Shown: piece after piece, positions 1 to 59,131 of the stretch
Numbering within the stretch: the first letter of the stretch is position 1
Layout of the letters: each line of letters starts with the position of its first letter
IMG/VR virus record: IMGVR_UViG_3300044824_000068
Location: 1-59,131 of that record
Length of the DNA: 59,131 nucleotides
Direction: 5' to 3' (one strand)
DNA from: a virus
Notes under the pieces: generated by a model
The model's input: only the letters and a program-made list of their open reading frames with translations
Told to the model about the DNA's origin: nothing
Database searches by the model: none
Program-made: the position numbers and the translations under genes

Positions 1-623
1 GCGGCTCATCCGGTGGTTATTTAGTTGCGCAGATCAATAATCCCTCCGCAACTTACCCCTACCTGATCGGCGCTGGAGGTACGGGAGCGAGCGGTGCGGG
101 AGCCGGTGGCTCCGGCGTCATCATCGTCAGAGAATTTTACGGCAGCGGTGGTGGTGGTGGTATTGGTGCAGTTACACCGTTCTCTGCGTTAGTAACTTCA
201 CCAAGTGTTCATCCAATTGGTGCTATCATGAGTGCATATCTCACTGAGGCACAATTTCAATACCAAATGGGTCCTGGATGGATTCTTCAGGATGGCAGAA
301 GTGTAGCGGGATCTTCGTATGCAACTCTGACTGGTAATACTACCGTTCCAGATGCTCGTGGCATGTTCATTAGAGGTTCCGGAACGAACGCAGCACAGAC
401 ATTGCAGAACGGCGGATTTCCTGTCGGTGCAGCACTGGGAGCGTACCAGCAAGATGAGTTTGCAAGTCACGATCACACCATACCATTTGCCCCTATTTCT
501 AATACAGTACCTTCAGGTTCTGGTGGAACGGGTATTAGCGGGACCACAGTAACGGGATTTACTGGTGGTGCTGAAACTCGTCCAGTTAGCGTAAGTGCTA
601 ACCACTTCATCAAGATTAACTAA
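1..623 (+). CDS. Tail fibre / tail collar protein, C-terminal part (5' truncated by window edge)
   Basis: The frame is open from position 3 to the TAA at 621-623, so the gene begins before the window; the ATG at 228 is probably internal. The visible part starts with a glycine-rich stretch (YLIGAGGTG, then GSGVIIV) and passes through a GSGGGGG linker into a collar-type domain: GWILQDG, then PDARGMFIRGSG, LGAYQQDEFASHDH and ETRPVSVSANHFIKIN. These are the usual landmarks of the C-terminal domain of phage tail fibres with a collar domain, which trimerise at the fibre tip and take part in host recognition. It runs convergent to the minus-strand gene ending at 616, with an 8-base overlap. The upstream shaft is not visible. 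Confidence 0.8.
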   Translation, partial: GSSGGYLVAQINNPSATYPYLIGAGGTGASGAGAGGSGVIIVREFYGSGGGGGIGAVTPFSALVTSPSVHPIGAIMSAYLTEAQFQYQMGPGWILQDGRSVAGSSYATLTGNTTVPDARGMFIRGSGTNAAQTLQNGGFPVGAALGAYQQDEFASHDHTIPFAPISNTVPSGSGGTGISGTTVTGFTGGAETRPVSVSANHFIKIN

Positions 624-993
624 AGAGTAGGTTGGTAACATCCACAAACAACTCAGGATCGCAATTGTTTGCTACTTGGTAGTCTTTTGACCACTTGATG
701 AGTATTCCATTCACGTGCACTGTTCCATTGCTTTCAAGCCATTGAACAGTTGTCGTCGAACCAGAATCTATAGTCTTGACTTGTGATTCTAGGGACTTAA
801 CATAGATAGGCACCAGGGAAACCAGCAAACTAGTGTTAGCTGTGTTGACCACCATATCCTCCAAGTCATTTATCATCTTCATGACGAATGCTTCGATGTT
901 TTTATGTCTCTCGGCTATCTCTTTTTTCAAGGCTTCTCTACGCCTTGTCTTAGTATCGATAGCAGCCAGTAATTTCTTTTTGATGTCTGACAT
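616..993 (-). CDS. Hypothetical protein, basic coiled-coil N-terminus
   Basis: A 125-residue protein I do not recognise. The first 40 residues are rich in Lys/Arg/Glu and look helical (MSDIKKKLLAAIDTKTRRR). The C-terminal half reads like a small beta domain (GTVHVNGILIKW). There is no signal peptide, membrane segment or metal-binding motif. The start overlaps the end of the preceding gene by one base at 993, so it is the last gene of the minus-strand replication operon. Convergence with the tail-fibre gene at 616-623 sets its end. Confidence 0.6.
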   Translation of the reverse strand: MSDIKKKLLAAIDTKTRRREALKKEIAERHKNIEAFVMKMINDLEDMVVNTANTSLLVSLVPIYVKSLESQVKTIDSGSTTTVQWLESNGTVHVNGILIKWSKDYQVANNCDPELFVDVTNLLFS

Positions 994-1274
994 TAGCTGC
1001 CAATTCTATGGATGGTGATCGCGGTATTTATGTCTACTGGAATTATGTCTCCAGCATTCATGTGTTGCAAACTAGCCTGCATATGATAACCAACATGTTG
1101 CTGTACCATGTAAACACCGGATACCGGTACAGTATACGTGGCCAGCATGACATTAAGTTGTTTACACATGCCCAACTTTTTCAATAGAGTGAATAGTTTA
1201 GTTCGATTGCCTTGAGTGTGGAATGCATTGTGAGTATCAAGGCCATCTGTGCTGAACGCGACAGTTTCATCCAT
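993..1274 (-). CDS. Hypothetical small protein next to primase
   Basis: A 93-residue unknown protein, overlapping the primase gene by 8 bases upstream and the next gene by 1 base downstream, so it is translationally coupled in the same operon. The sequence looks beta-rich in its second half (VMLATYTVPVSGVYMVQQHVGY, then a short loop and ITIHRIGS), like many small virion or trimeric proteins, but there is no diagnostic motif. Its position is the best clue: it is co-transcribed with primase and helicase. Confidence 0.6.
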   Translation of the reverse strand: MDETVAFSTDGLDTHNAFHTQGNRTKLFTLLKKLGMCKQLNVMLATYTVPVSGVYMVQQHVGYHMQASLQHMNAGDIIPVDINTAITIHRIGS

Positions 1275-2142
1275 CTATAGGTTTTACCATAGAGAAAAAG
1301 AAACTCAAGAATGCTTCGCGACCAAGTTCTTTGGCTTTGTCGTTCCAATCCTCTGTGGATCCAGTTAGAGCGTAGTGTGTCGCTGCGCCAGATTCTTTAA
1401 ACTTCTTGAGCATCTTCATGCCTGCGTCGTCCGTATCAGGAGCAATGACTACTTTGAATCCCTGTTCTTTGAGTTTCTTAAGTTCTTCCTGATGATGCTT
1501 CGTAGCGCCAGCCCCGTTGCAAGAAATAGCCCTCCAGGGATTATTGCTAATCCCACCGTAAGCCATGTTGAGCGCCTGGTTAATAGAGATCGCGTTAAAT
1601 GCGCCCTCGCAGACAATGACGCTCTGAACATTCCCAATAAATCGCGATTGATTCCACCCATAAAACAACAAACCTAATCTGGTTCCTGGAAGTGTGTCCA
1701 TCTTTTGGACTTCACCGTCAGAGTGAATTCGTGGCTCTATAAACCTTGTCTGTGCACCACAAAAATGATTTTCAAAATAGTACGGGAAAACTATCCCGTT
1801 CCTTTCTATATCATAATACATATCTCCCTCAGGAGTGAGCCCTCTGCTGCGAATATATTCGACGCCTGGTTCAGCGCGCGTGTCTGACAGGGGAATGTAT
1901 CGTGCGGGCCATTCCATGACCTGAAGTTCGTCCGGTGGAGCTTCCTTAAAATCAAAGTCTCCTTTAAGAAATTCTGGAAGGTCGATGCCGGCATGGTAGC
2001 AGTACGACCTGATGGAGTATCCACGTTGGCACTTACCGACGCAGTAGACCCATACAGCCCCATCTTCGGGGTCTATATGCCAATGTAAACAGTTATTCTT
2101 CTTGCCATCTTTACAGATGAGGCACTTCTTAGTGTTTACCAT
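1267..2142 (-). CDS. DNA primase (zinc-ribbon plus TOPRIM)
   Basis: 291 residues. The N-terminus carries a zinc-ribbon pattern (CLICKDG, then YCVGKC) like the DNA-recognition domain of DnaG and T7 gp4 primases. The C-terminal half has TOPRIM signatures: VIVCEGAFNAIS with the conserved Glu, and VIAPDTDDAG with the DxD metal-binding pair. Primases of this type make short RNA primers for lagging-strand synthesis. The gene overlaps the helicase gene by 14 bases, and primase and helicase are encoded as separate adjacent proteins rather than fused as in T7. At 291 residues it is shorter than bacterial DnaG (about 580), as expected without the helicase-binding domain. Confidence 0.88.
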   Translation of the reverse strand: MVNTKKCLICKDGKKNNCLHWHIDPEDGAVWVYCVGKCQRGYSIRSYCYHAGIDLPEFLKGDFDFKEAPPDELQVMEWPARYIPLSDTRAEPGVEYIRSRGLTPEGDMYYDIERNGIVFPYYFENHFCGAQTRFIEPRIHSDGEVQKMDTLPGTRLGLLFYGWNQSRFIGNVQSVIVCEGAFNAISINQALNMAYGGISNNPWRAISCNGAGATKHHQEELKKLKEQGFKVVIAPDTDDAGMKMLKKFKESGAATHYALTGSTEDWNDKAKELGREAFLSFFFSMVKPIDG

Positions 2143-3184
2143 CTTTAGGTTTTCCTAGATTCTGTCCGATCTCGTAATCAGCACCGGCTGACAGTGTATT
2201 AGCTAAAGCAGGTGAGGAGGCTACGAGCTTGTCCAGCTTCCTTTCAGCCTGTTCACGTAGGTTGACCTGTTTGAGATATCGGCCTTTCTCAAACGGGCAA
2301 ACAATCCTATGGCCCTGGGCAACGCCGAAGCGATCCTTATGAATGACAAAGTCACTGGTTGATTCTTCGAAGTTGGGAACAACTTCTATGATGACAGAGG
2401 CCGGCTCAACGATAGCACTACACTCCTTGATGCGCATATCTATGTCTTTAGATGGACGTTTGCCTTGAGAATACAGCTGTACAAATAGGACAACTGGGAT
2501 TTCACAACTCTTGATAAACTGACCCAGCCAGATGCGAAGGTCGTTCAGGACGTCATATCTAGTGCGATCCCTATCGTTGATGGAATCCTTGATAAGTTGG
2601 TAATAGTCGATGAGGATGCAAGAGTAACCTTGACCCTTCATGTTTTCCATAAGTTTCTTAACGCCCTCAATCTTGGTCGTAATACCTTCCTTGTAAACGA
2701 CGTCGATAACTTTGACGTATTCTGTGATCTCTTTGAACAGCTTCATGCACTCGAGAAGCTGATCCTTAGGCATGTAGCCCTTCTTATAGTCGTTGAAGTT
2801 ATAACCCTTCTCCAAACATGCGATACGAAATATGACGTCTGCCTCTGTCTCCTCGTTGGAGATAACTAGAACCTTCTTTTGTTGTTTCCAAAGCGGGTAG
2901 GAGATATTAGCTGCTACCGTGGACTTACCAGAACCGGTATATGCGCAGAATAGATACAGATTTTCACGTGTGAAGGGGATAGCGGCAGTGAGCGAATCGT
3001 TAATGAGCGTTAAGCGCTCAGCCAACATCTTGTTGTAGTTGGCGATGTTGTTGAACATCTTACGTAGCGAGTCATTGCTACCGAACGAGTTGATATCCTC
3101 AAACGATATGTCAACTTCCTTTGTAGTCGCTACCCCAGCCTTCTTGAGCTGAGCATCTATCTGATCTTTACTTAGATTCGCCAC
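2129..3184 (-). CDS. Replicative DNA helicase, DnaB/gp41 type
   Basis: A RecA-fold ATPase of about 351 residues. Walker A is AYTGSGKST (about residues 81-89); Walker B is CILIDYYQLI (about 189-198); a QLYSQ motif follows at the usual place of the DnaB sensor Gln, with a KDRFG basic patch near the C-terminus. The protein should encircle and unwind DNA at the fork with the primase encoded next to it. I prefer the GTG start at 3184, because a strong Shine-Dalgarno (GGGGGAGG) lies 6 bases before it; a longer frame reaches an ATG at 3220 with no such site. The N-terminal domain is short compared with bacterial DnaB. The gene overlaps its upstream neighbour by about 17 bases. Confidence 0.88.
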   Translation of the reverse strand: MANLSKDQIDAQLKKAGVATTKEVDISFEDINSFGSNDSLRKMFNNIANYNKMLAERLTLINDSLTAAIPFTRENLYLFCAYTGSGKSTVAANISYPLWKQQKKVLVISNEETEADVIFRIACLEKGYNFNDYKKGYMPKDQLLECMKLFKEITEYVKVIDVVYKEGITTKIEGVKKLMENMKGQGYSCILIDYYQLIKDSINDRDRTRYDVLNDLRIWLGQFIKSCEIPVVLFVQLYSQGKRPSKDIDMRIKECSAIVEPASVIIEVVPNFEESTSDFVIHKDRFGVAQGHRIVCPFEKGRYLKQVNLREQAERKLDKLVASSPALANTLSAGADYEIGQNLGKPKDGKH

Positions 3185-3689
3185 TGTTGTCCTCCCCCAA
3201 AATGTCTTTCTCCGGATCAAAAATACATGACTGCAATCTTTTTTCTAACTCTTCCGTGTCTAGAATTGGATATGAATCTGCATTCCTTCGTTGCAGTTTA
3301 TACTCCTTCGCAGACATGGAACCGTAAACTTTTGGTTCATTGTCGTCATCTTTATCTTCCGGCAGAGGATAAACATGGTAGAAGCTGTTGGTAGCACGGT
3401 CGGTAATGTCTTGGTGCCAACCGTCGATAAACTCTTTCTCTGTCTTGTCTGCGTGTGCAGGTGCGTTCTTAAGAAGCTTCCACTGCGTTTTTGCTAGGCC
3501 AGGGGAAGGAAGATGAACCTTGACTGCCTGCTGTAAATAGGAATGTGCTTCCTCGAAGGTCGCACCAGCAGAATTGAAAGCGTCGAACAGCTCGTCGAAA
3601 TTTGAGCTAACAAACTCTCGAGACCTGTCCTTCTCACGGAGAGAAGCCCTCCATTTCTCAAATATGAGATCCAGGTTAGGTGTTGGCAT
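3168..3689 (-). CDS. Hypothetical replication-operon protein
   Basis: A 173-residue, mostly helical, charged protein with an acidic C-terminus (ending near FDPEKDILGEDN). I recognise no family. It lies immediately upstream of the helicase with overlap and downstream of a 68-residue gene, also overlapping. Phage helicase loaders (T4 gp59 type) sit in such positions and have similar size, but no motif supports that and I do not claim it. Confidence 0.65.
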   Translation of the reverse strand: MPTPNLDLIFEKWRASLREKDRSREFVSSNFDELFDAFNSAGATFEEAHSYLQQAVKVHLPSPGLAKTQWKLLKNAPAHADKTEKEFIDGWHQDITDRATNSFYHVYPLPEDKDDDNEPKVYGSMSAKEYKLQRRNADSYPILDTEELEKRLQSCIFDPEKDILGEDNSGESK

Positions 3690-3882
3690 TCTCTGCCTCT
3701 TGCGTTATAACCTGACCAGTCTTTAAGTTGGTAATCTGGATCTTCGCTGAGTTATTGATCTTGTCCAGAAACAAGAGTTCAATCTTGTACTCATTATTCA
3801 CTATAAAGGGACGATTAGTTGAAAGCCACCAGTAGAGTGAAGTTTTAAGCTTTCCAGCGTATTGAGAAAAATTATCATTCAT
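3676..3882 (-). CDS. Hypothetical small protein
   Basis: 68 residues starting at the ATG at 3880-3882, which is preceded by GAGAGG at a good distance. A longer frame back to 4020 would run into the HNH gene and is unlikely. The product has an aromatic patch (LYWWLSTNRPF) followed by what looks like a short beta-sheet domain (KIELLFLDKI, then AKIQITNL). No family recognised. It lies just downstream of the HNH gene, which probably interrupts the original operon. Confidence 0.6.
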   Translation of the reverse strand: MNDNFSQYAGKLKTSLYWWLSTNRPFIVNNEYKIELLFLDKINNSAKIQITNLKTGQVITQEAENANT

Positions 3883-3895
3883 AAAATACCTCTCG

Positions 3896-4453
3896 TTATT
3901 TATACGAAATCTTATTTTTAAGGTATTCTGCCGTCTTAATGACGTGCTCCTCCGTCCACAAAGGTTGAATATTTGTGTAATGAACCGCCTTAATAATGTC
4001 TTCTCTTTTAGACAAATCAAAGTTATTTAACTCAATAACATGATCAAGTTGCCATTGTCCATAGTTGTTCCATGTCATTAACTCTTGCGTGAGTGGATTA
4101 GGATGAAACTTGGACTCTAAATAGAGAATAAAATCCTCTATAGAACAACCTAAATCCTTAACGGCAGAACCGCTTTTTAGTTTGTGTTTAACAGCGGCAT
4201 ATAATCTAGCTCGCAAGGTCTTTTTCAACCTAAATTGAAGATCGTTCTTGAATTTGTCTCTATAATAAGCCGTTAGTTTGTGTTTATTATCTCGGTTCCA
4301 AATTCTTCTTTGTTTCGCTCTTTTCTTTTTGTGAGAGGCGTAATATTTAGCTCCACGTTTCTTTTCTTTTAGTTTGTTATCCTGATACCACTTCTTGTAG
4401 TAACAAGTTTTACACATATCTTTGGCATATAAGGGTTGATGATTACATTCCAT
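3896..4453 (-). CDS. HNH homing-type endonuclease with N-terminal zinc knuckle
   Basis: 185 residues. The N-terminus has a CxxC pair (DMCKTCYYKKWY) followed by a very basic region that probably binds DNA. The C-terminal half carries an HNH core: LDHVIELNNFDL, then YTNIQPLWTEEH, the layout seen in many free-standing phage HNH nucleases that cut DNA and promote their own spread. The gene is AT-rich compared with its neighbours and sits in the replication operon between small genes. A TATAAT box ends 7 bases before the ATG, so it appears to carry its own promoter and to be translated from a nearly leaderless mRNA. Confidence 0.85.
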   Translation of the reverse strand: MECNHQPLYAKDMCKTCYYKKWYQDNKLKEKKRGAKYYASHKKKRAKQRRIWNRDNKHKLTAYYRDKFKNDLQFRLKKTLRARLYAAVKHKLKSGSAVKDLGCSIEDFILYLESKFHPNPLTQELMTWNNYGQWQLDHVIELNNFDLSKREDIIKAVHYTNIQPLWTEEHVIKTAEYLKNKISYK

Positions 4454-4460
4454 ATTGGGG

Positions 4461-4466
4461 ATTATA
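4461..4466 (-). promoter_or_regulatory. -10 box (TATAAT) of the HNH gene
   Basis: On the minus strand TATAAT is followed by CCCCAAT and the ATG at 4453. The spacing of 7 bases puts the predicted transcription start at or beside the start codon. No clear -35 element is visible. Confidence 0.5.
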
Positions 4467-4474
4467 CTGTATTA

Positions 4475-4840
4475 TTAGGTTAAACCACCAGTAAACTCGT
4501 TTACATCTTTGTCCTTCTTGCGGCTGTTACATGTGTAACACGCTACAACTAGGTTCGAGGAGTGAAATCTCTCGCCACCTTTAGACAAGGGTTTAACGTG
4601 ATCTAACGTTGCTAGATCTTTGTCCACATCGCTCTGTGATTTAAGTGGACCACAACCACAATAGAAGCACATGAGCGTCTTATGCTTCTTAAGGTGTTGA
4701 CGCAGGAACCATTTACGGTACCTTAACCAAGTTTTGTAGCTTATTGGGCGGGGAGCAAGTTTCTTCGTGAGAAGAACAAGCGCTGCCAGACTCTGGGGAT
4801 GGGGTTCATGCACCAAAACGTTGTGCTTGTCGTATCTCAT
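4475..4840 (-). CDS. Small HNH endonuclease encoded directly after a structured RNA
   Basis: About 121 residues from the ATG at 4840; an upstream in-frame ATG at 4873 would lie inside the RNA. The C-terminal half is a compact HNH nuclease: CFYCGCG, then LATLDHVKPLSKGGERF, NLVVACYTCNSRK. The N-terminal half is basic (KTWLRYRKWFLRQHLKKHK) and has no PLMP motif or RuvC segments, so it is not a standard IscB or IsrB. The gene follows, on the same strand, a strongly folded RNA (4871-5105), the arrangement of HEARO elements (HNH endonuclease-associated RNA and ORF). Transcription would run through the RNA into the gene. Confidence 0.8.
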   Translation of the reverse strand: MRYDKHNVLVHEPHPQSLAALVLLTKKLAPRPISYKTWLRYRKWFLRQHLKKHKTLMCFYCGCGPLKSQSDVDKDLATLDHVKPLSKGGERFHSSNLVVACYTCNSRKKDKDVNEFTGGLT

Positions 4841-4870
4841 AAAATAAAACCGGTGAGGCTGTCCTAAGAG

Positions 4871-5105
4871 CATCCTACCTCTTGCGAGGCTGTGGGTTTT
4901 TCGAGGTCACTCGTTTGATCAGCGGTACTATAGCCCTTTGTTCCCTTTTCTCACCGATGGGGAGTCAGTCAGTCTGGGCTTGATTCCAGATCCACGGGCT
5001 CACACCAGTCATACGTGTTATCCCGCCACTCCTGAGTTTCTGAGGACTGGTATCCGGGCTTTCGCCCACCTCAGTGCGTGTCCATCCACGCCGCTGCTGA
5101 CCTGT
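4871..5105 (-). ncRNA. Structured RNA upstream of the HNH gene, HEARO/omega-RNA-like
   Basis: The 260 bases between 4874 and 5133 have no convincing gene but fold extensively when read on the minus strand. Paired segments (window positions): 5056-5059 with 5064-5067, capped by GAAA; 5040-5045 with 5069-5074 around it; 5045-5051 with 5004-5010, crossing the previous helix as a pseudoknot; 4995-4998 with 5022-5025; 4961-4965 with 5028-5032; 4973-4977 with 4986-4990; 4878-4881 with 4886-4889, capped by GCAA. Position and architecture match HEARO RNAs, the guide-type RNAs of IscB-like systems. That the RNA is structured is clear; membership in the HEARO family is inference from context and needs a covariance-model search. 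Confidence 0.6.
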
Positions 5106-5121
5106 TGATTATACCAGATAG

Positions 5122-5127
5122 TAGAAT
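5122..5127 (+). promoter_or_regulatory. -10 box (TAGAAT) of the SF2 helicase gene
   Basis: TAGAAT, then six bases (ACACTA), then the ATG at 5134. No Shine-Dalgarno is present, so a leaderless transcript is predicted. This is one instance of a pattern repeated across the window. Confidence 0.45.
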
Positions 5128-5133
5128 ACACTA

Positions 5134-6528
5134 ATGCTGAGCCATATAGCGATTTACAACGACCGCCTCATCATTACGGATCCCTCGAAGGAGATGCGCA
5201 ACTTTATCCAGAGTGAACTGACATACACAGATAAGTCAAAACAGTATCAACTCAGACGCATGGGTAAGAATATCTGGCAGAGAAACTCACCAGCGTATAA
5301 GCAACTTCAGAGTGAAATCAAGGGAGCACTATACGAGGAGATCGCGCCGGACAAGATTGCTGTCTCGTCCTGTTTTGTTGAACTACTCAAAGACAAATTT
5401 AACACTATAGTTCCTCTGGATCTTAGAGGTGATACTGGTAAGAAGATTGCTCTTCCATGGGTGAAGAAACCTTATGACCTTAGAGACTATCAGGAAGAAG
5501 CTGTTGACCTAATGCTCTACCATCCTAGGGGACTTATTAACTTAGCAACAGGGTTAGGCAAGACCCTTCTTGCAACGCACTTTATCCAGAGATACAAGCG
5601 CCGTGCATTGATTGTGTGTCCCAGCGAATCTGTTGCTAAGCAGTTTTATGAGCAGTTTGTTGAATGCTTCGGAAAGAACAAGGTAGGTTTTTACGGTGGA
5701 GGAAAGAAGCGGATTAGTGACATTACAGTTGGTATCGCTGCTTCTATCACTAAAAATATTGCCGAATTCCAGGCCGCAGACCTCGGCGTGGTTATTTTTG
5801 ACGAGACGCACCACACCCCAGCGACTACGTTCTTTGACGTCAGTCAAGGCCTTTCTAAGACTGGAAAGGTCTTTGGACTTACAGCGACAGATTACCGCTC
5901 CGACGGTAAAGACATAATGATAACTGCAGGATGTGGACCTGTTCTCATCCGCCGTGATACAAAGTGGGGAGTCGAGAACGGATGGCTTGCTGAACCATAC
6001 TTTTTCGTCAGACAGGTTTATACGACAGGTAAAGATTACAAAGACGATAAAATCAAATCTTATAAAGAACATGTTCTCAACAGTGAGCTGATGAAGGCTC
6101 AAATACGCGATGATGCCATGAAGATGATGTCGGCAGGAAAGTCTGTCCTTATCTTAGTAGATGAGGTCGCGCACGGTAAGGAGCTCAGTGAAGAGCTCCA
6201 AATCCCCTTTGCTACGGGTATAGACTCGAAGAGTCAAGAGTATGTCAACCAATTGAACGCTGGCACAGTAAGAGGCCTTGTAGGTACTGACGGTAAGATA
6301 GGCGAGGGTTCAGATACCCAGAACGTAGATGTTTTGATCCTGGCAAATTTCGTTGCAAGTAAAGGACCTGTCACGCAAGCTGTTGGTAGAGGTTTGCGTA
6401 AACAAGGAGCGAAGACCAAATGCATCATATTAGATTACATTCCTATGGGTTCCACAATGCTGAGCCGTCACGGCTTTAACAGGGTTGAATTCTATAAAGA
6501 GATAACGGACAAGGTGAAAGTGATATGA
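5134..6528 (+). CDS. SF2 DNA helicase, UvsW/RAD25-like
   Basis: 464 residues with a complete SF2 core: motif I ATGLGKT (about residue 137), motif II DETHH (about 222), motif III LTATD (about 248) and motif VI QAVGRGLRK (about 414). The N-terminal 110 residues precede LRDYQEEAV, the Q-tip-like motif common in UvsW/XPB relatives. UvsW of T4 remodels R-loops and recombination intermediates, and the recombinase, SSB and SbcCD genes in this window make that role plausible here. The next gene overlaps by 4 bases. Start chosen at 5134, six bases after a -10-like box. Confidence 0.87.
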   Translation: MLSHIAIYNDRLIITDPSKEMRNFIQSELTYTDKSKQYQLRRMGKNIWQRNSPAYKQLQSEIKGALYEEIAPDKIAVSSCFVELLKDKFNTIVPLDLRGDTGKKIALPWVKKPYDLRDYQEEAVDLMLYHPRGLINLATGLGKTLLATHFIQRYKRRALIVCPSESVAKQFYEQFVECFGKNKVGFYGGGKKRISDITVGIAASITKNIAEFQAADLGVVIFDETHHTPATTFFDVSQGLSKTGKVFGLTATDYRSDGKDIMITAGCGPVLIRRDTKWGVENGWLAEPYFFVRQVYTTGKDYKDDKIKSYKEHVLNSELMKAQIRDDAMKMMSAGKSVLILVDEVAHGKELSEELQIPFATGIDSKSQEYVNQLNAGTVRGLVGTDGKIGEGSDTQNVDVLILANFVASKGPVTQAVGRGLRKQGAKTKCIILDYIPMGSTMLSRHGFNRVEFYKEITDKVKVI

Positions 6529-6773
6529 ACTTCAAAAAACCTAAAGATGAAGTGGTGAATGACATTTACTATAGGGTGGAAAGTGCCCTTAGATATACCT
6601 TGGAATCACAGTCTGCTTATAGGTATCCTGGATATGGTCGTAGTCCCAGAGATCACGATGAGGCCATGGTTCGAGCTATAACTGTAGCAATAACAGAGGC
6701 CATGCGAACTCTCGTTGACAATGTATACACGGATGCAGAGTTTGAAGAAGACTTAGGACTGACTAAGAAGTGA
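6525..6773 (+). CDS. Hypothetical small protein after UvsW-like helicase
   Basis: 82 residues, overlapping the helicase stop by 4 bases (ATGA), so coupled translation is likely. Mostly helical with a Tyr/Arg/Pro-rich loop (YRYPGYGRSPRDHDEAM) and an acidic C-terminus. In T4 a small gene (uvsW.1) also follows uvsW, but I see no sequence evidence linking the two. Confidence 0.6.
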   Translation: MNFKKPKDEVVNDIYYRVESALRYTLESQSAYRYPGYGRSPRDHDEAMVRAITVAITEAMRTLVDNVYTDAEFEEDLGLTKK

Positions 6774-6789
6774 TTAACTTCAAACCCGT

Positions 6790-6795
6790 TACAAT
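6790..6795 (+). promoter_or_regulatory. -10 box (TACAAT) of the lysozyme gene
   Basis: TACAAT followed by six bases (AGGGTT) and the ATG at 6802. AGGG is too close to the ATG to act as a normal ribosome binding site, so a leaderless mRNA is the simpler reading. Confidence 0.4.
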
Positions 6796-6801
6796 AGGGT
6801 T

Positions 6802-7263
6802 ATGCAACTTAGTTCAAACGGTCTTCAATTTATTAAGTCTTTCGAGGGCTTCGACGCAAGTCCATACCTAGACGGCGCAAAGATACCAACTATCGGATAC
6901 GGCACAATCATGTATCCAGATGGCTCTAGTGTAACCATAAGTGACTCAGATATCACTGAGGATCAAGCTCTGCAATATCTACAGTTTGAAGTGAACCAGA
7001 AGACAGCCAGTGTGAATAACATGGTTACCGCATCTATCAATCAGAATCAGTTTGATGCCCTAGTTTCTTTCACATACAACGAAGGTGTGAACGCTTTACG
7101 CACCTCAACCTTATTAAGATTGCTCAACAACGGAGATGTTGCCGGGGCAGCCGATCAATTTCCAGTATGGGACAAAATAAGGGTAGACGGAGTACTGCAA
7201 GAGAGCGACGGTCTACTGAGACGCCGAAACGCTGAGCAACAACTATTTCTAACTCCCTGCTAA
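6802..7263 (+). CDS. Endolysin, GH24 (T4-type lysozyme) family
   Basis: 153 residues, close to T4 lysozyme (164). The GH24 catalytic Glu lies in IKSFEGF (E15), followed by IPTIGYGT with the Tyr/Gly/Thr motif (about 30-35); the helical lobe carries NQNQFDALVSFTYNEG and the C-terminus ends with LLRRRNAEQQLF, both typical of the family. It hydrolyses the beta-1,4 bond between N-acetylmuramate and N-acetylglucosamine in peptidoglycan. There is no signal peptide, so a holin would be needed for release; membrane-protein candidates are at 8203, 56181 and 56614. Confidence 0.93.
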   Translation: MQLSSNGLQFIKSFEGFDASPYLDGAKIPTIGYGTIMYPDGSSVTISDSDITEDQALQYLQFEVNQKTASVNNMVTASINQNQFDALVSFTYNEGVNALRTSTLLRLLNNGDVAGAADQFPVWDKIRVDGVLQESDGLLRRRNAEQQLFLTPC

Positions 7264-7269
7264 TCGTGG

Positions 7270-7275
7270 TATAAT
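7270..7275 (+). promoter_or_regulatory. Extended -10 promoter of the tRNA-like gene
   Basis: TGGTATAAT (TATAAT at 7270-7275) ends 8 bases before the 5' end of the tRNA-like gene at 7284, right after the lysozyme stop. The position fits a transcription start at or next to the RNA 5' end. Confidence 0.5.
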
Positions 7276-7283
7276 AAATGCAT

Positions 7284-7367
7284 GCAGGGGTAGCTCAGTG
7301 TAGAGTACCTCGCGGGCGTAAAACACTCGCGTGGAGGTCGGTGGTTCAATTCCATCCCCCTGCACCA
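7284..7367 (+). tRNA. tRNA-like gene with an abnormally long anticodon arm
   Basis: 84 bases including an encoded CCA. The acceptor stem is perfect (GCAGGGG with CCCCTGC), the D stem pairs (GCTC/GAGT), the variable loop is AGGTC and the T arm is GGTGG-TTCAATT-CCATC. The anticodon arm is unusual: CCTCG pairs with CGTGG (one U-U mismatch) and the helix continues through CGGG/CTCG, giving about 9 pairs instead of 5 and a loop of CGTAAAACA. No clear anticodon can be read; if C and A pair to leave a 7-base loop it would be AAA after U33. The D loop (AGTGTA) lacks the usual GG. It could be a tRNA with an insertion in the anticodon loop, a decoy, or a decaying gene. Confidence 0.6.
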
Positions 7368-7467
7368 CTTAAAGAAAGGATCTATATGTCGTAGGTTACA
7401 AAGCCACCCTAACTCGCAGTTAATGCCCATCGGATTCTCATCTGTAACATTAACTAGGAGTATAAAC

Positions 7468-8034
7468 ATGAAAGAACAAATTAAAGCACTTAAGCTCAAC
7501 TTAAAACAAATCGCAAAAGAAATCAAGAACCAGAAAAGGGTTCGCAAGAAATCACATCCCCACCACGATAAGTACAAGGGTGACTACTATGTCCTAACTC
7601 TCAAGAGTGAGTTCAGGCATAAACACGTTGCCTACTGTCTTGCTAGAGGTCGAGACCTAGAGAGGGTAGACAGCGGCGCACGTCTTGACATGGACCGCGT
7701 AAATTGGATTCTTAGGAGTATGAACCCTGAATCCAAGGAAAAGCTGTACGTCATCGTGAACGAGAATCTGAGCCCTGCGCAGCAGGCAGTTCAGGGCGCT
7801 CACGCTGTAGCTGCCTTCCTGAGGAAGTATCCTAACACCATGTGGTCAAACGGATATCTCATCTTCCTGAAGGAGCTTCCACGAGGGGACGGCAATATGG
7901 CAGGATACGGGTATGTACGCCTGAACAGCGAGTACGCTGATTTTGCTGAACCAGATCTTGGGAACAAGATTACGGCCTACGCCTGTTTCGGTCCTCACGT
8001 AGAGCAGGCCCTCAAAAGCTACCGATTGGTATAA
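7468..8034 (+). CDS. PTH2-type peptidyl-tRNA hydrolase-like protein
   Basis: 188 residues from the ATG at 7468, which follows AGGAG at the right distance; an earlier frame start at 7423 has no such site. The C-terminal 110 residues match the PTH2 (Bit1) fold: KLYVIVNENLSP, then QQAVQGAHAVAAFLRKYP where PTH2 enzymes have the conserved Gln-x2-His segment, and a terminal strand before GPHVEQALKSY. The N-terminal 75 residues are basic and extra to the family. PTH2 enzymes free tRNA from stalled peptidyl-tRNA. Its place between a tRNA-like gene and two tRNA genes supports a translation-related role. The family match is by eye. Confidence 0.7.
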   Translation: MKEQIKALKLNLKQIAKEIKNQKRVRKKSHPHHDKYKGDYYVLTLKSEFRHKHVAYCLARGRDLERVDSGARLDMDRVNWILRSMNPESKEKLYVIVNENLSPAQQAVQGAHAVAAFLRKYPNTMWSNGYLIFLKELPRGDGNMAGYGYVRLNSEYADFAEPDLGNKITAYACFGPHVEQALKSYRLV

Positions 8035-8039
8035 AAGAC

Positions 8040-8195
8040 ATGTGCGGCATCTCGGATAGACGAGAAAACCGTTGGGAATGGTTCGAATAAAGGCGCTGAA
8101 CAACTCGAGGCTATACTAGTTGAGCCTACAACAATATCGAGTAAGGCGGAGACAAAACTCCAGAACCAGTGAGACTCGAAAACTCACCCGCACAT
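8040..8195 (+). ncRNA. Multi-hairpin structured RNA, unknown family
   Basis: The bases after the hydrolase gene contain no gene but fold into a closed multi-branch structure. An 8-pair helix (ATGTGCGG at 8040-8047 with CCGCACAT at 8188-8195) encloses hairpins: 8050-8054/8061-8065; 8067-8070/8080-8083 (9-base loop, then TTCGAA); 8103-8108/8137-8142 enclosing 8109-8112/8123-8126; 8148-8151/8158-8161 (loop ACAAAA); 8169-8173/8183-8187. Loops are A-rich. That so many arms fit inside one long closing helix argues against chance. It is not a tRNA, and I do not recognise tmRNA or RNase P features. The strand is assumed from its neighbours. Confidence 0.6.
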
Positions 8196-8202
8196 CAATT
8201 TT

Positions 8203-8340
8203 ATGAGAGTATTTTATCTTCTAATAATCCTAGGTCTAGTATGCTTCATGTCGTACGAGTTCGCGTTCTTCGCGAAACACTATGCTTTCCTAGAGAGTCA
8301 ACTAGATTACATTATGAGTCATTGCCGTGTGGTCCCATAG
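8203..8340 (+). CDS. Possible small membrane protein overlapping a tRNA gene
   Basis: 45 codons from ATG 8203 to TAG 8338-8340; the stop lies inside the following tRNA. The first 17 residues are hydrophobic (MRVFYLLIILGLVCF), consistent with a single membrane helix or signal anchor, followed by FAKHYAFLESQLDYIM. There is no strong Shine-Dalgarno, only an AT-rich leader. It could be a small holin or antiholin, or a chance frame between two RNA genes. Its stop is TAG, right beside genes for tRNAs predicted to read TAG. Confidence 0.3.
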   Translation: MRVFYLLIILGLVCFMSYEFAFFAKHYAFLESQLDYIMSHCRVVP

Positions 8341-8406
8341 CTCAGCTGGTAGAGCGTCCAACTCTAAATCGGAATGTCACGGGTTCGAACCCCGTTGGGA
8401 CCTCCA
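8331..8406 (+). tRNA. tRNA with anticodon CUA (amber suppressor type)
   Basis: 76 bases with CCA encoded. Acceptor stem GGTCCCA/TGGGACC is perfect; the D arm is GCTC-AGCTGGTA-GAGC with the conserved GG; the T arm is ACGGG-TTCGAAC-CCCGT. The anticodon arm is TCCAA-CTCTAAA-TCGGA: U33, anticodon CTA at 34-36, A37, with one A-C mismatch at 30-40. CUA pairs with the amber codon UAG. The discriminator base is U73. The amino acid it carries cannot be read from the sequence. Confidence 0.88.
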
Positions 8407-8411
8407 ATTTT

Positions 8412-8486
8412 GCCCTCGTAGTTCAGTGGTAGAACAGCGAACTCTAAATCCGTGTGTCGAGGGTTCGATTCCCTCCGAGGGCGCCA
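8412..8486 (+). tRNA. Second tRNA with anticodon CUA (amber suppressor type)
   Basis: 75 bases with CCA encoded, 5 bases after the previous tRNA. Acceptor stem GCCCTCG/CGAGGGC; D arm GTTC-AGTGGTA-GAAC; T arm GAGGG-TTCGATT-CCCTC. The anticodon arm GCGAA-CTCTAAA-TCCGT again gives U33, CTA, A37 and the same A-C mismatch at 30-40. The discriminator is G73. It shares the 11-base core AACTCTAAATC with its neighbour but has otherwise different stems, so the two are distinct tRNAs that both read amber, not a recent duplicate. Confidence 0.88.
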
Positions 8487-8490
8487 ATGC

Positions 8491-9225
8491 TTAGGTAACC
8501 CACCACTTAGCGTATGGATTATTTCCCTGAGGCTGGTAGTAGATAGCAGCAACGCCGTTCATCTCGTTAGGATAAGCCTTCTTCAATCTAGTCAACCAGA
8601 TCTTGTATGCAATCCAGTTCAGGAGCGAAACCTTGCTGACGTTGTTACCAAGGTGCCATGCCAGTCTCCTAGCATCCGTGTTATCCGTAGCAGTGTCGAT
8701 GCAGCTCAATCCGAGGATAATCGCTGTTATCAGGAATAACGGTGATGCTGCCAATCTCACTAGCCAGTGCAACGGATTCTTGAGGCTGGGAAATGCGGCC
8801 GCAATCATCGCGGTGACTAGCTGAGGCTGCCTTGCCATGAATGAAGAGCCAGTCATCTTGCCGGGCGAGTTATTGTTCAAGAATCCAAAATGCTTAATCA
8901 GGGACCACAAGAACATGCGAGGCCATTTGGTATTGCCTAACTCCATGCAACCGTTCATGACTCCGTAGTAATCATCTGGACCCTCCTGATCGGTATCGTT
9001 AGGAGCTCTGTTGAGCATTTCGTTTGTCACGCAGGTACTTATTCTGTGGTCGTAGTCTGCAAGATCCGCAGGGCATGTTAGGTTAAGTTTTTCCAGCATC
9101 ACGAAATACTCGCTGGTGTACATCGGTCCGTTGTCAGATGCCCTACCAGGGTTCAATCCTACAGGGTTCGGGGCTAAAAGATTGTTCCCATCGATATACA
9201 GCTTAAAATCGTCTCTGATGCTCAT
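8491..9225 (-). CDS. Hypothetical protein with one or two membrane segments
   Basis: 244 residues of unknown family, encoded opposite to its neighbours. One hydrophobic stretch near the middle (AASPLFLITAIILGLSC) could span a membrane, and a weaker one precedes it (VTAMIAAAF). The N-terminal half is polar with GLNPGRASDNGP and an acidic TDQEGPDDYY patch; the C-terminus is aromatic (GNNPYAKWWVT). The start at 9225 is chosen because TGGTACTAT followed by six bases immediately precedes the ATG. It could act at the envelope, for example in lysis or exclusion, but nothing specific supports this. Confidence 0.7.
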   Translation of the reverse strand: MSIRDDFKLYIDGNNLLAPNPVGLNPGRASDNGPMYTSEYFVMLEKLNLTCPADLADYDHRISTCVTNEMLNRAPNDTDQEGPDDYYGVMNGCMELGNTKWPRMFLWSLIKHFGFLNNNSPGKMTGSSFMARQPQLVTAMIAAAFPSLKNPLHWLVRLAASPLFLITAIILGLSCIDTATDNTDARRLAWHLGNNVSKVSLLNWIAYKIWLTRLKKAYPNEMNGVAAIYYQPQGNNPYAKWWVT

Positions 9226-9231
9226 AAGACT

Positions 9232-9237
9232 ATAGTA
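9232..9237 (-). promoter_or_regulatory. Extended -10 box (TGG-TACTAT) of the minus-strand gene
   Basis: On the minus strand TGGTACTAT is followed by AGTCTT and the ATG at 9225: the same six-base spacing seen before many plus-strand genes. Confidence 0.45.
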
Positions 9238-9297
9238 CCAGGTTTGGAGGGGTTGCCCTTAGAGCTCCTGAATTTTAAGAACCCTCCCTTTCCCCAC

Positions 9298-9339
9298 TTC
9301 GCTCTTCGAAGAAGAGCGAACACCGCGCGCTTGCGCGCG
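9298..9339. repeat. Two tandem perfect hairpins in the divergent intergenic region
   Basis: A 10-base perfect stem (9298-9307 with 9311-9320, loop GAA) is followed at once by a 7-base GC-only inverted repeat (CGCGCGC at 9324-9330 with GCGCGCG at 9333-9339). Neither strand has a T-run after them, so they are not standard terminators. They lie between the divergent genes starting at 9225 and 9492. The rest of the 266-base gap is AT-rich, with the dUTPase promoter at its right end. Confidence 0.55.
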
Positions 9340-9445
9340 TAAGTTATTGATAGGTTAGTAAAGATAGTAAGGTTGGTGAGAGTCTCTTATATGATACCCG
9401 CGAGAATGCATTTTTAACTCAGTGGTCAAAATATTTTTTTCGGCA

Positions 9446-9473
9446 TTGACCTTAAAACCTTAACCAGTATAAC
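9446..9473 (+). promoter_or_regulatory. Sigma70-like promoter of the dUTPase operon
   Basis: TTGACC (9446-9451), a 16-base spacer, and TATAAC (9468-9473), followed by a short leader with GGAGAAAAGT before the ATG at 9492. This is one of the few promoters here with a recognisable -35 box and a normal ribosome binding site, so it may be read by unmodified host RNA polymerase early in infection. Confidence 0.6.
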
Positions 9474-9491
9474 TGATACACGGAGAAAAGT

Positions 9492-10007
9492 ATGGACAAT
9501 GAGAACAGAGACAAAGTACTTGCAAAAGTCAAAGAGAACTACTTCAAAATCGAAGTTGAGATACTCAACGGAGGAAAACTTCCGTTTAAAGCTAATCCCA
9601 CCGATGCAGGGTTCGATCTCTATGCTACAGAGGATGTCCGCATCGTCCCCGGTCAGGTCCAGAAGCATCCGCTTAATATCAAACTCAAATTACCCAAAGG
9701 GACATGGGGTGAAATCACCTCTAAGTCTGGTCTTGGATCCAAAGGACTTCTAGTTTACGCTGGTGTCATCGATCAGGAGTATCGCGGCATTCCCCACGTA
9801 GTCATGTCCAACATTTGGGTCATACAAGATATTGATGCTGACGGATACCCACTGATGCGCACTGATCCCATCATCGTTAAGAAAGGCGAGAAGCTTGCGC
9901 AGCTTATCATGAGTCCTTATTCGCCCGAATACTACATCGAGCAGGTCGAGACGGTAGACACAAACACATCTCGCGGAGCTGGCGGGTTTGGTAGCACCGG
10001 CAAATGA
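9492..10007 (+). CDS. dut: dUTP diphosphatase (trimeric dUTPase)
   Basis: 171 residues with all five motifs of homotrimeric dUTPases: I TDAGFDLYA; II EITSKSGL; III AGVIDQEYRG with the catalytic Asp; IV EKLAQLIMSP; V RGAGGFGSTGK near the C-terminus. The enzyme hydrolyses dUTP to dUMP and diphosphate, keeping uracil out of DNA and supplying dUMP for thymidylate synthesis. A short insertion between motifs III and IV (IQDIDADGYPLMRTDP) is longer than in most bacterial forms. The next gene overlaps by 4 bases. Confidence 0.95.
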   Translation: MDNENRDKVLAKVKENYFKIEVEILNGGKLPFKANPTDAGFDLYATEDVRIVPGQVQKHPLNIKLKLPKGTWGEITSKSGLGSKGLLVYAGVIDQEYRGIPHVVMSNIWVIQDIDADGYPLMRTDPIIVKKGEKLAQLIMSPYSPEYYIEQVETVDTNTSRGAGGFGSTGK

Positions 10008-10399
10008 TGGAAGACTTTAGGAAGACACTAGAGGAATTCTTCAAGGCAAAGATAATCGCGATGGAAATCGTAGGTGAAACTCCTGTTGATTTCAACCTTG
10101 AACTGTACGGTAATGTTTCTAGTCACTCTGGACCTAATAGTTATAGGTTGCGTATAACATATAATCAACCTATTAACTCAGAGGATGCCTTCGTTAATCC
10201 TCAGATTCTCTTAGAGGAAGTTACAGCTGTCGGTTATGTCGTAAAGCGATCGATGGAACTTCATAGCAAGCAGATATTCACTACTACGATCGAGATTGTT
10301 ACTTCTGATCCTCACAAGCTAATCGATGACCTAAAAGATCATGAGTGGAAGAAGTTCAACTCCCAATTTACAAAGCAACTTGAGGATAAGCTTGACTGA
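10004..10399 (+). CDS. Hypothetical protein, paralog of the next gene
   Basis: 131 residues, coupled to dUTPase by a 4-base overlap. No known motif. It has a beta-rich middle (YRLRITYNQPI, later IFTTTIEIVT) and a helical C-terminus with DLKDHEWKKFNSQFTK. The next gene ends in a similar way (DLNGFLDEL, then WERYDRGLTKLIDGVL), so the two look like diverged duplicates. Confidence 0.6.
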   Translation: MMEDFRKTLEEFFKAKIIAMEIVGETPVDFNLELYGNVSSHSGPNSYRLRITYNQPINSEDAFVNPQILLEEVTAVGYVVKRSMELHSKQIFTTTIEIVTSDPHKLIDDLKDHEWKKFNSQFTKQLEDKLD

Positions 10400-10853
10400 T
10401 CACCGCGACTACATGATAGAACTGCAGCAAGGTCTACATAGGGCCTTTGATGGTCTTAGGGACTGGAATATCAGTTCTGCCCTGGACCAGGAACCCGTAT
10501 TCCAGATAGGCAGCCATAAGCAGTGGATGCACAAGAGCATCCGTCAAACTTATACTTTAAACTTAGAATTCACTTTTAACGTAAGTGATCTGCTTACTGC
10601 AAGATATGTAACATCGCCTTATAGTCCCCAATGGCGGCAGGAAACCGTGATAGGCAGTTATAGACCATCACACATAGAACAATCTGCTAACATGGACACT
10701 TACGTGGGTGGGCAACTCTCTGTCAGAGTGAAATATCAGATTCATGACTTAAATGGGTTCCTGGATGAACTTAATAAGGCAGCCTGGGAACGGTATGATA
10801 GAGGCCTAACTAAGCTTATCGATGGTGTTTTAAGTACCGAAGATAAGAACTAA
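10392..10853 (+). CDS. Hypothetical protein, paralog of the preceding gene
   Basis: About 153 residues if the TTG at 10392 is used; it follows GAGG by 6 bases and overlaps the previous stop, which suggests coupling. An ATG at 10410 is an alternative, and a frame extending back to 10341 is less likely. It shares a beta-strand pattern (YTLNLEFTFNVSD, later LSVRVKYQIHDL) and the C-terminal helix with its neighbour. Function unknown. Confidence 0.55.
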   Translation: MTDHRDYMIELQQGLHRAFDGLRDWNISSALDQEPVFQIGSHKQWMHKSIRQTYTLNLEFTFNVSDLLTARYVTSPYSPQWRQETVIGSYRPSHIEQSANMDTYVGGQLSVRVKYQIHDLNGFLDELNKAAWERYDRGLTKLIDGVLSTEDKN

Positions 10854-10858
10854 GTATA

Positions 10859-11632
10859 ATGTTCCGTACGGAGCATACCTTGGGCATAGATAACTTTTCA
10901 AACATATTTCGCACGAACGTCAGGATTACTAACGTAGACGCCTTGTCACCTGACGCAGTGTGGCCAAAAAACACGGAAATCTGCATAGCAAGAGTCCCCA
11001 TCCGAAAGCGGGATGGGTTTGAACCTGACAAGTTCAAGGAGTTTGCAGCCAAACTCAAAAGTCACATGGTTCCAAATGGAGTTGTGTTCCTGATATGCTA
11101 CGCACCCATCGAGGCCAAATGGCGTCCATTCGAGATTGCCAAGATGATGGTAGACGTAGGGTTTACCCACGTAGACAACATCGTCGTCAAGAAGACCTGG
11201 TTCCCGGGTAAGCGCTCCGAAACCAACTTAGTTAACTCCCACGAGTATGTTCTGCATTTCTGCAACGGTGACGTGTGGAAGCTAGATCGTCTTCCAATAA
11301 GACAGTACATGAATATCGACAATGAGATTTCCTGCCCAGGCAATACGTGGGAGATAGAGACAGGTTCCCTAGATGAGGCATATCCAGTCGATCTAGCCGA
11401 ACTTCTAATCCGGATGACCGACTGCCTCCCAGGCTCAGTGATATTTGACCCCTACTGCGGAGGGACAGGTTCACTCAGAGCTGCACTCAAACTGGGTCAT
11501 AGCTTCTTTGGTTTTGAAGTAGATCCTAAGCAAATTAAGAAGTACGAAAAAGTAGTAAAAGAATACAACAAGGAGATGGATCATGCAAATGGAAAGACTA
11601 AGTCAAGTGCTCCAAGACGTAAGACTAAATAG
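10859..11632 (+). CDS. DNA methyltransferase-like protein lacking the DPPY motif
   Basis: 257 residues. The C-terminal third carries a clear AdoMet-binding motif I of beta-type amino-methyltransferases (VIFDPYCGGTGSLRAAL, then FGFEVDPKQIKKY, from about residue 195). The N-terminal region is organised like the catalytic half (GVVFLICYAP after a helix), but at the expected motif IV position it reads ARVPIRK rather than DPPY or SPPY. It may therefore bind AdoMet and DNA without the standard catalytic motif, or use another residue. The C-terminal 20 residues are very basic. It ends in TAG and overlaps the next gene by 50 bases. Confidence 0.65.
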   Translation: MFRTEHTLGIDNFSNIFRTNVRITNVDALSPDAVWPKNTEICIARVPIRKRDGFEPDKFKEFAAKLKSHMVPNGVVFLICYAPIEAKWRPFEIAKMMVDVGFTHVDNIVVKKTWFPGKRSETNLVNSHEYVLHFCNGDVWKLDRLPIRQYMNIDNEISCPGNTWEIETGSLDEAYPVDLAELLIRMTDCLPGSVIFDPYCGGTGSLRAALKLGHSFFGFEVDPKQIKKYEKVVKEYNKEMDHANGKTKSSAPRRKTK

Positions 11633-12170
11633 TTTAGATCCAGGTGCAAAACATGTCTACAGTCTTCCTCACTTTAAGTTAGACAATGTTTATCCTATCT
11701 TCGAGAAGTACTTCAATGGGGCCGCGAAGAAGGCAATGCAGACAAAGACTGATAGCTTTTACTATAGCTATTATGTAGACCATGGAACGACTAATAAGTT
11801 GATGACTCTGTTATCTCACCTAAACTTGAGAAGTGCCAAGGAAGCTGTTGACAAGAATTTATTCAGCCCTTCTATAGCAATGGATAAGATCCACTTCTTC
11901 GCCATTAGGTGTGAAAGAACAGACATAGTTAAAGCAGTTGAGCACATGATATTGAGTATAAATCACCTTGCAGATAAGGGGTTTATTAAGGCCTCGATGG
12001 TTGAATTGGGCGTAATTAAATTTGAACACGTCCCTGGTAAAGCAGATGAGGTTGCAGTTTTGTCTTATCTTAGCCTGGATAAGAACGGCGAGAACTATGT
12101 TGGGACGTTTATGCCCAATCTCATCGTCGCAGAAGGCTGTGTGCCCACAAGGCTTGAGGAATTGAAATGA
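11583..12170 (+). CDS. Hypothetical protein upstream of the chaperonin
   Basis: 195 residues of unknown family. It overlaps the methyltransferase-like gene by 50 bases and the chaperonin gene by 4, so it belongs to one operon with both. The product looks like a mixed alpha/beta protein with a central helical part (RTDIVKAVEHMILSINHL) and a C-terminal beta region (VAVLSYLSLDKNG, then VGTFMPNLIV). It is too large and has no mobile-loop motif for a GroES, so there is no sign of a co-chaperonin here. Confidence 0.65.
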   Translation: MQMERLSQVLQDVRLNSLDPGAKHVYSLPHFKLDNVYPIFEKYFNGAAKKAMQTKTDSFYYSYYVDHGTTNKLMTLLSHLNLRSAKEAVDKNLFSPSIAMDKIHFFAIRCERTDIVKAVEHMILSINHLADKGFIKASMVELGVIKFEHVPGKADEVAVLSYLSLDKNGENYVGTFMPNLIVAEGCVPTRLEELK

Positions 12171-13888
12171 TTTACGAGAAGAGCAAAGCAAAGAGTATAA
12201 CGGCTGACAGACAGAAGATCCGCAAGATCGTTAGTGATACGATCACGGAGATGGCTGATATCGTCGGCGCAACCCTCGGACCAGGTGGTAGACCTGTCAT
12301 CCTGGAACGGGATGGTTTATCACCTCTTGTTACGAAAGACGGAGTTACAGTTGCAAAAACGCTTGGAATGGCAAACGCAGAAGCCAATATTATTATCGAA
12401 TCTGCAAAGGAGATATGCCTCAGGACTGCTAAGCAAGCGGGAGACGGTACAACTACGGCTATTGTACTTGCTAGCGCAATTACTAAAAACGGTCTCGCAT
12501 TCCTAGATAGTAATCCCAAATACAACCCGCAACGAATGGTTAGCGAGTTGAATGATCTTTATTCAAACGTTATTGTGCCGTTCTTGAAGCAGCACGCAAA
12601 ACCAGTGAGGGAGAGACATGAGCTTATCAATGTTGCTACTATTAGTGCTAATGGAGATGCAACTATCGCTGCAGCAGCCGTTGACGCAGTTATTACTGCT
12701 GGCGAAGACGGTCAGGTCCTCATTGAGGAAGCTGATGACATCGGCATAAGGGTTGAGACAATTGATGGCTGCATTGTTACGAGCGGCTTGAAAGACATAG
12801 GATCGATCGGACTTGCGTTCATCAACGACCGTTCTGCCCAACAGGCAAAGATGGATAATGGCGTCGTGTTCCTATATGACGGAACGATGAACGATCTCAA
12901 AGTTCCTGCTGCTATCCAGACGGCTGTAGAGATGACTCCTATATACGGTAAACCAATCATCGTATTCGCACACGGGTTTTCCGACGTGGTGCTGGATAAG
13001 TTTGCTAAGACAACTAAAGGTGGATACACGGTAGTTCCCGTTAAGACTCCGCTTGGAGGCGTAGCCAACTCACGTTCTATGTTCCTGTACGATATGGCTG
13101 CATACTCTGGAGCAGAAGTCGTGGATCCAGGTAACCTAGATCATTACTTGGAGGCCGACAATCTAGATGAAGCCTTTGGAGCATTCACCGCAGCTAAAGT
13201 GAACATGTTCGAGACGTTTGTGACCAGCGAAGTTGATCACGAGAAGATCGAGGCTCGTATTGCAGAACTTAAGTCTATCATGGTAGTTGCTCCCAGCGAC
13301 CGTGAGAAGATGTTCGCCAAGGCTGCAATCAGCAAACTAACCGGCGGCGTTTCTACTATCTGGGTAGGTGGTGGTTCTGAACTTGAAGCCCGTGAGAAGA
13401 AGGCTCGTGTTGAGGATGCTGTTGAAGCTGTTCGCTCTGCTATCGCTGAGGGCGTGATCCCAGGCGGTTGCGGAGTTCATCTAGTTCTGTCTGACATCAT
13501 AGCCAAGCATCCTGACCATGTTCAGTCGTGGGACATCATGATTAAGGCTCTTAGAGCTCCATTCGAGATGCTATTATCCAACTGCGGTGAGGATTTTGTT
13601 GACATCTGGAACGCCTTGGAACCGCATATCGTTAATAGGCAGAGTCCGCCCAAGTTTATCTTTGACGCGAATGCACATCGTATAGTAGACCCAGAGAAGG
13701 CAGGCATCATCGAACCGGCAAAGGTTTGCAGGGTTAGCGTCGGTAATGCCTTATCGGTAGCATCGCTTCTCATCACCCTAGGCGGCATCGTGGTTGTACC
13801 ACGCGACTTTGGTCTTGAGAATCAACTCGCCCTCAGCAAGCAAGCCTTTCAGGACATGATGGCTGGTGGTGGAGTTGGACAGGAATAA
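12167..13888 (+). CDS. groL: GroEL-type (group I) chaperonin
   Basis: 573 residues, slightly longer than bacterial GroEL (about 548). Conserved ATP-site segments: VGATLGPGGRPVILE (residues 33-47), AGDGTTTAIVLA (about 91-102), and AREKKARVEDAVEAVRSAI followed by EGVIPGG, which holds the Asp needed for ATP hydrolysis in GroEL. The apical region is diverged. The tail ends MMAGGGVGQE instead of GGM repeats. Phage GroEL homologs are known from several large phages, and some work without GroES. The likely clients are phage proteins, perhaps the capsid protein or tail parts. No groES-like gene is in the window. Confidence 0.92.
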   Translation: MIYEKSKAKSITADRQKIRKIVSDTITEMADIVGATLGPGGRPVILERDGLSPLVTKDGVTVAKTLGMANAEANIIIESAKEICLRTAKQAGDGTTTAIVLASAITKNGLAFLDSNPKYNPQRMVSELNDLYSNVIVPFLKQHAKPVRERHELINVATISANGDATIAAAAVDAVITAGEDGQVLIEEADDIGIRVETIDGCIVTSGLKDIGSIGLAFINDRSAQQAKMDNGVVFLYDGTMNDLKVPAAIQTAVEMTPIYGKPIIVFAHGFSDVVLDKFAKTTKGGYTVVPVKTPLGGVANSRSMFLYDMAAYSGAEVVDPGNLDHYLEADNLDEAFGAFTAAKVNMFETFVTSEVDHEKIEARIAELKSIMVVAPSDREKMFAKAAISKLTGGVSTIWVGGGSELEAREKKARVEDAVEAVRSAIAEGVIPGGCGVHLVLSDIIAKHPDHVQSWDIMIKALRAPFEMLLSNCGEDFVDIWNALEPHIVNRQSPPKFIFDANAHRIVDPEKAGIIEPAKVCRVSVGNALSVASLLITLGGIVVVPRDFGLENQLALSKQAFQDMMAGGGVGQE

Positions 13889-13890
13889 AC

Positions 13891-14349
13891 ATGACGACGA
13901 AGACAATGGTTATCATAGGAGCAGTTGCACTGCTGACAGCTTTTGCCGCCGGCAGATGGAGTGCTCCTCAGAAGGTAAAGATCCAGACGGTTGAGGTCGA
14001 GAAGAAGACCGACGACAAGAAGGTCGACAAGGATGACCATAAGGTAACCGTCATTACCGAGGTAGATCAACCTAATGGAACCAAGACCAAGACCACTACT
14101 ATAAAGGACGACAGCGATACCAAGGTTGTAGACAAGAAAACGGACGACACGACGACAAAAACCACTATCGACGTTGAGAAGAGTTCTAGCAAGGTTACTA
14201 TCTCGGCATTGGCTGCTCTAAACGTCACGAAACCTGGTCTTCCAATCTACGGTGCCTCTATCACCAGGCCTCTTTTAGGTCCTGTTACAATGGGTGTGTT
14301 TGGCCTCCAGAATGGTACTGCAGGAGTAAGCGTTGGCTTAACATTCTAA
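13891..14349 (+). CDS. Membrane-anchored protein with lysine/threonine-rich stalk
   Basis: 152 residues. The first 20 form a membrane helix or uncleaved signal (TKTMVIIGAVALLTAFAAG), followed by about 80 polar residues of Lys/Asp/Thr repeats (KKTDDKKVDKDDHK, TKTKTTTIKDD) and a C-terminal domain ending in NGTAGVSVGLTF, which resembles a terminal beta segment. It begins 2 bases after the chaperonin stop. The end is similar to small phage proteins sometimes annotated as spanin- or porin-like, but I cannot assign one. Confidence 0.6.
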   Translation: MTTKTMVIIGAVALLTAFAAGRWSAPQKVKIQTVEVEKKTDDKKVDKDDHKVTVITEVDQPNGTKTKTTTIKDDSDTKVVDKKTDDTTTKTTIDVEKSSSKVTISALAALNVTKPGLPIYGASITRPLLGPVTMGVFGLQNGTAGVSVGLTF

Positions 14350-14696
14350 TGCCTAAGTTTCGCTATAAATGCACCAATTGCGGCGAAGAAAGTCTTCAAT
14401 ACTCCTCACCCAAGGTAGATTCATTTCCCTGCGGGAAATGCGACTCCAGCATGGTGAGACAACTCCCCGGCAGTGGCTCTCAAGCTGTTCGCGAGGTTGT
14501 TGATTCATATAGTAACGTAAGAACTGCTCCGGACGAAAAAGAGCAGAACAAGGCTCGCAAGACCGAATACTTCTGGGAAGTAGAAGTTCCCAGACTTATT
14601 CAGACGTACTCGCTAGAGACGTGTCTCCAAGAGGGATGGCTCGTGTATAACGATAAGAAAGAACTCGTTATAGGTAAACCCCCGAGCAAGAGATGA
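14349..14696 (+). CDS. Zinc-ribbon protein, FmdB-like N-terminus
   Basis: 115 residues. The N-terminus reads MPKFRYKCTNCGEESLQY, then FPCGKCDSSMVRQ: two CxxC knuckles forming a zinc ribbon of the kind found in FmdB-type small regulatory proteins. The C-terminal half is helical and charged (EKEQNKARKTEYFWEVEV). It overlaps the previous stop by one base and the next start by 4. It may act in transcription or as an adaptor for the nuclease encoded downstream. Confidence 0.7.
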   Translation: MPKFRYKCTNCGEESLQYSSPKVDSFPCGKCDSSMVRQLPGSGSQAVREVVDSYSNVRTAPDEKEQNKARKTEYFWEVEVPRLIQTYSLETCLQEGWLVYNDKKELVIGKPPSKR

Positions 14697-14935
14697 AAAA
14701 GTATAGTTACGATAATTGGAATCAAGTCCTCGAGCTTCTCGATGGTCTCGATAGACAGCAGCAGCTGCGCCTTATTGGCAGCATGGCAAGGAGCAATCTC
14801 CACAATTTTGTAAGACGTCTCATGGGTCGTACCGATGATCCTGCCTATTATCTTTTTAAGAGAGACGGCGAAGTAACTGAACGTTCCCAGTTCTTAAACT
14901 ACATGGAGCGTCTCGATGAAGATAATTTCAGTTAA
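14693..14935 (+). CDS. Hypothetical small protein upstream of SbcC
   Basis: 80 residues, helical and charged, overlapping both neighbours (4 bases upstream, 20 bases with sbcC). It contains LELLDGLDRQQQLRLIGSMA, resembling a short helical hairpin. No family recognised. Tight coupling suggests its product is made with SbcC. Confidence 0.55.
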   Translation: MKKYSYDNWNQVLELLDGLDRQQQLRLIGSMARSNLHNFVRRLMGRTDDPAYYLFKRDGEVTERSQFLNYMERLDEDNFS

Positions 14936-16640
14936 GATCAACAATATTCTAAGCATCGAGGACGCATATGTCGAGTTCGAAGACGCGGGACTCACGCTCG
15001 TTCAGGGGTGGAATCACGACATTGGACGAGCGAATGGTGCTGGAAAGACAGCAATCTTTAACGCTATTACATTCGCTCTGTTTGATAAACTGCCTAGAAA
15101 AATTACTGCTACAGAGATTCTTCGAAGGGGATCTAAAAGCGGAAGCGTTGAAGTGCAAGTCGAAGTTGGTGGAGATCGATACTTGGTTCGACGATCCCGT
15201 CCTAAGGGCGTCACTTTCGAGAAGTGCGGAGCAGCGCTGGCAATCACTCAAGAGGGCTGGGAACAGATTTTAAGACTGAACTACACCCAATTCATTCTAT
15301 CCATGTATGCTGCTCAGGGAACGTCCTCGAGGTTCCTATCCATCAACGATTCCGACAAGAAGCAGTTTCTGTTGCAGCTCTTAAACCTAGAAGAATTCTC
15401 ATCCTGCAAACTTATAGCGGATGGTAAGGTAAAGGCGTTGGATGTACAGCTAGTCACTCTTAAGTCTAAGATGGACTCTATCGATTCTAAGGTTGACGCC
15501 TACAAGGAATCTTTGGTGGATGAGATAGCCATTGGTAACCTTGTATCTCAAGGAAACCGGCATGTAGCAGGTTTGACAACGAAACTAGCCTCTGTGCAAT
15601 CAGTCGCAAAACCTGACCTATCTAAGTATCAGAAGCTAGAAGATGATATATCAACCAAGAAGACGGAATTCACCAGGGTGAAGGCTAGACGGGAGATGCT
15701 ACATGAACAGTACCGTAAGATCCAAAGAGGTATCAAGCCGTTCAATATGGAAACATCATGCGAGGAATGTGGATCACAACTTGATACATCTGCTGCGAAA
15801 GCTCAACATGGTAAACTATTGGATAACTGTAAGAGCGAACTTGCCACAGTTAAGGCAGAAATCGACCAGTGTGACGGCGCGCTAGCTAATGAAACTGCCG
15901 TAAATGCCCTCTCTATCAAGCTTCGAGACAAAAAGAAAGAGGAGTCGAGTGACTATGAGATCGCGTACTCCTCTACGGCCGATTTGCACGCTAAGATCGA
16001 CCTCAAGCAGCAAGAGTTGAGAGAACTAAACCTAAAACTACAAAATAACTTAGAATTACAGAGTAAGATCAAAGACCTAATGAGCTTACATGCCCAGATT
16101 GCTAACAGCGGGAGCAGCATATCGCGTGAGATTGAGCTTTACAAGACTGTTTCGGCCATGTATTCACCCACTGGAGCCCAGGCTTATATCCTTGATTCTG
16201 TTATAGAATCATTCAACGAACGCATAGTTGAATATGTAAACCTCCTATGGTCAAACTTAACATATGAACTCAAGTCTTACAAGGAAACTGTAAAGGGAGA
16301 TGTCTCTGCTAAGTTCTCTGAGCGCCTCGTAATGGACGGGGGAGAAGTCTCTATCGGTAGCTTGTCTGGTGGTGAGTTCAGGGCGCTCTCCCTATGTGTA
16401 GACTTTGCGCTTGTAGACGTGATGGAGCGTCAGTTTGGCATATCGATGTCCCCGATCATCCTAGACGAACCGTTTAATGATTTGGATCCTTCGGGCCGAG
16501 AAGTAATTGTTGAGCTCCTGGAGACCATCGCCAATAAGAGACAAGTCGTCGTTGTTGACCACGATTCAGAGACCAAGTCTATGTTTTCCAAGGTGATTAC
16601 GGTGAACAAGAGTAACGGCATCTCTGTAGTTAGCTGCTAA
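14916..16640 (+). CDS. sbcC: SbcC/Rad50-type ATPase (T4 gp46-like)
   Basis: 574 residues. Walker A is NGAGKT (about 40-45) after NILSIEDAYVEFED; a long coiled coil is interrupted by a zinc hook CEEC (about 281-284); the ABC signature is SLSGGEFRALSL (about 482) and Walker B is PIILDEPFNDLD (about 513), followed by VVVDHD. It pairs with SbcD (27740-28789) to form an ATP-dependent nuclease that processes double-strand breaks; in T4 gp46/gp47 drives recombination-dependent replication. The coiled-coil arms are short compared with bacterial SbcC (about 1,050 residues), as in other phages. The two subunits are 11 kb apart, with nucleases and replication genes between them. Confidence 0.92.
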   Translation: MKIISVKINNILSIEDAYVEFEDAGLTLVQGWNHDIGRANGAGKTAIFNAITFALFDKLPRKITATEILRRGSKSGSVEVQVEVGGDRYLVRRSRPKGVTFEKCGAALAITQEGWEQILRLNYTQFILSMYAAQGTSSRFLSINDSDKKQFLLQLLNLEEFSSCKLIADGKVKALDVQLVTLKSKMDSIDSKVDAYKESLVDEIAIGNLVSQGNRHVAGLTTKLASVQSVAKPDLSKYQKLEDDISTKKTEFTRVKARREMLHEQYRKIQRGIKPFNMETSCEECGSQLDTSAAKAQHGKLLDNCKSELATVKAEIDQCDGALANETAVNALSIKLRDKKKEESSDYEIAYSSTADLHAKIDLKQQELRELNLKLQNNLELQSKIKDLMSLHAQIANSGSSISREIELYKTVSAMYSPTGAQAYILDSVIESFNERIVEYVNLLWSNLTYELKSYKETVKGDVSAKFSERLVMDGGEVSIGSLSGGEFRALSLCVDFALVDVMERQFGISMSPIILDEPFNDLDPSGREVIVELLETIANKRQVVVVDHDSETKSMFSKVITVNKSNGISVVSC

Positions 16641-16644
16641 TTCT

Positions 16645-16650
16645 GATAAT
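16645..16650 (+). promoter_or_regulatory. Weak -10 box (GATAAT) before the proline-rich small gene
   Basis: GATAAT, then ATAGGAAG and the ATG at 16659. AGGA could also serve as a ribosome binding site, so this start may or may not be leaderless. Confidence 0.3.
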
Positions 16651-16658
16651 ATAGGAAG

Positions 16659-16967
16659 ATGCAGGACCTCATATATAAGATCCAACAACTCAAGAAGTCC
16701 CTTGCGGCTATGAAGCCAAAAGAGAATCCCCTCGTGCCTGCCCTAAATCTACCTTCAGTAAAACCCCTATCGATATCCGCCTCGTCTGGCAGCTCGGTGA
16801 AGCCACCTAAGTTGCCAGGCGTTGCTCCTGCCTCTGGTAAAGATCCAAAGAAGATGGCCGAGCAGCTTAAGAATCCTAGACCTAAGAAAGCAAAAGTAGA
16901 GATACTTAAGTTTGACGACAACGGACAGTGGAAGCTGGACAAGTTCGGCGAAGGCAATTCAGTATAA
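16659..16967 (+). CDS. Hypothetical Pro/Lys-rich small protein
   Basis: 102 residues: a short N-terminal helix (MQDLIYKIQQLKKSLAAM), a disordered Pro/Ser/Lys region (VKPPKLPGVAPASG) and a short C-terminal motif (VEILKFDDNGQWKL). No family recognised. It lies between SbcC and a homing-type nuclease. Confidence 0.5.
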   Translation: MQDLIYKIQQLKKSLAAMKPKENPLVPALNLPSVKPLSISASSGSSVKPPKLPGVAPASGKDPKKMAEQLKNPRPKKAKVEILKFDDNGQWKLDKFGEGNSV

Positions 16968-17011
16968 CCTCTTGGTGAAGAAGAGACCTATTCTTTTAAG
17001 GTTTTTTCTGG

Positions 17012-17017
17012 TATAAT
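17012..17017 (+). promoter_or_regulatory. Extended -10 promoter (TGG-TATAAT) of an endonuclease VII-like gene
   Basis: TGGTATAAT, six bases (TACTAT), then ATG at 17024. No ribosome binding site precedes the ATG. Confidence 0.55.
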
Positions 17018-17023
17018 TACTAT

Positions 17024-17524
17024 ATGAAAACATGTAGTAGTGAAAATTGTTCCCAAGTAAACCCACAACCATATTCTGCTTTTTATAAAACCGATGCTAA
17101 CATAGATGGCCATACAGGTCGCTGTATGGTTTGTATTAAATTACAACGTAATGGCAAGTATAAGAGAAATAAGAGTAAGTTTAAAAAAAGATCTGCCGAT
17201 TGGAAAAGTAAAAACGTTGATAAGGTGCAAGAAGGCAACTTACGTGATAAACATGGTGTATCTTATCAGTGGTATCAAGAGACATTAAATACTCAAAAAG
17301 AATGTTGTGCTATTTGTAAAAAGCATAAATCTCTTAACGTTAAAGATGCTAGAAATAATAAGGTAAGAAATCTTGCGGTAGATCACAACCATACAACTAA
17401 TCAGATTCGTGGATTACTTTGTTATGGTTGCAATTTAGCTCTTGGCATGTTAAAGGACAACATTGAGTCAGCACAGAATTTGGTAGAATATCTACGGTTT
17501 TATGAAGAAAAAGATAAAATATAA
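17024..17524 (+). CDS. Endonuclease VII-like HNH nuclease (homing type)
   Basis: 166 residues. The C-terminal half has the recombination endonuclease VII pattern: HGVSYQWYQETL, CCAICKKH, LAVDHNHTTNQIRGLLC, CNLALGML. The N-terminus has a CxxC-type cluster (CSSENCSQ, later CMVC) and a very basic linker. T4 endonuclease VII resolves DNA junctions, but free-standing copies in phages often act as homing nucleases. Two related genes are at 27227 and 58652. The gene is distinctly AT-rich compared with its neighbours, and has its own promoter, both fitting a mobile origin. Confidence 0.85.
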   Translation: MKTCSSENCSQVNPQPYSAFYKTDANIDGHTGRCMVCIKLQRNGKYKRNKSKFKKRSADWKSKNVDKVQEGNLRDKHGVSYQWYQETLNTQKECCAICKKHKSLNVKDARNNKVRNLAVDHNHTTNQIRGLLCYGCNLALGMLKDNIESAQNLVEYLRFYEEKDKI

Positions 17525-18077
17525 TCAAGAGTCTGCAATCAGAGGGGCTTTGCGTAGAGCTTTTTCTCGTTCTCCGTTAGTTAGAGAGGTTTTAGAAGAA
17601 TCTCGCCAAGAGTTTCCTCGTTATAAGAAGGACGGAACTCGTCATAAGAAAAACTGGGTAAAAAGACAGTGCCAAGTCTGCAACCAATGGGTCTCTAGCA
17701 GCCATATTGCAGTTGACCACATTGATCCTGTCATATCTGTTGCACGTGGTAAAGAAGACTGGAATACCTTTGTGGACCGACTATGGTGCAATACCTTAGG
17801 AAAGGCTAATCTGCAGCGTATATGCGATACGTGTCACGACGCCAAGACACAGGGTGAAAGAATAGCTCGTCTTACTATCCAGTATACTCAAGAGTTAGAT
17901 CAAATTGAGAATGAGCTGAATTCTATGTTCAGTTCCTCTTGCATTCCTAGAGACGTGGCATCTGCCTCGTATAAAAAGTGGAAGAAGGAGTTGTCAAAAT
18001 ATATCGCCAAGAAGAAGACTAAAGGGCTGGAACAGATAGTACAAAGAGCTCAGAGATTAAAAGACAAACTGAAATAA
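17502..18077 (+). CDS. HNH endonuclease
   Basis: 191 residues, overlapping the previous nuclease by 23 bases. HNH core: CQVCNQWVSSSHIAVDHIDP, then NLQRICDTCHDAKT, with the zinc-binding CxxC pairs in place. The C-terminal 70 residues form a charged helix. Two different HNH-fold nucleases side by side, between SbcC and a virion-type gene, look like a homing-gene hotspot. Confidence 0.85.
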   Translation: MKKKIKYNQESAIRGALRRAFSRSPLVREVLEESRQEFPRYKKDGTRHKKNWVKRQCQVCNQWVSSSHIAVDHIDPVISVARGKEDWNTFVDRLWCNTLGKANLQRICDTCHDAKTQGERIARLTIQYTQELDQIENELNSMFSSSCIPRDVASASYKKWKKELSKYIAKKKTKGLEQIVQRAQRLKDKLK

Positions 18078-18086
18078 GGAGTACGC

Positions 18087-18377
18087 ATGGCTGATGTAAA
18101 GAAGGTTCTTTCTAAGAGTTTCGTTGATAACCACGAGAATGTCACTGAGGACGTTGCAGCTGACCTTATTGTCAAGGCCGAGATAAAGGTTAAAGACATC
18201 AAGGAAGAGAGGGCCGCCGATGGTAAGTTGGAGCAGGCCAAGCAGATCGTGAAGGATCTAAATGGCGCCTACACGAGTGCCATCAAGTATGAGCAGGCCA
18301 AGATCGCCTTCCTTATCGAGAAGATCGAAGAGATCCAAAGTGGCGACGTTAACACCAGCTCAGGTGCTAACTCCTGA
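18087..18377 (+). CDS. Hypothetical helical small protein
   Basis: 96 residues with a good Shine-Dalgarno (AAGGAG) upstream. The sequence is an almost continuous charged helix, and the segment LEQAKQIVKDLNGAYTSAIKYEQAK carries a partial internal repeat (EQAK twice). It is probably a coiled-coil protein. No family recognised; it lies just upstream of a probably abundant protein. Confidence 0.6.
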   Translation: MADVKKVLSKSFVDNHENVTEDVAADLIVKAEIKVKDIKEERAADGKLEQAKQIVKDLNGAYTSAIKYEQAKIAFLIEKIEEIQSGDVNTSSGANS

Positions 18378-18383
18378 TAGAAT
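18378..18383 (+). promoter_or_regulatory. Extended -10 promoter (TGA-TAGAAT) of the 284-residue protein
   Basis: TGATAGAAT is followed by a 28-base leader with a strong AAGGAG site before the ATG at 18412. Together with the terminator at 19288 it forms a complete single-gene unit. Confidence 0.55.
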
Positions 18384-18411
18384 AAGGTCTACTTAGTTTT
18401 AAGGAGACTTT

Positions 18412-19266
18412 ATGAGCTTACGTGATTCCTACTTCAACGGTCCTAATGGGATCCAGCAGCAGATGGATGCCGCTTTTGCCAACGGTATGGCCTATGTAGG
18501 CGTCGGTGGCAACGATACATCCACCCTATCCTTAGGGGATAGAAACGGTTCTAACTTAGGTGCAGGTAGTGGTCAACCAGGCTTATACTTCACTTATGCA
18601 ACTCCGTCTGCAAACTATGTAATGTGGTTTTTAGTTAACGGTGAGATTGCTCCAAGTGTAGCCGGTTCGTTGATTCAAGTTCCAATCTTAAGTGGTGACA
18701 ACGCAACAGCTGTTGCAGCCAAGATTGCTAACGCAATGAACGCAGCTGCAGGTGCACCTTTCTCTGCCATCTCTGCTGCTTCAGTAGTATCCATGACGGA
18801 TAGTGCCTCTGGCGTAGCAATCCTTCCTGTCTCTGCCGGAACATTGGGTGGAACTGCGTCGGTTGCCCAGGTAACTGCTGGTATCGCTCCGACAGGTGTT
18901 TACTCAACGTTGCAAGCTGGTCTTCAGCAAGCTGCTGCCGGCGGCAAGCAAGACTTTAGAGTGGTAACTATGGGAACTGGTAACATGAATACCGCCATCT
19001 TAAGATCCAGCAATGGTAACAACCTTGCGCTCAGATCTTTCTTTGCCGGGATTCATCAAGCTCTAGCTAATCAGGAGATTTATAATTATCAAGTTCGCTT
19101 GCAGTTGGACATCAGCACAAACTCTTCAACAAACGTAATTTTTAACTTTGGTTTTGCTCGTCGTTTCGCCCACGCTCCAGTAAACCTTGACTCATTAACT
19201 TGTCCTGCTAGTACCTGCGCATCCCCTTGGGATGGTTACGGTGGAGCCGGATCAGAAGCATTCTAA
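18412..19266 (+). CDS. Probable virion protein, single-gene transcription unit
   Basis: 284 residues, rich in Ala, Gly, Ser and Asn, with the small-residue, beta-strand composition of phage capsid or decoration proteins (GNDTSTLSLGDRNGSNLG, later SVAQVTAGIAPTG). The C-terminus has two Cys flanking a short loop (LTCPASTCASPW) and ends in GYGGAGSEAF. It has its own promoter, a strong ribosome binding site and a perfect terminator, which suggests high independent expression. It is far from the main head cluster. I cannot name the family. Confidence 0.6.
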   Translation: MSLRDSYFNGPNGIQQQMDAAFANGMAYVGVGGNDTSTLSLGDRNGSNLGAGSGQPGLYFTYATPSANYVMWFLVNGEIAPSVAGSLIQVPILSGDNATAVAAKIANAMNAAAGAPFSAISAASVVSMTDSASGVAILPVSAGTLGGTASVAQVTAGIAPTGVYSTLQAGLQQAAAGGKQDFRVVTMGTGNMNTAILRSSNGNNLALRSFFAGIHQALANQEIYNYQVRLQLDISTNSSTNVIFNFGFARRFAHAPVNLDSLTCPASTCASPWDGYGGAGSEAF

Positions 19267-19287
19267 TCTCAAATCAAACTGATAAGA

Positions 19288-19319
19288 GGCCATGGTTTAC
19301 CCCATGGCCTTTTTTATTT
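19288..19319 (+). terminator. Rho-independent terminator
   Basis: Perfect 8-base stem GGCCATGG (19288-19295) with CCATGGCC (19302-19309), loop TTTACC, then TTTTTTATTT. It ends the 18412-19266 transcript just before the polymerase promoter. Confidence 0.93.
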
Positions 19320-19320
19320 G

Positions 19321-19326
19321 TATAAT
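19321..19326 (+). promoter_or_regulatory. -10 promoter (TATAAT) of the DNA polymerase gene
   Basis: TATAAT begins two bases after the terminator T-run and is followed by six bases (CTGTGC) and the ATG at 19333. This sets the true start of the polymerase gene and implies a leaderless mRNA. Confidence 0.6.
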
Positions 19327-19332
19327 CTGTGC

Positions 19333-22300
19333 ATGGCAAGATTCAAGGAACCAGCACAACTTCACAACCACAGCAAATATTCACTTCTAGATGCAGTACC
19401 TTCGCCCGAAGAGTGGGTTGCTTGGTGTCTGGAATCCGGTACTCCGGCTTTAGCGATCACGGATCATGGCACGGCCATTTCCATGTACGATGCTCTGAAG
19501 GCTAAAGATTTCATCAAGGCCTATAATACTAATAAGGTCGACGAACTCGTTCAAGAGTACACAGAAGCCAAAGGTCCTTCCAAACTCACATCTGAAGAGA
19601 CCAAGAAGTGGCAAAAAGAGAATAAGGTTGTCATTGATGCATTCGTCAATGCCAATTACACTCCACATCCTGTAGACGCAGTTACACTCATTCCAGCAGT
19701 TGAACTCTATGTCAAACTGAACGCTGAAGATAAAAGTCATTATCACATCACTGCATGGGCAGCAAGCACAGAGGGATATCACAACCTCATGAAGCTGTCA
19801 TCTATAGCCTACAACGATACCGTGTCGTTCTTTGGTTCTGTCAAGGCCCGCGTCACGTTTGATCAGATCAAGCAATATAAGAAAGGCATTAAATTTGGCA
19901 CAGGATGTATTGCAGGTCCGATTGGTAAAGCCTTCTGGGATAACGATAGAGCGCTTGCGGAAGAGCGATTCCTTATGTATCGCGAAATTTTTGGTGAAGA
20001 ACTATACATCGAGTTCCATTGTAACGATGTCACTCATAACTTTAATAAACAAACTGGAGGTTTTGACCCTATCCCAGGCGACGAATGCTCTTGTGATGGT
20101 AATAAACAAAAACACTATAACCTCTTTCTCAGGGACATGGTTGATAAATACGGGGGCAAGCCTATTCCCGTAACCGATGCTCATTTTATTGCACCGGAGG
20201 ACAAGGTAATCCAGGATTGTCTTCTTAAGAATGGTAATTCAAATGGCTGGTACTTTTATGAGTCGTATCATCAATTAAGAGCGGAGCAAATGTATGATAA
20301 ACTCAGAGCGCATCTTGGAGAGTGGCTTAGCGAGGGAAGATTTGAATCATGGATCGAGAACACTTTTGAGGTGGCGAATAGCGCAAAAAATATTAGTGTC
20401 TCTTTCGATTACCACCTGCCAAGAGTCGCTATCCCGGACCACATCCAGGAGAAAACTCCTGATTATGATAGACAAACTTATTTTTACATGATGGAGCTCA
20501 TTAAGGAGCACGGCCGTTGGAATAACGATCCAACCTATATCGCCCGCTTCAAGCAAGAAGTGGACGTCATCATGAAGAACGAGAAATTAAACTTCATACC
20601 TTACTTCCTCATCTATGAAGATATCGGTAGGTTTGCTAGGTCTCAAGGCATCCTTCAGAACATTGCACGTGGTTCTGCAGGTGGCTCTCTACTGAGCTAT
20701 TATCTCAAGATTATCCATGTTGACCCTATCAAGGCCAACCTACCGTTCGAACGGTTCCTGTCCCATGCTCGTATCAGAGCTGGATCGTTCCCCGACATCG
20801 ATGCCGACATCGGTGACCGCGCGCGGTCACTCATCATGGATTATCTCCGTAAGAAGTATGGCGCTGGGTTTGCCCAGATCTCTACGTTCCAGAAGATGAA
20901 AACGAAGAACGCCATCAAGGATGCGATGTTTGCGGTTTATGGCAGAAATCGTAACGACGTAGAGGTTAAGTTCATCTGCGATTCTATCCCAGACTCTCCA
21001 CAGGGCACGGACGAGTATGACTTCTTGTATGGTGGAACTGACCAGGAAGGCAACTACAATGCTGGACAGGTAGAGATCAATAAGAATTTGGCCAACTTCT
21101 TCGCTACGTATCCTGACGTCGAGAAGATGGTGAAGAAGCTCATCGGTACGATCCGCGGCTGGTCTCGTCACGCTTCTGCTTTCGTCATATCCACGTTGGA
21201 TCTCTCTGCAGAGCGCGTTCCCACGATGGTGATGAAGGACAAGGAACTAGGTGATATTGTCTGTACGCAGTACGATGCTAGCATGGTTGAGAAATGTAAC
21301 CTGGTCAAGGCTGATATCTTAGGTATCAAGACTCTCACGGCGGTATCTGACTGTGTGGCTCTCGTACAAGACAAGATAGATTATCTGCAGGAAGAGCAGG
21401 GTGTACCGCTCATCTATAGGTTGCCTGAATCCGAAGCAGTGTACGCTGACTTCTACAACAAAGATACAGATTCGTCATTCCAGTTTAACACCGAGTTGAT
21501 TAAGGGCTATATCCAGGAGTTCTGCCCTACTAAGCGTGCAGATCTTATGGCCATGACGGCGCTATGTCGTCCTGGCGCATTAGATGCCCCTCTTTACGAT
21601 ACTACTGCCGCTCAGTATTACATGGACGTGCGCAATGGGAAGCGCGACATAGAATATCTGCACCAAGACTTACAGCCCATAATCGAGTTTAGCAACGGCG
21701 TCTTTGTCTACCAAGAAGAAGTCATGCGATTCCTGGTAGAGGTTGCTGGCTACTCTTGGGAGCAATCAGACCTTATCCGTGGCGCTATTGCCAAGAAGAA
21801 GGGTGACGTCATCATGAACACCTTCGACAGGATCCGCGCTTCTTGCAGGTCCAGAGGATGGAATGATGATGCCATAGAAACAGTGTGTCAGCAGATTCAA
21901 GCCTTCTCAAGGTACTCATTTAACAAGTCGCACTCGTATGCGTATGCAGAATTGGGATATATCACAATGTATCTCAAGCATCACCACCCGTTCGAGTGGT
22001 GGGCAAGCGTTCTCAACGTCTATATTGACGATGAGACGAAGGTTCGCCAGTACATGTCTAAACTGGGTCCCATCGTAAGACCGCCGTCGTTAAAGTACCC
22101 AACGAACAAGTTTGAGGTAAGAGAGATCGACGGGGAGAGATGCATTGTTACCCCGCTCTCTGCTATCAAAGGTGTTGGTCCCGCTGTCGTTAGGGAACTC
22201 TGCGCAAAGGGACCCTTCCCAACACTAGAAGACTTCGTAAAGAGAATCGACCACGCAAAGGTCAACTCAGGAGGCATCTCCTATCTCCTTAAGGGAAGAG

Positions 22301-22887
22301 CTGCCGACGACATGATGGACATGTCTATCCCAGATTACGGTCAGCGTAGAGAAGCGTTCATAGAGACGTATAAGAAGTTAAGAGGTAAGGAGATCAAGCT
22401 TCAACCAGAAGTGTTCCAATTTGACCCATTATCTATCTTCCTTATGGAGAAAGAATATAACCAAGCGTTCAATAAGAATCTTCTCTCTGATAAAGCTATC
22501 GTTAATATCATCAAGGGCAGATGGCCAGCTCTTATAGAGACAGGTCGACCCGGTATCCCTCTGCTTATGGGAAACACACCGGTCTTATCGACAATCAAGG
22601 TTGCTGAAGGTTTAGTTAAGCAGGAATGCGATAAAGAGGTGGGAATGATTCTTCTATATGAGTCGTCTTCGTTCTCTAAGGGCGTCTCAAAGAAGACCGG
22701 CAAACCTTGGTCTAAGGTCGCTGTCTTCTTGTCTGACGGCTTTACCACTCTAGAATGCACATACTGGGATAAAAAGTCAGCACTCGGTTGGGCTAAGAAC
22801 AGTATCGTATATGTGCGTGGTAAGCTGAAACCAGGCTGGAAAACTCCAGTGAGCTTACAAATAAGTGAGATCGAAAGGATCGAGTAA
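19333..22887 (+). CDS. dnaE: DNA polymerase III alpha subunit (C-family, DnaE type)
   Basis: 1184 residues, typical for DnaE. The N-terminal PHP domain has HNHSKYSLLD (11-20) and ITDHG (about 42-46). The polymerase core has ARGSAGGSLL and the catalytic FPDIDADIGD (about 484-493), GWSRHASAFVIS, and FNKSHSYAYAELGYITMYL (about 862). Tandem helix-hairpin-helix (IKGVGPAVVREL) and an OB-fold region (VGMILLYESS) follow. It synthesises DNA at the phage fork. It has no inserted 3'-5' exonuclease, so proofreading would come from the PHP domain or a separate protein (candidate at 42831). The start at 19333 is chosen because the frame upstream overlaps the -10 box. Phages with their own C-family replicase are a minority. 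Confidence 0.95.
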   Translation: MARFKEPAQLHNHSKYSLLDAVPSPEEWVAWCLESGTPALAITDHGTAISMYDALKAKDFIKAYNTNKVDELVQEYTEAKGPSKLTSEETKKWQKENKVVIDAFVNANYTPHPVDAVTLIPAVELYVKLNAEDKSHYHITAWAASTEGYHNLMKLSSIAYNDTVSFFGSVKARVTFDQIKQYKKGIKFGTGCIAGPIGKAFWDNDRALAEERFLMYREIFGEELYIEFHCNDVTHNFNKQTGGFDPIPGDECSCDGNKQKHYNLFLRDMVDKYGGKPIPVTDAHFIAPEDKVIQDCLLKNGNSNGWYFYESYHQLRAEQMYDKLRAHLGEWLSEGRFESWIENTFEVANSAKNISVSFDYHLPRVAIPDHIQEKTPDYDRQTYFYMMELIKEHGRWNNDPTYIARFKQEVDVIMKNEKLNFIPYFLIYEDIGRFARSQGILQNIARGSAGGSLLSYYLKIIHVDPIKANLPFERFLSHARIRAGSFPDIDADIGDRARSLIMDYLRKKYGAGFAQISTFQKMKTKNAIKDAMFAVYGRNRNDVEVKFICDSIPDSPQGTDEYDFLYGGTDQEGNYNAGQVEINKNLANFFATYPDVEKMVKKLIGTIRGWSRHASAFVISTLDLSAERVPTMVMKDKELGDIVCTQYDASMVEKCNLVKADILGIKTLTAVSDCVALVQDKIDYLQEEQGVPLIYRLPESEAVYADFYNKDTDSSFQFNTELIKGYIQEFCPTKRADLMAMTALCRPGALDAPLYDTTAAQYYMDVRNGKRDIEYLHQDLQPIIEFSNGVFVYQEEVMRFLVEVAGYSWEQSDLIRGAIAKKKGDVIMNTFDRIRASCRSRGWNDDAIETVCQQIQAFSRYSFNKSHSYAYAELGYITMYLKHHHPFEWWASVLNVYIDDETKVRQYMSKLGPIVRPPSLKYPTNKFEVREIDGERCIVTPLSAIKGVGPAVVRELCAKGPFPTLEDFVKRIDHAKVNSGGISYLLKGRAADDMMDMSIPDYGQRREAFIETYKKLRGKEIKLQPEVFQFDPLSIFLMEKEYNQAFNKNLLSDKAIVNIIKGRWPALIETGRPGIPLLMGNTPVLSTIKVAEGLVKQECDKEVGMILLYESSSFSKGVSKKTGKPWSKVAVFLSDGFTTLECTYWDKKSALGWAKNSIVYVRGKLKPGWKTPVSLQISEIERIE

Positions 22888-22930
22888 CCAAGGAAATTGA
22901 TTACAAGTATTATAGCAACAGGAGAATACA

Positions 22931-23440
22931 ATGGCAAAATTCGTAGTAGTTAAACAAGCACCGGCAACCCTAGAGAAGGGCGAGATCGTTATCGGTCAGC
23001 CAGACTTCATGGAGCAAATCGTTGCCAACCAGAAGAAGGCACCAAGGCACCAGCAAACCGCTCTTAACCATATGAGAGAAGTATTGAGCTCCATTGGTCA
23101 AAAGTACGATCCTGACATGAACGTGTTCAAGATCAGGCTCGTTAATTATGAGGGTTTGGCATTCAAGTCTAACGAGGATATCTCTGCTATTATAGTGAGA
23201 CTTCTCAAGAATGAGTATCCTGCAATATTTGACCGATACCTAGACCATCAACTCAAGAATAGACCCATCAACACTAAGTTGATCTATTATGTGGGTGATT
23301 TCACTACAACTGGACCCTTCTACAAGGCCGGTCTCGATCTTCTCGAAGAGAAAGATATAGAGTCCTACATGACTGGAAAGCCTAAGAAGACAGTTGGCAA
23401 ACCGGCGGTAACAGATGAAGAAGCCAATTCAAGAAACTAA
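22931..23440 (+). CDS. Hypothetical protein between polymerase and SSB
   Basis: 169 residues with AGGAG before the ATG. The middle looks like a compact alpha/beta domain (FKIRLVNYEGLAFKSNEDI, then KLIYYVGDFTTTG), and the C-terminal tail is Lys-rich and disordered (TGKPKKTVGKPAV). No family recognised. Its location suggests a replisome accessory role, without motif support. Confidence 0.6.
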   Translation: MAKFVVVKQAPATLEKGEIVIGQPDFMEQIVANQKKAPRHQQTALNHMREVLSSIGQKYDPDMNVFKIRLVNYEGLAFKSNEDISAIIVRLLKNEYPAIFDRYLDHQLKNRPINTKLIYYVGDFTTTGPFYKAGLDLLEEKDIESYMTGKPKKTVGKPAVTDEEANSRN

Positions 23441-23564
23441 TAGTGAAAACTGTATTGAATGCGATTATCCGACTGCTGAAGAGTGCATTCATTGCAGTGA
23501 TGCTGTTTGCAATGACTGCATAGACATGCACAACGAATACGAACTTCACCCGCCGGAAGAATAA
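23415..23564 (+). CDS. Tiny zinc-finger (B-box-like) protein
   Basis: A 49-codon gene overlapping the previous one by 26 bases. It encodes a dense set of metal ligands: CIECDYP, CIHCSDAVC, CIDMHNEYELH, that is C-x2-C-x6-C-x2-C-x4-C-x2-C with two His near the end, close to the spacing of B-box zinc fingers. There is a hairpin (CACGATTGTCGTG) shortly after the stop. So many spaced Cys are unlikely by chance, so I regard it as a real gene too short for most finders. Confidence 0.6.
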   Translation: MKKPIQETNSENCIECDYPTAEECIHCSDAVCNDCIDMHNEYELHPPEE

Positions 23565-23593
23565 AATTTTTCACGATTGTCGTGGAAATGTGG

Positions 23594-23599
23594 TATAAT
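23594..23599 (+). promoter_or_regulatory. Extended -10 promoter (TGG-TATAAT) of the SSB operon
   Basis: TGGTATAAT at 23591-23599 lies 45 bases before the SSB start at 23645, with ATGGAGAAAAT acting as the ribosome binding region. A small hairpin precedes the box. Confidence 0.6.
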
Positions 23600-23644
23600 G
23601 GATGTACGCCAATATTGGCCTTTAATGTAACCTATGGAGAAAAT

Positions 23645-24733
23645 ATGACTAATTCTAAAATCAAACTCAATCTCGATTCCCTTAAATCCCGCAAAGAATG
23701 GAAAAGACACAAAGTGAAAGACGGACACAACGTCTATCGCGTTCTTCCCCCATTCGGTCAAAGCTCAAACGGCTACCCTTATCGCAAGTATCAGATCATC
23801 TGGGGTCTTACCGACCCCGAGAGTGGTCGTGCTCGTCCTTTCGCTTCCTCAATGGTCGCTGAAAAGCGTTGCCCTGTTACTGAGTTCGTGTATCAACTCA
23901 AGTCCCGTGCGGAAACGATGTCTGCAGAGTTGAAGGCAGCAGGAACCAGTGCAGAAGAGATCAAAACCCGCCTTAAGGATCTACAGGATCTTATTGGCAA
24001 TCTCATCCCAAAAACTGTCTATATCTATAACGCTGCCGATAAGGCTGGCGAAGTAGGTCTTCTTGAGCTGAAATCTACCGCTCACAAGGAGATGAAGTCC
24101 AGGATGAATGAATACATCAACGACTATAACCAGGATCCTACATCGCTCAGTAGCGCTGACGACGATTCCGGTGTATGGTTCGATGTTATTCGCTCTAACG
24201 AAACTGGCCAGTTTCGCGATACCAAGTATGAAGTTAAGAAGGTTCAGTCGAAGGTGAGAGAAGCCTCTGGTAAGGTCTCTTTCGTCGATGATCGTTCTCC
24301 TCTTCCAGATTCAGTGGTTGAGAACTACGATAACTTGGGATACGATCTCTCAGCTATCTACCAGACCAAGTCATACGAAGATCTTCAGCAAGTTCTTGAT
24401 GCTAACCTTCCAGGTATCATCGAAATCTGTCCTGACGCTGACCTCAGCGTTGAGCCATCTCTTCTTCCATTGACTCATGCTCTTGAGAAGGCAGCTGCAC
24501 CAAAGGCCTCAGCGCAAGCTGCTAAGCCTGCCGGTGCTTCTCGTGTTGTTCTTAAGCTAAATGACGGAGATGACGATGACCAAAATACCCAAAGTGGACC
24601 CGCACATACTGCGGCACATGCTGGCGCAGCAGCAAGAACGGGCAACGGCAAATCTCTGGCTGCTGTTAATCAAGCTGCAAGTGCATCGACCGATGACTTC
24701 ATGGCCCAAGCGGATGCCATCCTAAACTCATAA
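23645..24733 (+). CDS. Single-stranded DNA-binding protein, gp32-like
   Basis: 362 residues from ATG 23645; an upstream frame start overlaps the promoter. The N-terminal region reads NVYRVLPPFG, then IIWGLTD and KRCPVTEFVY, the pattern of phage gp32-type OB-fold proteins with a zinc- or Cys-containing insertion. The C-terminus is Ala-rich and acidic (LNDGDDDDQNTQ) and ends in DDFMAQADAILNS, the kind of acidic tip through which phage SSBs contact partner proteins. It heads an operon with a small unknown gene and the RecA-like recombinase. The N-terminus is more basic (KSRKEWKRHK), as for cooperative binding. The identification rests on layout and local motifs. Confidence 0.68.
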   Translation: MTNSKIKLNLDSLKSRKEWKRHKVKDGHNVYRVLPPFGQSSNGYPYRKYQIIWGLTDPESGRARPFASSMVAEKRCPVTEFVYQLKSRAETMSAELKAAGTSAEEIKTRLKDLQDLIGNLIPKTVYIYNAADKAGEVGLLELKSTAHKEMKSRMNEYINDYNQDPTSLSSADDDSGVWFDVIRSNETGQFRDTKYEVKKVQSKVREASGKVSFVDDRSPLPDSVVENYDNLGYDLSAIYQTKSYEDLQQVLDANLPGIIEICPDADLSVEPSLLPLTHALEKAAAPKASAQAAKPAGASRVVLKLNDGDDDDQNTQSGPAHTAAHAGAAARTGNGKSLAAVNQAASASTDDFMAQADAILNS

Positions 24734-24742
24734 GGTAACAAA

Positions 24743-25189
24743 ATGAGCGACCTACCTGAAAAGGTAGATATCACTCGTCTTGCAATGTACATCAACAAGA
24801 TCGAGGAGTTGTCATCCATAAACAAGATGATGGCTCCTCGATATCTTCAAGATTTCATCATTGGTCAAGACGTAGCTGCTAATCTACTTGCACAAGCGAT
24901 TCAAAGAGACTCTAAGGCTAAGGCGAGACTTGACTATGTCGAGTCGATTGCCTATCTGGAAAAGGCTAAGGAGTATCTTGAACAGCACGGTATAAAAGAC
25001 ACCAGTGAGGCACGAAAACAATACGTTAATGTTAATCAGGACGTTAGGGATGCTAAAGACGTTAGAGCTAGTACGGAAGCTTTAGTTGTCTTCATCAAGG
25101 CTAGGCTGGGTGAACTTAGACAAGCCCACGACGATCTCAAGAAGATCGTTTATGGCGATCAGAATTTAACTTCGTACGAGGGAATGTAA
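24743..25189 (+). CDS. Hypothetical helical protein between SSB and recombinase
   Basis: 148 residues, nearly all helical and charged. It sits between the SSB and the RecA/UvsX gene and ends one base before the latter starts. T4 UvsY, the recombination mediator that loads UvsX on gp32-coated DNA, is about the same size (137 residues) and helical. I see no motif proving this, so UvsY-like function is only a positional suggestion. Confidence 0.6.
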   Translation: MSDLPEKVDITRLAMYINKIEELSSINKMMAPRYLQDFIIGQDVAANLLAQAIQRDSKAKARLDYVESIAYLEKAKEYLEQHGIKDTSEARKQYVNVNQDVRDAKDVRASTEALVVFIKARLGELRQAHDDLKKIVYGDQNLTSYEGM

Positions 25190-25190
25190 T

Positions 25191-26300
25191 ATGAGTAAAT
25201 GGCTTAGTAAGATGACAAGTGATTTCGGGGTTCTTGCCTCACAGTTGGGTAACAAGGAACTTCCTCCTGTGCCAAGTCGATCGCCGTCCTTGAATTGGGC
25301 GACGTCCATCAATGGCTTTAAACCCGGAAAGATTTCTGTTTTATATGGTCCTGAGCAAAGCGGTAAGAGCTTGCTTGCCATGATGGCAGTGGCAGATGTT
25401 CAGAAGGTAGATCCAGAAGCCATCTTCGTATGGTTTGATGCCGAATATTCCTTTAACTTGCCCCTCTTCATCAAGATTGGTGGAGATGCTAACAGGCTTA
25501 TCGTGCGCAAGAGTAATGATCCGCTCAAGATATTTGACTATATCGGTGGCGAGATGCTTGAAAATCTTCAAGAGGGCGCTCCGATCCGTGGCATCGTTAT
25601 AGACTCGATCAAGTCTATCCGATATCCAAAGGAAGCTAACATGAAGCAAACCACTGACCAAAAGATGGGTGGCACTGGAGCCAGCTATCTTCCAACGGCC
25701 CTTAAGTTGATTCTTCCTGTCATTGCTGATTACAATCTGCTCACCTTCTTCGTTCAGCAGGTCACTATGGAAATCGACGCTATGAAAGCGTTGAGAAACC
25801 CATTCGTTATCACTGAAGGCAAGGCGCTGAAGCATGCCGCAGATCTGATGCTTGAGATCGTCAAACTCGATACTAAAAACGGCGTTATTGAGTCTGGTGA
25901 GACAATTACCGGCGCCGCACAGCAGACCGGACATAAGGTTCGCATCAAGGTGAAGAAGAACCGCCTAGGTATTCCTGCTCGTATGGCTCAGTTTAGTTAT
26001 CACTACGACCACGGTATCATCGATACTGGCGGGGAGATCTTCGAACTAGCTAAGTCTCTTGGAGTTGTATTCCATCCTATAAGCACCGTCACTGGTAAAG
26101 AAAACACGATGATGTGGCAGTTTGGTAATTACGATCCTATCAGGGGCGAGGAGAATATGAAGCAGTTCGTCATCAACTCGAAGAACGTCCAAGATGAGAT
26201 AATGCAGGCTTGTTACAATTACAAGGATAATGAAGTTCAACTAGATGCTGCTGGTGTAGTTATGGACGTAGAAGGCATAGTTGATCTAGATTTGGACTAA
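25191..26300 (+). CDS. RecA/UvsX-type recombinase
   Basis: 369 residues. Walker A is GPEQSGKSLL (about 53-62) after FKPGKISVLY; FVWFDAEYSF follows where RecA has the catalytic Glu; Walker B is GIVIDSIKSI; FFVQQVTMEI lies at the L2/sensor region. The C-terminal 100 residues include KVKKNRLGIPARM, which resembles the end of the RecA core. It forms filaments on ssDNA and catalyses strand exchange. It lies in an operon with SSB and is followed by a phosphoesterase one base later. Confidence 0.9.
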   Translation: MSKWLSKMTSDFGVLASQLGNKELPPVPSRSPSLNWATSINGFKPGKISVLYGPEQSGKSLLAMMAVADVQKVDPEAIFVWFDAEYSFNLPLFIKIGGDANRLIVRKSNDPLKIFDYIGGEMLENLQEGAPIRGIVIDSIKSIRYPKEANMKQTTDQKMGGTGASYLPTALKLILPVIADYNLLTFFVQQVTMEIDAMKALRNPFVITEGKALKHAADLMLEIVKLDTKNGVIESGETITGAAQQTGHKVRIKVKKNRLGIPARMAQFSYHYDHGIIDTGGEIFELAKSLGVVFHPISTVTGKENTMMWQFGNYDPIRGEENMKQFVINSKNVQDEIMQACYNYKDNEVQLDAAGVVMDVEGIVDLDLD

Positions 26301-26301
26301 T

Positions 26302-26913
26302 ATGATCTACTTTACCTCCGACAATCACTTCTGGCATGCTAACGTAATCAAATATTGCGCTAGACCATTCGCTTCTGTCGAAGAGATGAACGAAGCAATG
26401 ATAAGGAACTGGAATGATGTTGTTAAACCAGAAGATACAGTTTACTGCCTTGGGGACTTCAGCTTGGCTGCTAGACCAGTCGAATCCTATACTTTACGCC
26501 TTAACGGTACTAAATATCTGGTCCCTGGAAACCACGACTTCTGCCACTCGTATCATAAGAAGTCAAGAAACAAAGAGAACAGGGAAAAGTGGATCCAGCA
26601 GTACGAAGCCTGGGGATGGAAAGTTCTCCCAGAGCAGACGACGCTAGAGATTCCAGGTGTGGCCACAGTTAACATGTGCCATCATCCTTATGTCCTTATA
26701 GGGCCTGGTGACGACAAGTACGAACGCTGGAGACCTAAAGACGACGGCAGATGGCTCCTATGCGGCCACGTCCACGAGAAGTGGAAGGTGGTAGGTAGAA
26801 TGATTAACATCGGCGTTGACCAGTGGGATTTCAAACCAGTACCTATCACGGAGATAGCAAAGATAATATGCCAGAACACAGCGGATGGTGTCCAGACCAC
26901 GCAATCTGTATAG
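26302..26913 (+). CDS. Calcineurin-like metallophosphoesterase
   Basis: 203 residues with all metal-binding motifs of the superfamily: TSDNHFWHANV, CLGDFSL, VPGNHDF, MCHHPY and LCGHVHEKW. Short phage proteins of this type may remove phosphates from nucleotides or RNA ends; the substrate cannot be read from sequence. It is separate from SbcD, which is encoded 0.8 kb downstream. It ends in TAG and overlaps the next gene by 46 bases. Confidence 0.88.
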   Translation: MIYFTSDNHFWHANVIKYCARPFASVEEMNEAMIRNWNDVVKPEDTVYCLGDFSLAARPVESYTLRLNGTKYLVPGNHDFCHSYHKKSRNKENREKWIQQYEAWGWKVLPEQTTLEIPGVATVNMCHHPYVLIGPGDDKYERWRPKDDGRWLLCGHVHEKWKVVGRMINIGVDQWDFKPVPITEIAKIICQNTADGVQTTQSV

Positions 26914-27230
26914 AATGGATTGATCGTAGGGCAAATGAACTAGTAGAGAATTTTCAAGAAGTAGATACAGTCTACATGAGTCTTGATATCTATGCTCAGT
27001 TTGTGAAAACCATATCTGGCAATCTTAGGGGATGTTCTCCAGATCAGGGTGGTTTTCAAACTTTACAAATCGTTTTGGCTGCAGTAACTCTAGTTGTTAA
27101 GCCAGTTCCAATGTTAGACAATTTTTGTTTTGTTGGCGCAGTGAGATCCCAAACATATGATTCACTCGTAAGGGCTAAAGTGGATCAAGCATTTGAAGAT
27201 ATAGTTTTAAAGGATTGTGAGCGCGAATGA
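26868..27230 (+). CDS. Hypothetical protein
   Basis: About 120 residues, starting at the ATG at 26868 inside the end of the phosphoesterase gene. It starts MPEHSGWCPDHAICIEW with two closely spaced Cys and a His, perhaps a metal site, followed by a mixed helix/strand region. No known family. The following endonuclease gene overlaps by 4 bases. Confidence 0.5.
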   Translation: MPEHSGWCPDHAICIEWIDRRANELVENFQEVDTVYMSLDIYAQFVKTISGNLRGCSPDQGGFQTLQIVLAAVTLVVKPVPMLDNFCFVGAVRSQTYDSLVRAKVDQAFEDIVLKDCERE

Positions 27231-27739
27231 AAAAGAGATGTAAGGTTTGTGGAAAAAACAGACTAATTAAGTTCTTTCATAGTCATTCTAGTTGTGCTAA
27301 AGGTGTTAGAGCAGAGTGTAAGACTTGTCATAATAAGGTATCTAAGGTCAGACACAAAAAATATATAAAAGAGAATCCAGATAAACGTCGCTCTACTGTA
27401 CTTAAAAATAAGTATGGGGTTACTTTTGAACAATACAGGGCAATGCTGGGTGCTCAGGGGAACGCTTGCAAGATATGCGGATCTTTTAGTCCTGGGGCTT
27501 CTAAGGATCATTTTAGTATAGATCACGATCATAAGACAGGTAAGATTAGGGGCATTCTTTGTCATGGCTGTAATGCCGGACTTGGAATGTTTAAAGAAGA
27601 CACTCAATCACTTAAACAAGCAATTTGTTATTTGGATAGTCATGTGGCTGTCAGCACGTCATTAGATAAATGTGATCATGAATGGCAAAGTGCAACTGGA
27701 GTTGGTCGTTGGTGTAATAAATGTGGTAAGGGAGTTTAG
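27227..27739 (+). CDS. Endonuclease VII-like HNH nuclease (homing type)
   Basis: 170 residues. N-terminal zinc cluster (CKVCGKN, CKTCHNK); endonuclease VII core: YGVTFEQYRAML, CKICGSF, SIDHDHKTGKIRGILCHGC, NAGLGMF; and a C-terminal extra CxxC (WCNKCGK). It is AT-rich and lies exactly between two other genes, ending one base before sbcD, so it may have inserted into the recombination operon. It is related to the genes at 17024 and 58652 but clearly diverged from both. Confidence 0.87.
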   Translation: MKKRCKVCGKNRLIKFFHSHSSCAKGVRAECKTCHNKVSKVRHKKYIKENPDKRRSTVLKNKYGVTFEQYRAMLGAQGNACKICGSFSPGASKDHFSIDHDHKTGKIRGILCHGCNAGLGMFKEDTQSLKQAICYLDSHVAVSTSLDKCDHEWQSATGVGRWCNKCGKGV

Positions 27740-28789
27740 ATGAGTCGTATTTTATTTATCGGAGACCCCCACCTCAAGATCAATAGGTTTGATCTTGCAA
27801 CTAGCTTCTTGACATGGCTTAATCAGCTTATAGCTGAGCAGAAGCCAGATCTTGTTGTAAACTTGGGTGATACGTTCGATACCCATGCGGTTCTACGTTC
27901 GGAGGTTTTGAATGAATTTATTAAGCATACTGATCATGTCATTGGCCTTGGGATTCCTTATGTGTATCTTTTGGGTAACCATGACATGTACAAGCCTAAT
28001 GATTCAAAGTATCATGCAATGCTTCCGTTCAAAGACAAGATCAAAAACCTATACGTCGTAGATAGGCCAATCGACCTATTTGACATGACGTTCGTGCCGT
28101 ATCAGCACGATGCCAGAAACTTTCCAACCAACACGCTTCCTGTTGTGGTAGCGCACCAAACGTTCACGGGAGCAGATTATGGCCCTATCAGAGAAGCAGC
28201 GGGTGTCGATCCAAGTAGCCTTGCAGACGCTGATCTGGTCATCTCCGGACACATTCACAAACGACAGCAGATTGCAACTGGACAACAATCGGTGGGAGGA
28301 CGAGGAGCTACGGTTATTTATGTCGGCTCTCCGTTTAGTCAGTCTGCTTCAGACGTTGATCAAGTCAAAGGAATCACCATCTTTGATATGGCTACGTATG
28401 CACAAACCTTCTATCCAACTCCGCTTCCAACGTGGCGCAGGTTGGTATTCGTGGTATCACAGCACGCGACGATTGAGACGTTGGAAGCTTTAGTACAGCA
28501 AGATATCTCCGGGAGTAAGGATCATTGGGTTTTAGAGCTCCAAGGTCCTAAAGCAGAGATAGTGGGATACCTTGGTTCAAAGGAATATTCCGAAGCGGTG
28601 TCAGGGGTAGATGTCAAAGTAAAGACGAAGTTTACCGATAGCGAGAAAAGGAAAGTCTCGATCGAAGCAAAGTCAATGGAACACATTATATCAGAGTTCG
28701 TCGCTAAAGTGTATAATGGCTCCGTCGATAAGGAAGAACTTTCTTCCCGCGCTAAAGATATTTTAAATGAAGCTAGATTAAGCAAATGA
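27740..28789 (+). CDS. sbcD: SbcD/Mre11-type nuclease (T4 gp47-like)
   Basis: 349 residues with phosphoesterase motifs in order: GDPHLKINRFD, NLGDTFDTH, YLLGNHDMY, VVAHQTF, VISGHIHKRQQ, and the usual C-terminal capping domain. It is the nuclease partner of the SbcC-like ATPase at 14916-16640; together they process DNA ends. The start codon follows the TAG of the endonuclease directly. Confidence 0.93.
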   Translation: MSRILFIGDPHLKINRFDLATSFLTWLNQLIAEQKPDLVVNLGDTFDTHAVLRSEVLNEFIKHTDHVIGLGIPYVYLLGNHDMYKPNDSKYHAMLPFKDKIKNLYVVDRPIDLFDMTFVPYQHDARNFPTNTLPVVVAHQTFTGADYGPIREAAGVDPSSLADADLVISGHIHKRQQIATGQQSVGGRGATVIYVGSPFSQSASDVDQVKGITIFDMATYAQTFYPTPLPTWRRLVFVVSQHATIETLEALVQQDISGSKDHWVLELQGPKAEIVGYLGSKEYSEAVSGVDVKVKTKFTDSEKRKVSIEAKSMEHIISEFVAKVYNGSVDKEELSSRAKDILNEARLSK

Positions 28790-28804
28790 AAGTCACCCAC
28801 CTGA

Positions 28805-28810
28805 TATAAT
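28805..28810 (+). promoter_or_regulatory. Extended -10 promoter (TGA-TATAAT) before the packaging region
   Basis: TGATATAAT at 28802-28810 is followed by a 32-base leader with GGGAGAAG before the ATG at 28843. It is the most upstream promoter of the terminase gene block. Confidence 0.6.
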
Positions 28811-28842
28811 AGGTGTAAGGTGGTTTGCACCCGGGAGAAGCA

Positions 28843-29292
28843 ATGGATATAGAACAACTAAGTCAGCAGATTGATCAGCAGAGATGGCTATTGAACAATG
28901 GCCTCATCACTGATACCGTCAAGGACCAGTTGTTTTTCTATGGTTCTATTGTTCATCCTGATGTGCAAGCAGTTGAAGTAAAGCTAAAACCTGAAGAGAA
29001 GAGCGTGGATTATACTATCTACGTTACTAAGAAAACTCTAAGTAGAATTGCTTTATATAACAAACTAGCCACCTCTACATCGCTATTTGGCATGTGGAGA
29101 TTCAAGCGCTTCTTAAAGAAAGAAGGCAGTTTAAATTTTCAGGGCATGTTAAGTAAATTCGTTAAGGATTTTTGTGGACCTACTTGGTCCACCAAACTCA
29201 CTATAATAGACTTCGATGTATACGTAGATAGCATTGGAGTTGAAGGTGAGCCCGACGGAACGAGTCAGCCAGCTAATAAATTGCCTGACTAA
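28843..29292 (+). CDS. Hypothetical protein upstream of terminase
   Basis: 149 residues from the ATG at 28843, which has a good ribosome binding site; a GTG-type frame extension to 28825 is less likely. Alpha/beta composition with AVEVKLKPEEKSVDYTIYVTKK and a basic segment FKRFLKKEG. No family recognised. First gene of the unit leading into packaging genes. Confidence 0.6.
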   Translation: MDIEQLSQQIDQQRWLLNNGLITDTVKDQLFFYGSIVHPDVQAVEVKLKPEEKSVDYTIYVTKKTLSRIALYNKLATSTSLFGMWRFKRFLKKEGSLNFQGMLSKFVKDFCGPTWSTKLTIIDFDVYVDSIGVEGEPDGTSQPANKLPD

Positions 29293-29668
29293 TGATGAAG
29301 ACCAACGTCAAGATTTGTGGGTCCACTATCTAAGTGGTCACTCGCCCTCGACTTTTGCCTCTCACCTCAATAAGTTGAACAGAGAGTTCTCGAACGATTC
29401 TGAGTTACAGAACTTTCTTTGGGACTTGTTCAAGAACCCTCCATCTGATAAGTTTGCACGACTTCTAGGCAACTTCAGCAACATAGAACAATCCGTAGTG
29501 TGCCTATTAGCGCTAGGACTATCTGTGAGTGAGCTAAGTGGGTATAAAGAGATAAGTGAGATAAGGATTCGACATGTTATCTCTGTAGTTAGGGAAAACG
29601 GTTGCTGGGAAGAACTTTATGGCGTTGAAGAAACGACTGACAGAAGAAGAGAGATACGGGCTGAGTGA
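29246..29668 (+). CDS. Hypothetical helical protein
   Basis: About 140 residues. The GTG at 29246 is preceded by GGAG at 6 bases; a TTG at 29234 is an alternative. Composition is helical (LWVHYLSGHSPSTFASHLNKL, later LLALGLSVSELSGYKEIS), and the last part, IRIRHVISVVRENGCWEE, could be a helix-turn-helix. It overlaps both neighbours (47 bases upstream, 50 downstream). Confidence 0.5.
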   Translation: MSPTERVSQLINCLTNDEDQRQDLWVHYLSGHSPSTFASHLNKLNREFSNDSELQNFLWDLFKNPPSDKFARLLGNFSNIEQSVVCLLALGLSVSELSGYKEISEIRIRHVISVVRENGCWEELYGVEETTDRRREIRAE

Positions 29669-30242
29669 GGAAGAGATCAAGCTTGCTGAGAAATTTCTCA
29701 GGAAGCACAAGACTGCAGGCGCCCTAAAAGAATTAGAGGCTGCCAAGCTTTTTGAACTTTACCTACTCGGTGAATCTCTCCCAAAAATTACTCAGCAGTT
29801 TCCTCAGTATCAACTGGGACAGATTGCTCTTACAGCATCGCTGCGCGGATGGGCTCATGATCGCGACAAGATGATGCACACTCTTCAGGATAGAGTTCGT
29901 GCTAAGGTTGTTAAATCCGTCCTAGAACAAGTTGACTTTCTCACAGCTATGATGTCTGTAACCAATGCAGAGCATCTAGAGGTCATGATCAAGTATTGCC
30001 AAGATCCAATAAATAATCCTAAGCCAACCCTTCGTGTCACAAACATTAAGGAGTACAAAGATGTGGCTGAGACGCTATACAAGATTGTAAGCGGCGCTAC
30101 CCCTGGAGCCAAGAACAACAAGTCTCCGATGTTTGACGCTTTGAGTCCACCGTCGAAGCATGTAGAAGAAAAACCGGCAGAGCCAGATGCTGCCTCGATG
30201 CTAGCTGAAGTAGTGAGAGTAGATGTCGAAGAAGGCAACTAA
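29619..30242 (+). CDS. Probable terminase small subunit
   Basis: 207 residues directly upstream of, and overlapping by 20 bases, the large terminase gene. Residues 42-75 look like a helix-turn-helix (AKLFELYLLGESLPKITQQF, then QIALTASLRGWAHDR), as in small terminases that recognise phage DNA before packaging. A central helical oligomerisation region and an acidic disordered tail (KPAEPDAASM) follow. Assigned mainly by position plus the DNA-binding motif. Confidence 0.65.
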   Translation: MALKKRLTEEERYGLSEEEIKLAEKFLRKHKTAGALKELEAAKLFELYLLGESLPKITQQFPQYQLGQIALTASLRGWAHDRDKMMHTLQDRVRAKVVKSVLEQVDFLTAMMSVTNAEHLEVMIKYCQDPINNPKPTLRVTNIKEYKDVAETLYKIVSGATPGAKNNKSPMFDALSPPSKHVEEKPAEPDAASMLAEVVRVDVEEGN

Positions 30243-32157
30243 ACTAACATTTGAGCAGCAAAAGAAGCTGCTACTAACGCCGTGCAGGAACAGACAGGAA
30301 GTAAAGAACTGGATTAAGTACCATCTTAGTCTAGAACTCCCTGATGTCACTGTCTCCAGATACTCGGATACCAACCCCTTAGACGTGATCTGGGAGGTGT
30401 ATCGCATCTGCGTGCTCCAGCAGAACCCTGACAATATTCAGGAGCTTCTCTTCGTTGCTGGTCGAGGATCTGGCAAGACGTTGGGGATGGCTATCGCAGA
30501 GCTGATGATCCTGCTGCATGATAAGCGCGACGTTGTGCACGTAGGCGCCATTCAGAACCAAGCTGAACGTTGCTATGCTTACCAGAAGAACTTCCTATAT
30601 AATCGCAAGCTAAAACCCATAGTTATTCCAGCTGACGTTCCAGAAGACGAGCGTATCCTTGAGAAGGCCAACATGTCGAAGTCCATCTTCAATATTGGCC
30701 AAGATAAGATCACCTTAGAAGTTCTTCCTTGCACATTAAAGGCTTGTAACGGTCCCCACGTTCCTCTCGTGGTCGTAGATGAGATCGATACAGTATCCGG
30801 TGAAGGCGTCAAGGCGTTCAAGGAAATCTCCGGCATGCTTGACTCCAAGGGCGGTAAGAAAGCCCTCCGCGTGGGTATCTCTACCCGCAAGTCTCGCTAT
30901 GGGTTGATGAATCAGAAGCTAGAAGAGATCGAAGGAACTCCAGATAAGACCCGCGTTGCTCGCAGATGGACAGCGTTTGAGTTCACCGAGCGTTGCCCTG
31001 ATAGTAGGTCAGGTACGACCCCTGTAGATCTATATGTTAACCAAGACAAGATGGAAGTCCTCATCGAGGATGATTTTGCCAAGAAGGACAGACATAAGCA
31101 GAAGGAGTACGTCAAGCACAAGGGCCTGAACGGATGCATCAAGTGTCCGTTATTCTCTGTATGTTTGACAGATGCTAAGAAACAGACGTCCACATCTCCA
31201 ATGTTGAAGACCCTTGACGAGATGATTCAGAAGGTTAGAGCCGAGGGTGCCGACTGGGCACTCGCTCAGCTTATGAACCTGAAACCCTCTGTTGAAGGCA
31301 TTATTTTTAGAGAATTCGATGAGAAAATCCATATCAAGACGTGGAACCAGATGTGGCTCATCCTCGTTGGTAAAGAGTTTCCAGGTGAGTGTACCCACGA
31401 CACCTTCATCAAGAAGTGCCACGAGATGAACATTCCTTGCTATGCCGGCATCGACTGGGGTTTCTCTTCCCCAAACACTGTGGTGTTCTTCTTTGTTGAC
31501 TCAAGGGATAACATCTATGTTGTGAAAACGGATGGTATGACTCACATCAGCACTCCAACGTGGATTCACCATATCAAGACTAAATATCACACCATGTATA
31601 GGTGCCAACTGTATGTTCCTGATGCCGCTGACCAAGGCGCCATCCTAGAAATGCAGAAGGCCGGTCTACCTGTCTCTAACCAGGAGAAGGGTGAGATCAT
31701 GGCGGGTATCCAGGTTATTAAGAAGTTCTTAAAGATTCCTGGTACCACTGATGCTAAGTTATTTTTGGCTCAAGATATGTGCGTTCCTTTAGTGAGAGAG
31801 TTTGGACTATATCACTTCAAGGTTAATGCTGCTGGACTTATCACAGATGATCCGGACACAGAGCACGACCATTGGATTGATGCCCTCAGATACCCCATGA
31901 CGCTGCTCTTTGGCAAGTCTCAGATCATCCTTGGGAGCGGGTTGATGGATCAGGCGTCTAATCTACAGGATGGACACGGTAACTTTCATAGGATGCCGTC
32001 TCCTACAGAGTTTGCCCTTACTCAGGGCATAAAGATGAACGACCAGGAACCTGATAGGTCTAAGTTGGGCAAGATAGGCAAACCGTCCGAGTTAGAAGAT
32101 CCCGGGAACGATGATGACTCAACGGGTGGGGCTGGTGGCTTCATCTGGAGCATTTAG
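30223..32157 (+). CDS. terL: Terminase large subunit (packaging ATPase and nuclease)
   Basis: 644 residues. ATPase domain: Walker A VAGRGSGKTLG (about 77-87) and Walker B LVVVDEID (about 181-188). Nuclease domain of RNase H fold: AGIDWGFSSPN (about 407) with the first catalytic Asp and HDHWIDALRY (about 547) with the late Asp. Between the two lies a Cys cluster (CIKCPLFSVC) that may bind a metal and is not part of the usual core. The motor translocates DNA into the prohead and cuts it. The gene ends in TAG. Confidence 0.95.
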   Translation: MSKKATKLTFEQQKKLLLTPCRNRQEVKNWIKYHLSLELPDVTVSRYSDTNPLDVIWEVYRICVLQQNPDNIQELLFVAGRGSGKTLGMAIAELMILLHDKRDVVHVGAIQNQAERCYAYQKNFLYNRKLKPIVIPADVPEDERILEKANMSKSIFNIGQDKITLEVLPCTLKACNGPHVPLVVVDEIDTVSGEGVKAFKEISGMLDSKGGKKALRVGISTRKSRYGLMNQKLEEIEGTPDKTRVARRWTAFEFTERCPDSRSGTTPVDLYVNQDKMEVLIEDDFAKKDRHKQKEYVKHKGLNGCIKCPLFSVCLTDAKKQTSTSPMLKTLDEMIQKVRAEGADWALAQLMNLKPSVEGIIFREFDEKIHIKTWNQMWLILVGKEFPGECTHDTFIKKCHEMNIPCYAGIDWGFSSPNTVVFFFVDSRDNIYVVKTDGMTHISTPTWIHHIKTKYHTMYRCQLYVPDAADQGAILEMQKAGLPVSNQEKGEIMAGIQVIKKFLKIPGTTDAKLFLAQDMCVPLVREFGLYHFKVNAAGLITDDPDTEHDHWIDALRYPMTLLFGKSQIILGSGLMDQASNLQDGHGNFHRMPSPTEFALTQGIKMNDQEPDRSKLGKIGKPSELEDPGNDDDSTGGAGGFIWSI

Positions 32158-32179
32158 GACACTTTAAGTTACTAGAAGG

Positions 32180-32185
32180 TATAAT
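32180..32185 (+). promoter_or_regulatory. -10 promoter (TATAAT) of the portal gene
   Basis: TATAAT, six bases (CAGTTA), ATG at 32192; no ribosome binding site. Predicts a leaderless portal mRNA. Confidence 0.55.
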
Positions 32186-32191
32186 CAGTTA

Positions 32192-34198
32192 ATGGCCTGG
32201 TACGACGATTGGTTAAAAAATAGGGTTCAGGGGCAGATAGAAGAGCTTTTGAAGGCTGACGGTGTTTCTGCTGTAACAGAAGTCCCACCTGGCGGTGTAT
32301 CATCGTTTGCTTCTCCAGAGACGCCAGCTGGTGCCGACGGCGACAAGTTGCCAGATATTCCAGAAGCAGATCATGATGCTGGAAAACAGATTGGTCGCAA
32401 GGCGTACGTAGACGATCCTTATTTCGACATGATTGGCACTCAAGTCAATTATAAGTTCAAACTAACGCGCATCTCCAACAAGACCCTTAAAGAAGTTTCG
32501 GTCCGTGATTGGCTCATCTCGGCCATTATTCAATGCCGCGTGGATACACTACTTAGGTTTTCTAGACCAGAACATCGTCGCTTCGAGATGGGTTTCCGCA
32601 TCATTAAGAGGGATTTCGAATCTCACTACACACCAGAAGAGAAGGACGAGATTTCAGCAATCGAAGACTTCGTATATAACTGTGGTCGTAAGGAAGGTAC
32701 TCCGCACGACGACAAAAGAAACTTCGGCGAGTTCTTGAAAGTGATCGGCCGCGACGCTTTGACATTCGGACATGTTGCCATTGAAAAGGTTAAGACAAGA
32801 GCAGGTGGTTTGCATAGGTTTCGTCCTCTCCCCGGAGAGTCGATGTACTTAATTAATAAGTCTCTCTCCAAGGAGCAGGTTAGTACCAATTCTATGAAGA
32901 GCTATCAGCTCACCAAACCTAAGAGCAACAATGATCCTAAGACTGATCAAGTTGTCAATGAAGTCGAGAATGACTACATTAAATACGTTCAGATCTCCTA
33001 CGATAATAGACCTCTTGCCACGTTTGGCGATGAAGATTGCATCTGGAAACTGTTCAACCCACAGAACTTCTCAGATTCTCTAGGATATTGCTACTCACCT
33101 CTTGAGTTGGCAATCATCAACATCACTAACCATTTGAACGTTGAAAACTACAATGCTAACTTCTTCACGCACGGTTATGCCGCTCGTGGCGTTCTTCACC
33201 TTAAGGGCACCGTAACGCAGCAGCAGCTTGCTAACTTCCGCAGAACTTTCTATAACAGCATCACTGGTCACCAGAACGCTTGGAGAACTCCGATCGTTGC
33301 GGGCCTTGATGAAGTTCAATGGGTCCCAATGTCTGCTAACGCTAAGGAGATGGAGTACCTCAACTACAACAACCATCTCATGCGCATCCTATGCGCTCAG
33401 TTCCAGATCGATCCGGTAGAGCTTGGCCTTGATTACCTCATATCTTCCAATGGCCGCGCTCCGATGCAGCAGGCTAGCAATGAATATAAGATCATCTACT
33501 CCCGTGAGCGTGGTTTAGTTCCGCTACTCATGTTCATCGAAGACATCATGAACGCTGACGTTCTGATGGCCCTGGATCCTGCTATAGCCGCTAAGTACAA
33601 GTTTGTATTTACCGGCATGACCGAAGAAACTCCTCAAACTGAGATTGCTCAGATGCAGGCGGAGATGACTGTTTGGAAGACGATGAACGATCTTCTCAAG
33701 CAGGCTCAAAAGGATAAGATCGACCAGGAAGTTGCCGATCTACCTCTCAACCAGGCATTCTGGGCACTAGTTGAGAAGAACTATACACGCGGCGAGATCC
33801 GCGAGAAATTCTTCGGCGACAAAGACGCCTCCAAGAGACGTGAGCTTCAGTATATTCCTGGGGATCCATCTTTCTTGAATTGGAATCAGTTTATTGCTAC
33901 CATTGACGCTCAGAAGAAGCAGGAAGCCCAGATGGCTTCGCAGCAAGATGCTGCCGCTCAGGAAGCTCAGATGAAGATGACTCAGGAGCAGCAGAAGCAC
34001 GACCATGCCGAAGCAGCACACGGTCGCGACAAAGAGAAGCATACCCTTGAGATGGAGCAGATCAAGGCTAAGGCCGCCAGCGATGCTGTCCAGCATGGGC
34101 TGAAGGATACTGCAAAGCAATTTGGTGCCTCTAAGGCATCAAACGTGGGTGGGCAAGAAGTCGCTAACCCAATGAACAAGAACGATGGATCAGAGTAA
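32192..34198 (+). CDS. Portal protein
   Basis: 668 residues following the large terminase, the usual place for the portal. Core features: VRDWLISAIIQCRVDTL near residue 105, YSPLELAIINITNHLNVENYN around 310, and the clip/stem region around QFQIDPVELGLDY. The last 100 residues are Gln/Lys/Glu/His-rich coiled coil (KHDHAEAAHGRDKEKH), as in portals with long barrels. Twelve copies should form the DNA entry vertex. The family assignment rests on length, position and these conserved segments. Confidence 0.85.
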   Translation: MAWYDDWLKNRVQGQIEELLKADGVSAVTEVPPGGVSSFASPETPAGADGDKLPDIPEADHDAGKQIGRKAYVDDPYFDMIGTQVNYKFKLTRISNKTLKEVSVRDWLISAIIQCRVDTLLRFSRPEHRRFEMGFRIIKRDFESHYTPEEKDEISAIEDFVYNCGRKEGTPHDDKRNFGEFLKVIGRDALTFGHVAIEKVKTRAGGLHRFRPLPGESMYLINKSLSKEQVSTNSMKSYQLTKPKSNNDPKTDQVVNEVENDYIKYVQISYDNRPLATFGDEDCIWKLFNPQNFSDSLGYCYSPLELAIINITNHLNVENYNANFFTHGYAARGVLHLKGTVTQQQLANFRRTFYNSITGHQNAWRTPIVAGLDEVQWVPMSANAKEMEYLNYNNHLMRILCAQFQIDPVELGLDYLISSNGRAPMQQASNEYKIIYSRERGLVPLLMFIEDIMNADVLMALDPAIAAKYKFVFTGMTEETPQTEIAQMQAEMTVWKTMNDLLKQAQKDKIDQEVADLPLNQAFWALVEKNYTRGEIREKFFGDKDASKRRELQYIPGDPSFLNWNQFIATIDAQKKQEAQMASQQDAAAQEAQMKMTQEQQKHDHAEAAHGRDKEKHTLEMEQIKAKAASDAVQHGLKDTAKQFGASKASNVGGQEVANPMNKNDGSE

Positions 34199-34349
34199 GC
34201 TATACATCAACGAGGACTCAGGGGAAGTTGTAACCCCAGAAGTTCACCACTCCATCATGATGCTAATCAAGGTGATGTTTAGACTAAGTATCATCGACGA
34301 AGAGCAAGCACTCAAAATAGCTTCAAAGTTTCAAATTCTGTTTGTATAA
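34185..34349 (+). CDS. Hypothetical 54-residue protein after portal
   Basis: Short frame starting inside the end of the portal gene (14-base overlap). The product is MDQSKLYINEDSGEVVTPEV followed by an amphipathic helix with MMLIKVMFRLSIIDEEQALK. The stop TAA overlaps the -10 box of the next gene. The codon pattern and tight coupling support a real gene. Confidence 0.55.
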   Translation: MDQSKLYINEDSGEVVTPEVHHSIMMLIKVMFRLSIIDEEQALKIASKFQILFV

Positions 34350-34350
34350 T
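34345..34350 (+). promoter_or_regulatory. -10 promoter (TATAAT) of the kinase-like gene
   Basis: TATAAT followed by ten bases before the ATG at 34361; a short leader without ribosome binding site. Confidence 0.45.
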
Positions 34351-34360
34351 CAAACAGAAT

Positions 34361-35191
34361 ATGGCGTTAATTATCCTAGAAGGTTTAGATAGAACTGGCA
34401 AGAGCTCCGTCGCTCAGATGTTTGAGAGACAGGGCTTTGAGCTTATTCATATGTCTGCTCCAGATAAATCTATGTCGCAGGAAGGTTATGTTGGACCTAG
34501 TTACCTCGATATGATGGTTGACATGCTTACGACTATAGCTGGTCGTGATGTAGTCCTTGACCGTAGTCACTATGGTGAACTAGTATGGCCTCAAGTGTAC
34601 GGCCGGAAGGCCCTCCTCGATGAAGACGACATGGAAATTCTGCGAGAGATAGAGAATAACATGGATGTCACTCGCATCCTGATGACAGATTCTAACAGCG
34701 ATGCTCATTGGCAGAGATGTGTTGACAATAATGAGCCTCTCACGAAGGTGCAATTTGTAAAGGCTAGATCGCTGTACTCTGGCATGGCGGATAAGTACGA
34801 CTTTGCCCGCAAGATGCTTAAGGACTTCCCTGATGCAGAGCAACCGTTACCCGCGAACAGTAAAGATGCCGCCAATCCTACTCCCGCTACCAGTGCTGAA
34901 GCTGATTCTTCTGCTAAGGAAACTGGAAATAATAAAACCAGTACTCTAAGTAAATCAAAAGAACAACTTAAGCTCGAGAGAGCAAATATCATAAATGAAG
35001 TCCTAGAGAAGCGCCTCATCAAGGGCAAGGGACCTATGTACGATGAAGTCGAACGTAGTGTTCGTCACTTCTTAAACACTGAACTGGGTAAAATTCTTGG
35101 GACAGCAACAGCAACACCCGGTCTTTCAAACGAAGAGATAGAGTTGCTTAAGTTTTTCTGCAAGAGATTAAAAGACAAGGAGACAGAGTAA
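34361..35191 (+). CDS. P-loop nucleotide kinase-like protein with C-terminal extension
   Basis: 276 residues. The N-terminal 160 form a thymidylate-kinase-like P-loop domain: LEGLDRTGKSS (6-16, Walker A) and VVLDRSHYGELVW (about 64-76, the DR motif that binds the monophosphate). A disordered Ala/Ser/Thr linker follows, then a helical C-terminal domain (ELLKFFCKRLKDKE). A separate full thymidylate kinase is at 42171, so this one may have another substrate or a structural role; it sits in the head gene cluster just after the portal. The next gene starts at its stop. Confidence 0.72.
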   Translation: MALIILEGLDRTGKSSVAQMFERQGFELIHMSAPDKSMSQEGYVGPSYLDMMVDMLTTIAGRDVVLDRSHYGELVWPQVYGRKALLDEDDMEILREIENNMDVTRILMTDSNSDAHWQRCVDNNEPLTKVQFVKARSLYSGMADKYDFARKMLKDFPDAEQPLPANSKDAANPTPATSAEADSSAKETGNNKTSTLSKSKEQLKLERANIINEVLEKRLIKGKGPMYDEVERSVRHFLNTELGKILGTATATPGLSNEEIELLKFFCKRLKDKETE

Positions 35192-35841
35192 TGAAGGGTT
35201 TTAGACAGCAAGCACAGGGTTCACGTAAAGAGAGACTTCGCGAGTTGGAGGTTGAACTTAAGAATCTATCGATGTCTTCTCGTATCAACCAGATGATGAC
35301 TCAACAGTTGATGCAGAACTTGAAGCCTATGCACGAAGATTTGGTTCGCACGACTGGCCTTATCCAGGAGCTGCAATACAAGGTCCTAGCGGCTCAGAAG
35401 GTTGCAGGTCTTGACATTGAGCTCCTCAATGCAGCGGCTAATGAGATGCGTTTGGCAGATTTCACCGATGCTTCTGATAAGGAAGATGCGAGAGCTGGTT
35501 TCACTGTGGGCGCTGTTGTAGATGCTGATAGCACCGTAGTGCTAACCTCTACGACCGAAGAGAAAGATCGTGGCATCTTCCGTTCACGTCTTAAACTATC
35601 CGAGTGCGGAGTTCCTGACCTAATTCAAGCCTTCACTGGTCGTGAGGTTGGAGCTAAAGCAGTCGTACAACTCAATGGGTTAGAACATGTCGTCGAACTA
35701 CTTGCTATCCGCCAACCAGCTCCAGCAGCAGCACCGGCAACTGAAGGAAGCGCTCAAGGAGCTGGAGATACAGCTTCGAATGCTCAGGGTGACGTCGCTG
35801 CTCCGCAAGTTGCGAGTTCTGAGGTAGCGGCTACCGCGTAA
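35191..35841 (+). CDS. Hypothetical head-cluster protein, coiled coil plus beta domain
   Basis: 216 residues. Residues 1-75 form a charged coiled coil (ELEVELKNLSMSSRINQMMT). The middle is a beta-type domain (AGFTVGAVVDADSTVVLTST), and the last 40 residues are Ala/Pro/Gly-rich and disordered. It lies within an overlapping chain of genes between kinase and protease. Function unknown. Confidence 0.6.
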   Translation: MKGFRQQAQGSRKERLRELEVELKNLSMSSRINQMMTQQLMQNLKPMHEDLVRTTGLIQELQYKVLAAQKVAGLDIELLNAAANEMRLADFTDASDKEDARAGFTVGAVVDADSTVVLTSTTEEKDRGIFRSRLKLSECGVPDLIQAFTGREVGAKAVVQLNGLEHVVELLAIRQPAPAAAPATEGSAQGAGDTASNAQGDVAAPQVASSEVAATA

Positions 35842-36254
35842 TGTCTGACGAAGATAACAAGATGGATGAGAGGTGCCCACGCGCTCTGGAAGACCTCCCG
35901 AGCGAGTGGTGCCCTCTTGCCGTCATGCGTCTTCGAGCCATCAGAACGGCCGGGCGCGAACTCACTGAAGAAGAAGAATCTAAGCTTCCTGGATGCCCAT
36001 GGGCTGTGAACCATCAGCTAGCTAACTACTGCTTCTTCAAGTACATCAAGGAATTCTCTGGCGATAAGCAACCCTCTGACATGGAGGTTGCTTCTTTGAA
36101 CTGCATGTCTGTAGATGCAGTGAAGAAGACCGAGAAAACTGCCCTCAACAAGATCAGAGAGACTGAGCAATTCAAGTCTTTGAAAGAGTCAATGGAAGGT
36201 GAGAATGTGGTCAATGAACATCATTCGGACGACGACTATAAAATTTACAGATAA
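35841..36254 (+). CDS. Four-cysteine protein with sigma region 4-like helix-turn-helix
   Basis: 137 residues. The N-terminal half has four regularly framed Cys: RCPRAL, WCPLAV, GCPWAV, YCFFKY, which could bind zinc or an Fe-S cluster. Residues about 78-110 read SDMEVASLNCMSVDAVKKTE then KTALNKIRE, which closely follows the consensus of sigma factor region 4.2 (EIA..L.MS...V...E..AL.KLR), the helix-turn-helix that contacts the -35 element. It could be a transcription factor. A sigma region 2-like segment occurs at the C-terminus of the protein at 45957. It starts one base into the previous stop. Confidence 0.6.
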   Translation: MSDEDNKMDERCPRALEDLPSEWCPLAVMRLRAIRTAGRELTEEEESKLPGCPWAVNHQLANYCFFKYIKEFSGDKQPSDMEVASLNCMSVDAVKKTEKTALNKIRETEQFKSLKESMEGENVVNEHHSDDDYKIYR

Positions 36255-36411
36255 GCAGCGAAGAGTCAGATACGATCTGGTAGACCTACTAGACAAGTTA
36301 GGTCTTAAGACGAGACCAATCCTATACATTGAGCCACTTGAGACTACGTTAAAGTGTATGACTTTTGACAGTAGCAATCTAGTTCTTTGGCCTAATCTCC
36401 CAAAATCATAG
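36205..36411 (+). CDS. Hypothetical small protein
   Basis: 68 residues from ATG 36205, preceded by GGAAGG; overlaps the previous gene by 50 bases. It contains KFTDKQRRVRYDLVDLLDKL, a basic then helical segment, and a short C-terminal part. No family recognised. It ends in TAG. Confidence 0.5.
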   Translation: MWSMNIIRTTTIKFTDKQRRVRYDLVDLLDKLGLKTRPILYIEPLETTLKCMTFDSSNLVLWPNLPKS

Positions 36412-36423
36412 TTAAGTCCCTGG

Positions 36424-36429
36424 TATAAT
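36424..36429 (+). promoter_or_regulatory. Extended -10 promoter (TGG-TATAAT) of the protease gene
   Basis: TGGTATAAT followed by eight bases before the ATG at 36438; a near-leaderless transcript. Confidence 0.5.
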
Positions 36430-36437
36430 TGAGTGGT

Positions 36438-38096
36438 ATGGCCAAGAAACCACTCGAGATTGATGCGTGTGCAGGGTCCCAGCTTAGGGATACCCAAGGA
36501 GAGATGCTCTCCGTTGAAGGCGCTGACATATCCGAACTCCAGGCTGGCAAGGGCCGCTGGAACGACAATCATGGTAAGGGCTTCTTCAACTCAGTTGGCA
36601 GGATTACTCACGCCAAGAAGATTTTTAAAGAAGAAGACTGCGACGACGACCGCCATAGATACTACTGGAATAAGGTCAAAGCTCCATATGTCTACGTCAA
36701 GGGCTATCTATATGATGACGAAGATCATCCAAATGCAAAAGCCGCTGCTGCCATCCTTCGAAACGTTCATAAGACAGATTGCCCGTTGAAACTGAAAGCC
36801 TCCGTAGAAGGCGGAGTAATTTCGCGAGGCATTTCCGACCCATCTCTTCTTGCTCGGACCAAGATTCACAGCGTTGCACTAACTTTTACTCCCGCAAACA
36901 ACGCCACCCTCGTGGAACCGTTGAGTCTTGATAAGTCTCAATATGATGAAGCTGCAGACATGGAGCTTATCAAATCTGTTATACACCTTGCAGAAACGAA
37001 CGTACCTTCATTCCGTCACATCGCTCGTGATGCCTCAGCGTCTAAGGTGAGAGATAACATCGGGAAGATCGTTGAATTGATGAAGGGTGGTAGCACCATC
37101 GACATCCCAACCAAGCAGGAAATCCTACAGTACGCCTTGGAAGCTAAGATCCAGAACAATGTTACGCTCATCCACGAGATGATAGAGGAAGAGCTTGATA
37201 AGGGTATTAAAGACGGTATGATGGGCGCAGCCATGATGGGCGCAGCCGCTTTAGCTCCGCACGCAGCTCAAGCACCAGTAAATGCCGTTCATCAACCAGC
37301 TGCTCAGCAACAGGTTGATCTATCTAAGATGCCAAAAGAACATCAGCTCTTCTATCAAGGTATCTCTAAGAAGAATCCTGTCCTTGGCGCGATCGGTATG
37401 GTCGAGTCTAGCGGTGGTTTAAACTACGCGCATAAGCCTATGGCACAGGGTATGCATAATGGGCATGTTGCCGGCGGTATGTTCGGTATGATGCCTAACT
37501 CTGCAGAATATGCTCTACGTACTAATCCTGCGTTGGCTAAGAAGTATCCTAAGCTAGCAGAAGCTGCTAAGGACATGAAAAACAACCATCACGTGTTCAC
37601 GGATACCTTTAATTCCGATCCTCAAACAGCTTATGACTTCGCTGACGCCCTCATGAAGAGAAACAAAGGTAAGACGAAGGACTTGAGTATGTTGATTCAT
37701 TCGTGGAATCATGGACTTAAGGGTACATTTGACCGTTATAAAAAACAAGGGCCAGACGCTGTCAAAAACGATGACTATGTCAAGGGAGTAATGGAAGCTT
37801 ACAATAAGTTAGCACCAAAGCAAAATAGAAAGCCAGCAAAGCGACTCAATAAGGCGCTCACAGCTGGCTACGGTGGGGCTGGTTCCCCAACCGCGAATAC
37901 TGGCGGCGGAGTTCTTCAGAGTGAAGCTTTGGAAGACGGTAGGGGCAGCAAAAATAGCGCATTTAAGTACGTCACCTGCGACGATTGCGGTAAGGAACAA
38001 ATTTACTCTAAGTATCAAGTGAAGTGCCGCGATTGTGGCAAATCGTTTCCTATGGAAAAGCTTCATAAGCTTTTTTTAGGTGCCATCGCTACATAG
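36438..38096 (+). CDS. Head maturation protease fused to a transglycosylase-like domain and zinc ribbon
   Basis: 552 residues with four parts. (1) Residues 1-165: prohead serine protease, with RDTQGEMLSVEGADI, likely catalytic His in WNDNHGK (H45) and Ser in LKASVEGG (S122), and a VALTFTPANN strand. (2) About 295-440: lytic-transglycosylase-like, with GAIGMVESSGGL (E323), AGGMFGMMP and IHSWNHGLKGT. (3) About 471-500: TAGYGGAGSPT then TGGGVLQSEALE, nearly the same as residues 28-54 of the capsid protein. (4) Zinc ribbon CDDCGKE then CRDCGKS. The protease should process scaffold and capsid; the transglycosylase may open peptidoglycan during DNA entry. Position just before scaffold and capsid supports the call. 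Ends in TAG. Confidence 0.78.
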   Translation: MAKKPLEIDACAGSQLRDTQGEMLSVEGADISELQAGKGRWNDNHGKGFFNSVGRITHAKKIFKEEDCDDDRHRYYWNKVKAPYVYVKGYLYDDEDHPNAKAAAAILRNVHKTDCPLKLKASVEGGVISRGISDPSLLARTKIHSVALTFTPANNATLVEPLSLDKSQYDEAADMELIKSVIHLAETNVPSFRHIARDASASKVRDNIGKIVELMKGGSTIDIPTKQEILQYALEAKIQNNVTLIHEMIEEELDKGIKDGMMGAAMMGAAALAPHAAQAPVNAVHQPAAQQQVDLSKMPKEHQLFYQGISKKNPVLGAIGMVESSGGLNYAHKPMAQGMHNGHVAGGMFGMMPNSAEYALRTNPALAKKYPKLAEAAKDMKNNHHVFTDTFNSDPQTAYDFADALMKRNKGKTKDLSMLIHSWNHGLKGTFDRYKKQGPDAVKNDDYVKGVMEAYNKLAPKQNRKPAKRLNKALTAGYGGAGSPTANTGGGVLQSEALEDGRGSKNSAFKYVTCDDCGKEQIYSKYQVKCRDCGKSFPMEKLHKLFLGAIAT

Positions 38097-38161
38097 TTCA
38101 ACAACTTTTTAAGCAACTCACTATGATGTGATCGCTATATATTTACTAAGGAGTAACTTTT

Positions 38162-38638
38162 ATGGCCGCACCATTATCACCTGAAGCATTAAACGCTTTA
38201 TCACTAGCATTTGGAACATCTGGCGCTGGGCAAGCCGCAGCATCGGCACTTGTTGCCAACGTCAATTCTTCTTTTAGAAACATTGCTCAGGCTACGCCTC
38301 CTGTCGCTGCCCCTGGAAGTAACGCTGGTTCCGGAGCCACAGTAGCTTACGTAAACGGAACAAACGCTACCGACAACGCTGGTCAGTTGGTTGTTACCAC
38401 TGGTTCAGGCGCCGCAGCTGGTCAGGTCGCTGCTGTGACATATATGGCACCACTTGCTGTTGCCCCAATTATCCACCTTATGCCATCTAATGCAGCTGCT
38501 GCTGCACCAGCTTATGGCACATACGTTATGCCAACCACTTCTGGTGGTATGTACACCGGTTTCACGATTAACACTGTAGGAACACCTGCTTCTTCCACTG
38601 TACACAACTGGAACTACATGGTTGTTCCTGGTCTTTAA
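38162..38638 (+). CDS. Probable virion (head decoration or spike) protein
   Basis: 158 residues, over 20 percent Ala, with small-residue beta-rich sequence (GAGQAAASALVANVNSSF, later HNWNYMVVPGL). It has an AAGGAG ribosome binding site in a 65-base leader. It is encoded between protease and scaffold/capsid genes. Composition and location suggest a capsid accessory protein; no family motif seen. Confidence 0.6.
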   Translation: MAAPLSPEALNALSLAFGTSGAGQAAASALVANVNSSFRNIAQATPPVAAPGSNAGSGATVAYVNGTNATDNAGQLVVTTGSGAAAGQVAAVTYMAPLAVAPIIHLMPSNAAAAAPAYGTYVMPTTSGGMYTGFTINTVGTPASSTVHNWNYMVVPGL

Positions 38639-38696
38639 TAGCTACATAGGGTAGTAAGTAGGTATATACGAGGCATGTTTAGGTAACAGGTCGTGG

Positions 38697-38702
38697 TATA
38701 CT
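38697..38702 (+). promoter_or_regulatory. Extended -10 promoter (TGG-TATACT)
   Basis: TGGTATACT followed by a 41-base leader that contains a strong AAGGAG before the ATG at 38744. Likely drives the decoration, scaffold and capsid genes. Confidence 0.55.
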
Positions 38703-38743
38703 AAGTAAATCAAGTTTTAACTTTCGAGTTAAGGAGCACGAAA

Positions 38744-39196
38744 ATGGCAAATATCACTTCAATTATTAACAAGATTGCACGTAATGCGCAGGTTCTTGGC
38801 ATCACCGTTGTATCTGAACAATACGATGCATTTGGTAATGCGTCGGTTACGCTGCAAGCTGACTCTGCAAATATCACTGTCAGTTATGTTCTAGCAGAAA
38901 TTCAGTACCCAATGGGTGGTGTTAATCCTATGGTTTCTCCGTACCTCGGTATCGGAATTGCAAACCCTGGACAACTACTTCTTCAGTCTTCGATTTCGTC
39001 CGGCGGCAACATGAGCGACATCATCAACGGACAAATCTCCGCACAGATTCTCGCAATGTGCTCTGGTTTTGACAATGATCTTTATCTCGCTAACGCTGCA
39101 TTCACTCCATCGGGTGGCGGTCCAAACGGCCCTGGCGCCGGTGGTTACTTTGTCCGTCTACGTGGCGACAATGACTTAATTGGAATGGGTAACTAA
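38744..39196 (+). CDS. Probable virion protein upstream of scaffold
   Basis: 150 residues with a beta-rich sequence (GNASVTLQADSANITVSYVL) and a glycine-rich stretch near the end (PSGGGPNGPGAGG). Good promoter and ribosome binding site. Its place between protease and scaffold genes suggests a capsid-associated protein. Family unknown. Confidence 0.6.
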   Translation: MANITSIINKIARNAQVLGITVVSEQYDAFGNASVTLQADSANITVSYVLAEIQYPMGGVNPMVSPYLGIGIANPGQLLLQSSISSGGNMSDIINGQISAQILAMCSGFDNDLYLANAAFTPSGGGPNGPGAGGYFVRLRGDNDLIGMGN

Positions 39197-39226
39197 TCGG
39201 GTCTTGATGCTTAACGAGGAGTTAAC

Positions 39227-40120
39227 ATGAAAGAAGAACTAAGAAAGAGTCTTACAGACCTGATTGACGAGACGCTACTTGAGCTTGAAGAGCTTAAGAA
39301 GTCACGTTTCTCGGCAAGTGAGATCGAAGTTAAAGGGCCAGGCGAAGGAATCGCTGGCAAGCCATCGAATGGCGATCTTCATGCTAAGGCAGAAGATAAG
39401 GATGAAGACGACGAAGACGAAGAGGCTGAGAAGGCTGAAGGTCAAAACCGTCAATCAGATCCAGATGGTGGTCATCACAAGCCAGTAGCAGGCGAAGGCA
39501 TGAAGAACACCAACGGTCGTCACTCTGAGAGCCCAGGCGCAAGCGTTATGCATGGCCAAGGCAAGAACAGTGAATCTGATCCTGGAAACACACAGCACGA
39601 AAGTGAGTCTGTTTCTAAGAAGGATGAAGACGACGACAAGAAAAAGAAGGATAAGGACGCTAAGGGCGGCGAAGAGCATGAAGCTGAAGAAAAGAAAGCT
39701 ATCGGCAAGCTCGCAAACCTTGCTGGCATGAAGAAGGGCGAAAGTCCTGAACAGGTTAATTCCGAAGTCCAAAAACTTGTTATGCACGGTCTCAAGAAGT
39801 CTCAGGAAGAAACTGAGAGCTTGATGAAGAGTTTCGTTGAAGAGAGAGTAAGACCTCTTGAAGATAAGCTCTCAACAATTCTTGATCTCGTGAACAAGAT
39901 TGCAGATCAGCCTGTTCCAACTAAGGGCCTAACCGGTCGCGCCATCCCACTCTCTAAGAGCGGTAATGAGTTCGGCGGTGAAAGTCTTTCTAAGAGCGAA
40001 GTAGCTTCAAAGCTATTCGAACTTAAGAAGTCCGGAACTAAGGTTGACTCTCTGGATATTACCAGAGCTGAAATGGGACAAGATCTGAATAAGATCATTG
40101 AGAAATATAAGATTTCGTAA
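39227..40120 (+). CDS. Probable scaffold / prohead core protein
   Basis: 297 residues, highly charged and helical, with acidic low-complexity blocks (KDEDDEDEEAEKAEG; KKDEDDDKKKKDKDAKGG) and a coiled-coil C-terminal third (EETESLMKSFVEERVRPLED). This composition plus its place between protease and capsid gene is typical of phage scaffolds, which are degraded by the maturation protease. The C-terminus (EMGQDLNKIIEKYKI) may bind the capsid shell. Strong AACGAGGAG-type ribosome binding site. Confidence 0.72.
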   Translation: MKEELRKSLTDLIDETLLELEELKKSRFSASEIEVKGPGEGIAGKPSNGDLHAKAEDKDEDDEDEEAEKAEGQNRQSDPDGGHHKPVAGEGMKNTNGRHSESPGASVMHGQGKNSESDPGNTQHESESVSKKDEDDDKKKKDKDAKGGEEHEAEEKKAIGKLANLAGMKKGESPEQVNSEVQKLVMHGLKKSQEETESLMKSFVEERVRPLEDKLSTILDLVNKIADQPVPTKGLTGRAIPLSKSGNEFGGESLSKSEVASKLFELKKSGTKVDSLDITRAEMGQDLNKIIEKYKIS

Positions 40121-40138
40121 TCAAAGGAGAGAACGAAG

Positions 40139-41584
40139 ATGAACGACGCAATTAATCAAGTTTTGCAAGGCCTAGATCAAGGTATCGTGTCAGCTGCTGA
40201 CATCGAGAACTTGAACAAGGCTATTACCGCCGGTTACGGCGGGGCTGGTAAGCCTACCGACCTCACCTATGGTGGCGTGTTACAGGCTGAATCTCTAGAG
40301 GCTACTCTCAAGTCGATTACTTTTGACATGAAGAACCTTAAGTTTTGGCCAGCCATTTCGGTTGACAAAGCCTACAACTTGTTCGAGCAATACAATCGCT
40401 TGATCAGTTACGGTTCTGACAGCGCACCTTACATCGGTGAAGGTGGAGCTCCTCAGGAAGAAGACAGCACGTACGTACGTGACGGTCAAAAGATCGTGTT
40501 CTTCGGTACTCGTCGTAGGGTTTCGCACCAGATGACGTTGGTACGTGTAACTGTTGGTGACATTGTCGCTCAACAGGCAAAAGAAGGCACGATGCATCTC
40601 CTCAAGAACGTAGAGCGCGAGCTTTACTGGGGCAATGCGCACTTCATGAACCAACAAACTGGTCTTGAATCCGGTTCCGACGCTGATATCCCAGTGAACA
40701 ACATCGCAATGTGCGGTCTGTTAAAGCAGCTCCAAAAGGGCGACACAGATGCTCAGATGCAAGCTGGTGACTTCCTCGGATACGGTGATTCTAGCTCGAT
40801 CGTTACTGATCTTGCTGGTCAAGTCATGGCTCAGGATGACATTGAACGTCTTGCAGTTATTGCCTTGGAAAACTTCGGTGCTCCGGATCAATTGCACATC
40901 GAACCAGCAGCCTTGTCTGCCTTCGTTAAGCAGTTCTATCCTCAGTTCCGTTCGGCTCCAGGTCTTGCTAACCAAACGGTTGGCTACGACGTCAGCAAGG
41001 TGCAAACCACTGCTGGCGCTGTTGACCTCAAGCCAAATCTCTTCCTACGTCCACGTAGCGGCGTTCGCGCCCTTGCGGTGAACGCGTTGGCCCCACAAGC
41101 AACCTTTACTGCAGTGCCTTCGGCAGTTGCAGTTACGACTTCTAGCTTCGCAGCTGGTGTCTATCAGGTTTCTGTGACGGCAGTGAACGACGCTGGTGAA
41201 TCTTCACCAATCAGCAGCTCAGTGACGCTTGCAGCAGGTAACAACCTCTCGCTCGCTATCGCTTCGGCACCAGCTGGCGTTAAGTACTGGAAGCTATATA
41301 TCTCTGCTCCAGGCGGCGCTGCAGGAACTCAGAAGTTCGCAGGCAACTGGGCTAACCAAGGATCTACCAACTATGTCAGCTCCAACGTTCAGCTCCCTGG
41401 TCTCGGAGAAGCATTCTTGCTCGACATGAGTGCTGAGTGTATGCGCTTCAAGCAACTTGCTCCTTTGAGCAAGATCAACTTCGCGATCGTAACGACCGCG
41501 TTGGAGTTTGCGATTGTTATGTACGGAGCCCTCTTCGTATACACCCCTCGCTTCAACTGCTTGTTCCGTAACATAGGCAAATAA
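40139..41584 (+). CDS. Major capsid protein with inserted Ig-like domain
   Basis: 481 residues, in the standard position after scaffold, with a strong AAAGGAG site. The N-terminus (NKAITAGYGGAGKPT, then YGGVLQAESLE) and the long core (VDKAYNLFEQYNRLISYG, EREL YWGNAHFMNQ region, then QFYPQFRSAPG) fit an HK97-fold capsid protein of the large-myovirus type. Residues about 320-420 form a fibronectin/Ig-like insertion (AAGVYQVSVTAVNDAGESSP, later KYWKLYISAPGG), a known way for capsids to display a surface domain. The C-terminus ends in the core strand ALFVYTPRFNCLFRNIG. A terminator follows. Confidence 0.88.
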   Translation: MNDAINQVLQGLDQGIVSAADIENLNKAITAGYGGAGKPTDLTYGGVLQAESLEATLKSITFDMKNLKFWPAISVDKAYNLFEQYNRLISYGSDSAPYIGEGGAPQEEDSTYVRDGQKIVFFGTRRRVSHQMTLVRVTVGDIVAQQAKEGTMHLLKNVERELYWGNAHFMNQQTGLESGSDADIPVNNIAMCGLLKQLQKGDTDAQMQAGDFLGYGDSSSIVTDLAGQVMAQDDIERLAVIALENFGAPDQLHIEPAALSAFVKQFYPQFRSAPGLANQTVGYDVSKVQTTAGAVDLKPNLFLRPRSGVRALAVNALAPQATFTAVPSAVAVTTSSFAAGVYQVSVTAVNDAGESSPISSSVTLAAGNNLSLAIASAPAGVKYWKLYISAPGGAAGTQKFAGNWANQGSTNYVSSNVQLPGLGEAFLLDMSAECMRFKQLAPLSKINFAIVTTALEFAIVMYGALFVYTPRFNCLFRNIGK

Positions 41585-41613
41585 GTAAAGCGCAATAAAA
41601 GCGCGAAAGATAC

Positions 41614-41647
41614 AGGGCTGGCACGAAAGTGCTGGCCCTTTTCTTTT
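41614..41647 (+). terminator. Rho-independent terminator after the capsid gene
   Basis: Ten-pair stem GGGCTGGCAC (41615-41624) with GTGCTGGCCC (41629-41638; two G-T pairs), loop GAAA, then TTTTCTTTTT. Ends the head operon. Confidence 0.9.
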
Positions 41648-41652
41648 TAAGG

Positions 41653-41658
41653 TATAAT
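41653..41658 (+). promoter_or_regulatory. -10 promoter (TATAAT) after the terminator
   Basis: TATAAT, six bases (AACTAC), ATG at 41665. It starts immediately after the terminator T-run, exactly as at 19321. Confidence 0.58.
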
Positions 41659-41664
41659 AACTAC

Positions 41665-42150
41665 ATGACTAACGAAGATATTCTTGAGAAGCAGGTAGAG
41701 GCACTAGAAAAACTACTTCAACTTCGCTCTGCGATAATCGAGGAGTTAGAAGCTAAACTTTCTAAACTAGAGAATGATATTGCAAGGGCTAACACTCTTC
41801 CTTATGTTCCCGGTGTTTCTATTCCTTGGGTTGGACCTCCACAATGGATGCCACAACAGCCATTTATTGGTGGAGCTGGTGGCAGTTCGATAACCATCTC
41901 AAGTACATGCCCTGACGGATCCTCTCATCAGTTTCCGCAGTATGGTCTCTCGGCTGGCTCCCAGTGCTGTTCCAAATGCGGACAATATAACCTAAGTGGT
42001 AACGGCACTGTAACTGTAGGTGGATCTGGGATGACATCCATCCAGAACTTGCAACCCGGTGGCGCTGGTAACATCCAAACTACCGGCTATATGCAACCTG
42101 TCGACCCAATGACCGGTAACGTCTACACTCTAACAAACGTTGTTAAATAG
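41665..42150 (+). CDS. Hypothetical protein: coiled coil plus Cys-rich C-terminal part
   Basis: 161 residues from ATG 41665; an upstream frame start lies inside the terminator. The N-terminal 45 residues form a coiled coil (EKQVEALEKLLQLRSAIIEE). A Pro/Gly-rich middle leads to SAGSQCCSKCGQYN, a possible half zinc knuckle, and a Gly/Thr-rich tail. Location after the capsid gene suggests a virion part. Ends in TAG. Confidence 0.55.
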   Translation: MTNEDILEKQVEALEKLLQLRSAIIEELEAKLSKLENDIARANTLPYVPGVSIPWVGPPQWMPQQPFIGGAGGSSITISSTCPDGSSHQFPQYGLSAGSQCCSKCGQYNLSGNGTVTVGGSGMTSIQNLQPGGAGNIQTTGYMQPVDPMTGNVYTLTNVVK

Positions 42151-42158
42151 GCATTCCG

Positions 42159-42164
42159 TATAAT
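42159..42164 (+). promoter_or_regulatory. -10 promoter (TATAAT) of thymidylate kinase
   Basis: TATAAT, six bases (TGCTCC), ATG at 42171. No ribosome binding site. Confidence 0.55.
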
Positions 42165-42170
42165 TGCTCC

Positions 42171-42827
42171 ATGAAAAGAGCAAAGTATATTTGTCTTGAA
42201 GGCACCGAGGGTGTTGGCAAGACAACCCAAACTCAAAAACTCGTAGACCATCTCAGGGCCAAAGGCTATAAGGTTTTACAGACTAAAGAACCAGGCACCT
42301 CCCATGCCCCTCTAACGCTTCAGCTGAGAGGCATCATGCTTGACAAGCAATACGACGAGCAGCTAACGGCTCCAGCTAGGGAGTTGATTAGTCAAGCTAT
42401 CAGGTCAATTCACTTGGAGAAGGTGGTTGCTCCCGGACTAACGGAATATGACTATGTCGTCCAAGATAGAGGAATCCTGTCGGGTTTCTCATACGGTCAT
42501 GCCTGTGGCAATCCCATGGAAGATCTAGTTGCATTAAGCACTTACGTAACCGATCCTGTTATCGGTCAGTTTATCGATGGCTTATATGACAGTATAATAT
42601 ATCTTAAGGGAGATACTTCTGCTGGCCTTAAGAAAGCACTTCAATCGAAGCAAGAATTTGCAGCAGGAGATGCAATGGAGGCAAGAGGTAACTCATTCCT
42701 TCAAAAAGTCTCGTCCAACATGGATGAGTTATCTAAATCCTTTAACACAAGTGTCATCTCAGTGGACGGCAAAAACATCGAAGAGGTGTTCAGTGAAATT
42801 CTGCGCGCTCTTGACATCGGAGAATAA
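42171..42827 (+). CDS. tmk: Thymidylate kinase
   Basis: 218 residues, close to the usual 210. Walker A is EGTEGVGKTTQ (10-20); TKEPGTSHAPL matches the EPG motif; VVQDRGILSGFSYG holds the DR motif that positions dTMP. The enzyme phosphorylates dTMP to dTDP and, with the dUTPase encoded at 9492, supports dTTP supply. The LID region is short. The next gene follows after 3 bases. Confidence 0.88.
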   Translation: MKRAKYICLEGTEGVGKTTQTQKLVDHLRAKGYKVLQTKEPGTSHAPLTLQLRGIMLDKQYDEQLTAPARELISQAIRSIHLEKVVAPGLTEYDYVVQDRGILSGFSYGHACGNPMEDLVALSTYVTDPVIGQFIDGLYDSIIYLKGDTSAGLKKALQSKQEFAAGDAMEARGNSFLQKVSSNMDELSKSFNTSVISVDGKNIEEVFSEILRALDIGE

Positions 42828-42830
42828 GTA

Positions 42831-43646
42831 ATGGCATCAAATAAAATCATCAAGCCAAAGGGCCCAAAGGTTCTCATATTCGACATAGAGACGGCACCGA
42901 TCATCGGGCACGTGTGGAGTCTGTGGGAAAATAACCTTGGCTTAAATCAAGTCGTATCCGACTGGCATTGCTTAAGCTGGAGCGCAAAATGGCTAGGCGA
43001 TGCTCCTAACAAGGTAATGTACGATGACCAGCGCAACGAGAAGAATATCCAAGACGACAAGCGACTATTAAAGGGGATCTGGGATCTTCTGGATCAAGCT
43101 GATGTTGTTATCACGCAGAATGGTGTTCACTTCGATAAGAAGAAGTTGAATGCAAGATTCATCATGAATGGGTTTCAGCGCCCCAGTACCTATAAGCACA
43201 TCGATACGAAGCTCATCGCTGGCAAGCATTTCGGCTTTACCTCTAACAAACTGGAGTACATGACCGATAAGCTTTGCGTCAAATACAAGAAGCTTAAGCA
43301 TACTAAGTTTCCTGGACACGAGATGTGGACTGAATGCTTGAAGGGCAATCTTGACGCGTGGAAAGAGATGGAAAAGTACAACAAGTACGATGTTCTGGCT
43401 CTAGAGGAGCTTTACCAGAAGCTCATCCCGTGGGATAGCACGATCAATTTCAACCTATACCACGACGACGAAGAGCACATCTGTAAGTGCGGTGGTAAGA
43501 ACCATATGAAGAATGGTTTCTACTACACGAACGTTGGAAAATTCCAGAAGTATAGATGTAAGGGGTGCGGTGCAGAAACAAGAGACCGATTCAATCTTTT
43601 CACTAAGGAAAAGAAAGATTCGTTAAGACAAGGGACAGTAGGCTAA
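42831..43646 (+). CDS. DEDD-type 3'-5' exonuclease with C-terminal zinc ribbon
   Basis: 271 residues. Exo I is LIFDIETAP (D18, E20); Exo II is ITQNGVHFDKKKL (about 97); Exo III is KYNKYDVLALEELY (about 180), the DEDDy arrangement with a conserved Tyr. Thus it is a DnaQ-superfamily exonuclease related to those in family B polymerases. The last 60 residues carry a zinc ribbon (HICKCGGKNH, then YRCKGCGAET) that could bind DNA or a partner. Since the phage replicase is C-family without built-in exonuclease, it may proofread in trans. It lies between thymidylate kinase and a CYTH protein. Confidence 0.85.
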   Translation: MASNKIIKPKGPKVLIFDIETAPIIGHVWSLWENNLGLNQVVSDWHCLSWSAKWLGDAPNKVMYDDQRNEKNIQDDKRLLKGIWDLLDQADVVITQNGVHFDKKKLNARFIMNGFQRPSTYKHIDTKLIAGKHFGFTSNKLEYMTDKLCVKYKKLKHTKFPGHEMWTECLKGNLDAWKEMEKYNKYDVLALEELYQKLIPWDSTINFNLYHDDEEHICKCGGKNHMKNGFYYTNVGKFQKYRCKGCGAETRDRFNLFTKEKKDSLRQGTVG

Positions 43647-43647
43647 T

Positions 43648-44208
43648 ATGCAGTTCAAAGAGATCGAGTATAAGTACGACGGGGCATCTATGGAGATGCA
43701 GAAGTTCACCGATCTCATGGAGACATTCCCCATCAAGAAGAAGATGATGGTTAGCTCATACGACGACTACTTCGTCGATGCCGCAGGTAACTTCATAAGG
43801 TACCGATATACAGATGGTCGCGGTGAGCTAACGATAAAGAGGAAGCTTAGCGAGAAAAACAACAACGAACGTATTGAGGTCAATGTCCCCACGGCTGGGG
43901 ACAACCTCAAGACCGTTACCGCTTTCGTTGATCTCCTAGGATATAAGCATAATTTTGGAATCTACAAGACGTGCAAGATATACTGGATCGACAAGGTCGT
44001 TATGGTGTACTACGTGGTATACGATAAGGATCTCAAGGAAATGAGGCGTTTCGTAGAGATCGAAGCGGACGAGGACCTTCAGTGGGACACAGAAGAACAG
44101 GCCTGGGAGGAGATCGCTAAGTATGAGAAACTTCTTGAGCCGCTGGGCATCACGCCTAAAAATCGACTTAAAAAGTCCCTTTTCGAGATTTTCAGAAAAA
44201 CAGCCTAG
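43648..44208 (+). CDS. CYTH-domain protein (triphosphate-binding)
   Basis: 186 residues. The N-terminus has the CYTH signature ExExK as EIEYK (5-9), followed by strands with the alternating basic and acidic residues of the tunnel: YIDDYF-type YDDYFVDAAGNFIRYRY, ELTIKRKLSEK, MRRFVEIEADED. CYTH enzymes hydrolyse triphosphates (thiamine triphosphate, tripolyphosphate, RNA 5' ends) or make cAMP. Which of these applies is unknown. It starts two bases after the exonuclease stop and ends in TAG. Confidence 0.8.
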   Translation: MQFKEIEYKYDGASMEMQKFTDLMETFPIKKKMMVSSYDDYFVDAAGNFIRYRYTDGRGELTIKRKLSEKNNNERIEVNVPTAGDNLKTVTAFVDLLGYKHNFGIYKTCKIYWIDKVVMVYYVVYDKDLKEMRRFVEIEADEDLQWDTEEQAWEEIAKYEKLLEPLGITPKNRLKKSLFEIFRKTA

Positions 44209-44368
44209 ACTGACATCAGGCGTTTACGAGGACCTCATTTATCTCCTTTCAAGGTTAGAAATAAGGTCAGCTGCAAGTACAACCCCGTATCGCATAGCCT
44301 GGGCCACTGCTAGAAGAATGATAGAAAGAGCTCCCAAGCACCCGAAGTATACAAAGTCGGGTTTTTAG
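44123..44368 (+). CDS. Hypothetical basic small protein overlapping the CYTH gene
   Basis: 81 residues in another frame, starting 86 bases inside the CYTH gene after GGAGGAG. The last 50 codons lie outside the overlap and look coding (GVYEDLIYLLSRLEIRSAAS, then RRMIERAP). The exact start is uncertain; a later one would shorten the overlap. Ends in TAG. Confidence 0.45.
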   Translation: MRNFLSRWASRLKIDLKSPFSRFSEKQPRLTSGVYEDLIYLLSRLEIRSAASTTPYRIAWATARRMIERAPKHPKYTKSGF

Positions 44369-44381
44369 GTTAAACTCACGG

Positions 44382-44387
44382 TATAAT
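44382..44387 (+). promoter_or_regulatory. -10 promoter (TATAAT) of the second virion cluster
   Basis: CGGTATAAT followed by a 25-base leader with TTTTAGGAG before the GTG start at 44413. Confidence 0.55.
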
Positions 44388-44412
44388 AGTCCTATAACTT
44401 TTAGGAGATACC

Positions 44413-44781
44413 GTGAAATCAGCAAATACAGTTTCTGAAAACCTCAGACAAGCCGAGACAGGTCTAGCATGGGTAGAGTTGCTATCTGGCGCGATGGGTA
44501 CATTAAAACTCAAGCAGTCCCAGACGTTCAGAGTTAGAGCTACAGGCGCTACCACAGTCACGATTGATGGGCTGCTTGCCATGACGATGAGTGCAGGCGA
44601 GATTGCCATCTTTAATACTGGCCAAGGTAGTCCAGACGACACCAGTCCTTACATCACTGTTGTTATCGGTGGTGCTGCCGCATTCGTTCAGCTTGGTGCT
44701 GATGAGCTCCGTCAGAGACTCACTGTAAATTCATATAATAATCCTGCTCAATTACCAATTGAGAACCCTGAACAGCCTTAA
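44413..44781 (+). CDS. Probable virion protein
   Basis: 122 residues starting with GTG. Beta-rich sequence with Thr/Val alternation (QTFRVRATGATTVTIDGLLA), a pattern seen in small capsid or tail accessory proteins. Tail ends in Pro/Asn/Glu residues. No family motif. It leads the second cluster of virion-type genes. Confidence 0.55.
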   Translation: MKSANTVSENLRQAETGLAWVELLSGAMGTLKLKQSQTFRVRATGATTVTIDGLLAMTMSAGEIAIFNTGQGSPDDTSPYITVVIGGAAAFVQLGADELRQRLTVNSYNNPAQLPIENPEQP

Positions 44782-44793
44782 TAGGAGCTTCTT

Positions 44794-45957
44794 GTGGAAC
44801 TCAAAAGTTTCAGGGAGGTCCTCCTTAAAAAGGCGGATGGTAATCCCTACTTACAGACATTGATCAAGTATGCTAAGGATGAACTCATCGCTGAGGAAGT
44901 TCTTGAAGCTCTACTAAAGATGGCAGAGCCTTCTGCTGCTATGGGTCGCGGTGCTAACCACGCCGTTACCTCGTACGCTGCAGGCATGAAACCTGTACAC
45001 GTAGAACAACTTCGAGACGCTCTCGGTCACCACATCTCTCATTACAAAGGTGCACTGAAGGCACATCATGAAGCAGAACCTGGTCCTCAAAAAGAAAAGA
45101 TGCGCAACGTTGCAGATAAGCATCTCAACCAGATCATACCATTGATGCACCTCGCAGGTAAGGCAAGCAAGCATTCAGGTGGAAATCTAACTATCGACTA
45201 TCCTAGTACCACACCTTGGGAAACAAACTATACATCTACCGAAAGACTTCCAAACGGCAAGCTCAAGGAAGGCACAAAGGACCTTGGTCGCAGGATCTCT
45301 CCCAATGCAAACCGCGCCAAGAACCCAAGAGCTGTACCGAATTACAGGTACCTTGAGATGCCGCCACACCCAGGTCACGCCGCTACAGAGAAGTCGCCTC
45401 ACAAAGGTGGATATCCATTCGAGGAGATCCAACTTGGAACTCCTATGAAGCGCGATGCCGGCCAAGCATATCTCCCTGTAGAAAACGTAAAGGGCATCAA
45501 GGATTATGTGCCTCACCCGTTCGATGCGCATCCAGTACATCGTCACGCCGATACTCCTCAGCATGAGCTCGGACCTGAGCATCACGAGATGATTAATTCT
45601 GGTCTTGCCAGCTGGGCAGATAGTGAACCTCACAAACAGTGGCTTGCAGATCAGAAGGCGAAGCACGCTGCTGATCCGGAAGCTTACAAGGCTAGAGGCG
45701 CTAAGAAGCCCAAGCATGTGTACGACGGTATTCCACTTCAAGAGATGGAGCATCATAAGAATGCTCCAGTACAAGCGTCTGCGCCCGCAGAAGCCGAATC
45801 GAAAATTGCCGCTCAATCGCCTAACAAAGAACCTAAAAAGTCGGCCAAGGAAGCTGACCTTGATCAGAGAAGAAAAGTTTGGAGCACCTTAGATAAAGAA
45901 GCCAAGAAGCATTTCAAAGAAGGAAAGATGTTTCCTGAAGATGAATTTAAGGTGTAA
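44794..45957 (+). CDS. Hypothetical virion-cluster protein, His/Pro-rich
   Basis: 387 residues from a GTG start. The first 50 residues are helical; the rest is unusually rich in His, Pro and Lys (YVPHPFDAHPVHRHADTPQH), with a basic acidic-tipped C-terminus. It may be an internal head protein or a substrate of the maturation protease. Unknown family. The next gene starts at its stop. Confidence 0.58.
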   Translation: MELKSFREVLLKKADGNPYLQTLIKYAKDELIAEEVLEALLKMAEPSAAMGRGANHAVTSYAAGMKPVHVEQLRDALGHHISHYKGALKAHHEAEPGPQKEKMRNVADKHLNQIIPLMHLAGKASKHSGGNLTIDYPSTTPWETNYTSTERLPNGKLKEGTKDLGRRISPNANRAKNPRAVPNYRYLEMPPHPGHAATEKSPHKGGYPFEEIQLGTPMKRDAGQAYLPVENVKGIKDYVPHPFDAHPVHRHADTPQHELGPEHHEMINSGLASWADSEPHKQWLADQKAKHAADPEAYKARGAKKPKHVYDGIPLQEMEHHKNAPVQASAPAEAESKIAAQSPNKEPKKSAKEADLDQRRKVWSTLDKEAKKHFKEGKMFPEDEFKV

Positions 45958-47525
45958 TGAAAATGTCAGCACTTATAAAGACACCAAAATCTGAAGATCT
46001 TGAAAGCTTAGAAGCCATACTGCTTAAGGCACGTAGGCGTCTATCTGACGAGGTCGAAGATCCAGACGAGCAAGAACAATCGCTGGAAGATCAAGGCATG
46101 CACGAGTTGGACCCTGATGAGCAGGACAACGCCGACAAGTGGTTGCAAGAAAACGATCCTGAGAAAAAGGATGAGGACGATGACGATGAACCTAAAGAAT
46201 ATGATGAGTTCCGCCCAGGCGAAGATGAAGATGCTTATAGACAAAGCATCGGGCTCGATGAAAGCCCTGATGCAGAACCTCAAGATGAAGGTAGTGAGCC
46301 TGTTGCAGAAGATGAAACTTCTGGAGCAGAAGGAGGAGCAAGTGATCAAGGAGAAGGTAGTCCAGATCAAGTCGAAGATGAAGAGGAAGAGCCCGCCGAA
46401 GAAGTAAAGCCAGAGGGTCGTTTCCCTCAGCCTTCCAAGGAAGAAATTGCTGAGATGCGTCAGCATACTCGTCCGTGGGAGCAGAACGCCAGAGAGAAGA
46501 CTCGTCTTGAAGCTGAAGCTCACAAGAATCCAGTGCTGCATCATCAAGGAAAGATGATCGAAGCTAGGAATGCTGCACACAACCCTCATCAAGAAGCTTA
46601 CGCTAAGTTTCAAGCTTCGCCAGACTATCAGAATGCAGATCCTGTCACACAGATGGAGATGGATAGCAAGTTTGAATCCGACTTCCATAAGGAGAACCCA
46701 GAGTATCTAGCTAATGCGGCCAAGCTTCATGGACAAGCTCACGTTGAAGGTTTGCAAGGCATGGGTGAAGGTTTCGGTCATAAAAAGGACAGCATCCAAC
46801 ATATCAGGCAAGGTGGCGCAAGCCCTGAGACTCCTATGTCTGTTGAAGAGGGTATGCAGCACGCTGGCGGTGCTAAAGGTGAAGAGGGCACTACCGGTTC
46901 CATGGTGCAAGACCCTGCTTCGGCTTTTGCCCAGCATCACAGGAAGTTCCTGGAAGAGATGGGAGCAAAGCATGAAGATAAGGCTAGTGCCAAGCAGCAG
47001 AAGTATAGCGATATGGCGCAGGACTACGCTAAAAAACTCGGTAGCCAAAGCGGTGTCGATCTTAAGTCTATGGTGAGCAAGCATCCACCGGATGTAGCTG
47101 ACAGATTGAAGAGGATAGATAGCTTTAAGAATGCTAACACATCGAAGCAGCAACAAAAGCCTCAGGCTAAATCTAAGGTTGATAGTTTTTTTGAGCAGTA
47201 CCATCCGCTCATCGGCATGCATGCTCATAAGGTGCTCAACAAGTTAGGATTAGATAAGAAGAACGTGGATCTTGGTGTACTACATGAAGCTGGCATGCAC
47301 GGTTTGATGCAGGCCATAAATGACTACGATCACGAGAATCCAGGTAAGGCTAGCTTTGCTACCCATGCCGGTAATAAGATAAGTGGACTTATGCAGACGG
47401 CCATGAGGGATCAGATGCAGACGCCACAGCAGCTCACCTCTGAAGCTAATAAGTTTCAGCATAAGCAGCAAGCTTCGGTGCCGAAGGTAACTATGCCTAA
47501 GCCTGAAGGAGGAACGAATGAGTAA
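45957..47525 (+). CDS. Acidic virion-cluster protein with C-terminal sigma region 2-like domain
   Basis: 522 residues. The first 160 are extremely acidic and disordered (KKDEDDDDEPKEYDE). The middle is Gln/His/Glu-rich and helical. Residues about 410-488 read FFEQYHPLIGMHAHKVLNKL, then DLGVLHEAGMHGLMQAINDY, GKASFATHAGNKISGLMQTA, MRDQ. This follows sigma70 region 2: L..AIAKR-type helix, DLIQEG..GLL.A...FD, then FSTYA...I..AI.R..RD, with the core-binding DL and the FAT-type motif in the right order. It may be a sigma-like factor carried in the head. No region 4 is in the same protein; a region 4-like helix-turn-helix is encoded at 35841. Confidence 0.62.
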   Translation: MKMSALIKTPKSEDLESLEAILLKARRRLSDEVEDPDEQEQSLEDQGMHELDPDEQDNADKWLQENDPEKKDEDDDDEPKEYDEFRPGEDEDAYRQSIGLDESPDAEPQDEGSEPVAEDETSGAEGGASDQGEGSPDQVEDEEEEPAEEVKPEGRFPQPSKEEIAEMRQHTRPWEQNAREKTRLEAEAHKNPVLHHQGKMIEARNAAHNPHQEAYAKFQASPDYQNADPVTQMEMDSKFESDFHKENPEYLANAAKLHGQAHVEGLQGMGEGFGHKKDSIQHIRQGGASPETPMSVEEGMQHAGGAKGEEGTTGSMVQDPASAFAQHHRKFLEEMGAKHEDKASAKQQKYSDMAQDYAKKLGSQSGVDLKSMVSKHPPDVADRLKRIDSFKNANTSKQQQKPQAKSKVDSFFEQYHPLIGMHAHKVLNKLGLDKKNVDLGVLHEAGMHGLMQAINDYDHENPGKASFATHAGNKISGLMQTAMRDQMQTPQQLTSEANKFQHKQQASVPKVTMPKPEGGTNE

Positions 47526-48462
47526 CGGAAACGACGATTTTAACCCACCATACGGTCAGACATCAGATGGCCTATACGAAGATTTAGTTGGCGACTTCGA
47601 AGGTACGTCCGGCAATATCATGGGCACTGGCATTGTCAGAACTCCCACCATTCAACCGTTCCCTGCTTGGTCAACGCACCAAGAGATGGATCGCTACCTT
47701 CCTCTTCCTAACCCAGAAACCATGAAGAGAGGTCCTCTCTTTGGTCTCCCGCTGAGATCGTTCTTGACACAGCAAGAAGTCGATGACCGCACCATTGAGG
47801 CATACATCTCACAGGCTATCTCCGAGATAGAACATACCTTGAATCTGTTCATCACTCCTGTCACGTTCGAGGAGAGACACGATTACAGCAGAGAGATGCA
47901 GTTCTACGCCTTCGGCATTATCAAGCTTTATAACTCACCTATCCTAAACGTAGAGGAGTACGAACTCACGTTCAATAACGGAATTGGAATCCCTGGGTCC
48001 CTGCCGTTGGTAAAGATTCCACTTGAGTTCATCCACGTTCAACCTCAAGATGGTACGATTCAACTTGTTCCAGCTCAAGGTGTAACTATCTCTGGCTTTA
48101 TTGTCAGCATCTATTCTGGCCTAGGCTATCACGCGTTTAACTCACAAGCTATATCCTACTGGCCAGGAGCTGTATTCGTGAAGTATAGAGCTGGCTTTGA
48201 GAAGCATAAGGTTCCAGCTTTGTTAGTAGCCTTGATAGAGAACTTAGCAGCATATAAGTTTTTATCTGCGCTAGGTCCAGTATTGTTTCCGTATAACTCC
48301 ACCAGCGTGGGTATCGACGGTACTAGCCAAAGCGTTAGCACCCCAGGGCCTCTGTTCTTGCAGAACAGATTGAAGGACCTGCAAAACATGATTCAAACTG
48401 AGATGGAAGCTGCAAAGGGCTACTACCAGAAGAGATTCTTAGTAGACGCGTTAGGATATTAA
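47518..48462 (+). CDS. Probable head-tail connector / neck protein
   Basis: 314 residues, overlapping the previous gene by 8 bases. A helical region (QEVDDRTIEAYISQAISEIE) is followed by strands and ends in a helix (LKDLQNMIQTEMEAAKGYYQ). The EARLY helix bundle plus ..YSGLGYHAFNSQAI.. beta section is like head-completion proteins, but the match is weak. Context of head genes supports a virion role. Confidence 0.5.
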   Translation: MSNGNDDFNPPYGQTSDGLYEDLVGDFEGTSGNIMGTGIVRTPTIQPFPAWSTHQEMDRYLPLPNPETMKRGPLFGLPLRSFLTQQEVDDRTIEAYISQAISEIEHTLNLFITPVTFEERHDYSREMQFYAFGIIKLYNSPILNVEEYELTFNNGIGIPGSLPLVKIPLEFIHVQPQDGTIQLVPAQGVTISGFIVSIYSGLGYHAFNSQAISYWPGAVFVKYRAGFEKHKVPALLVALIENLAAYKFLSALGPVLFPYNSTSVGIDGTSQSVSTPGPLFLQNRLKDLQNMIQTEMEAAKGYYQKRFLVDALGY

Positions 48463-48463
48463 G

Positions 48464-49621
48464 ATGGCAAAGATTAAAAAGGCATTCAAAGAGGTTTCCC
48501 CGGACGGCAAGGAAGAAGTTGTCCCTGGTAAGGAGCCGCTTAAGAAGGACCCAAAAAAGAAATTGAAGGATCGCTGGAATTCTCTCAAGAAGGCCCTGAG
48601 CAATAAGGATGCCATCCTGGATCTCGAGGATGCTCAAGAGCCTGACGAAGATGAAGAAGAACAGGGACAATCGCAGGAACAACCTGCCATCCCTGAGATT
48701 CCAGAAGATGACTCTGAAGGTGGAGACGATGAAGGAACTGATCAATCGCAGGACATGGCTGGTGATGCAGGAGACGGACAGGATCCAGGATCTGAACCTT
48801 CTGGTGAATCGGAAGAAGCACAAGAAGACTCACAAGGAATGGAGCATGATGCAGATCCAGAGGAGCTTAAAGAAGCGCTAAGGCAGCAAGGTTACTCAGA
48901 GCAAGAGATTGCCTATGTAGTCGAGGGTCATCATTCCCCTGAGATCGATGAGAGCAAGCAAGCTAAGGCAGATGCAACTCATGCTATGTCTGAAGTTGAT
49001 GTCGATGCTGCTAGCAAGCAGTCAGAGCTCGAGCGCGAGATTGCAAACAAGAAAGCAGAACAAGAGCGTCAGCATAAGGAGATGCTCGCGGGCCACGACC
49101 TAGAACACAAGAAGAGGATGTCTGACGTAGAGTACGAAGGTGCCAAGGCTTCAGCTCCAGATCCTACCGTGGATAAGAATCATCGCCAGCGCATGCTTGA
49201 CTTAGAGTACGAGCAAGCTAAGGCCCAATCGCCAGATGCTGAGTACGAGAAGAACCACAAGAAACGTATGATGGATGCGGAGTACGACTCCACTAAGGCT
49301 CAGATGCCAGACGGTGAGAAGAGCGCTGCACACCAAGCTAAGCTAGCCGACATTGAACTTCAAGAGAGAAAGCTTGAACTCGAGATCAAGAAGAAAGAAC
49401 TAGAGCTTGAAATTGAGTTCAAAGAGAAAGAGCAAGCATTAAAACTTAAGCTGATGGAAGCTCAGATCAAGCAGCAAGCAAAGCAGAAGGATCAGATATC
49501 TGGCGAGAAGCATAAGCATAAGCTAGCCGAAGCCAAGAAACCACCAGCTAAGAAGCCTTTAAAGAAGTCGGAAGAAGACGAGGAATACTATGAGCAAGAA
49601 GACGGATCAGACGCTGAATAA
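48464..49621 (+). CDS. Acidic coiled-coil protein with 25-residue repeats
   Basis: 385 residues. Basic N-terminus (KKDPKKKLKDRWNSLKKAL), acidic disordered part (55-135), then three 25-residue repeats beginning at residues 215, 240 and 265 (HKKRMSDVEYEGAKA; HRQRMLDLEYEQAKA; HKKRMMDAEYDSTKA), with a partial fourth at 290. A long Glu/Lys coiled coil follows (LELEIKKKELELEIEFKEK). It may be a second scaffold or internal head protein. It overlaps the next gene by 32 bases. Confidence 0.6.
   Translation: MAKIKKAFKEVSPDGKEEVVPGKEPLKKDPKKKLKDRWNSLKKALSNKDAILDLEDAQEPDEDEEEQGQSQEQPAIPEIPEDDSEGGDDEGTDQSQDMAGDAGDGQDPGSEPSGESEEAQEDSQGMEHDADPEELKEALRQQGYSEQEIAYVVEGHHSPEIDESKQAKADATHAMSEVDVDAASKQSELEREIANKKAEQERQHKEMLAGHDLEHKKRMSDVEYEGAKASAPDPTVDKNHRQRMLDLEYEQAKAQSPDAEYEKNHKKRMMDAEYDSTKAQMPDGEKSAAHQAKLADIELQERKLELEIKKKELELEIEFKEKEQALKLKLMEAQIKQQAKQKDQISGEKHKHKLAEAKKPPAKKPLKKSEEDEEYYEQEDGSDAE
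49106..49330 (+). repeat. Three 75-base coding repeats (25 residues each)
   Basis: Codons for residues 215-289 of the preceding entry. The shared pattern is H-[KR]-[KQ]-R-M-x-D-x-E-Y-[ED]-x-[AT]-K-A-x-x-P-D. DNA copies are diverged, so this is an old duplication kept by selection. Confidence 0.75.
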
Positions 49622-50630
49622 GTGCGATGAACTTATTGAGAGACTCACTGAACTCAAAAAGGCTATCGGTCAAACCAACGTTCAATCTAGCAGAAAGCCA
49701 GTGAGCACGCTTGGGGCAGGTTGGTCGCAAGATTCATCGACCGGAGCACTGCATCACAGCAGTCACGGCGTTATTAGTCCTGGTAAGCAGGCAGACGGCT
49801 CGTTCAAGCCAGTGCACGGTGGCAAGCCGCTTGGAACATTCTCTAACATCGGAGAAGCTGGTAAGGCTATGGGTGCTCATGCTAGGAGCCTCAAGGGCGG
49901 AGATACCGGAATGGTGAACAGAGCTTCACCTAACCTACCCTCTGGTCCAAAGCTCGGTACGGGAAACGCCTGGGCAACAAAGAGCGAAGACGAAGAACTT
50001 GACAAGTCAAACTACGGTCCCAAGGGTAGCAAGCAATATAGCGCCGCGGACAATGCTAAGCGCAAGATGAACAACACCGGGGATCAAACGGGTTTCGGAC
50101 AGAACACGAACACGAAGGCATATAGCTCCAAGCCTGGACAGCTCAGCGCAAAGCAGCAAGCAGCAAAGACGCAGTATAAAGGTGCTGCAGGTCCTGTCAA
50201 GCAGTACACGCCTGAGCAGATAGCTGCTGCAAATGAGGCCCGCAAGCTAAAGAAAAACTCTGAGGACCTTCCCTGGGTTCAGCATACCGGAGTACCTAAC
50301 GCAGATGCAGAGCTAGCCAAAGTTAATGCGCAAAATCCTGTTAATAAGGCAGAAGATCTGATGGCAAATCAGCTAGCAAATGTGATGGCTGGCAGGGCAA
50401 TGTTGGGCATAAAACCACCACCACAACCTACCAATGAGCAGATGTTTGGGCACTTAGTGCCAAACGAAGAAGATATACAGAAGGCTGACCACGCTTGGAA
50501 TAACAGGATGAATTGGCTTGATGAGGCTGTTAAGCCCATCAGTGCAAGGTTCAACTCTCCTGAAGAAGAGCAGGCCTATTGGGACTCGATCAAAGTTAAT
50601 ACATCAAGCAAAGACGACTACGGTTTCTAA
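49590..50630 (+). CDS. Hypothetical virion-cluster protein
   Basis: 346 residues. Helical N-terminus (DELIERLTELKKAIG), then a long Gly/Ser/Lys-rich disordered region (KQADGSFKPVHGGKPLG) and a helical C-terminal third with NRMNWLDEAVKPISARF. Composition resembles internal or minor head proteins. No family recognised. A 65-base leader with promoter follows it. Confidence 0.55.
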   Translation: MSKKTDQTLNKCDELIERLTELKKAIGQTNVQSSRKPVSTLGAGWSQDSSTGALHHSSHGVISPGKQADGSFKPVHGGKPLGTFSNIGEAGKAMGAHARSLKGGDTGMVNRASPNLPSGPKLGTGNAWATKSEDEELDKSNYGPKGSKQYSAADNAKRKMNNTGDQTGFGQNTNTKAYSSKPGQLSAKQQAAKTQYKGAAGPVKQYTPEQIAAANEARKLKKNSEDLPWVQHTGVPNADAELAKVNAQNPVNKAEDLMANQLANVMAGRAMLGIKPPPQPTNEQMFGHLVPNEEDIQKADHAWNNRMNWLDEAVKPISARFNSPEEEQAYWDSIKVNTSSKDDYGF

Positions 50631-50642
50631 GATTTGACATGT

Positions 50643-50648
50643 TATAAT
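50643..50648 (+). promoter_or_regulatory. -10 promoter (TATAAT)
   Basis: TATAAT followed by a 47-base leader containing the imperfect inverted repeat CGGCC-TACGGT-GGTCG and GGTAGGG before the ATG at 50696. Confidence 0.45.
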
Positions 50649-50695
50649 CTAAGCTAAGAGCGGCCTACGGTGGTCGTGCTTGGTAGGGTTTAAAA

Positions 50696-51595
50696 ATGTT
50701 AGAGAAACGCTTTTACGCGGTTCCTCCGCAGGCCTTCACGGCTAACGGAACCGTAGATGGTGTAGTCACTATTGCGGGAAATGCTTGCGGCCTGTTCAAG
50801 GTTAAGCAAAAAGTTTACCTTTCAGCAACTGGTCTTACTAACCTATATCTAGAGATCAAAGAGATCGACAGCGAGGACAACATTCAAGTTGGTCCTATCC
50901 CTGGAACGCTCAATGTTAACAATAGTCCTAACATCAAAAGTCAGAATACCGGTATAAGCGCTCGCACTGATATATCCGCTTATACCGTAGCGTTGGGGGC
51001 CGCCATCTTTGCCGATGAGCAAAAACGACCCTCTATCGACATGGTAGAGATAGCACGCGCAGTATACTCAGAAGAACCCACATGCGCTCAACGCGGTATT
51101 CTAGTGGATGACTGCGGCGACACTTTCGGTACAAACAATCCATTCCCCGTAGCGTTCGATGGGACTATATCCATCGGCGATGTCTCCATCGTCGAAGGTG
51201 GCAACACCATGGGAGTTAATCCTGACGGCTCCATCAATGTCAATCTAGTTAACTCCACAGATGTACCAGGTCTGTTGCTGTTTCATAGTGATATATCTTC
51301 GGTGGTATCCGGCGTGGAGACAACTATAATCACTGTTACAGCGCCTAGTGGCGGTTTCAGGCTAGAAAAGATAGATGCGTCGGGTGAAAACGTAGCACTA
51401 TACAGAGTGTATGTCAACGGGGTGGAGATATACGATAAGAGATCTTGGTGGACTGCTTTCAACGTTAGTTTTGATTTCGAAAGTTTTGAAAACGGATACT
51501 TACTTACGGCAGGTCAAGTACTAACTGTGACCTGCTATCACACCAGACCTTATACAGCTAACTTCGAAGCTACTGTACTGGTGTTAGCTACTTAA
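50696..51595 (+). CDS. Probable virion surface protein
   Basis: 299 residues, beta-rich throughout (DGVVTIAGNACGLFKVKQKV; GISARTDISAYTVALGAAIF), with Cys pairs (TCAQRGILVDDCGDTF). The C-terminal 90 residues look like a beta-sandwich (FENGYLLTAGQVLTVTCYH). Such proteins are common as baseplate or head decoration. Not assignable further. Confidence 0.55.
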   Translation: MLEKRFYAVPPQAFTANGTVDGVVTIAGNACGLFKVKQKVYLSATGLTNLYLEIKEIDSEDNIQVGPIPGTLNVNNSPNIKSQNTGISARTDISAYTVALGAAIFADEQKRPSIDMVEIARAVYSEEPTCAQRGILVDDCGDTFGTNNPFPVAFDGTISIGDVSIVEGGNTMGVNPDGSINVNLVNSTDVPGLLLFHSDISSVVSGVETTIITVTAPSGGFRLEKIDASGENVALYRVYVNGVEIYDKRSWWTAFNVSFDFESFENGYLLTAGQVLTVTCYHTRPYTANFEATVLVLAT

Positions 51596-51607
51596 AGATG
51601 ATAGGAT

Positions 51608-51802
51608 ATGACTATGGCTCCGCTAGAACTTAAAAGAATGAAGTTAGAACTAATCAAGGTCGCTGCCGCGAGGCACGAACTTGAGTTCAAGATTGATGAG
51701 CGTCTTGAGGATATCAATAGACTCAAGGAAAATATTAAGATTCAAGAGGCTAGAGAAGCCGAGTTGAAAGCAAAGATAGATGCAGAGAGTGCGTCTAGCT
51801 AA
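51608..51802 (+). CDS. Small coiled-coil protein
   Basis: 64 residues, almost a single helix with heptad-like Leu/Ile spacing (LELKRMKLELIKVAAARHEL, later RLEDINRLKENIKIQ). AGGAT precedes the ATG. Probably an oligomerising virion or regulatory protein. Confidence 0.5.
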   Translation: MTMAPLELKRMKLELIKVAAARHELEFKIDERLEDINRLKENIKIQEAREAELKAKIDAESASS

Positions 51803-51819
51803 CGTTTTAGGAGTAAACA

Positions 51820-53007
51820 ATGTCAGATTATAGTTCAGAATTGCCGGTAAGGTCACAGTTACCCGGTCAAGTTGCTCCAGACGATATCATTGTCAAGCTT
51901 GGTGACGCCTCTAATCCTACTACCCAGTTGGCAAAGGTGGACACACATGGTAGCGTGTATAACGTTAACGCGGATAGTGCTGGTAACCTCATCGGCGATC
52001 AACATCTAAGTTCAACGTGGTGGCTCCAGATGGTTATGCCATCGAATGGCCCAGCGACCAACGGCACCGCAGCATTATTCTCAGGTCTTGCCGGTGGTAT
52101 CTATAATTCTGCAACTGGTTTAACTATCCCTCTTACAGCGGGTCAGCAGGCAGCTCTGCAACTAGATGCAGCCGGTCGCTTACTAGTGGAAGCAACATTA
52201 GATTACGATACAAACTGGGGCGTAGTTGGCGCGACAACTCTAAGGGTCGCTGCCGAAATCGGTAATGCAACTGGTGCAGCTAATTTTAACTACGGCGCTA
52301 TCAACGGCCAATCACTTCAAACTGCAGCACAACTTGGTAATGCAACTGGCGCAGTAAACTACAATTATGGAGCAGTAACTGCTCAGACGCTTCAAGTTGC
52401 AGCACAACTTGGTAATGCTGCTGGCGCGATTGACTATAATTACGGCACTGTTGATGCTCAGACTATTAGAGTCGCTGCCCAGATAGGTAATGCTACAGGT
52501 GCTGCCGACTTTGGCGCCGGTGCTACTGATGCTCAAACACTCAGAGTCACTGCTAACCAGGGTCTCCCCAACACTAACGCTAATGCGTGGCCTATCGTCA
52601 TCACGAGCGGCGGCACTGTCAATTCACCTACTAACCCTGTATACGTATCCTCGGATTCTACTCCAGGCACCACAATTGATGACTTCAAGCAAGCTGTTGC
52701 CATAGCTGTCAATGCTTCTGATACTCATTTTTATACAGTTTCGGCCGGTAAAAATTTGTACTTCGATCAAGTTGTAGCCGCAGCCTCCGGTCTTGCTAAA
52801 ATGTTAATTGGCGTGGAGACCGGTGTTGGAACTGGCATCTTCACGACTAAGTTTGTCCAGTTTAACTCCACCGCTGATGCTAGTATGGATCTTACATTAG
52901 CTAGTCCTATCATTGTTGCTGCTGGGGTTCGAGTTGAGGTCATCGTTACCAATCTCGACAAGGGTGCACAAGATCTTTACAGCACAATCTGCGGCTACGA
53001 AATTTAA
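51820..53007 (+). CDS. Probable virion fibre-like protein with 25-residue repeats
   Basis: 395 residues. N-terminal domain (1-140) ends with the motif SGLAGGIYN and QQAALQLDAAGRL, which also occurs in the next gene. Residues 143-242 are four 25-residue repeats (VAAEIGNATGAANFNYGAIN, then TAAQLGNATGAVNYNYGAVT, and so on), a regular pattern that could form a beta-helix or fibre shaft. A C-terminal domain (VRVEVIVTNLDKG) follows. Likely trimeric and surface-exposed. Confidence 0.6.
   Translation: MSDYSSELPVRSQLPGQVAPDDIIVKLGDASNPTTQLAKVDTHGSVYNVNADSAGNLIGDQHLSSTWWLQMVMPSNGPATNGTAALFSGLAGGIYNSATGLTIPLTAGQQAALQLDAAGRLLVEATLDYDTNWGVVGATTLRVAAEIGNATGAANFNYGAINGQSLQTAAQLGNATGAVNYNYGAVTAQTLQVAAQLGNAAGAIDYNYGTVDAQTIRVAAQIGNATGAADFGAGATDAQTLRVTANQGLPNTNANAWPIVITSGGTVNSPTNPVYVSSDSTPGTTIDDFKQAVAIAVNASDTHFYTVSAGKNLYFDQVVAAASGLAKMLIGVETGVGTGIFTTKFVQFNSTADASMDLTLASPIIVAAGVRVEVIVTNLDKGAQDLYSTICGYEI
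52246..52545 (+). repeat. Four tandem 75-base coding repeats (25 residues each)
   Basis: Each unit encodes a variant of [VT]-A-A-[EQ]-[IL]-G-N-A-[TA]-G-A-x-[ND]-[FY], then Y-G-x-x-x-x-Q-[ST]-[LI]-[QR]. The fourth copy is more diverged (GAGATDAQ). Copy number may vary between related phages. Confidence 0.85.
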
Positions 53008-53064
53008 TAGGAATAAGATCGATAAGTTTTGTCGAGTTTATAGATCTTATTTAAGGGGATTCAC

Positions 53065-53757
53065 TTGGCAGATTTGACAAGACTACAATCAGACCTACCG
53101 GTCAATATAGCTGGTGTCAATCCATCCACTGGGGTTGGTACCTTTTTTGCTAACGTTGACACTAACGGTAACTTATTTGTTCTTCCTACTAACGCTGGTC
53201 CCGTGTCACCAGGCACTGCCGCAGTAAATTCAGGCTTAGCTGGTGGTGTTTATAACACAACGCTTCCAACTCTCACAAATACTCAACAAGCCGCGTTGCA
53301 ACTTGATTCCTCTGGTCGTCTAATTATTTCGCCTACAGACTTCACTGTAGCTCAAGCAAGTACAACGTCAGGACAAAGTGGAAGTCTAGTGATGGGCGCG
53401 GTTACAACCAACCCTCCTGCTTATACCGCTGGTCAAACAGATCCACTATCTCTAACTATTGATGGTGACCTACGTGTAGCTGACATCATCAACACCTCGG
53501 GTCAGTATAGGGCTCAGTCTATAACTACAACAGCAGCTGAAGCACTTGGCGGAGCTACTATCTTAGCTAACAGGAAGATGCTAAGTATCACTCCAACGAA
53601 TGGCACTATATATTGGGGCTTTAGCAATGCAGTTACCGCAACTACGGGATCACCTATATTTAAGAACCAACAGATGACGTTCGCTGTTGGAGCGAACGTT
53701 CATATTTATGTTATCGCGACAGCCACTACGGATAGTAGAATAAGTGAAGGTAGCTAA
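53065..53757 (+). CDS. Probable virion protein, paralog of the preceding gene's N-terminal domain
   Basis: 230 residues from a TTG start preceded by AAGGGGA. Its N-terminal 95 residues share with the previous protein the order LPV, then NVDTNGNL, SGLAGGVYN and QQAALQLDSSGRL. The C-terminal half is beta-rich (QQMTFAVGANVHIYVIATAT) and different. It therefore looks like a shared attachment domain with a variable end. Confidence 0.6.
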   Translation: MADLTRLQSDLPVNIAGVNPSTGVGTFFANVDTNGNLFVLPTNAGPVSPGTAAVNSGLAGGVYNTTLPTLTNTQQAALQLDSSGRLIISPTDFTVAQASTTSGQSGSLVMGAVTTNPPAYTAGQTDPLSLTIDGDLRVADIINTSGQYRAQSITTTAAEALGGATILANRKMLSITPTNGTIYWGFSNAVTATTGSPIFKNQQMTFAVGANVHIYVIATATTDSRISEGS

Positions 53758-54590
53758 TGGCAATTAATACTCCTTTCATCACTTCTACGCAAGTTGCATC
53801 GTCGACTCCATTTGACCCAACTACTGGCGACGGGTTCATAGGCACAGATGTTCAATCTGCTTTGCAAGAGTTAAGAAACTACACAGTATATGACTCTGAT
53901 ATTACTGCAACCACTGCGAGCGGTACACTTACGCTGTTGCCTCCTATTGCTGGCGGCCAAGTAAACGGAGCCACAAGTCAGCGTCTTCAAATATTAACTG
54001 GATCAGCTACTGGGTATACAGTCAAGATGCCAAGTGCACTCACTTTGTCTATAAGCGCTGAATATCTTATTGCGAACACATCTAGTCGACCTGTAACTAT
54101 TGAAGACGGCGGCGGAAATGTTTTATTCACGCTGAGTCAAAGTTCTATTGGCACAATGATATTGCAAGCTGCTGGCAGTGCGGCTGGTACCTGGCTATGG
54201 TGGCAAACTTCATTAAACGTCGCTGCTGGTATCATCGTCTACAACATTACCTCTACTACAGCTTTCGCTACTTCTGCAAGTGCGATGACATTAATAACTG
54301 GAATGTCAGTAGTTCCTCAGGCGGGTACTTACTCTATATGGTTTAATTCGTCTATCACCGGTTCTGGTTCTGCACAAGCGATGGATGTTCAAATACAGAA
54401 TGGTGCAACAGTTATTACAGATTCACCTAGAGAAGCAGCTACGCCAGCCGGATCGCACGTAACAATTCTAGGAACGCAAACAACTGCTCAATTTAATGGC
54501 ACCAGTGCTTGTGCGGCATATGTAAATGCAAACGGCAACAGCATGACTGTTAACCAAAGAAGCCTTTTAATGATAAGGACAGGAACATAA
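53757..54590 (+). CDS. Probable virion fibre-like protein
   Basis: 277 residues, starting at the previous stop. FIGTDVQSALQELRNYTVYD near the N-terminus resembles the fibre motif in which a short helix precedes a beta-rich tip. The rest is Ser/Thr/Ala-rich (TSTTAFATSASAMTLITGMS), with a C-terminal beta domain like TNF/C1q-type phage fibre tips (GTYSIWFNSSITGSG). Likely a surface fibre. Confidence 0.58.
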   Translation: MAINTPFITSTQVASSTPFDPTTGDGFIGTDVQSALQELRNYTVYDSDITATTASGTLTLLPPIAGGQVNGATSQRLQILTGSATGYTVKMPSALTLSISAEYLIANTSSRPVTIEDGGGNVLFTLSQSSIGTMILQAAGSAAGTWLWWQTSLNVAAGIIVYNITSTTAFATSASAMTLITGMSVVPQAGTYSIWFNSSITGSGSAQAMDVQIQNGATVITDSPREAATPAGSHVTILGTQTTAQFNGTSACAAYVNANGNSMTVNQRSLLMIRTGT

Positions 54591-54591
54591 C

Positions 54592-55230
54592 ATGGCTGAC
54601 TCAGAATACGATTTTACGCAGAGTCCTTGCGAGATAACAAGCTTAACCGCAGCTATTCAGGGTAGTTCAATAGTTACTGCTCTTGACTACATTACTATAT
54701 ATGGCAATGAAGTTGCTGTGTTCTTTAAAGCTCCACTGTCAACTGGAGACCAAACGACTCTTGCTGCCTTAGTTGCCGCTAACACTGGAGTTCCCATAGT
54801 TCCAGAGCTAATTGCACAAAAGGTAGTCCAGGTTCTCGGGGCCGATACATTAACTCTGTCCCCTTTTGGATCATTGATTAGTCCAGCTGCTGGTACACTT
54901 ACTAATTGTGATGTCCTCATTCCTATGGCTGTAGTGCTTCGTGGTGGAATTGTGTTCTCCCCAAACTCTGCAATGGGTGACTGGTTCTCTGTATCTGTGA
55001 TCGATAAAGACAATGTTACGGGGCAAGGTGGTACTCCTGACAGTCCCACTATCCTTGCAACCTATATCACTAGTTGGTACATGATGCCAGGCATAGAAAA
55101 CTGTGTAGAAGACGTATCTATCAGCGAACAATTGCCTCAGGGTCTATACATGAGAATTGCATATACGTCTGTGGGCACGACCGCACCAAATGTTTTAATC
55201 AACTTCATCACATACGTAGGAACACCATAA
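54592..55230 (+). CDS. Probable virion protein
   Basis: 212 residues following after 1 base. Beta-rich sequence with LDYITIYGNEVAVFFKAPLS and a C-terminal strand-rich end (YMRIAYTSVGTTAPNVLINF). No recognisable family; composition like the neighbouring virion genes. Confidence 0.55.
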   Translation: MADSEYDFTQSPCEITSLTAAIQGSSIVTALDYITIYGNEVAVFFKAPLSTGDQTTLAALVAANTGVPIVPELIAQKVVQVLGADTLTLSPFGSLISPAAGTLTNCDVLIPMAVVLRGGIVFSPNSAMGDWFSVSVIDKDNVTGQGGTPDSPTILATYITSWYMMPGIENCVEDVSISEQLPQGLYMRIAYTSVGTTAPNVLINFITYVGTP

Positions 55231-55772
55231 TGTACGGACATATAGTCTTAGCAGACACTAAGTCTGGATTTATCCCCTCTGGTATCAAGTGGATAACCAA
55301 CTCTCAGTTCAGTCACAGCTTTGTAACTACGCCAGATGTTCTTGGCATACCGATGTGTATCGAAGCTGCTGAAGGCGGAGTAGACTTTACCAGGTTTGAT
55401 ACGGGCTACGAGAACAACCAGAACGAAGGGTATGAGGTCTGGAATGTCAAGATAGATCAGAGCATCAAGGATGTAGCTATCGTTTCTATCCTCGCAGATC
55501 TAGAGACAGGTTATGGCTTTCTTCAATTCCCGTGGTTCGTGTGGCGCAAGCTTAACTCACTCGTCGGTCGTGATATCAAGGCACAGAATAACTGGGATAC
55601 AGATGGAATGATATGCTCGCAGCTCTGCGTCGCATACTTGAAGGCATGCGGACTGCAGAGCGTGCTAGCTGGATATGGTGATGGTGCTATTGCTCCGCAA
55701 GACCTGCAGAGCATATTCATGGCTCATCCTGAGCTATTCGAGAAAGTAACGGACGTAAGACTTACTCAATAA
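55230..55772 (+). CDS. YiiX/NlpC-P60-like papain-fold protein
   Basis: 180 residues from ATG 55230, which overlaps the previous stop. The order of elements fits the permuted papain-like YiiX/YaeF group: MYGHIVLADT, FSHSFVTT (likely catalytic His, H29), a MCIEAAEGG strand, and NWDTDGMICSQLCVAYLKAC (likely catalytic Cys about 129). Such enzymes cleave amide bonds in peptidoglycan peptides or lipids. As a virion or lysis protein it could act on the cell envelope; there is no signal peptide. It overlaps the minus-strand gene by 11 bases. Confidence 0.68.
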   Translation: MYGHIVLADTKSGFIPSGIKWITNSQFSHSFVTTPDVLGIPMCIEAAEGGVDFTRFDTGYENNQNEGYEVWNVKIDQSIKDVAIVSILADLETGYGFLQFPWFVWRKLNSLVGRDIKAQNNWDTDGMICSQLCVAYLKACGLQSVLAGYGDGAIAPQDLQSIFMAHPELFEKVTDVRLTQ

Positions 55773-56139
55773 TGAGATCGTCTAAGATCATCAGTTCTTG
55801 AGTAGTTAGTAACACCTTGTCGCCTAGATCACTGATCTTGATGCTGCCGGCGTTAATATCAAGTGCAAGAAGCGCGTTAAGCTCGTCGATGAATATCTTC
55901 ATGTTATCATCGCTCAGCTTCACAGTGCCGTTGGCATCTGCGTCCAAAGAACCGTCTTCCTTCTTGTCACCAAGGCGCCTCAAGGCTTCACCCCTCACTT
56001 CTTCGTACTTAGCAAACTCATCGTTTCCGACCTTGAGAATGCCTCTAAGTTTGAAGGCAGTCTTAAGTGGAATCTCTTGAGCAGCTAGCTTCCTGAGGAT
56101 TGCTTGGTAGTTTGGGTCAACAAGTTTGCCTAGTTTCAT
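55762..56139 (-). CDS. Hypothetical protein on the opposite strand
   Basis: 125 residues, the only minus-strand gene in this 30-kb stretch. Helical, charged sequence (LAAQEIPLKTAFKLRGILKV) with ADANGTVKLSD, which resembles an EF-hand-like loop but is not a full one. It has AGGAG before the ATG. An isolated antisense gene in a virion operon may be expressed at a different time. Confidence 0.6.
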   Translation of the reverse strand: MKLGKLVDPNYQAILRKLAAQEIPLKTAFKLRGILKVGNDEFAKYEEVRGEALRRLGDKKEDGSLDADANGTVKLSDDNMKIFIDELNALLALDINAGSIKISDLGDKVLLTTQELMILDDLIIE

Positions 56140-56162
56140 TCTGTAAATCTCCTGCGAGGTAT

Positions 56163-56168
56163 TATACT
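56163..56168 (+). promoter_or_regulatory. -10 box (TATACT) before a small membrane gene
   Basis: TATACT followed by 12 bases including TTGGAGT before the ATG at 56181. It is divergent from the minus-strand gene starting at 56139. Confidence 0.4.
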
Positions 56169-56180
56169 ATTGGAGTCAAA

Positions 56181-56447
56181 ATGAACTTACAAAAAAATGC
56201 TACATATTGCTTCAACCTACTAAAGGGATTCGGCAAGGAGTCTTTTGCTGTTGCTATCCTTGTTGCCGGCATAATCTTTCGTTGTAAGGGGTTGATAGAT
56301 GGTGCCCAGTTTGTAGACCTGATAAAGAACATAGGAATGACATATCTTGCCAGTCACACTATTAATTCCACCTGGGGCGGTAACATCACCAGCGTGGTAC
56401 CTGTGCCTCCAAATGCTACAGTTGATGACCCCGATAAGGGTCTGTAA
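56181..56447 (+). CDS. Small membrane protein, possible holin
   Basis: 88 residues from ATG 56181 with TTGGAGT before it. One clear membrane helix (SFAVAILVAGIIF) follows an amphipathic N-terminus; a second weak segment (IKNIGMTYLASHTI) comes later, and the tail is polar. Size and topology fit a holin or related lysis protein; not proven. Confidence 0.5.
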   Translation: MNLQKNATYCFNLLKGFGKESFAVAILVAGIIFRCKGLIDGAQFVDLIKNIGMTYLASHTINSTWGGNITSVVPVPPNATVDDPDKGL

Positions 56448-56613
56448 GGCCTATCTTGGGGCACAAGAATCCATAACAAACGCATCTCGGGGCATTCTAG
56501 GACGTTTAGAAATGCAATAACGGGATGTATATTGATTCCATTTTTGCACTTGCGTATAACCTAGGTTGACCCCGTGATATCATAGTAGTAGGCTAGTGGC
56601 CCACGGGAGACTC
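56448..56613. other. 166-base non-coding gap between two membrane-protein genes
   Basis: No gene-length frame. It contains GTAGTAGGCTAGTGGCCCAC and a ribosome binding region (CGGGAGA) just before 56614. A box TGATATCATAG near 56575 could be part of a promoter. No strong hairpin terminator. Confidence 0.4.
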
Positions 56614-57024
56614 ATGTCTGATAGTAAGAAGATAGACTATATACAAGAGAGAGTTGACTCGGTAGCGAGCACCATAGCCGGCATAGACAAAGATATGGCT
56701 ATCCAGAAGGCCAACTTTGAAGTCCACACCAGGCAAGATGAGCAGATGTACTGCGAGCTCAAGAGGATGAACGATATCCTGCAGCAGAACACAGATTCCC
56801 TAAAAGAACACATGGATAATAACGTCCTACTTAAGGACATGATCAACAATATGAACAAGCGTCTCGAGCCAATCGAGATCGAGTTCATCCAGAAGGCAGC
56901 AGTGAGAAGCTGGGTAATGTCTAAGGCTAAATTCATAGGTAAGGTCGGCGGCGCTATAGTGGCTGTTATAGGCGTATGGATGTATGTCGCACCTTTGCTA
57001 GGACATCTACTCTCACTTAGGTAA
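56614..57024 (+). CDS. Coiled-coil membrane protein, XhlA/holin-like
   Basis: 136 residues from ATG 56614, preceded by GGGAGA. A long coiled coil (KIDYIQERVDSVASTIAGID, then ELKRMNDILQQNTDSLKEHM) ends in one membrane helix (VGGAIVAVIGVWMYVAPLL). This layout is that of XhlA-type haemolysin-like and holin-associated proteins. Together with the gene at 56181 it may form a lysis pair. Confidence 0.6.
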   Translation: MSDSKKIDYIQERVDSVASTIAGIDKDMAIQKANFEVHTRQDEQMYCELKRMNDILQQNTDSLKEHMDNNVLLKDMINNMNKRLEPIEIEFIQKAAVRSWVMSKAKFIGKVGGAIVAVIGVWMYVAPLLGHLLSLR

Positions 57025-57034
57025 CCAATTCTGA

Positions 57035-57040
57035 TATAGT
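57035..57040 (+). promoter_or_regulatory. Extended -10 promoter (TGA-TATAGT) of the ice-binding-like gene
   Basis: TGATATAGT, with an overlapping TATAAC at 57040-57045, followed by a leader with the hairpin CATGAG-AATTAC-CTCATG and GAAAGGAAG before the ATG at 57098. The hairpin may protect or regulate the mRNA. Confidence 0.45.
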
Positions 57041-57097
57041 ATAACCTGATTGGCCATGAGAATTACCTCATGCCCGTAACTTCTTGAAAGGAAGTAT

Positions 57098-58141
57098 ATG
57101 GCCCAACAACCGAACAACTCTGGCGGAAATGTATCCGCTCCATATAGAGCACCCGCTGCAAAAGTAATTGCAGGGGCTCTAGCAAACAACAAGGTGGCTC
57201 AGTCGCTAATCAATGCACTGGGCGTACGCTCAATAAACGCTATCGTAGCAACCAGCACATCCCCAACTGCAAACTTCGCCAACTTACAAGTTGGCGACTA
57301 TGTTGTTCATATGGCCGCTGGCTCAACTTCGCCACTGGGCAATGCTGCTGGATACGCAATCTTGGGTGCGTCGGCCGTGACGGGTTCTACTGGATCTGGT
57401 AGCACGCTAACTGGTAACCTAGGTATTTATCCTAACAACGCTACTTCCATCACCAACTTTCCTCCAAGCACCTATACCGGTGTGGAGAATGCTGGCAATG
57501 CTGCGGCTCATGCAGCACAAACTGATGCTCAAACTGCATTCACTTCAATGCAGACTATGGGATTAGCTGGAACAACAATCGCATCTGCCCTTGACGGTCA
57601 AACTCTAACCCCTGGCGCGTATAAGTTCTCCTCGGGTGCAGCAACATTGGACGGTGGCGGTGCACTCACCTTCAACGGTTCAGGCATGTATATCATCTAT
57701 ACTGCGTCGACGCTCACTACTGGCTCTAGCGGTACTCCGGTGATGACGCTTGCTAGTGGTGCTACAGCTGCTAACATCTTCTGGATAATCGGTAGCTCTG
57801 CTACTATCAACTCTGGTTTCTCTGGAATCTTCCAAGGTAACGTGATCGCTCAGGCAAGTGTCACCGTCACTGACGGCGGCACTGTTGACGGCGGTTTGAT
57901 TGCATTGACAGGCGGAGTGACGCTCAGCAATACGACAGCAGTTAATACTGAGTCGAGTGCTGGCGGACAGGTAAGCTATAGCACTATTGCTACAGCTGGC
58001 AATCTCGGCATGGCTGCAGTTGTTGGTGACCTATATCTTGACCTTGCGGTCGTCAATCTCGACAGCAATAACCCACTCATTCCACCGCCACCAGCCCAGC
58101 TTACGGCTAGACACACCGGCGACGGCGGCTTGGATTTTTAA
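57098..58141 (+). CDS. Probable virion protein carrying an inserted ice-binding-like (DUF3494) domain
   Basis: 347 residues. Residues 1-76 and 290-347 align with the whole of the next gene's product (135 residues): PNNSGGNVSAP and RAPAAKVIAGALANN at the start, LQVGDY, then AAVVGDLYL, VVNLD and TGDGGLDF at the end. Between them, residues about 77-288 form a separate domain with the hallmarks of DUF3494 ice-binding proteins: GNAAGYAILG, TGNLGIYPNN, FPPSTYTG, TLTPGAYKF, IFWIIGSSATINSG, FQGNVIAQASVTV, GGLIALTGGVTL. These are ice-binding or adhesin-type beta-helices found in cold-adapted bacteria. There is no signal peptide, so it would be displayed on the virion, perhaps to adhere to a surface. 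The ice-binding function itself is not shown. Confidence 0.8.
   Translation: MAQQPNNSGGNVSAPYRAPAAKVIAGALANNKVAQSLINALGVRSINAIVATSTSPTANFANLQVGDYVVHMAAGSTSPLGNAAGYAILGASAVTGSTGSGSTLTGNLGIYPNNATSITNFPPSTYTGVENAGNAAAHAAQTDAQTAFTSMQTMGLAGTTIASALDGQTLTPGAYKFSSGAATLDGGGALTFNGSGMYIIYTASTLTTGSSGTPVMTLASGATAANIFWIIGSSATINSGFSGIFQGNVIAQASVTVTDGGTVDGGLIALTGGVTLSNTTAVNTESSAGGQVSYSTIATAGNLGMAAVVGDLYLDLAVVNLDSNNPLIPPPPAQLTARHTGDGGLDF
57326..57962 (+). other. Inserted DUF3494-type domain within the preceding gene
   Basis: Codons for residues about 77-288. Insertion lies between LQVGDY-VVHMAAGS and QVSYSTIATAGN, where the paralog is continuous through LLHVPVSPGS. Codon use does not look obviously different from its surroundings. 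Confidence 0.75.
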
Positions 58142-58169
58142 TTTTAACTAAACTAGGAGAATAAATAAT

Positions 58170-58577
58170 ATGTCAGTACAACCAAACAACTCAGGCGGAA
58201 ACGTCTCGGCCCCAAACAGAGCCCCAGCAGCAAAAGTTATTGCTGGTGCACTTGCTAATAACCGCGTAGCTCAAGCGCTCATCGCAGCGTTGGGATCTTA
58301 TTCGATCTCATACTCCGTTGTAGCGACCAACGTATCTACAACTGTTAACTTCAGTGGTTTGCAAGTCGGCGACTACCTACTTCACGTTCCCGTGTCACCA
58401 GGCAGTGCACAGTTTGCTGCAGTAATTGCTGCAGGAACCGCACCGTTTGCTGCAGTCGTTGGCGACCTATACTTGGCGTTGCGCGTAGTTAACTTGGATT
58501 ACAATAACCCAATCATCCCTCCAGCTCCTGCAGGCAATACTGCAAGACAGACTGGTGACGGTGGCTTAGACTTCTAA
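58170..58577 (+). CDS. Probable virion protein, uninterrupted paralog of the preceding gene
   Basis: 135 residues. Same N-terminal 42 residues pattern (QPNNSGGNVSAPNRAPAAK) and same C-terminal end (TARQTGDGGLDF) as the larger protein but without the central domain. AGGAG precedes the ATG. A tandem pair in which only one copy carries the insertion suggests duplication followed by domain gain (or loss). High Ala content and strong terminator fit an abundant virion protein. Confidence 0.7.
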   Translation: MSVQPNNSGGNVSAPNRAPAAKVIAGALANNRVAQALIAALGSYSISYSVVATNVSTTVNFSGLQVGDYLLHVPVSPGSAQFAAVIAAGTAPFAAVVGDLYLALRVVNLDYNNPIIPPAPAGNTARQTGDGGLDF

Positions 58578-58605
58578 TAAGAGTTTAAGTTAAGAAAAGT
58601 AATTA

Positions 58606-58640
58606 AGGGCTAAACTGTGAGGTTTAGCCCTTTTTATTTT
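58606..58640 (+). terminator. Rho-independent terminator
   Basis: Perfect 10-base stem AGGGCTAAAC (58606-58615) with GTTTAGCCCT (58622-58631), loop TGTGAG, then TTTTTATTTT. Confidence 0.93.
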
Positions 58641-58645
58641 ATAAT
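58640..58645 (+). promoter_or_regulatory. -10 promoter (TATAAT) of the last endonuclease gene
   Basis: TATAAT overlaps the end of the terminator T-run, followed by six bases (ATCAGT) and ATG 58652. Confidence 0.55.
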
Positions 58646-58651
58646 ATCAGT

Positions 58652-59026
58652 ATGAAACTTTGTTATCATTGTAATGAAACCAAGCCCTTTTCTGAGTTTT
58701 ATAAAGATGCCAAAAGATCTGATGGTTTTAATAACAAGTGTAAAAAATGTCGTAAGCTGTACCAGCGTAAGCAGTATAAAATAACGACTCGTTTTAACAA
58801 GTACAAAATAACAAGAGCCCAATATCAAGCTCTTTTAGTTGAGCAAGACAATTCATGTGCTATATGTAAGGATCAACTTATTGTTGGTCACATAGACCAC
58901 TGTCATGAGACTAACAAGATCCGCGGCATTCTATGCATGAAATGCAACATGGCATTAGGTTTGTTTAAAGATAGCGTAGATGTTATTCAGAGGGCAGCTG
59001 ATTACCTGGTCCATTCACGTAAGTAA
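58652..59026 (+). CDS. Endonuclease VII-like HNH nuclease (homing type)
   Basis: 124 residues, the shortest of the three related genes. N-terminal zinc cluster (CYHCNETK, CKKCRKL); core YKITRAQYQALL, CAICKDQ, GHIDHCHETNKIRGILCMKC, NMALGLF. It is AT-rich, carries its own promoter and overlaps the end of a minus-strand gene by 44 bases, all typical of a recently arrived homing gene. Confidence 0.87.
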   Translation: MKLCYHCNETKPFSEFYKDAKRSDGFNNKCKKCRKLYQRKQYKITTRFNKYKITRAQYQALLVEQDNSCAICKDQLIVGHIDHCHETNKIRGILCMKCNMALGLFKDSVDVIQRAADYLVHSRK

Positions 59027-59131
59027 TCAGCCCTTTTATTTTTCCCTCGACGTAGTCTGGGTCGTTGAGGAGGCGGTTACGGCCGCTGGGATGAGGCATC
59101 TCGTAGAAATCAACGCGAAGCAGTGTCAGGG
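58983..59131 (-). CDS. C-terminal fragment of a minus-strand gene, possibly a uracil-DNA glycosylase-like protein
   Basis: The frame is open on the minus strand from the window edge to a TAA at 58983-58985 (49 codons seen). The visible end has DFYEMPHPSGRNRLLNDPDY; a HPSG/NPSG motif followed by Arg/Asn near the C-terminus occurs in MUG/TDG-type uracil-DNA glycosylases, where it forms part of the active site. The rest of the gene lies outside the window, so the assignment is tentative. The last 15 codons overlap the plus-strand nuclease gene and may have been altered by its arrival. Confidence 0.5.
   Translation of the reverse strand, partial: LTLLRVDFYEMPHPSGRNRLLNDPDYVEGKIKGLITYVNGPGNQLPSE

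Follow-up and report, generated by a model that had tools for sequence, protein, structure and literature searches.

A diverged sigma-70 region 2 within a head-cluster protein from uncultured SPO1-like phages

The head gene cluster and its 522-residue protein

The virus record analyzed here (the window) spans 59,131 bases, and coordinates are counted within it unless another contig is named. Its head module is kin to that of SPO1-like phages, and the phage group to which the protein described below belongs is uncultured and SPO1-like; judged by the terminase (28% identity), Myxococcus phage Mx1 is the closest isolate. The module includes the genes for the portal (32192-34198), the prohead protease (36429-38096), and a major capsid protein of the SPO1 gp6.1 type (40139..41584, + strand), the last matching phrog_752 (4.2e-59) and showing 31% identity to SPO1-like capsids. 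Adjoining the capsid gene on its 5' side is an acidic, probable scaffold gene (39227..40120, +) in the position of SPO1 gp3.3, for which a search for family matches found none. Residues about 320-395 of the capsid protein form an Ig/Fn3-like stretch (weak PKD match), and within ORF 36429-38096 the protease is apparently followed by a lysozyme/transglycosylase-like stretch and a Cys-rich, zinc-ribbon-like C-terminus, both parts being unrecognized by Pfam.

Downstream of the capsid gene, an intact ORF (45957..47525, +) encodes a head-cluster protein of 522 aa, orthologs of which occupy the equivalent place among the genes of more than 17 viral contigs. Its ATG overlaps the stop codon of the upstream gene (TAATG), and the ORF shares its last 8 bases with the following gene. 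The upstream neighbor, a 387-aa gene (44794..45957, +), always lies immediately 5' of it in the relatives, and in contig L097 the two are joined in a single ORF of 780 aa (17721-20063). The downstream neighbor (47518..48462, +), found immediately 3' in every relative showing both genes, encodes a head-tail adaptor-like protein of the SPO1 gp6.3 type, the match to the gp6.3 family (phrog_772, 9.7e-29) being stronger than that to the head-tail adaptor family (phrog_442, 2.4e-4). In contig L001, an endonuclease-like ORF, also of 522 aa (4446-6014), is located between the capsid gene and an exonuclease gene; the window has none there.

The 522-aa protein consists of several distinct parts. The N-terminal residues 1-154 (45957..46418, +) are acidic and mostly disordered, with pLDDT mostly below 60, and are followed by a conserved helical core at residues 155-345 (46419..46991, +), which is retained in relatives without the sigma domain (L121, L123-L125, and L127) and is modeled by AlphaFold2 with pLDDT of about 70-95 at residues 151-290 and 82-92 at 321-360, dropping to low values at 289-316. 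A short motif, HPPDVADRLKRIDSFK, lies within residues 368-395 (47058..47141, +) and in the window precedes the sigma domain. Of the 17 main-clade proteins, 16 carry the corresponding pattern, HPxxxDRLKRI, C-terminal to the domain, and the window copy carries it N-terminal to the domain, a difference in position relative to L001, L002, L004, and others that amounts to an internal rearrangement.

The first-pass annotation had described everything outside the sigma-like domain as acidic and scaffold-like. Acidity holds for residues 1-160 (pI 4.05, charge -44), the remaining residues not being acidic, and the scaffold assignment is not upheld: the acidic gene at 39227-40120, immediately 5' of the capsid gene, holds the scaffold position of SPO1, whereas the gene for the 522-aa protein lies 3' of the capsid gene, so that the true scaffold is probably encoded by another gene.

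Sigma-70 region 2 near the C-terminus

A sigma70 region 2 had been proposed at residues about 410-488 of the 522-aa protein, a call borne out by sequence match to FliA, profile, and predicted fold, with a slightly longer true span of residues 402-490 (47160..47426, +). When the single protein was compared with PDB sequences using phmmer, it matched FliA sigma factors only (E=1.5e-5, residues 393-490), and a domain profile built from 14 distinct orthologs from viral contigs matched FliA (1.1e-7) and the sigma factor WhiG (6pfv; 2.8e-7), the alignment spanning region 2.1 to the start of region 3. AlphaFold2 places helices at residues 402-413, 416-430, 439-456, 467-486, and 491-506, with pLDDT of about 73-91 per block of ten; the last of these is region-3.0-like (47427..47474, +), and the FliA/WhiG alignment reaches into 'IPRSVR'. 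Soon after this helix the chain stops without a region 4, so the protein is not a complete sigma factor. A Foldseek search with the model ranked sigma factors first, among them FliA (9wsm_F; rmsd 2.0 over 76 columns) and the N-terminal domain of SigE (8b3z; TM(target) 0.71), each with probability 1.00; the E-values are weak (0.15 and 0.52), owing to the length and partial disorder of the query. In VIA-align, the best 50 matches listed are all sigma-factor entries, headed by FliA (Z 9.7, rmsd 2.1, 79 aligned, 35% identity). Thus, a sigma match was obtained and the model contains the region 2 bundle, the two findings whose absence had been set beforehand as refuting the assignment.

The window copy does not reach the Pfam Sigma70_r2 (PF04542) cut-off of 24 bits and yields no match to that family, and, together with the weak Foldseek E-values for a long, partly disordered model, this could suggest a chance similarity or an artefact, that is, a helical bundle mistaken for sigma or a misassembled fusion. 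We regard this as barely conceivable: independent sequence and fold evidence concur, the same cut-off is passed by the G020 ortholog, at 29.1 bits, and by that of G022, at 30.4 bits, and an identical fusion arrangement is common to 17 records, with another arrangement in one more. Hence, from sequence comparison and the predicted structure, it is nearly certain that residues 402-490 are a diverged but genuine sigma-70 region 2 of the FliA/WhiG type, the segment with which bacterial sigma factors grip RNA polymerase and melt DNA.

The sigma domain is also the best-conserved part of the protein. Mean pairwise identity is 0.69 across residues 402-490 and peaks at 0.76 in residues 439-486, which correspond to regions 2.2-2.4, compared with 0.40 for residues 1-154, 0.59 for 155-290, and 0.56 for 291-345. 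Conservation of individual functional positions is mixed. The conserved basic residues K474 and R/K484 align with R74 and R84 of FliA, which are DNA-contacting positions in that factor. In contrast, the alignment position equivalent to sigma-70 D403 (FliA D43), a position important for core binding, is Asp in FliA, WhiG, G022, and the free domain of G028 but is occupied by V, M, L, Q, A, or R in the main clade (V441 in the window), and the Tyr430 position is His in most main-clade copies. Given these two substitutions, core binding may have been lost in the main clade.

Distribution of the domain and candidate region 4 partners

The head-cluster protein occurs both with and without the sigma domain. 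Orthologs in G019, G024, G025, G031, G038, and G027/G028 keep the core and lack the domain. In a tree of the adaptor-like protein and the sigma-less part of the head-cluster protein, the 17 main-clade fusions group together with 100/100 support, whereas G022, in which the domain sits at the very end of the protein, falls among the domain-less records; the tree calls for two changes, and on the basis of the tree and the position of the domain, the two kinds of fusion may have arisen in separate events. In five records of 172-177 kb (G003, G008, G015, G017, and G022), no region 2 other than the fused copy was detected. The 165.8-kb record G028 presents the reverse arrangement, with a head protein devoid of the domain and a free region 2 protein of 159 aa encoded elsewhere. 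G028 additionally encodes an RpoD-like sigma factor (L146 1141-1830, -) that ends before the region 4 helix-turn-helix; this protein and the annotated sigma factor of Mx1 (L154 2071-3078) both end at the start of region 4, and inspection of the other reading frames found no region 4 continuation of either gene.

Beyond these viral contigs, tblastn of the whole 522-aa protein against known phages gave no match, and one scan of genome contigs for its relatives returned none. With region 2 of G022 as the tblastn query, the phage records matched proved, where inspected, to carry ordinary sigma-factor genes only. Neither the literature searched nor a search of about 50,000 phage records yielded a case of a sigma domain joined to a phage head-cluster or structural protein.

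A candidate for the missing half of the sigma factor is encoded in the same cluster. The 137-aa, Cys-rich protein at 35841..36254 (+) contains a region-4.2-like helix-turn-helix and belongs to a family of 127-139 aa across relatives that is carried by at least 80 viral contigs. Pfam Sigma70_r4 matches 18 of its 24 relatives (best 9.1e-6), and in the genome search those in G010 and G011 exceed the cut-off, whereas the window's own copy taken alone has no Pfam match. A structure prediction of this protein has a mean pLDDT of 47 and no confident fold, and tblastn against known phages found no match. We considered whether its region 4 signature, KK[IT]EK, is exclusive to genomes with sigma-bearing head proteins and dropped the idea, because L097, which lacks the domain, has the signature too. 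A second helix-turn-helix protein, of 144 aa (29234..29668, +), is conserved 5' of the terminase genes and faintly region-4-like, with weak Sigma70_r4 matches only; it is a rival candidate.

Region 2 and region-4-like proteins are thus encoded separately in the same genome, and by analogy a split sigma factor in the manner of T4 gp55/gp33 or SigO/RsoA is plausible. The two proteins are observed to be encoded together, and the 35841 protein is a putative partner of the fused region 2.

Promoters and possible roles of the fused domain

A GTATAAT promoter-like element without a recognizable -35 lies 5' of the gene cluster (44381..44387, +). Sites of this type, likewise without a -35 signal, are enriched throughout all genomes searched, and a search across genomes for a distinct late promoter motif yielded none separate from GTATAAT. 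The arrangement of GTATAAT, exactly 6 bases, and the ATG or GTG of an ORF is strongly over-represented (in the window, for example, at 17011, 19320, 32179, and 42158; also L155-L190), and a start codon follows within 3-9 bases at 26-45% of the sites, compared with 1-8% for control words, a pattern from which leaderless transcripts appear probable. The host sigma factor may be sufficient to read these sites. Because the genes overlap and the promoter-like site is at 44381, the 522-aa protein would be expressed only within the head operon; such expression makes a classical late-sigma role awkward, and late action or action following injection fits better.

We tentatively favor, as a possibility that falls somewhat short of probable, a joint reading in which the fused region 2 still engages host RNA polymerase, supplying one half of a split sigma factor, and the other parts of the 522-aa protein serve head assembly. 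The domain would bind the polymerase core through the beta' clamp helices, along with -10 DNA, the 35841 protein would probably supply the other half, and the remainder of the chain would act in the head; the domain would act at a late stage of infection, whereas a packaged and injected protein would act at the onset of the following infection. Consistent with this reading are the sigma homology and fold, with orthologs over the Pfam cut-off, the peak of conservation in regions 2.2-2.4, the five records with only the fused copy and the free form in G028, the co-occurrence with the region-4-like protein, and the existence of two-protein precedents. Against it stand the substitutions at the D403 and Tyr430 positions, the lack of a distinct late promoter where GTATAAT-type sites are readable by host sigma, the lack of a confident fold for the 35841 protein, whose helix-turn-helix signature also occurs in L097, and the availability of the 29234 protein as a second candidate partner.

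The loss of the D403 equivalent and the changed melting aromatics in the main clade would fit co-option of the region 2 bundle, whether as a structural or protein-binding element of the head-tail region or as a sigma mimic with an anti-sigma factor or polymerase as its target, in either case with no role in initiation. One degenerate sigma mimic, PhyR, is known (PMC8103513), and both the head operon context and the assembly of relatives without the domain are compatible with such co-option. We consider it unlikely, given that regions 2.2-2.4, beyond the fold core, including K474 and R/K484, are the most conserved, and that G028 has a free region 2 protein. Through this conservation, the basic residues, and the exchange of fused for free forms (one case), a transcription role gains support, and we rate transcription-related action above co-option, not strongly.

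The operon structure bears on a further possibility, in which the 522-aa protein is packaged in the head and enters with the DNA, whereupon its sigma domain steers host RNA polymerase to the first phage promoters. Synthesis from the head operon would be late for starting late transcription and well timed for packaging, the overlapping reading frames lock the gene in that operon, the phage promoters lack a -35, and the virion polymerases of N4 and phiKZ offer a precedent (PMC4496689, PMC4666361). The same sites are nevertheless readable by host sigma, and a known packaging signal was not recognized in the protein; overall, this scenario is rather doubtful. Some orthologs bear an N-terminal motif, absent from the window copy, which had no tblastn match in known phages. 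In particle proteomics of another phage, SU10, a single peptide represents its sigma factor, which does not suffice for a conclusion (PMC4281155). The most specific version, a virion protein that carries the region 2 half, is packaged with the genome, pairs on entry with the region-4-like partner, and steers polymerase to -35-less promoters, is improbable; if true, a single protein would tie assembly of the particle to DNA entry and to the choice of promoters.

Sigma factors are normally free regulators, and here a domain of the core-binding type is built into a conserved head-cluster protein. Should the domain bind polymerase, virion assembly or genome delivery would be coupled to transcription, and the fusion would represent a new form of split sigma factor, testable with a small expressible domain; if only the fold has been co-opted, region 2 would have been reused in an unusual way.

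Among known systems, the group 3 factors FliA/sigma-28 and WhiG are the best match in both sequence and structure, sharing the fold, the order of regions 2.1-2.4, and the start of region 3.0; the 522-aa chain differs from them in lacking regions 3 and 4, in embedding the domain within an unrelated acidic head-cluster protein, and, in the main clade, in lacking the acidic D403 equivalent. SPO1 has related head genes, with gp6.2 (119 aa, no sigma domain) in the place of the 522-aa protein; its late sigma activity is annotated as gp34 plus the accessory gp33, and a profile comparison with SPO1 gp28, gp33, and gp34 gave no usable similarity. One jumbo phage group has minimal sigma factors with a helix-turn-helix only (PMC7824862). 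The virion RNA polymerases of N4 and phiKZ would share with the present protein the possible function of placing transcription machinery in the particle, but are themselves polymerases. PhyR, a response regulator whose binding target is an anti-sigma factor, resembles the 522-aa protein by description in combining a sigma-like domain with a domain of another kind (PMC8103513). The two-protein SigO/RsoA sigma factor of Bacillus subtilis (PMC8103513) has regions 4 and 2 on separate proteins, both free-standing and bacterial, with no structural protein involved. In T4, whose gp55 and gp33 form a split sigma factor (PMC2988020), region 2 is separated from the region 4 equivalent, as proposed here; T4 gp55 is a small, free protein that binds the sliding clamp, whereas in this phage group region 2 forms part of a fusion with a 400-aa head-cluster protein and is free only in G028, and the candidate partner, in contrast to the gp33 pairing, has a recognizable helix-turn-helix.

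Follow-up and report, generated by a model that had tools for sequence, protein, structure and literature searches.

Why should a small phage gene stand beside a second copy of itself that is interrupted by a domain of ice-binding type? The question is raised by positions 57,098 to 58,577 of the window, the whole 59,131-base stretch of viral DNA analysed here; this interval spans two genes, both present as open reading frames with a good ribosome-binding site. DUF3494 has been studied as an ice-binding fold made by cells. An earlier note on this DNA, made from the letters alone, had described the 347-aa product as its 135-aa neighbour with a block of about 212 residues added at one defined point, and alignment of the two proteins with two outside homologues bore this out: the flanks are colinear and the block, which interrupts one loop, occurs only in the 347-aa protein. 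Lack of conservation in the loop sequence itself leaves an uncertainty of a few residues in the breakpoint.

The inserted block is a genuine PF11999/DUF3494 domain, and we regard both the domain and its insertion as certain. It matched the Ice_binding profile (PF11999) with E=3.4e-32 and 112.2 bits, the curated cut-off being 28.7 bits, over profile positions 1-206 of 208, and it was the sole PF11999 match in the 59-kb record. Sequence comparison also matched it to solved DUF3494 proteins (6eio, E=1.3e-22; 7bwx, E 1.1e-18), and all 31 fold matches with E below 0.001 in a Foldseek search of the PDB were DUF3494 ice-binding proteins, confirming the identity proposed in the earlier note. A structure prediction, suggested there as a check, returned a beta-solenoid with a bracing helix: AlphaFold modelled residues about 80-285 with pLDDT ~97, as a strand ladder plus a helix at residues 135-156. 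The Pfam E-value, the solved-structure matches and the fold search together exclude a chance match. The carrier flanks of the 347-aa protein, in turn, were poorly modelled (pLDDT about 43-75) and gave no family match in Pfam or PHROGs, the latter holding no family for the window carrier or for the DUF3494 domain; the 135-aa protein had no tblastn match in INPHARED. Since the flanks model poorly and match no family, a virion location for the 135-aa family is something that we infer rather than observe.

The surroundings of the two genes recur in other contigs. L009 and L010, of 176 kb each, carry the opposite-strand 125-aa gene, a holin-like gene, a gene for a coiled-coil-like protein and then one uninterrupted small gene, and L267 to L270 have the corresponding order, with a small gene of 127 aa. 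A profile scan of the L009 and L010 contigs gave no PF11999 match. The holin-like protein of the window had no family match, nor any significant sequence match to L009 or L010. A tandem duplication, then insertion into one copy, is the simplest history of the locus, the order of both events being our reconstruction. The insert bears no mark of recent arrival, because its GC and GC3 are similar to those of the flanks.

Table. Features of the locus and of its neighbourhood, with positions in the window.
Feature	Position	Strand	Evidence or remark
125-aa conserved neighbour, opposite strand	55762..56139	-	57-65% identity in L009/L010
Small holin-like membrane protein, 88 aa from ATG at 56181	56181..56447	+	ORF; position common to L009/L010
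142-aa coiled-coil-like protein with C-terminal hydrophobic stretch, conserved upstream neighbour	56596..57024	+	60-62% identity in L009/L010
347-aa protein, carrier interrupted by DUF3494 (PF11999) domain	57098..58141	+	ORF with Shine-Dalgarno AAAGGAAG; Pfam E=3.4e-32
N-terminal carrier part, residues 1-75	57098..57322	+	66% identity to L009 small protein; alignment
Inserted block, residues about 76-288	57323..57961	+	Alignment, Pfam, AlphaFold, Foldseek to PDB
PF11999 match inside inserted block	57359-57937	+	Pfam
Most of the presumed b-face Thr ladder: T205-x-T207, T236-x-N238, T256-x-T258, T275-x-S277	57704..57931	+	
C-terminal carrier part, residues 289-347	57962..58138	+	57% identity to L009 small protein; alignment
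135-aa uninterrupted paralogue	58170..58577	+	ORF with AGGAG site; homologues in L009, L010, L267-L270 in matching gene order
Intrinsic-terminator-like hairpin, end of two-gene unit	58605..58632	+	12-pair stem, then TTTATTTTAT; consensus match only

Terminase, portal, head protease and major head genes are present in the window, and no end repeat was found in its 59,131 bases. It is probably a fragment of a larger genome, given that its nearest relatives at the locus include contigs of ~175 kb. That the interrupted gene is a contig artefact was ruled out by the terminase, portal and major head genes of the window and by the recurrence of the construction on many contigs. An HNH/endonuclease VII-like ORF with a PF02945 match lies at 58652-59026, and by eye two further ORFs (17024-17524 and 27227-27739) resemble such genes. 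Two adjacent tRNA genes with a CTA anticodon (8331-8406 and 8412-8486), called tRNA-Pyl by ARAGORN, are possibly amber suppressors; despite them, TAG is the stop of several window ORFs, including terminase. Also by eye, and from the translation only, a 573-aa ORF (12167-13888) is like GroEL-type chaperonins, and a 1189-aa ORF (19318-22887) resembles the bacterial DNA polymerase III alpha subunit.

A first scan found seven relatives, and an alignment scan of IMG/VR brought 71 loci to light, distributed over about 59 contigs; about 50 of these contigs belong to the main phage clade described below. The domain is carried by 70 distinct ORFs. Once it was masked, these ORFs separated into several carrier clusters with no relation to one another. 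One is a tail-sheath family of 17 members, the three of them that were tested matching phrog_279; another is a large linked cluster in which a baseplate wedge (phrog_6) is found. A 12-member family is represented in L006 by a gene that immediately follows the presumed major capsid gene, a second sheath family (phrog_10581) is made up of giant proteins, and several cases stand alone, the 347-aa protein of the window among them. Up to five copies were found per contig (four and three in others), in different genes. The DUF3494 carriers of L003 and L005 also contain a chitobiase C-terminal / Fn3-associated domain (PF13290, PF13287). In the window itself, a 284-aa protein (18412-19266) has a weak tail-sheath match (phrog_165) at residues 76-159, a part that by eye looks like the domain surrounding DUF3494 in L003 and L005.

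Searches of other collections returned few viral relatives. The 347-aa protein and two other phage DUF3494 domains had no tblastn match in INPHARED; a plasmid search yielded only Streptomyces and Curtobacterium proteins, under 60% identity; and the DUF3494 proteins in BFVD came only from a giant virus (Hyperionvirus). We found no paper combining DUF3494 and phage, so that the earlier remark that no phage virion protein with this domain had been described stands for INPHARED, BFVD and the literature searched.

The tail sheath offered a comparison of homologues with and without the insert. A scan with the C-terminal part of the sheath gave 80 loci and 74 complete ORFs, 69 of them devoid of the domain and mostly around 720 aa, the other five bearing it at about 926 aa. 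In 5/5 the insertion lay in the same loop, between TLS... and HDTIPxL, and one sheath model matched both the phi812 sheath (5e-16) and DUF3494 structures (4e-5). L212, L235 and Myxococcus phage Mx1 contain other inserts at the same sheath loop or region. That this loop accepts other inserts suggests that the DUF3494 insert would be exposed on the virion. The unnamed inserts of the loop were recorded at L271:4001-6862, L212 and L235, with Mx1 among the phages concerned. A domain lodged in structural proteins and missing from most of their homologues, as expected of a decoration domain, is what we found in the sheath (5/74) and in the small-protein family.

Throughout the insert-bearing sheath family (17/17), the order of the domain is permuted, the part from the helix to the C-terminus preceding the N-terminal part. 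Domains in L005, L051, L025/L030 and L089, and the second copy in L066, are permuted too, and all remaining domains, the window's included, have the normal order. In solved DUF3494 structures the coils follow the order b1-b6-b5-b4-b3-b2 (PMC7966756), so that b6 and b1 are spatial neighbours and joining them via the short linker observed in these domains is expected to leave an uninterrupted solenoid. The published coil order is thus consistent with a permutation that is real and foldable, and supports it as a reading of these sequences. No report of a circularly permuted DUF3494 was found in the literature. Because the permuted state needs about six changes on the tree, the permutation would have arisen more than once, or else copies would have exchanged sequence.

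To place the domain we built a quick tree from 77 viral and 85 cellular copies of it; the cellular rows are nearest relatives only, because the search patterns were built from phage sequences. A total of 65 viral domains, of both orders, grouped in a single clade that contained no cellular row (SH-aLRT 97), and the window domain lay near those of L060, L064 and L068, which are of the 12-member capsid-neighbour carrier type. The viral domains outside the 65-member clade were scattered among cellular ones, and a single origin of all viral domains was not rejected (p-AU 0.29). L014 and L015 encode DUF3494 proteins of 322-325 aa that fall outside it, in genomes that also have clade members, possibly through a separate capture.

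Most members of the phage clade were about 50-72% identical to the phage query, and the best cellular match reached 47%. This value and the phage-only clade make another phage the most likely source of the window domain. The earlier note had derived the domain from a cold-adapted host; a recent transfer of this kind finds no support, with the phage-only clade, the 47% of the best cellular match and a GC3 of the insert like that of the flanks all against it, and the note was probably wrong about a direct host source.

The presumed ice-binding face, or b-face, of the domain is strongly conserved in the phage clade. Its first row is formed by T205 (64/65), T236 (65/65), T256 (59/65) and T275 (64/65), and its second by N238 (62/65), T258 (56/65), S277 (58/65) and T95 (62/65). 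This Thr-x-(Asn/Thr/Ser) ladder, nearly invariant in sequence, would face outward, judging by strand alternation rather than coordinates, and its Thr positions are partly a family-wide feature that includes cellular members of unknown function. In the capless proteins EfcIBP, AnpIBP and nIBP, two rows of Thr/Ser on the b side are regarded as the site of ice binding (PMC7783341). The ice-binding sites of DUF3494 proteins have no consensus motif (PMC7966756), and the regularity of the phage ladder is therefore notable, not diagnostic.

The best explanation of these observations, and in our judgement a probable one, is that the domain is a mobile virion-decoration domain of tailed phages. A phage-specific DUF3494 solenoid would move between phage genomes and settle in loops of virion-type proteins, in some cases with its canonical order and in others circularly permuted. 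In the window phage, a small conserved gene would have been duplicated and one copy would have received the domain, so that the plain copy could keep the original role. On display, the flat b-face would bind weakly but repeatedly, with its regular rows of Thr-x-(Asn/Thr/Ser), to an ordered surface, most likely ice or else an ordered polysaccharide at the surface of cells or of a biofilm, and virions would thereby be held where hosts are. A virion-surface role is made more likely by the carriers of the closest domain relatives, namely tail sheaths, baseplate wedges and capsid-neighbour proteins. To this extent the earlier reading of the 347-aa protein as a virion-surface adhesin went in the right direction; virion display of this particular protein, and adhesion as its function, are what we infer from those relatives.

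As to what such a face would bind, a decoration for glycans or cell surfaces, comparable to phage Ig-like domains and with ice binding incidental to the fold, is a serious candidate whose chances we put not far below even. The habit of insertion is shared with phage Ig-like domains (PMC10385173), the sheath loop also hosts other inserts in L212, L235 and phage Mx1, and DUF3494 proteins often occur with adhesion domains (PMC9957290). However, the alignment shows no conspicuous glycan-binding site of aromatic or acidic residues, and the residues that abound on the conserved face (Thr, Ser, Asn and Ala) are typical of ice-binding faces. Binding to ice, by which virions might attach to crystals, stay with ice-associated hosts or survive freeze-thaw, would agree with the fold and with two rows of Thr/Ser on the presumed b-face, which resemble those of active capless ice-binding proteins (PMC7783341), as well as with the T-x-(N/T/S) pattern of the clade; we hold it tentatively, as a possibility clearly below even. 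The fuller proposal, in which a permutable ice-binding solenoid, in many copies on the contractile sheath, baseplate and capsid, attaches virions to ice itself, seems rather unlikely.

Two further readings dispense with virion adhesion. The domain might be neutral, filling or extending a loop that tolerates inserts, with no ligand and maintained by recombination, as could be argued from the several unrelated inserts of the sheath-family loop and from the many sheath homologues without the domain; yet the b-face ladder is nearly fixed while overall identity drops to about 50-65%, and copies have multiplied within genomes, and we consider this reading improbable. Alternatively, an auxiliary gene could shield the infected host from freezing, as reported for three viral PF11999 genes in a study of Central Arctic viromes, where they are called host cryoprotection genes and S-SKS1 is named as the main viral homologue (PMC11515562). 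Our profile scan of S-SKS1 gave no PF11999 match. By a crude hydropathy test, a hydrophobic N-terminus is missing in 61/64 phage carriers, the window's included, and present in 58/87 cellular proteins, so that most phage carriers are unlike secreted cell proteins. Moreover, the domain is embedded in sheath and baseplate proteins and is not free-standing in the window, whereas an auxiliary gene of this kind would encode a free-standing or secreted protein acting on the host. For these N-termini and carrier types we disfavour the cryoprotection reading and consider it highly improbable here; most PF11999-bearing proteins that we found look like virion components, not host-cryoprotection genes.

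Our results suggest that the domain serves virus particles as a mobile sticky patch. Recurring as an insert in sheaths, baseplate wedges and other proteins of virion type, it would constitute a new class of surface module for virions, and viral 'cryoprotection genes' would be recast as particle components. Display would be strongly multivalent, because each tail contains many sheath subunits, and the permuted sheath domain would be a natural circular permutant of the DUF3494 fold. Whether some virions stick to ice has become a testable question, and adhesion to ice, if true, would bear on virus persistence and travel in frozen habitats.

Several known systems invite comparison. The Central Arctic viral genes and the DUF3494 proteins of Hyperionvirus belong to the same Pfam family as the phage domain, but Hyperionvirus is a giant virus, and the available text on the Arctic genes gives no link to virion proteins (PMC11515562). 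The annotated tail sheath of Mx1 (OR576727), the only record in the phage collection with this sheath family, shows 43.7% identity over the aligned pieces; a long insert occupies the corresponding region here too, but it is not DUF3494. Phage Ig-like domains, as in Hoc and capsid insertions (PMC10385173), are likewise accessory, being either built into structural proteins or attached to them in many phages, and are proposed to act in weak adhesion; their fold differs from the ~210-residue solenoid described here, which has a face of ice-binding type and occurs also in permuted form. With the capless DUF3494 group (EfcIBP, 6eio; AnpIBP, 7bwx/7bwy; nIBP of Nostoc) the phage domain shares the beta-solenoid, the bracing helix and, at sequence level, the Thr/Ser rows of the presumed b-face, EfcIBP (6eio) and AnpIBP (7bwx) being its closest solved relatives by sequence. 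In contrast to these free-standing, secreted or surface proteins of cells, the phage domain lies inside phage proteins that mostly lack a signal-like N-terminus, forms a clade of its own and is circularly permuted in sheaths.
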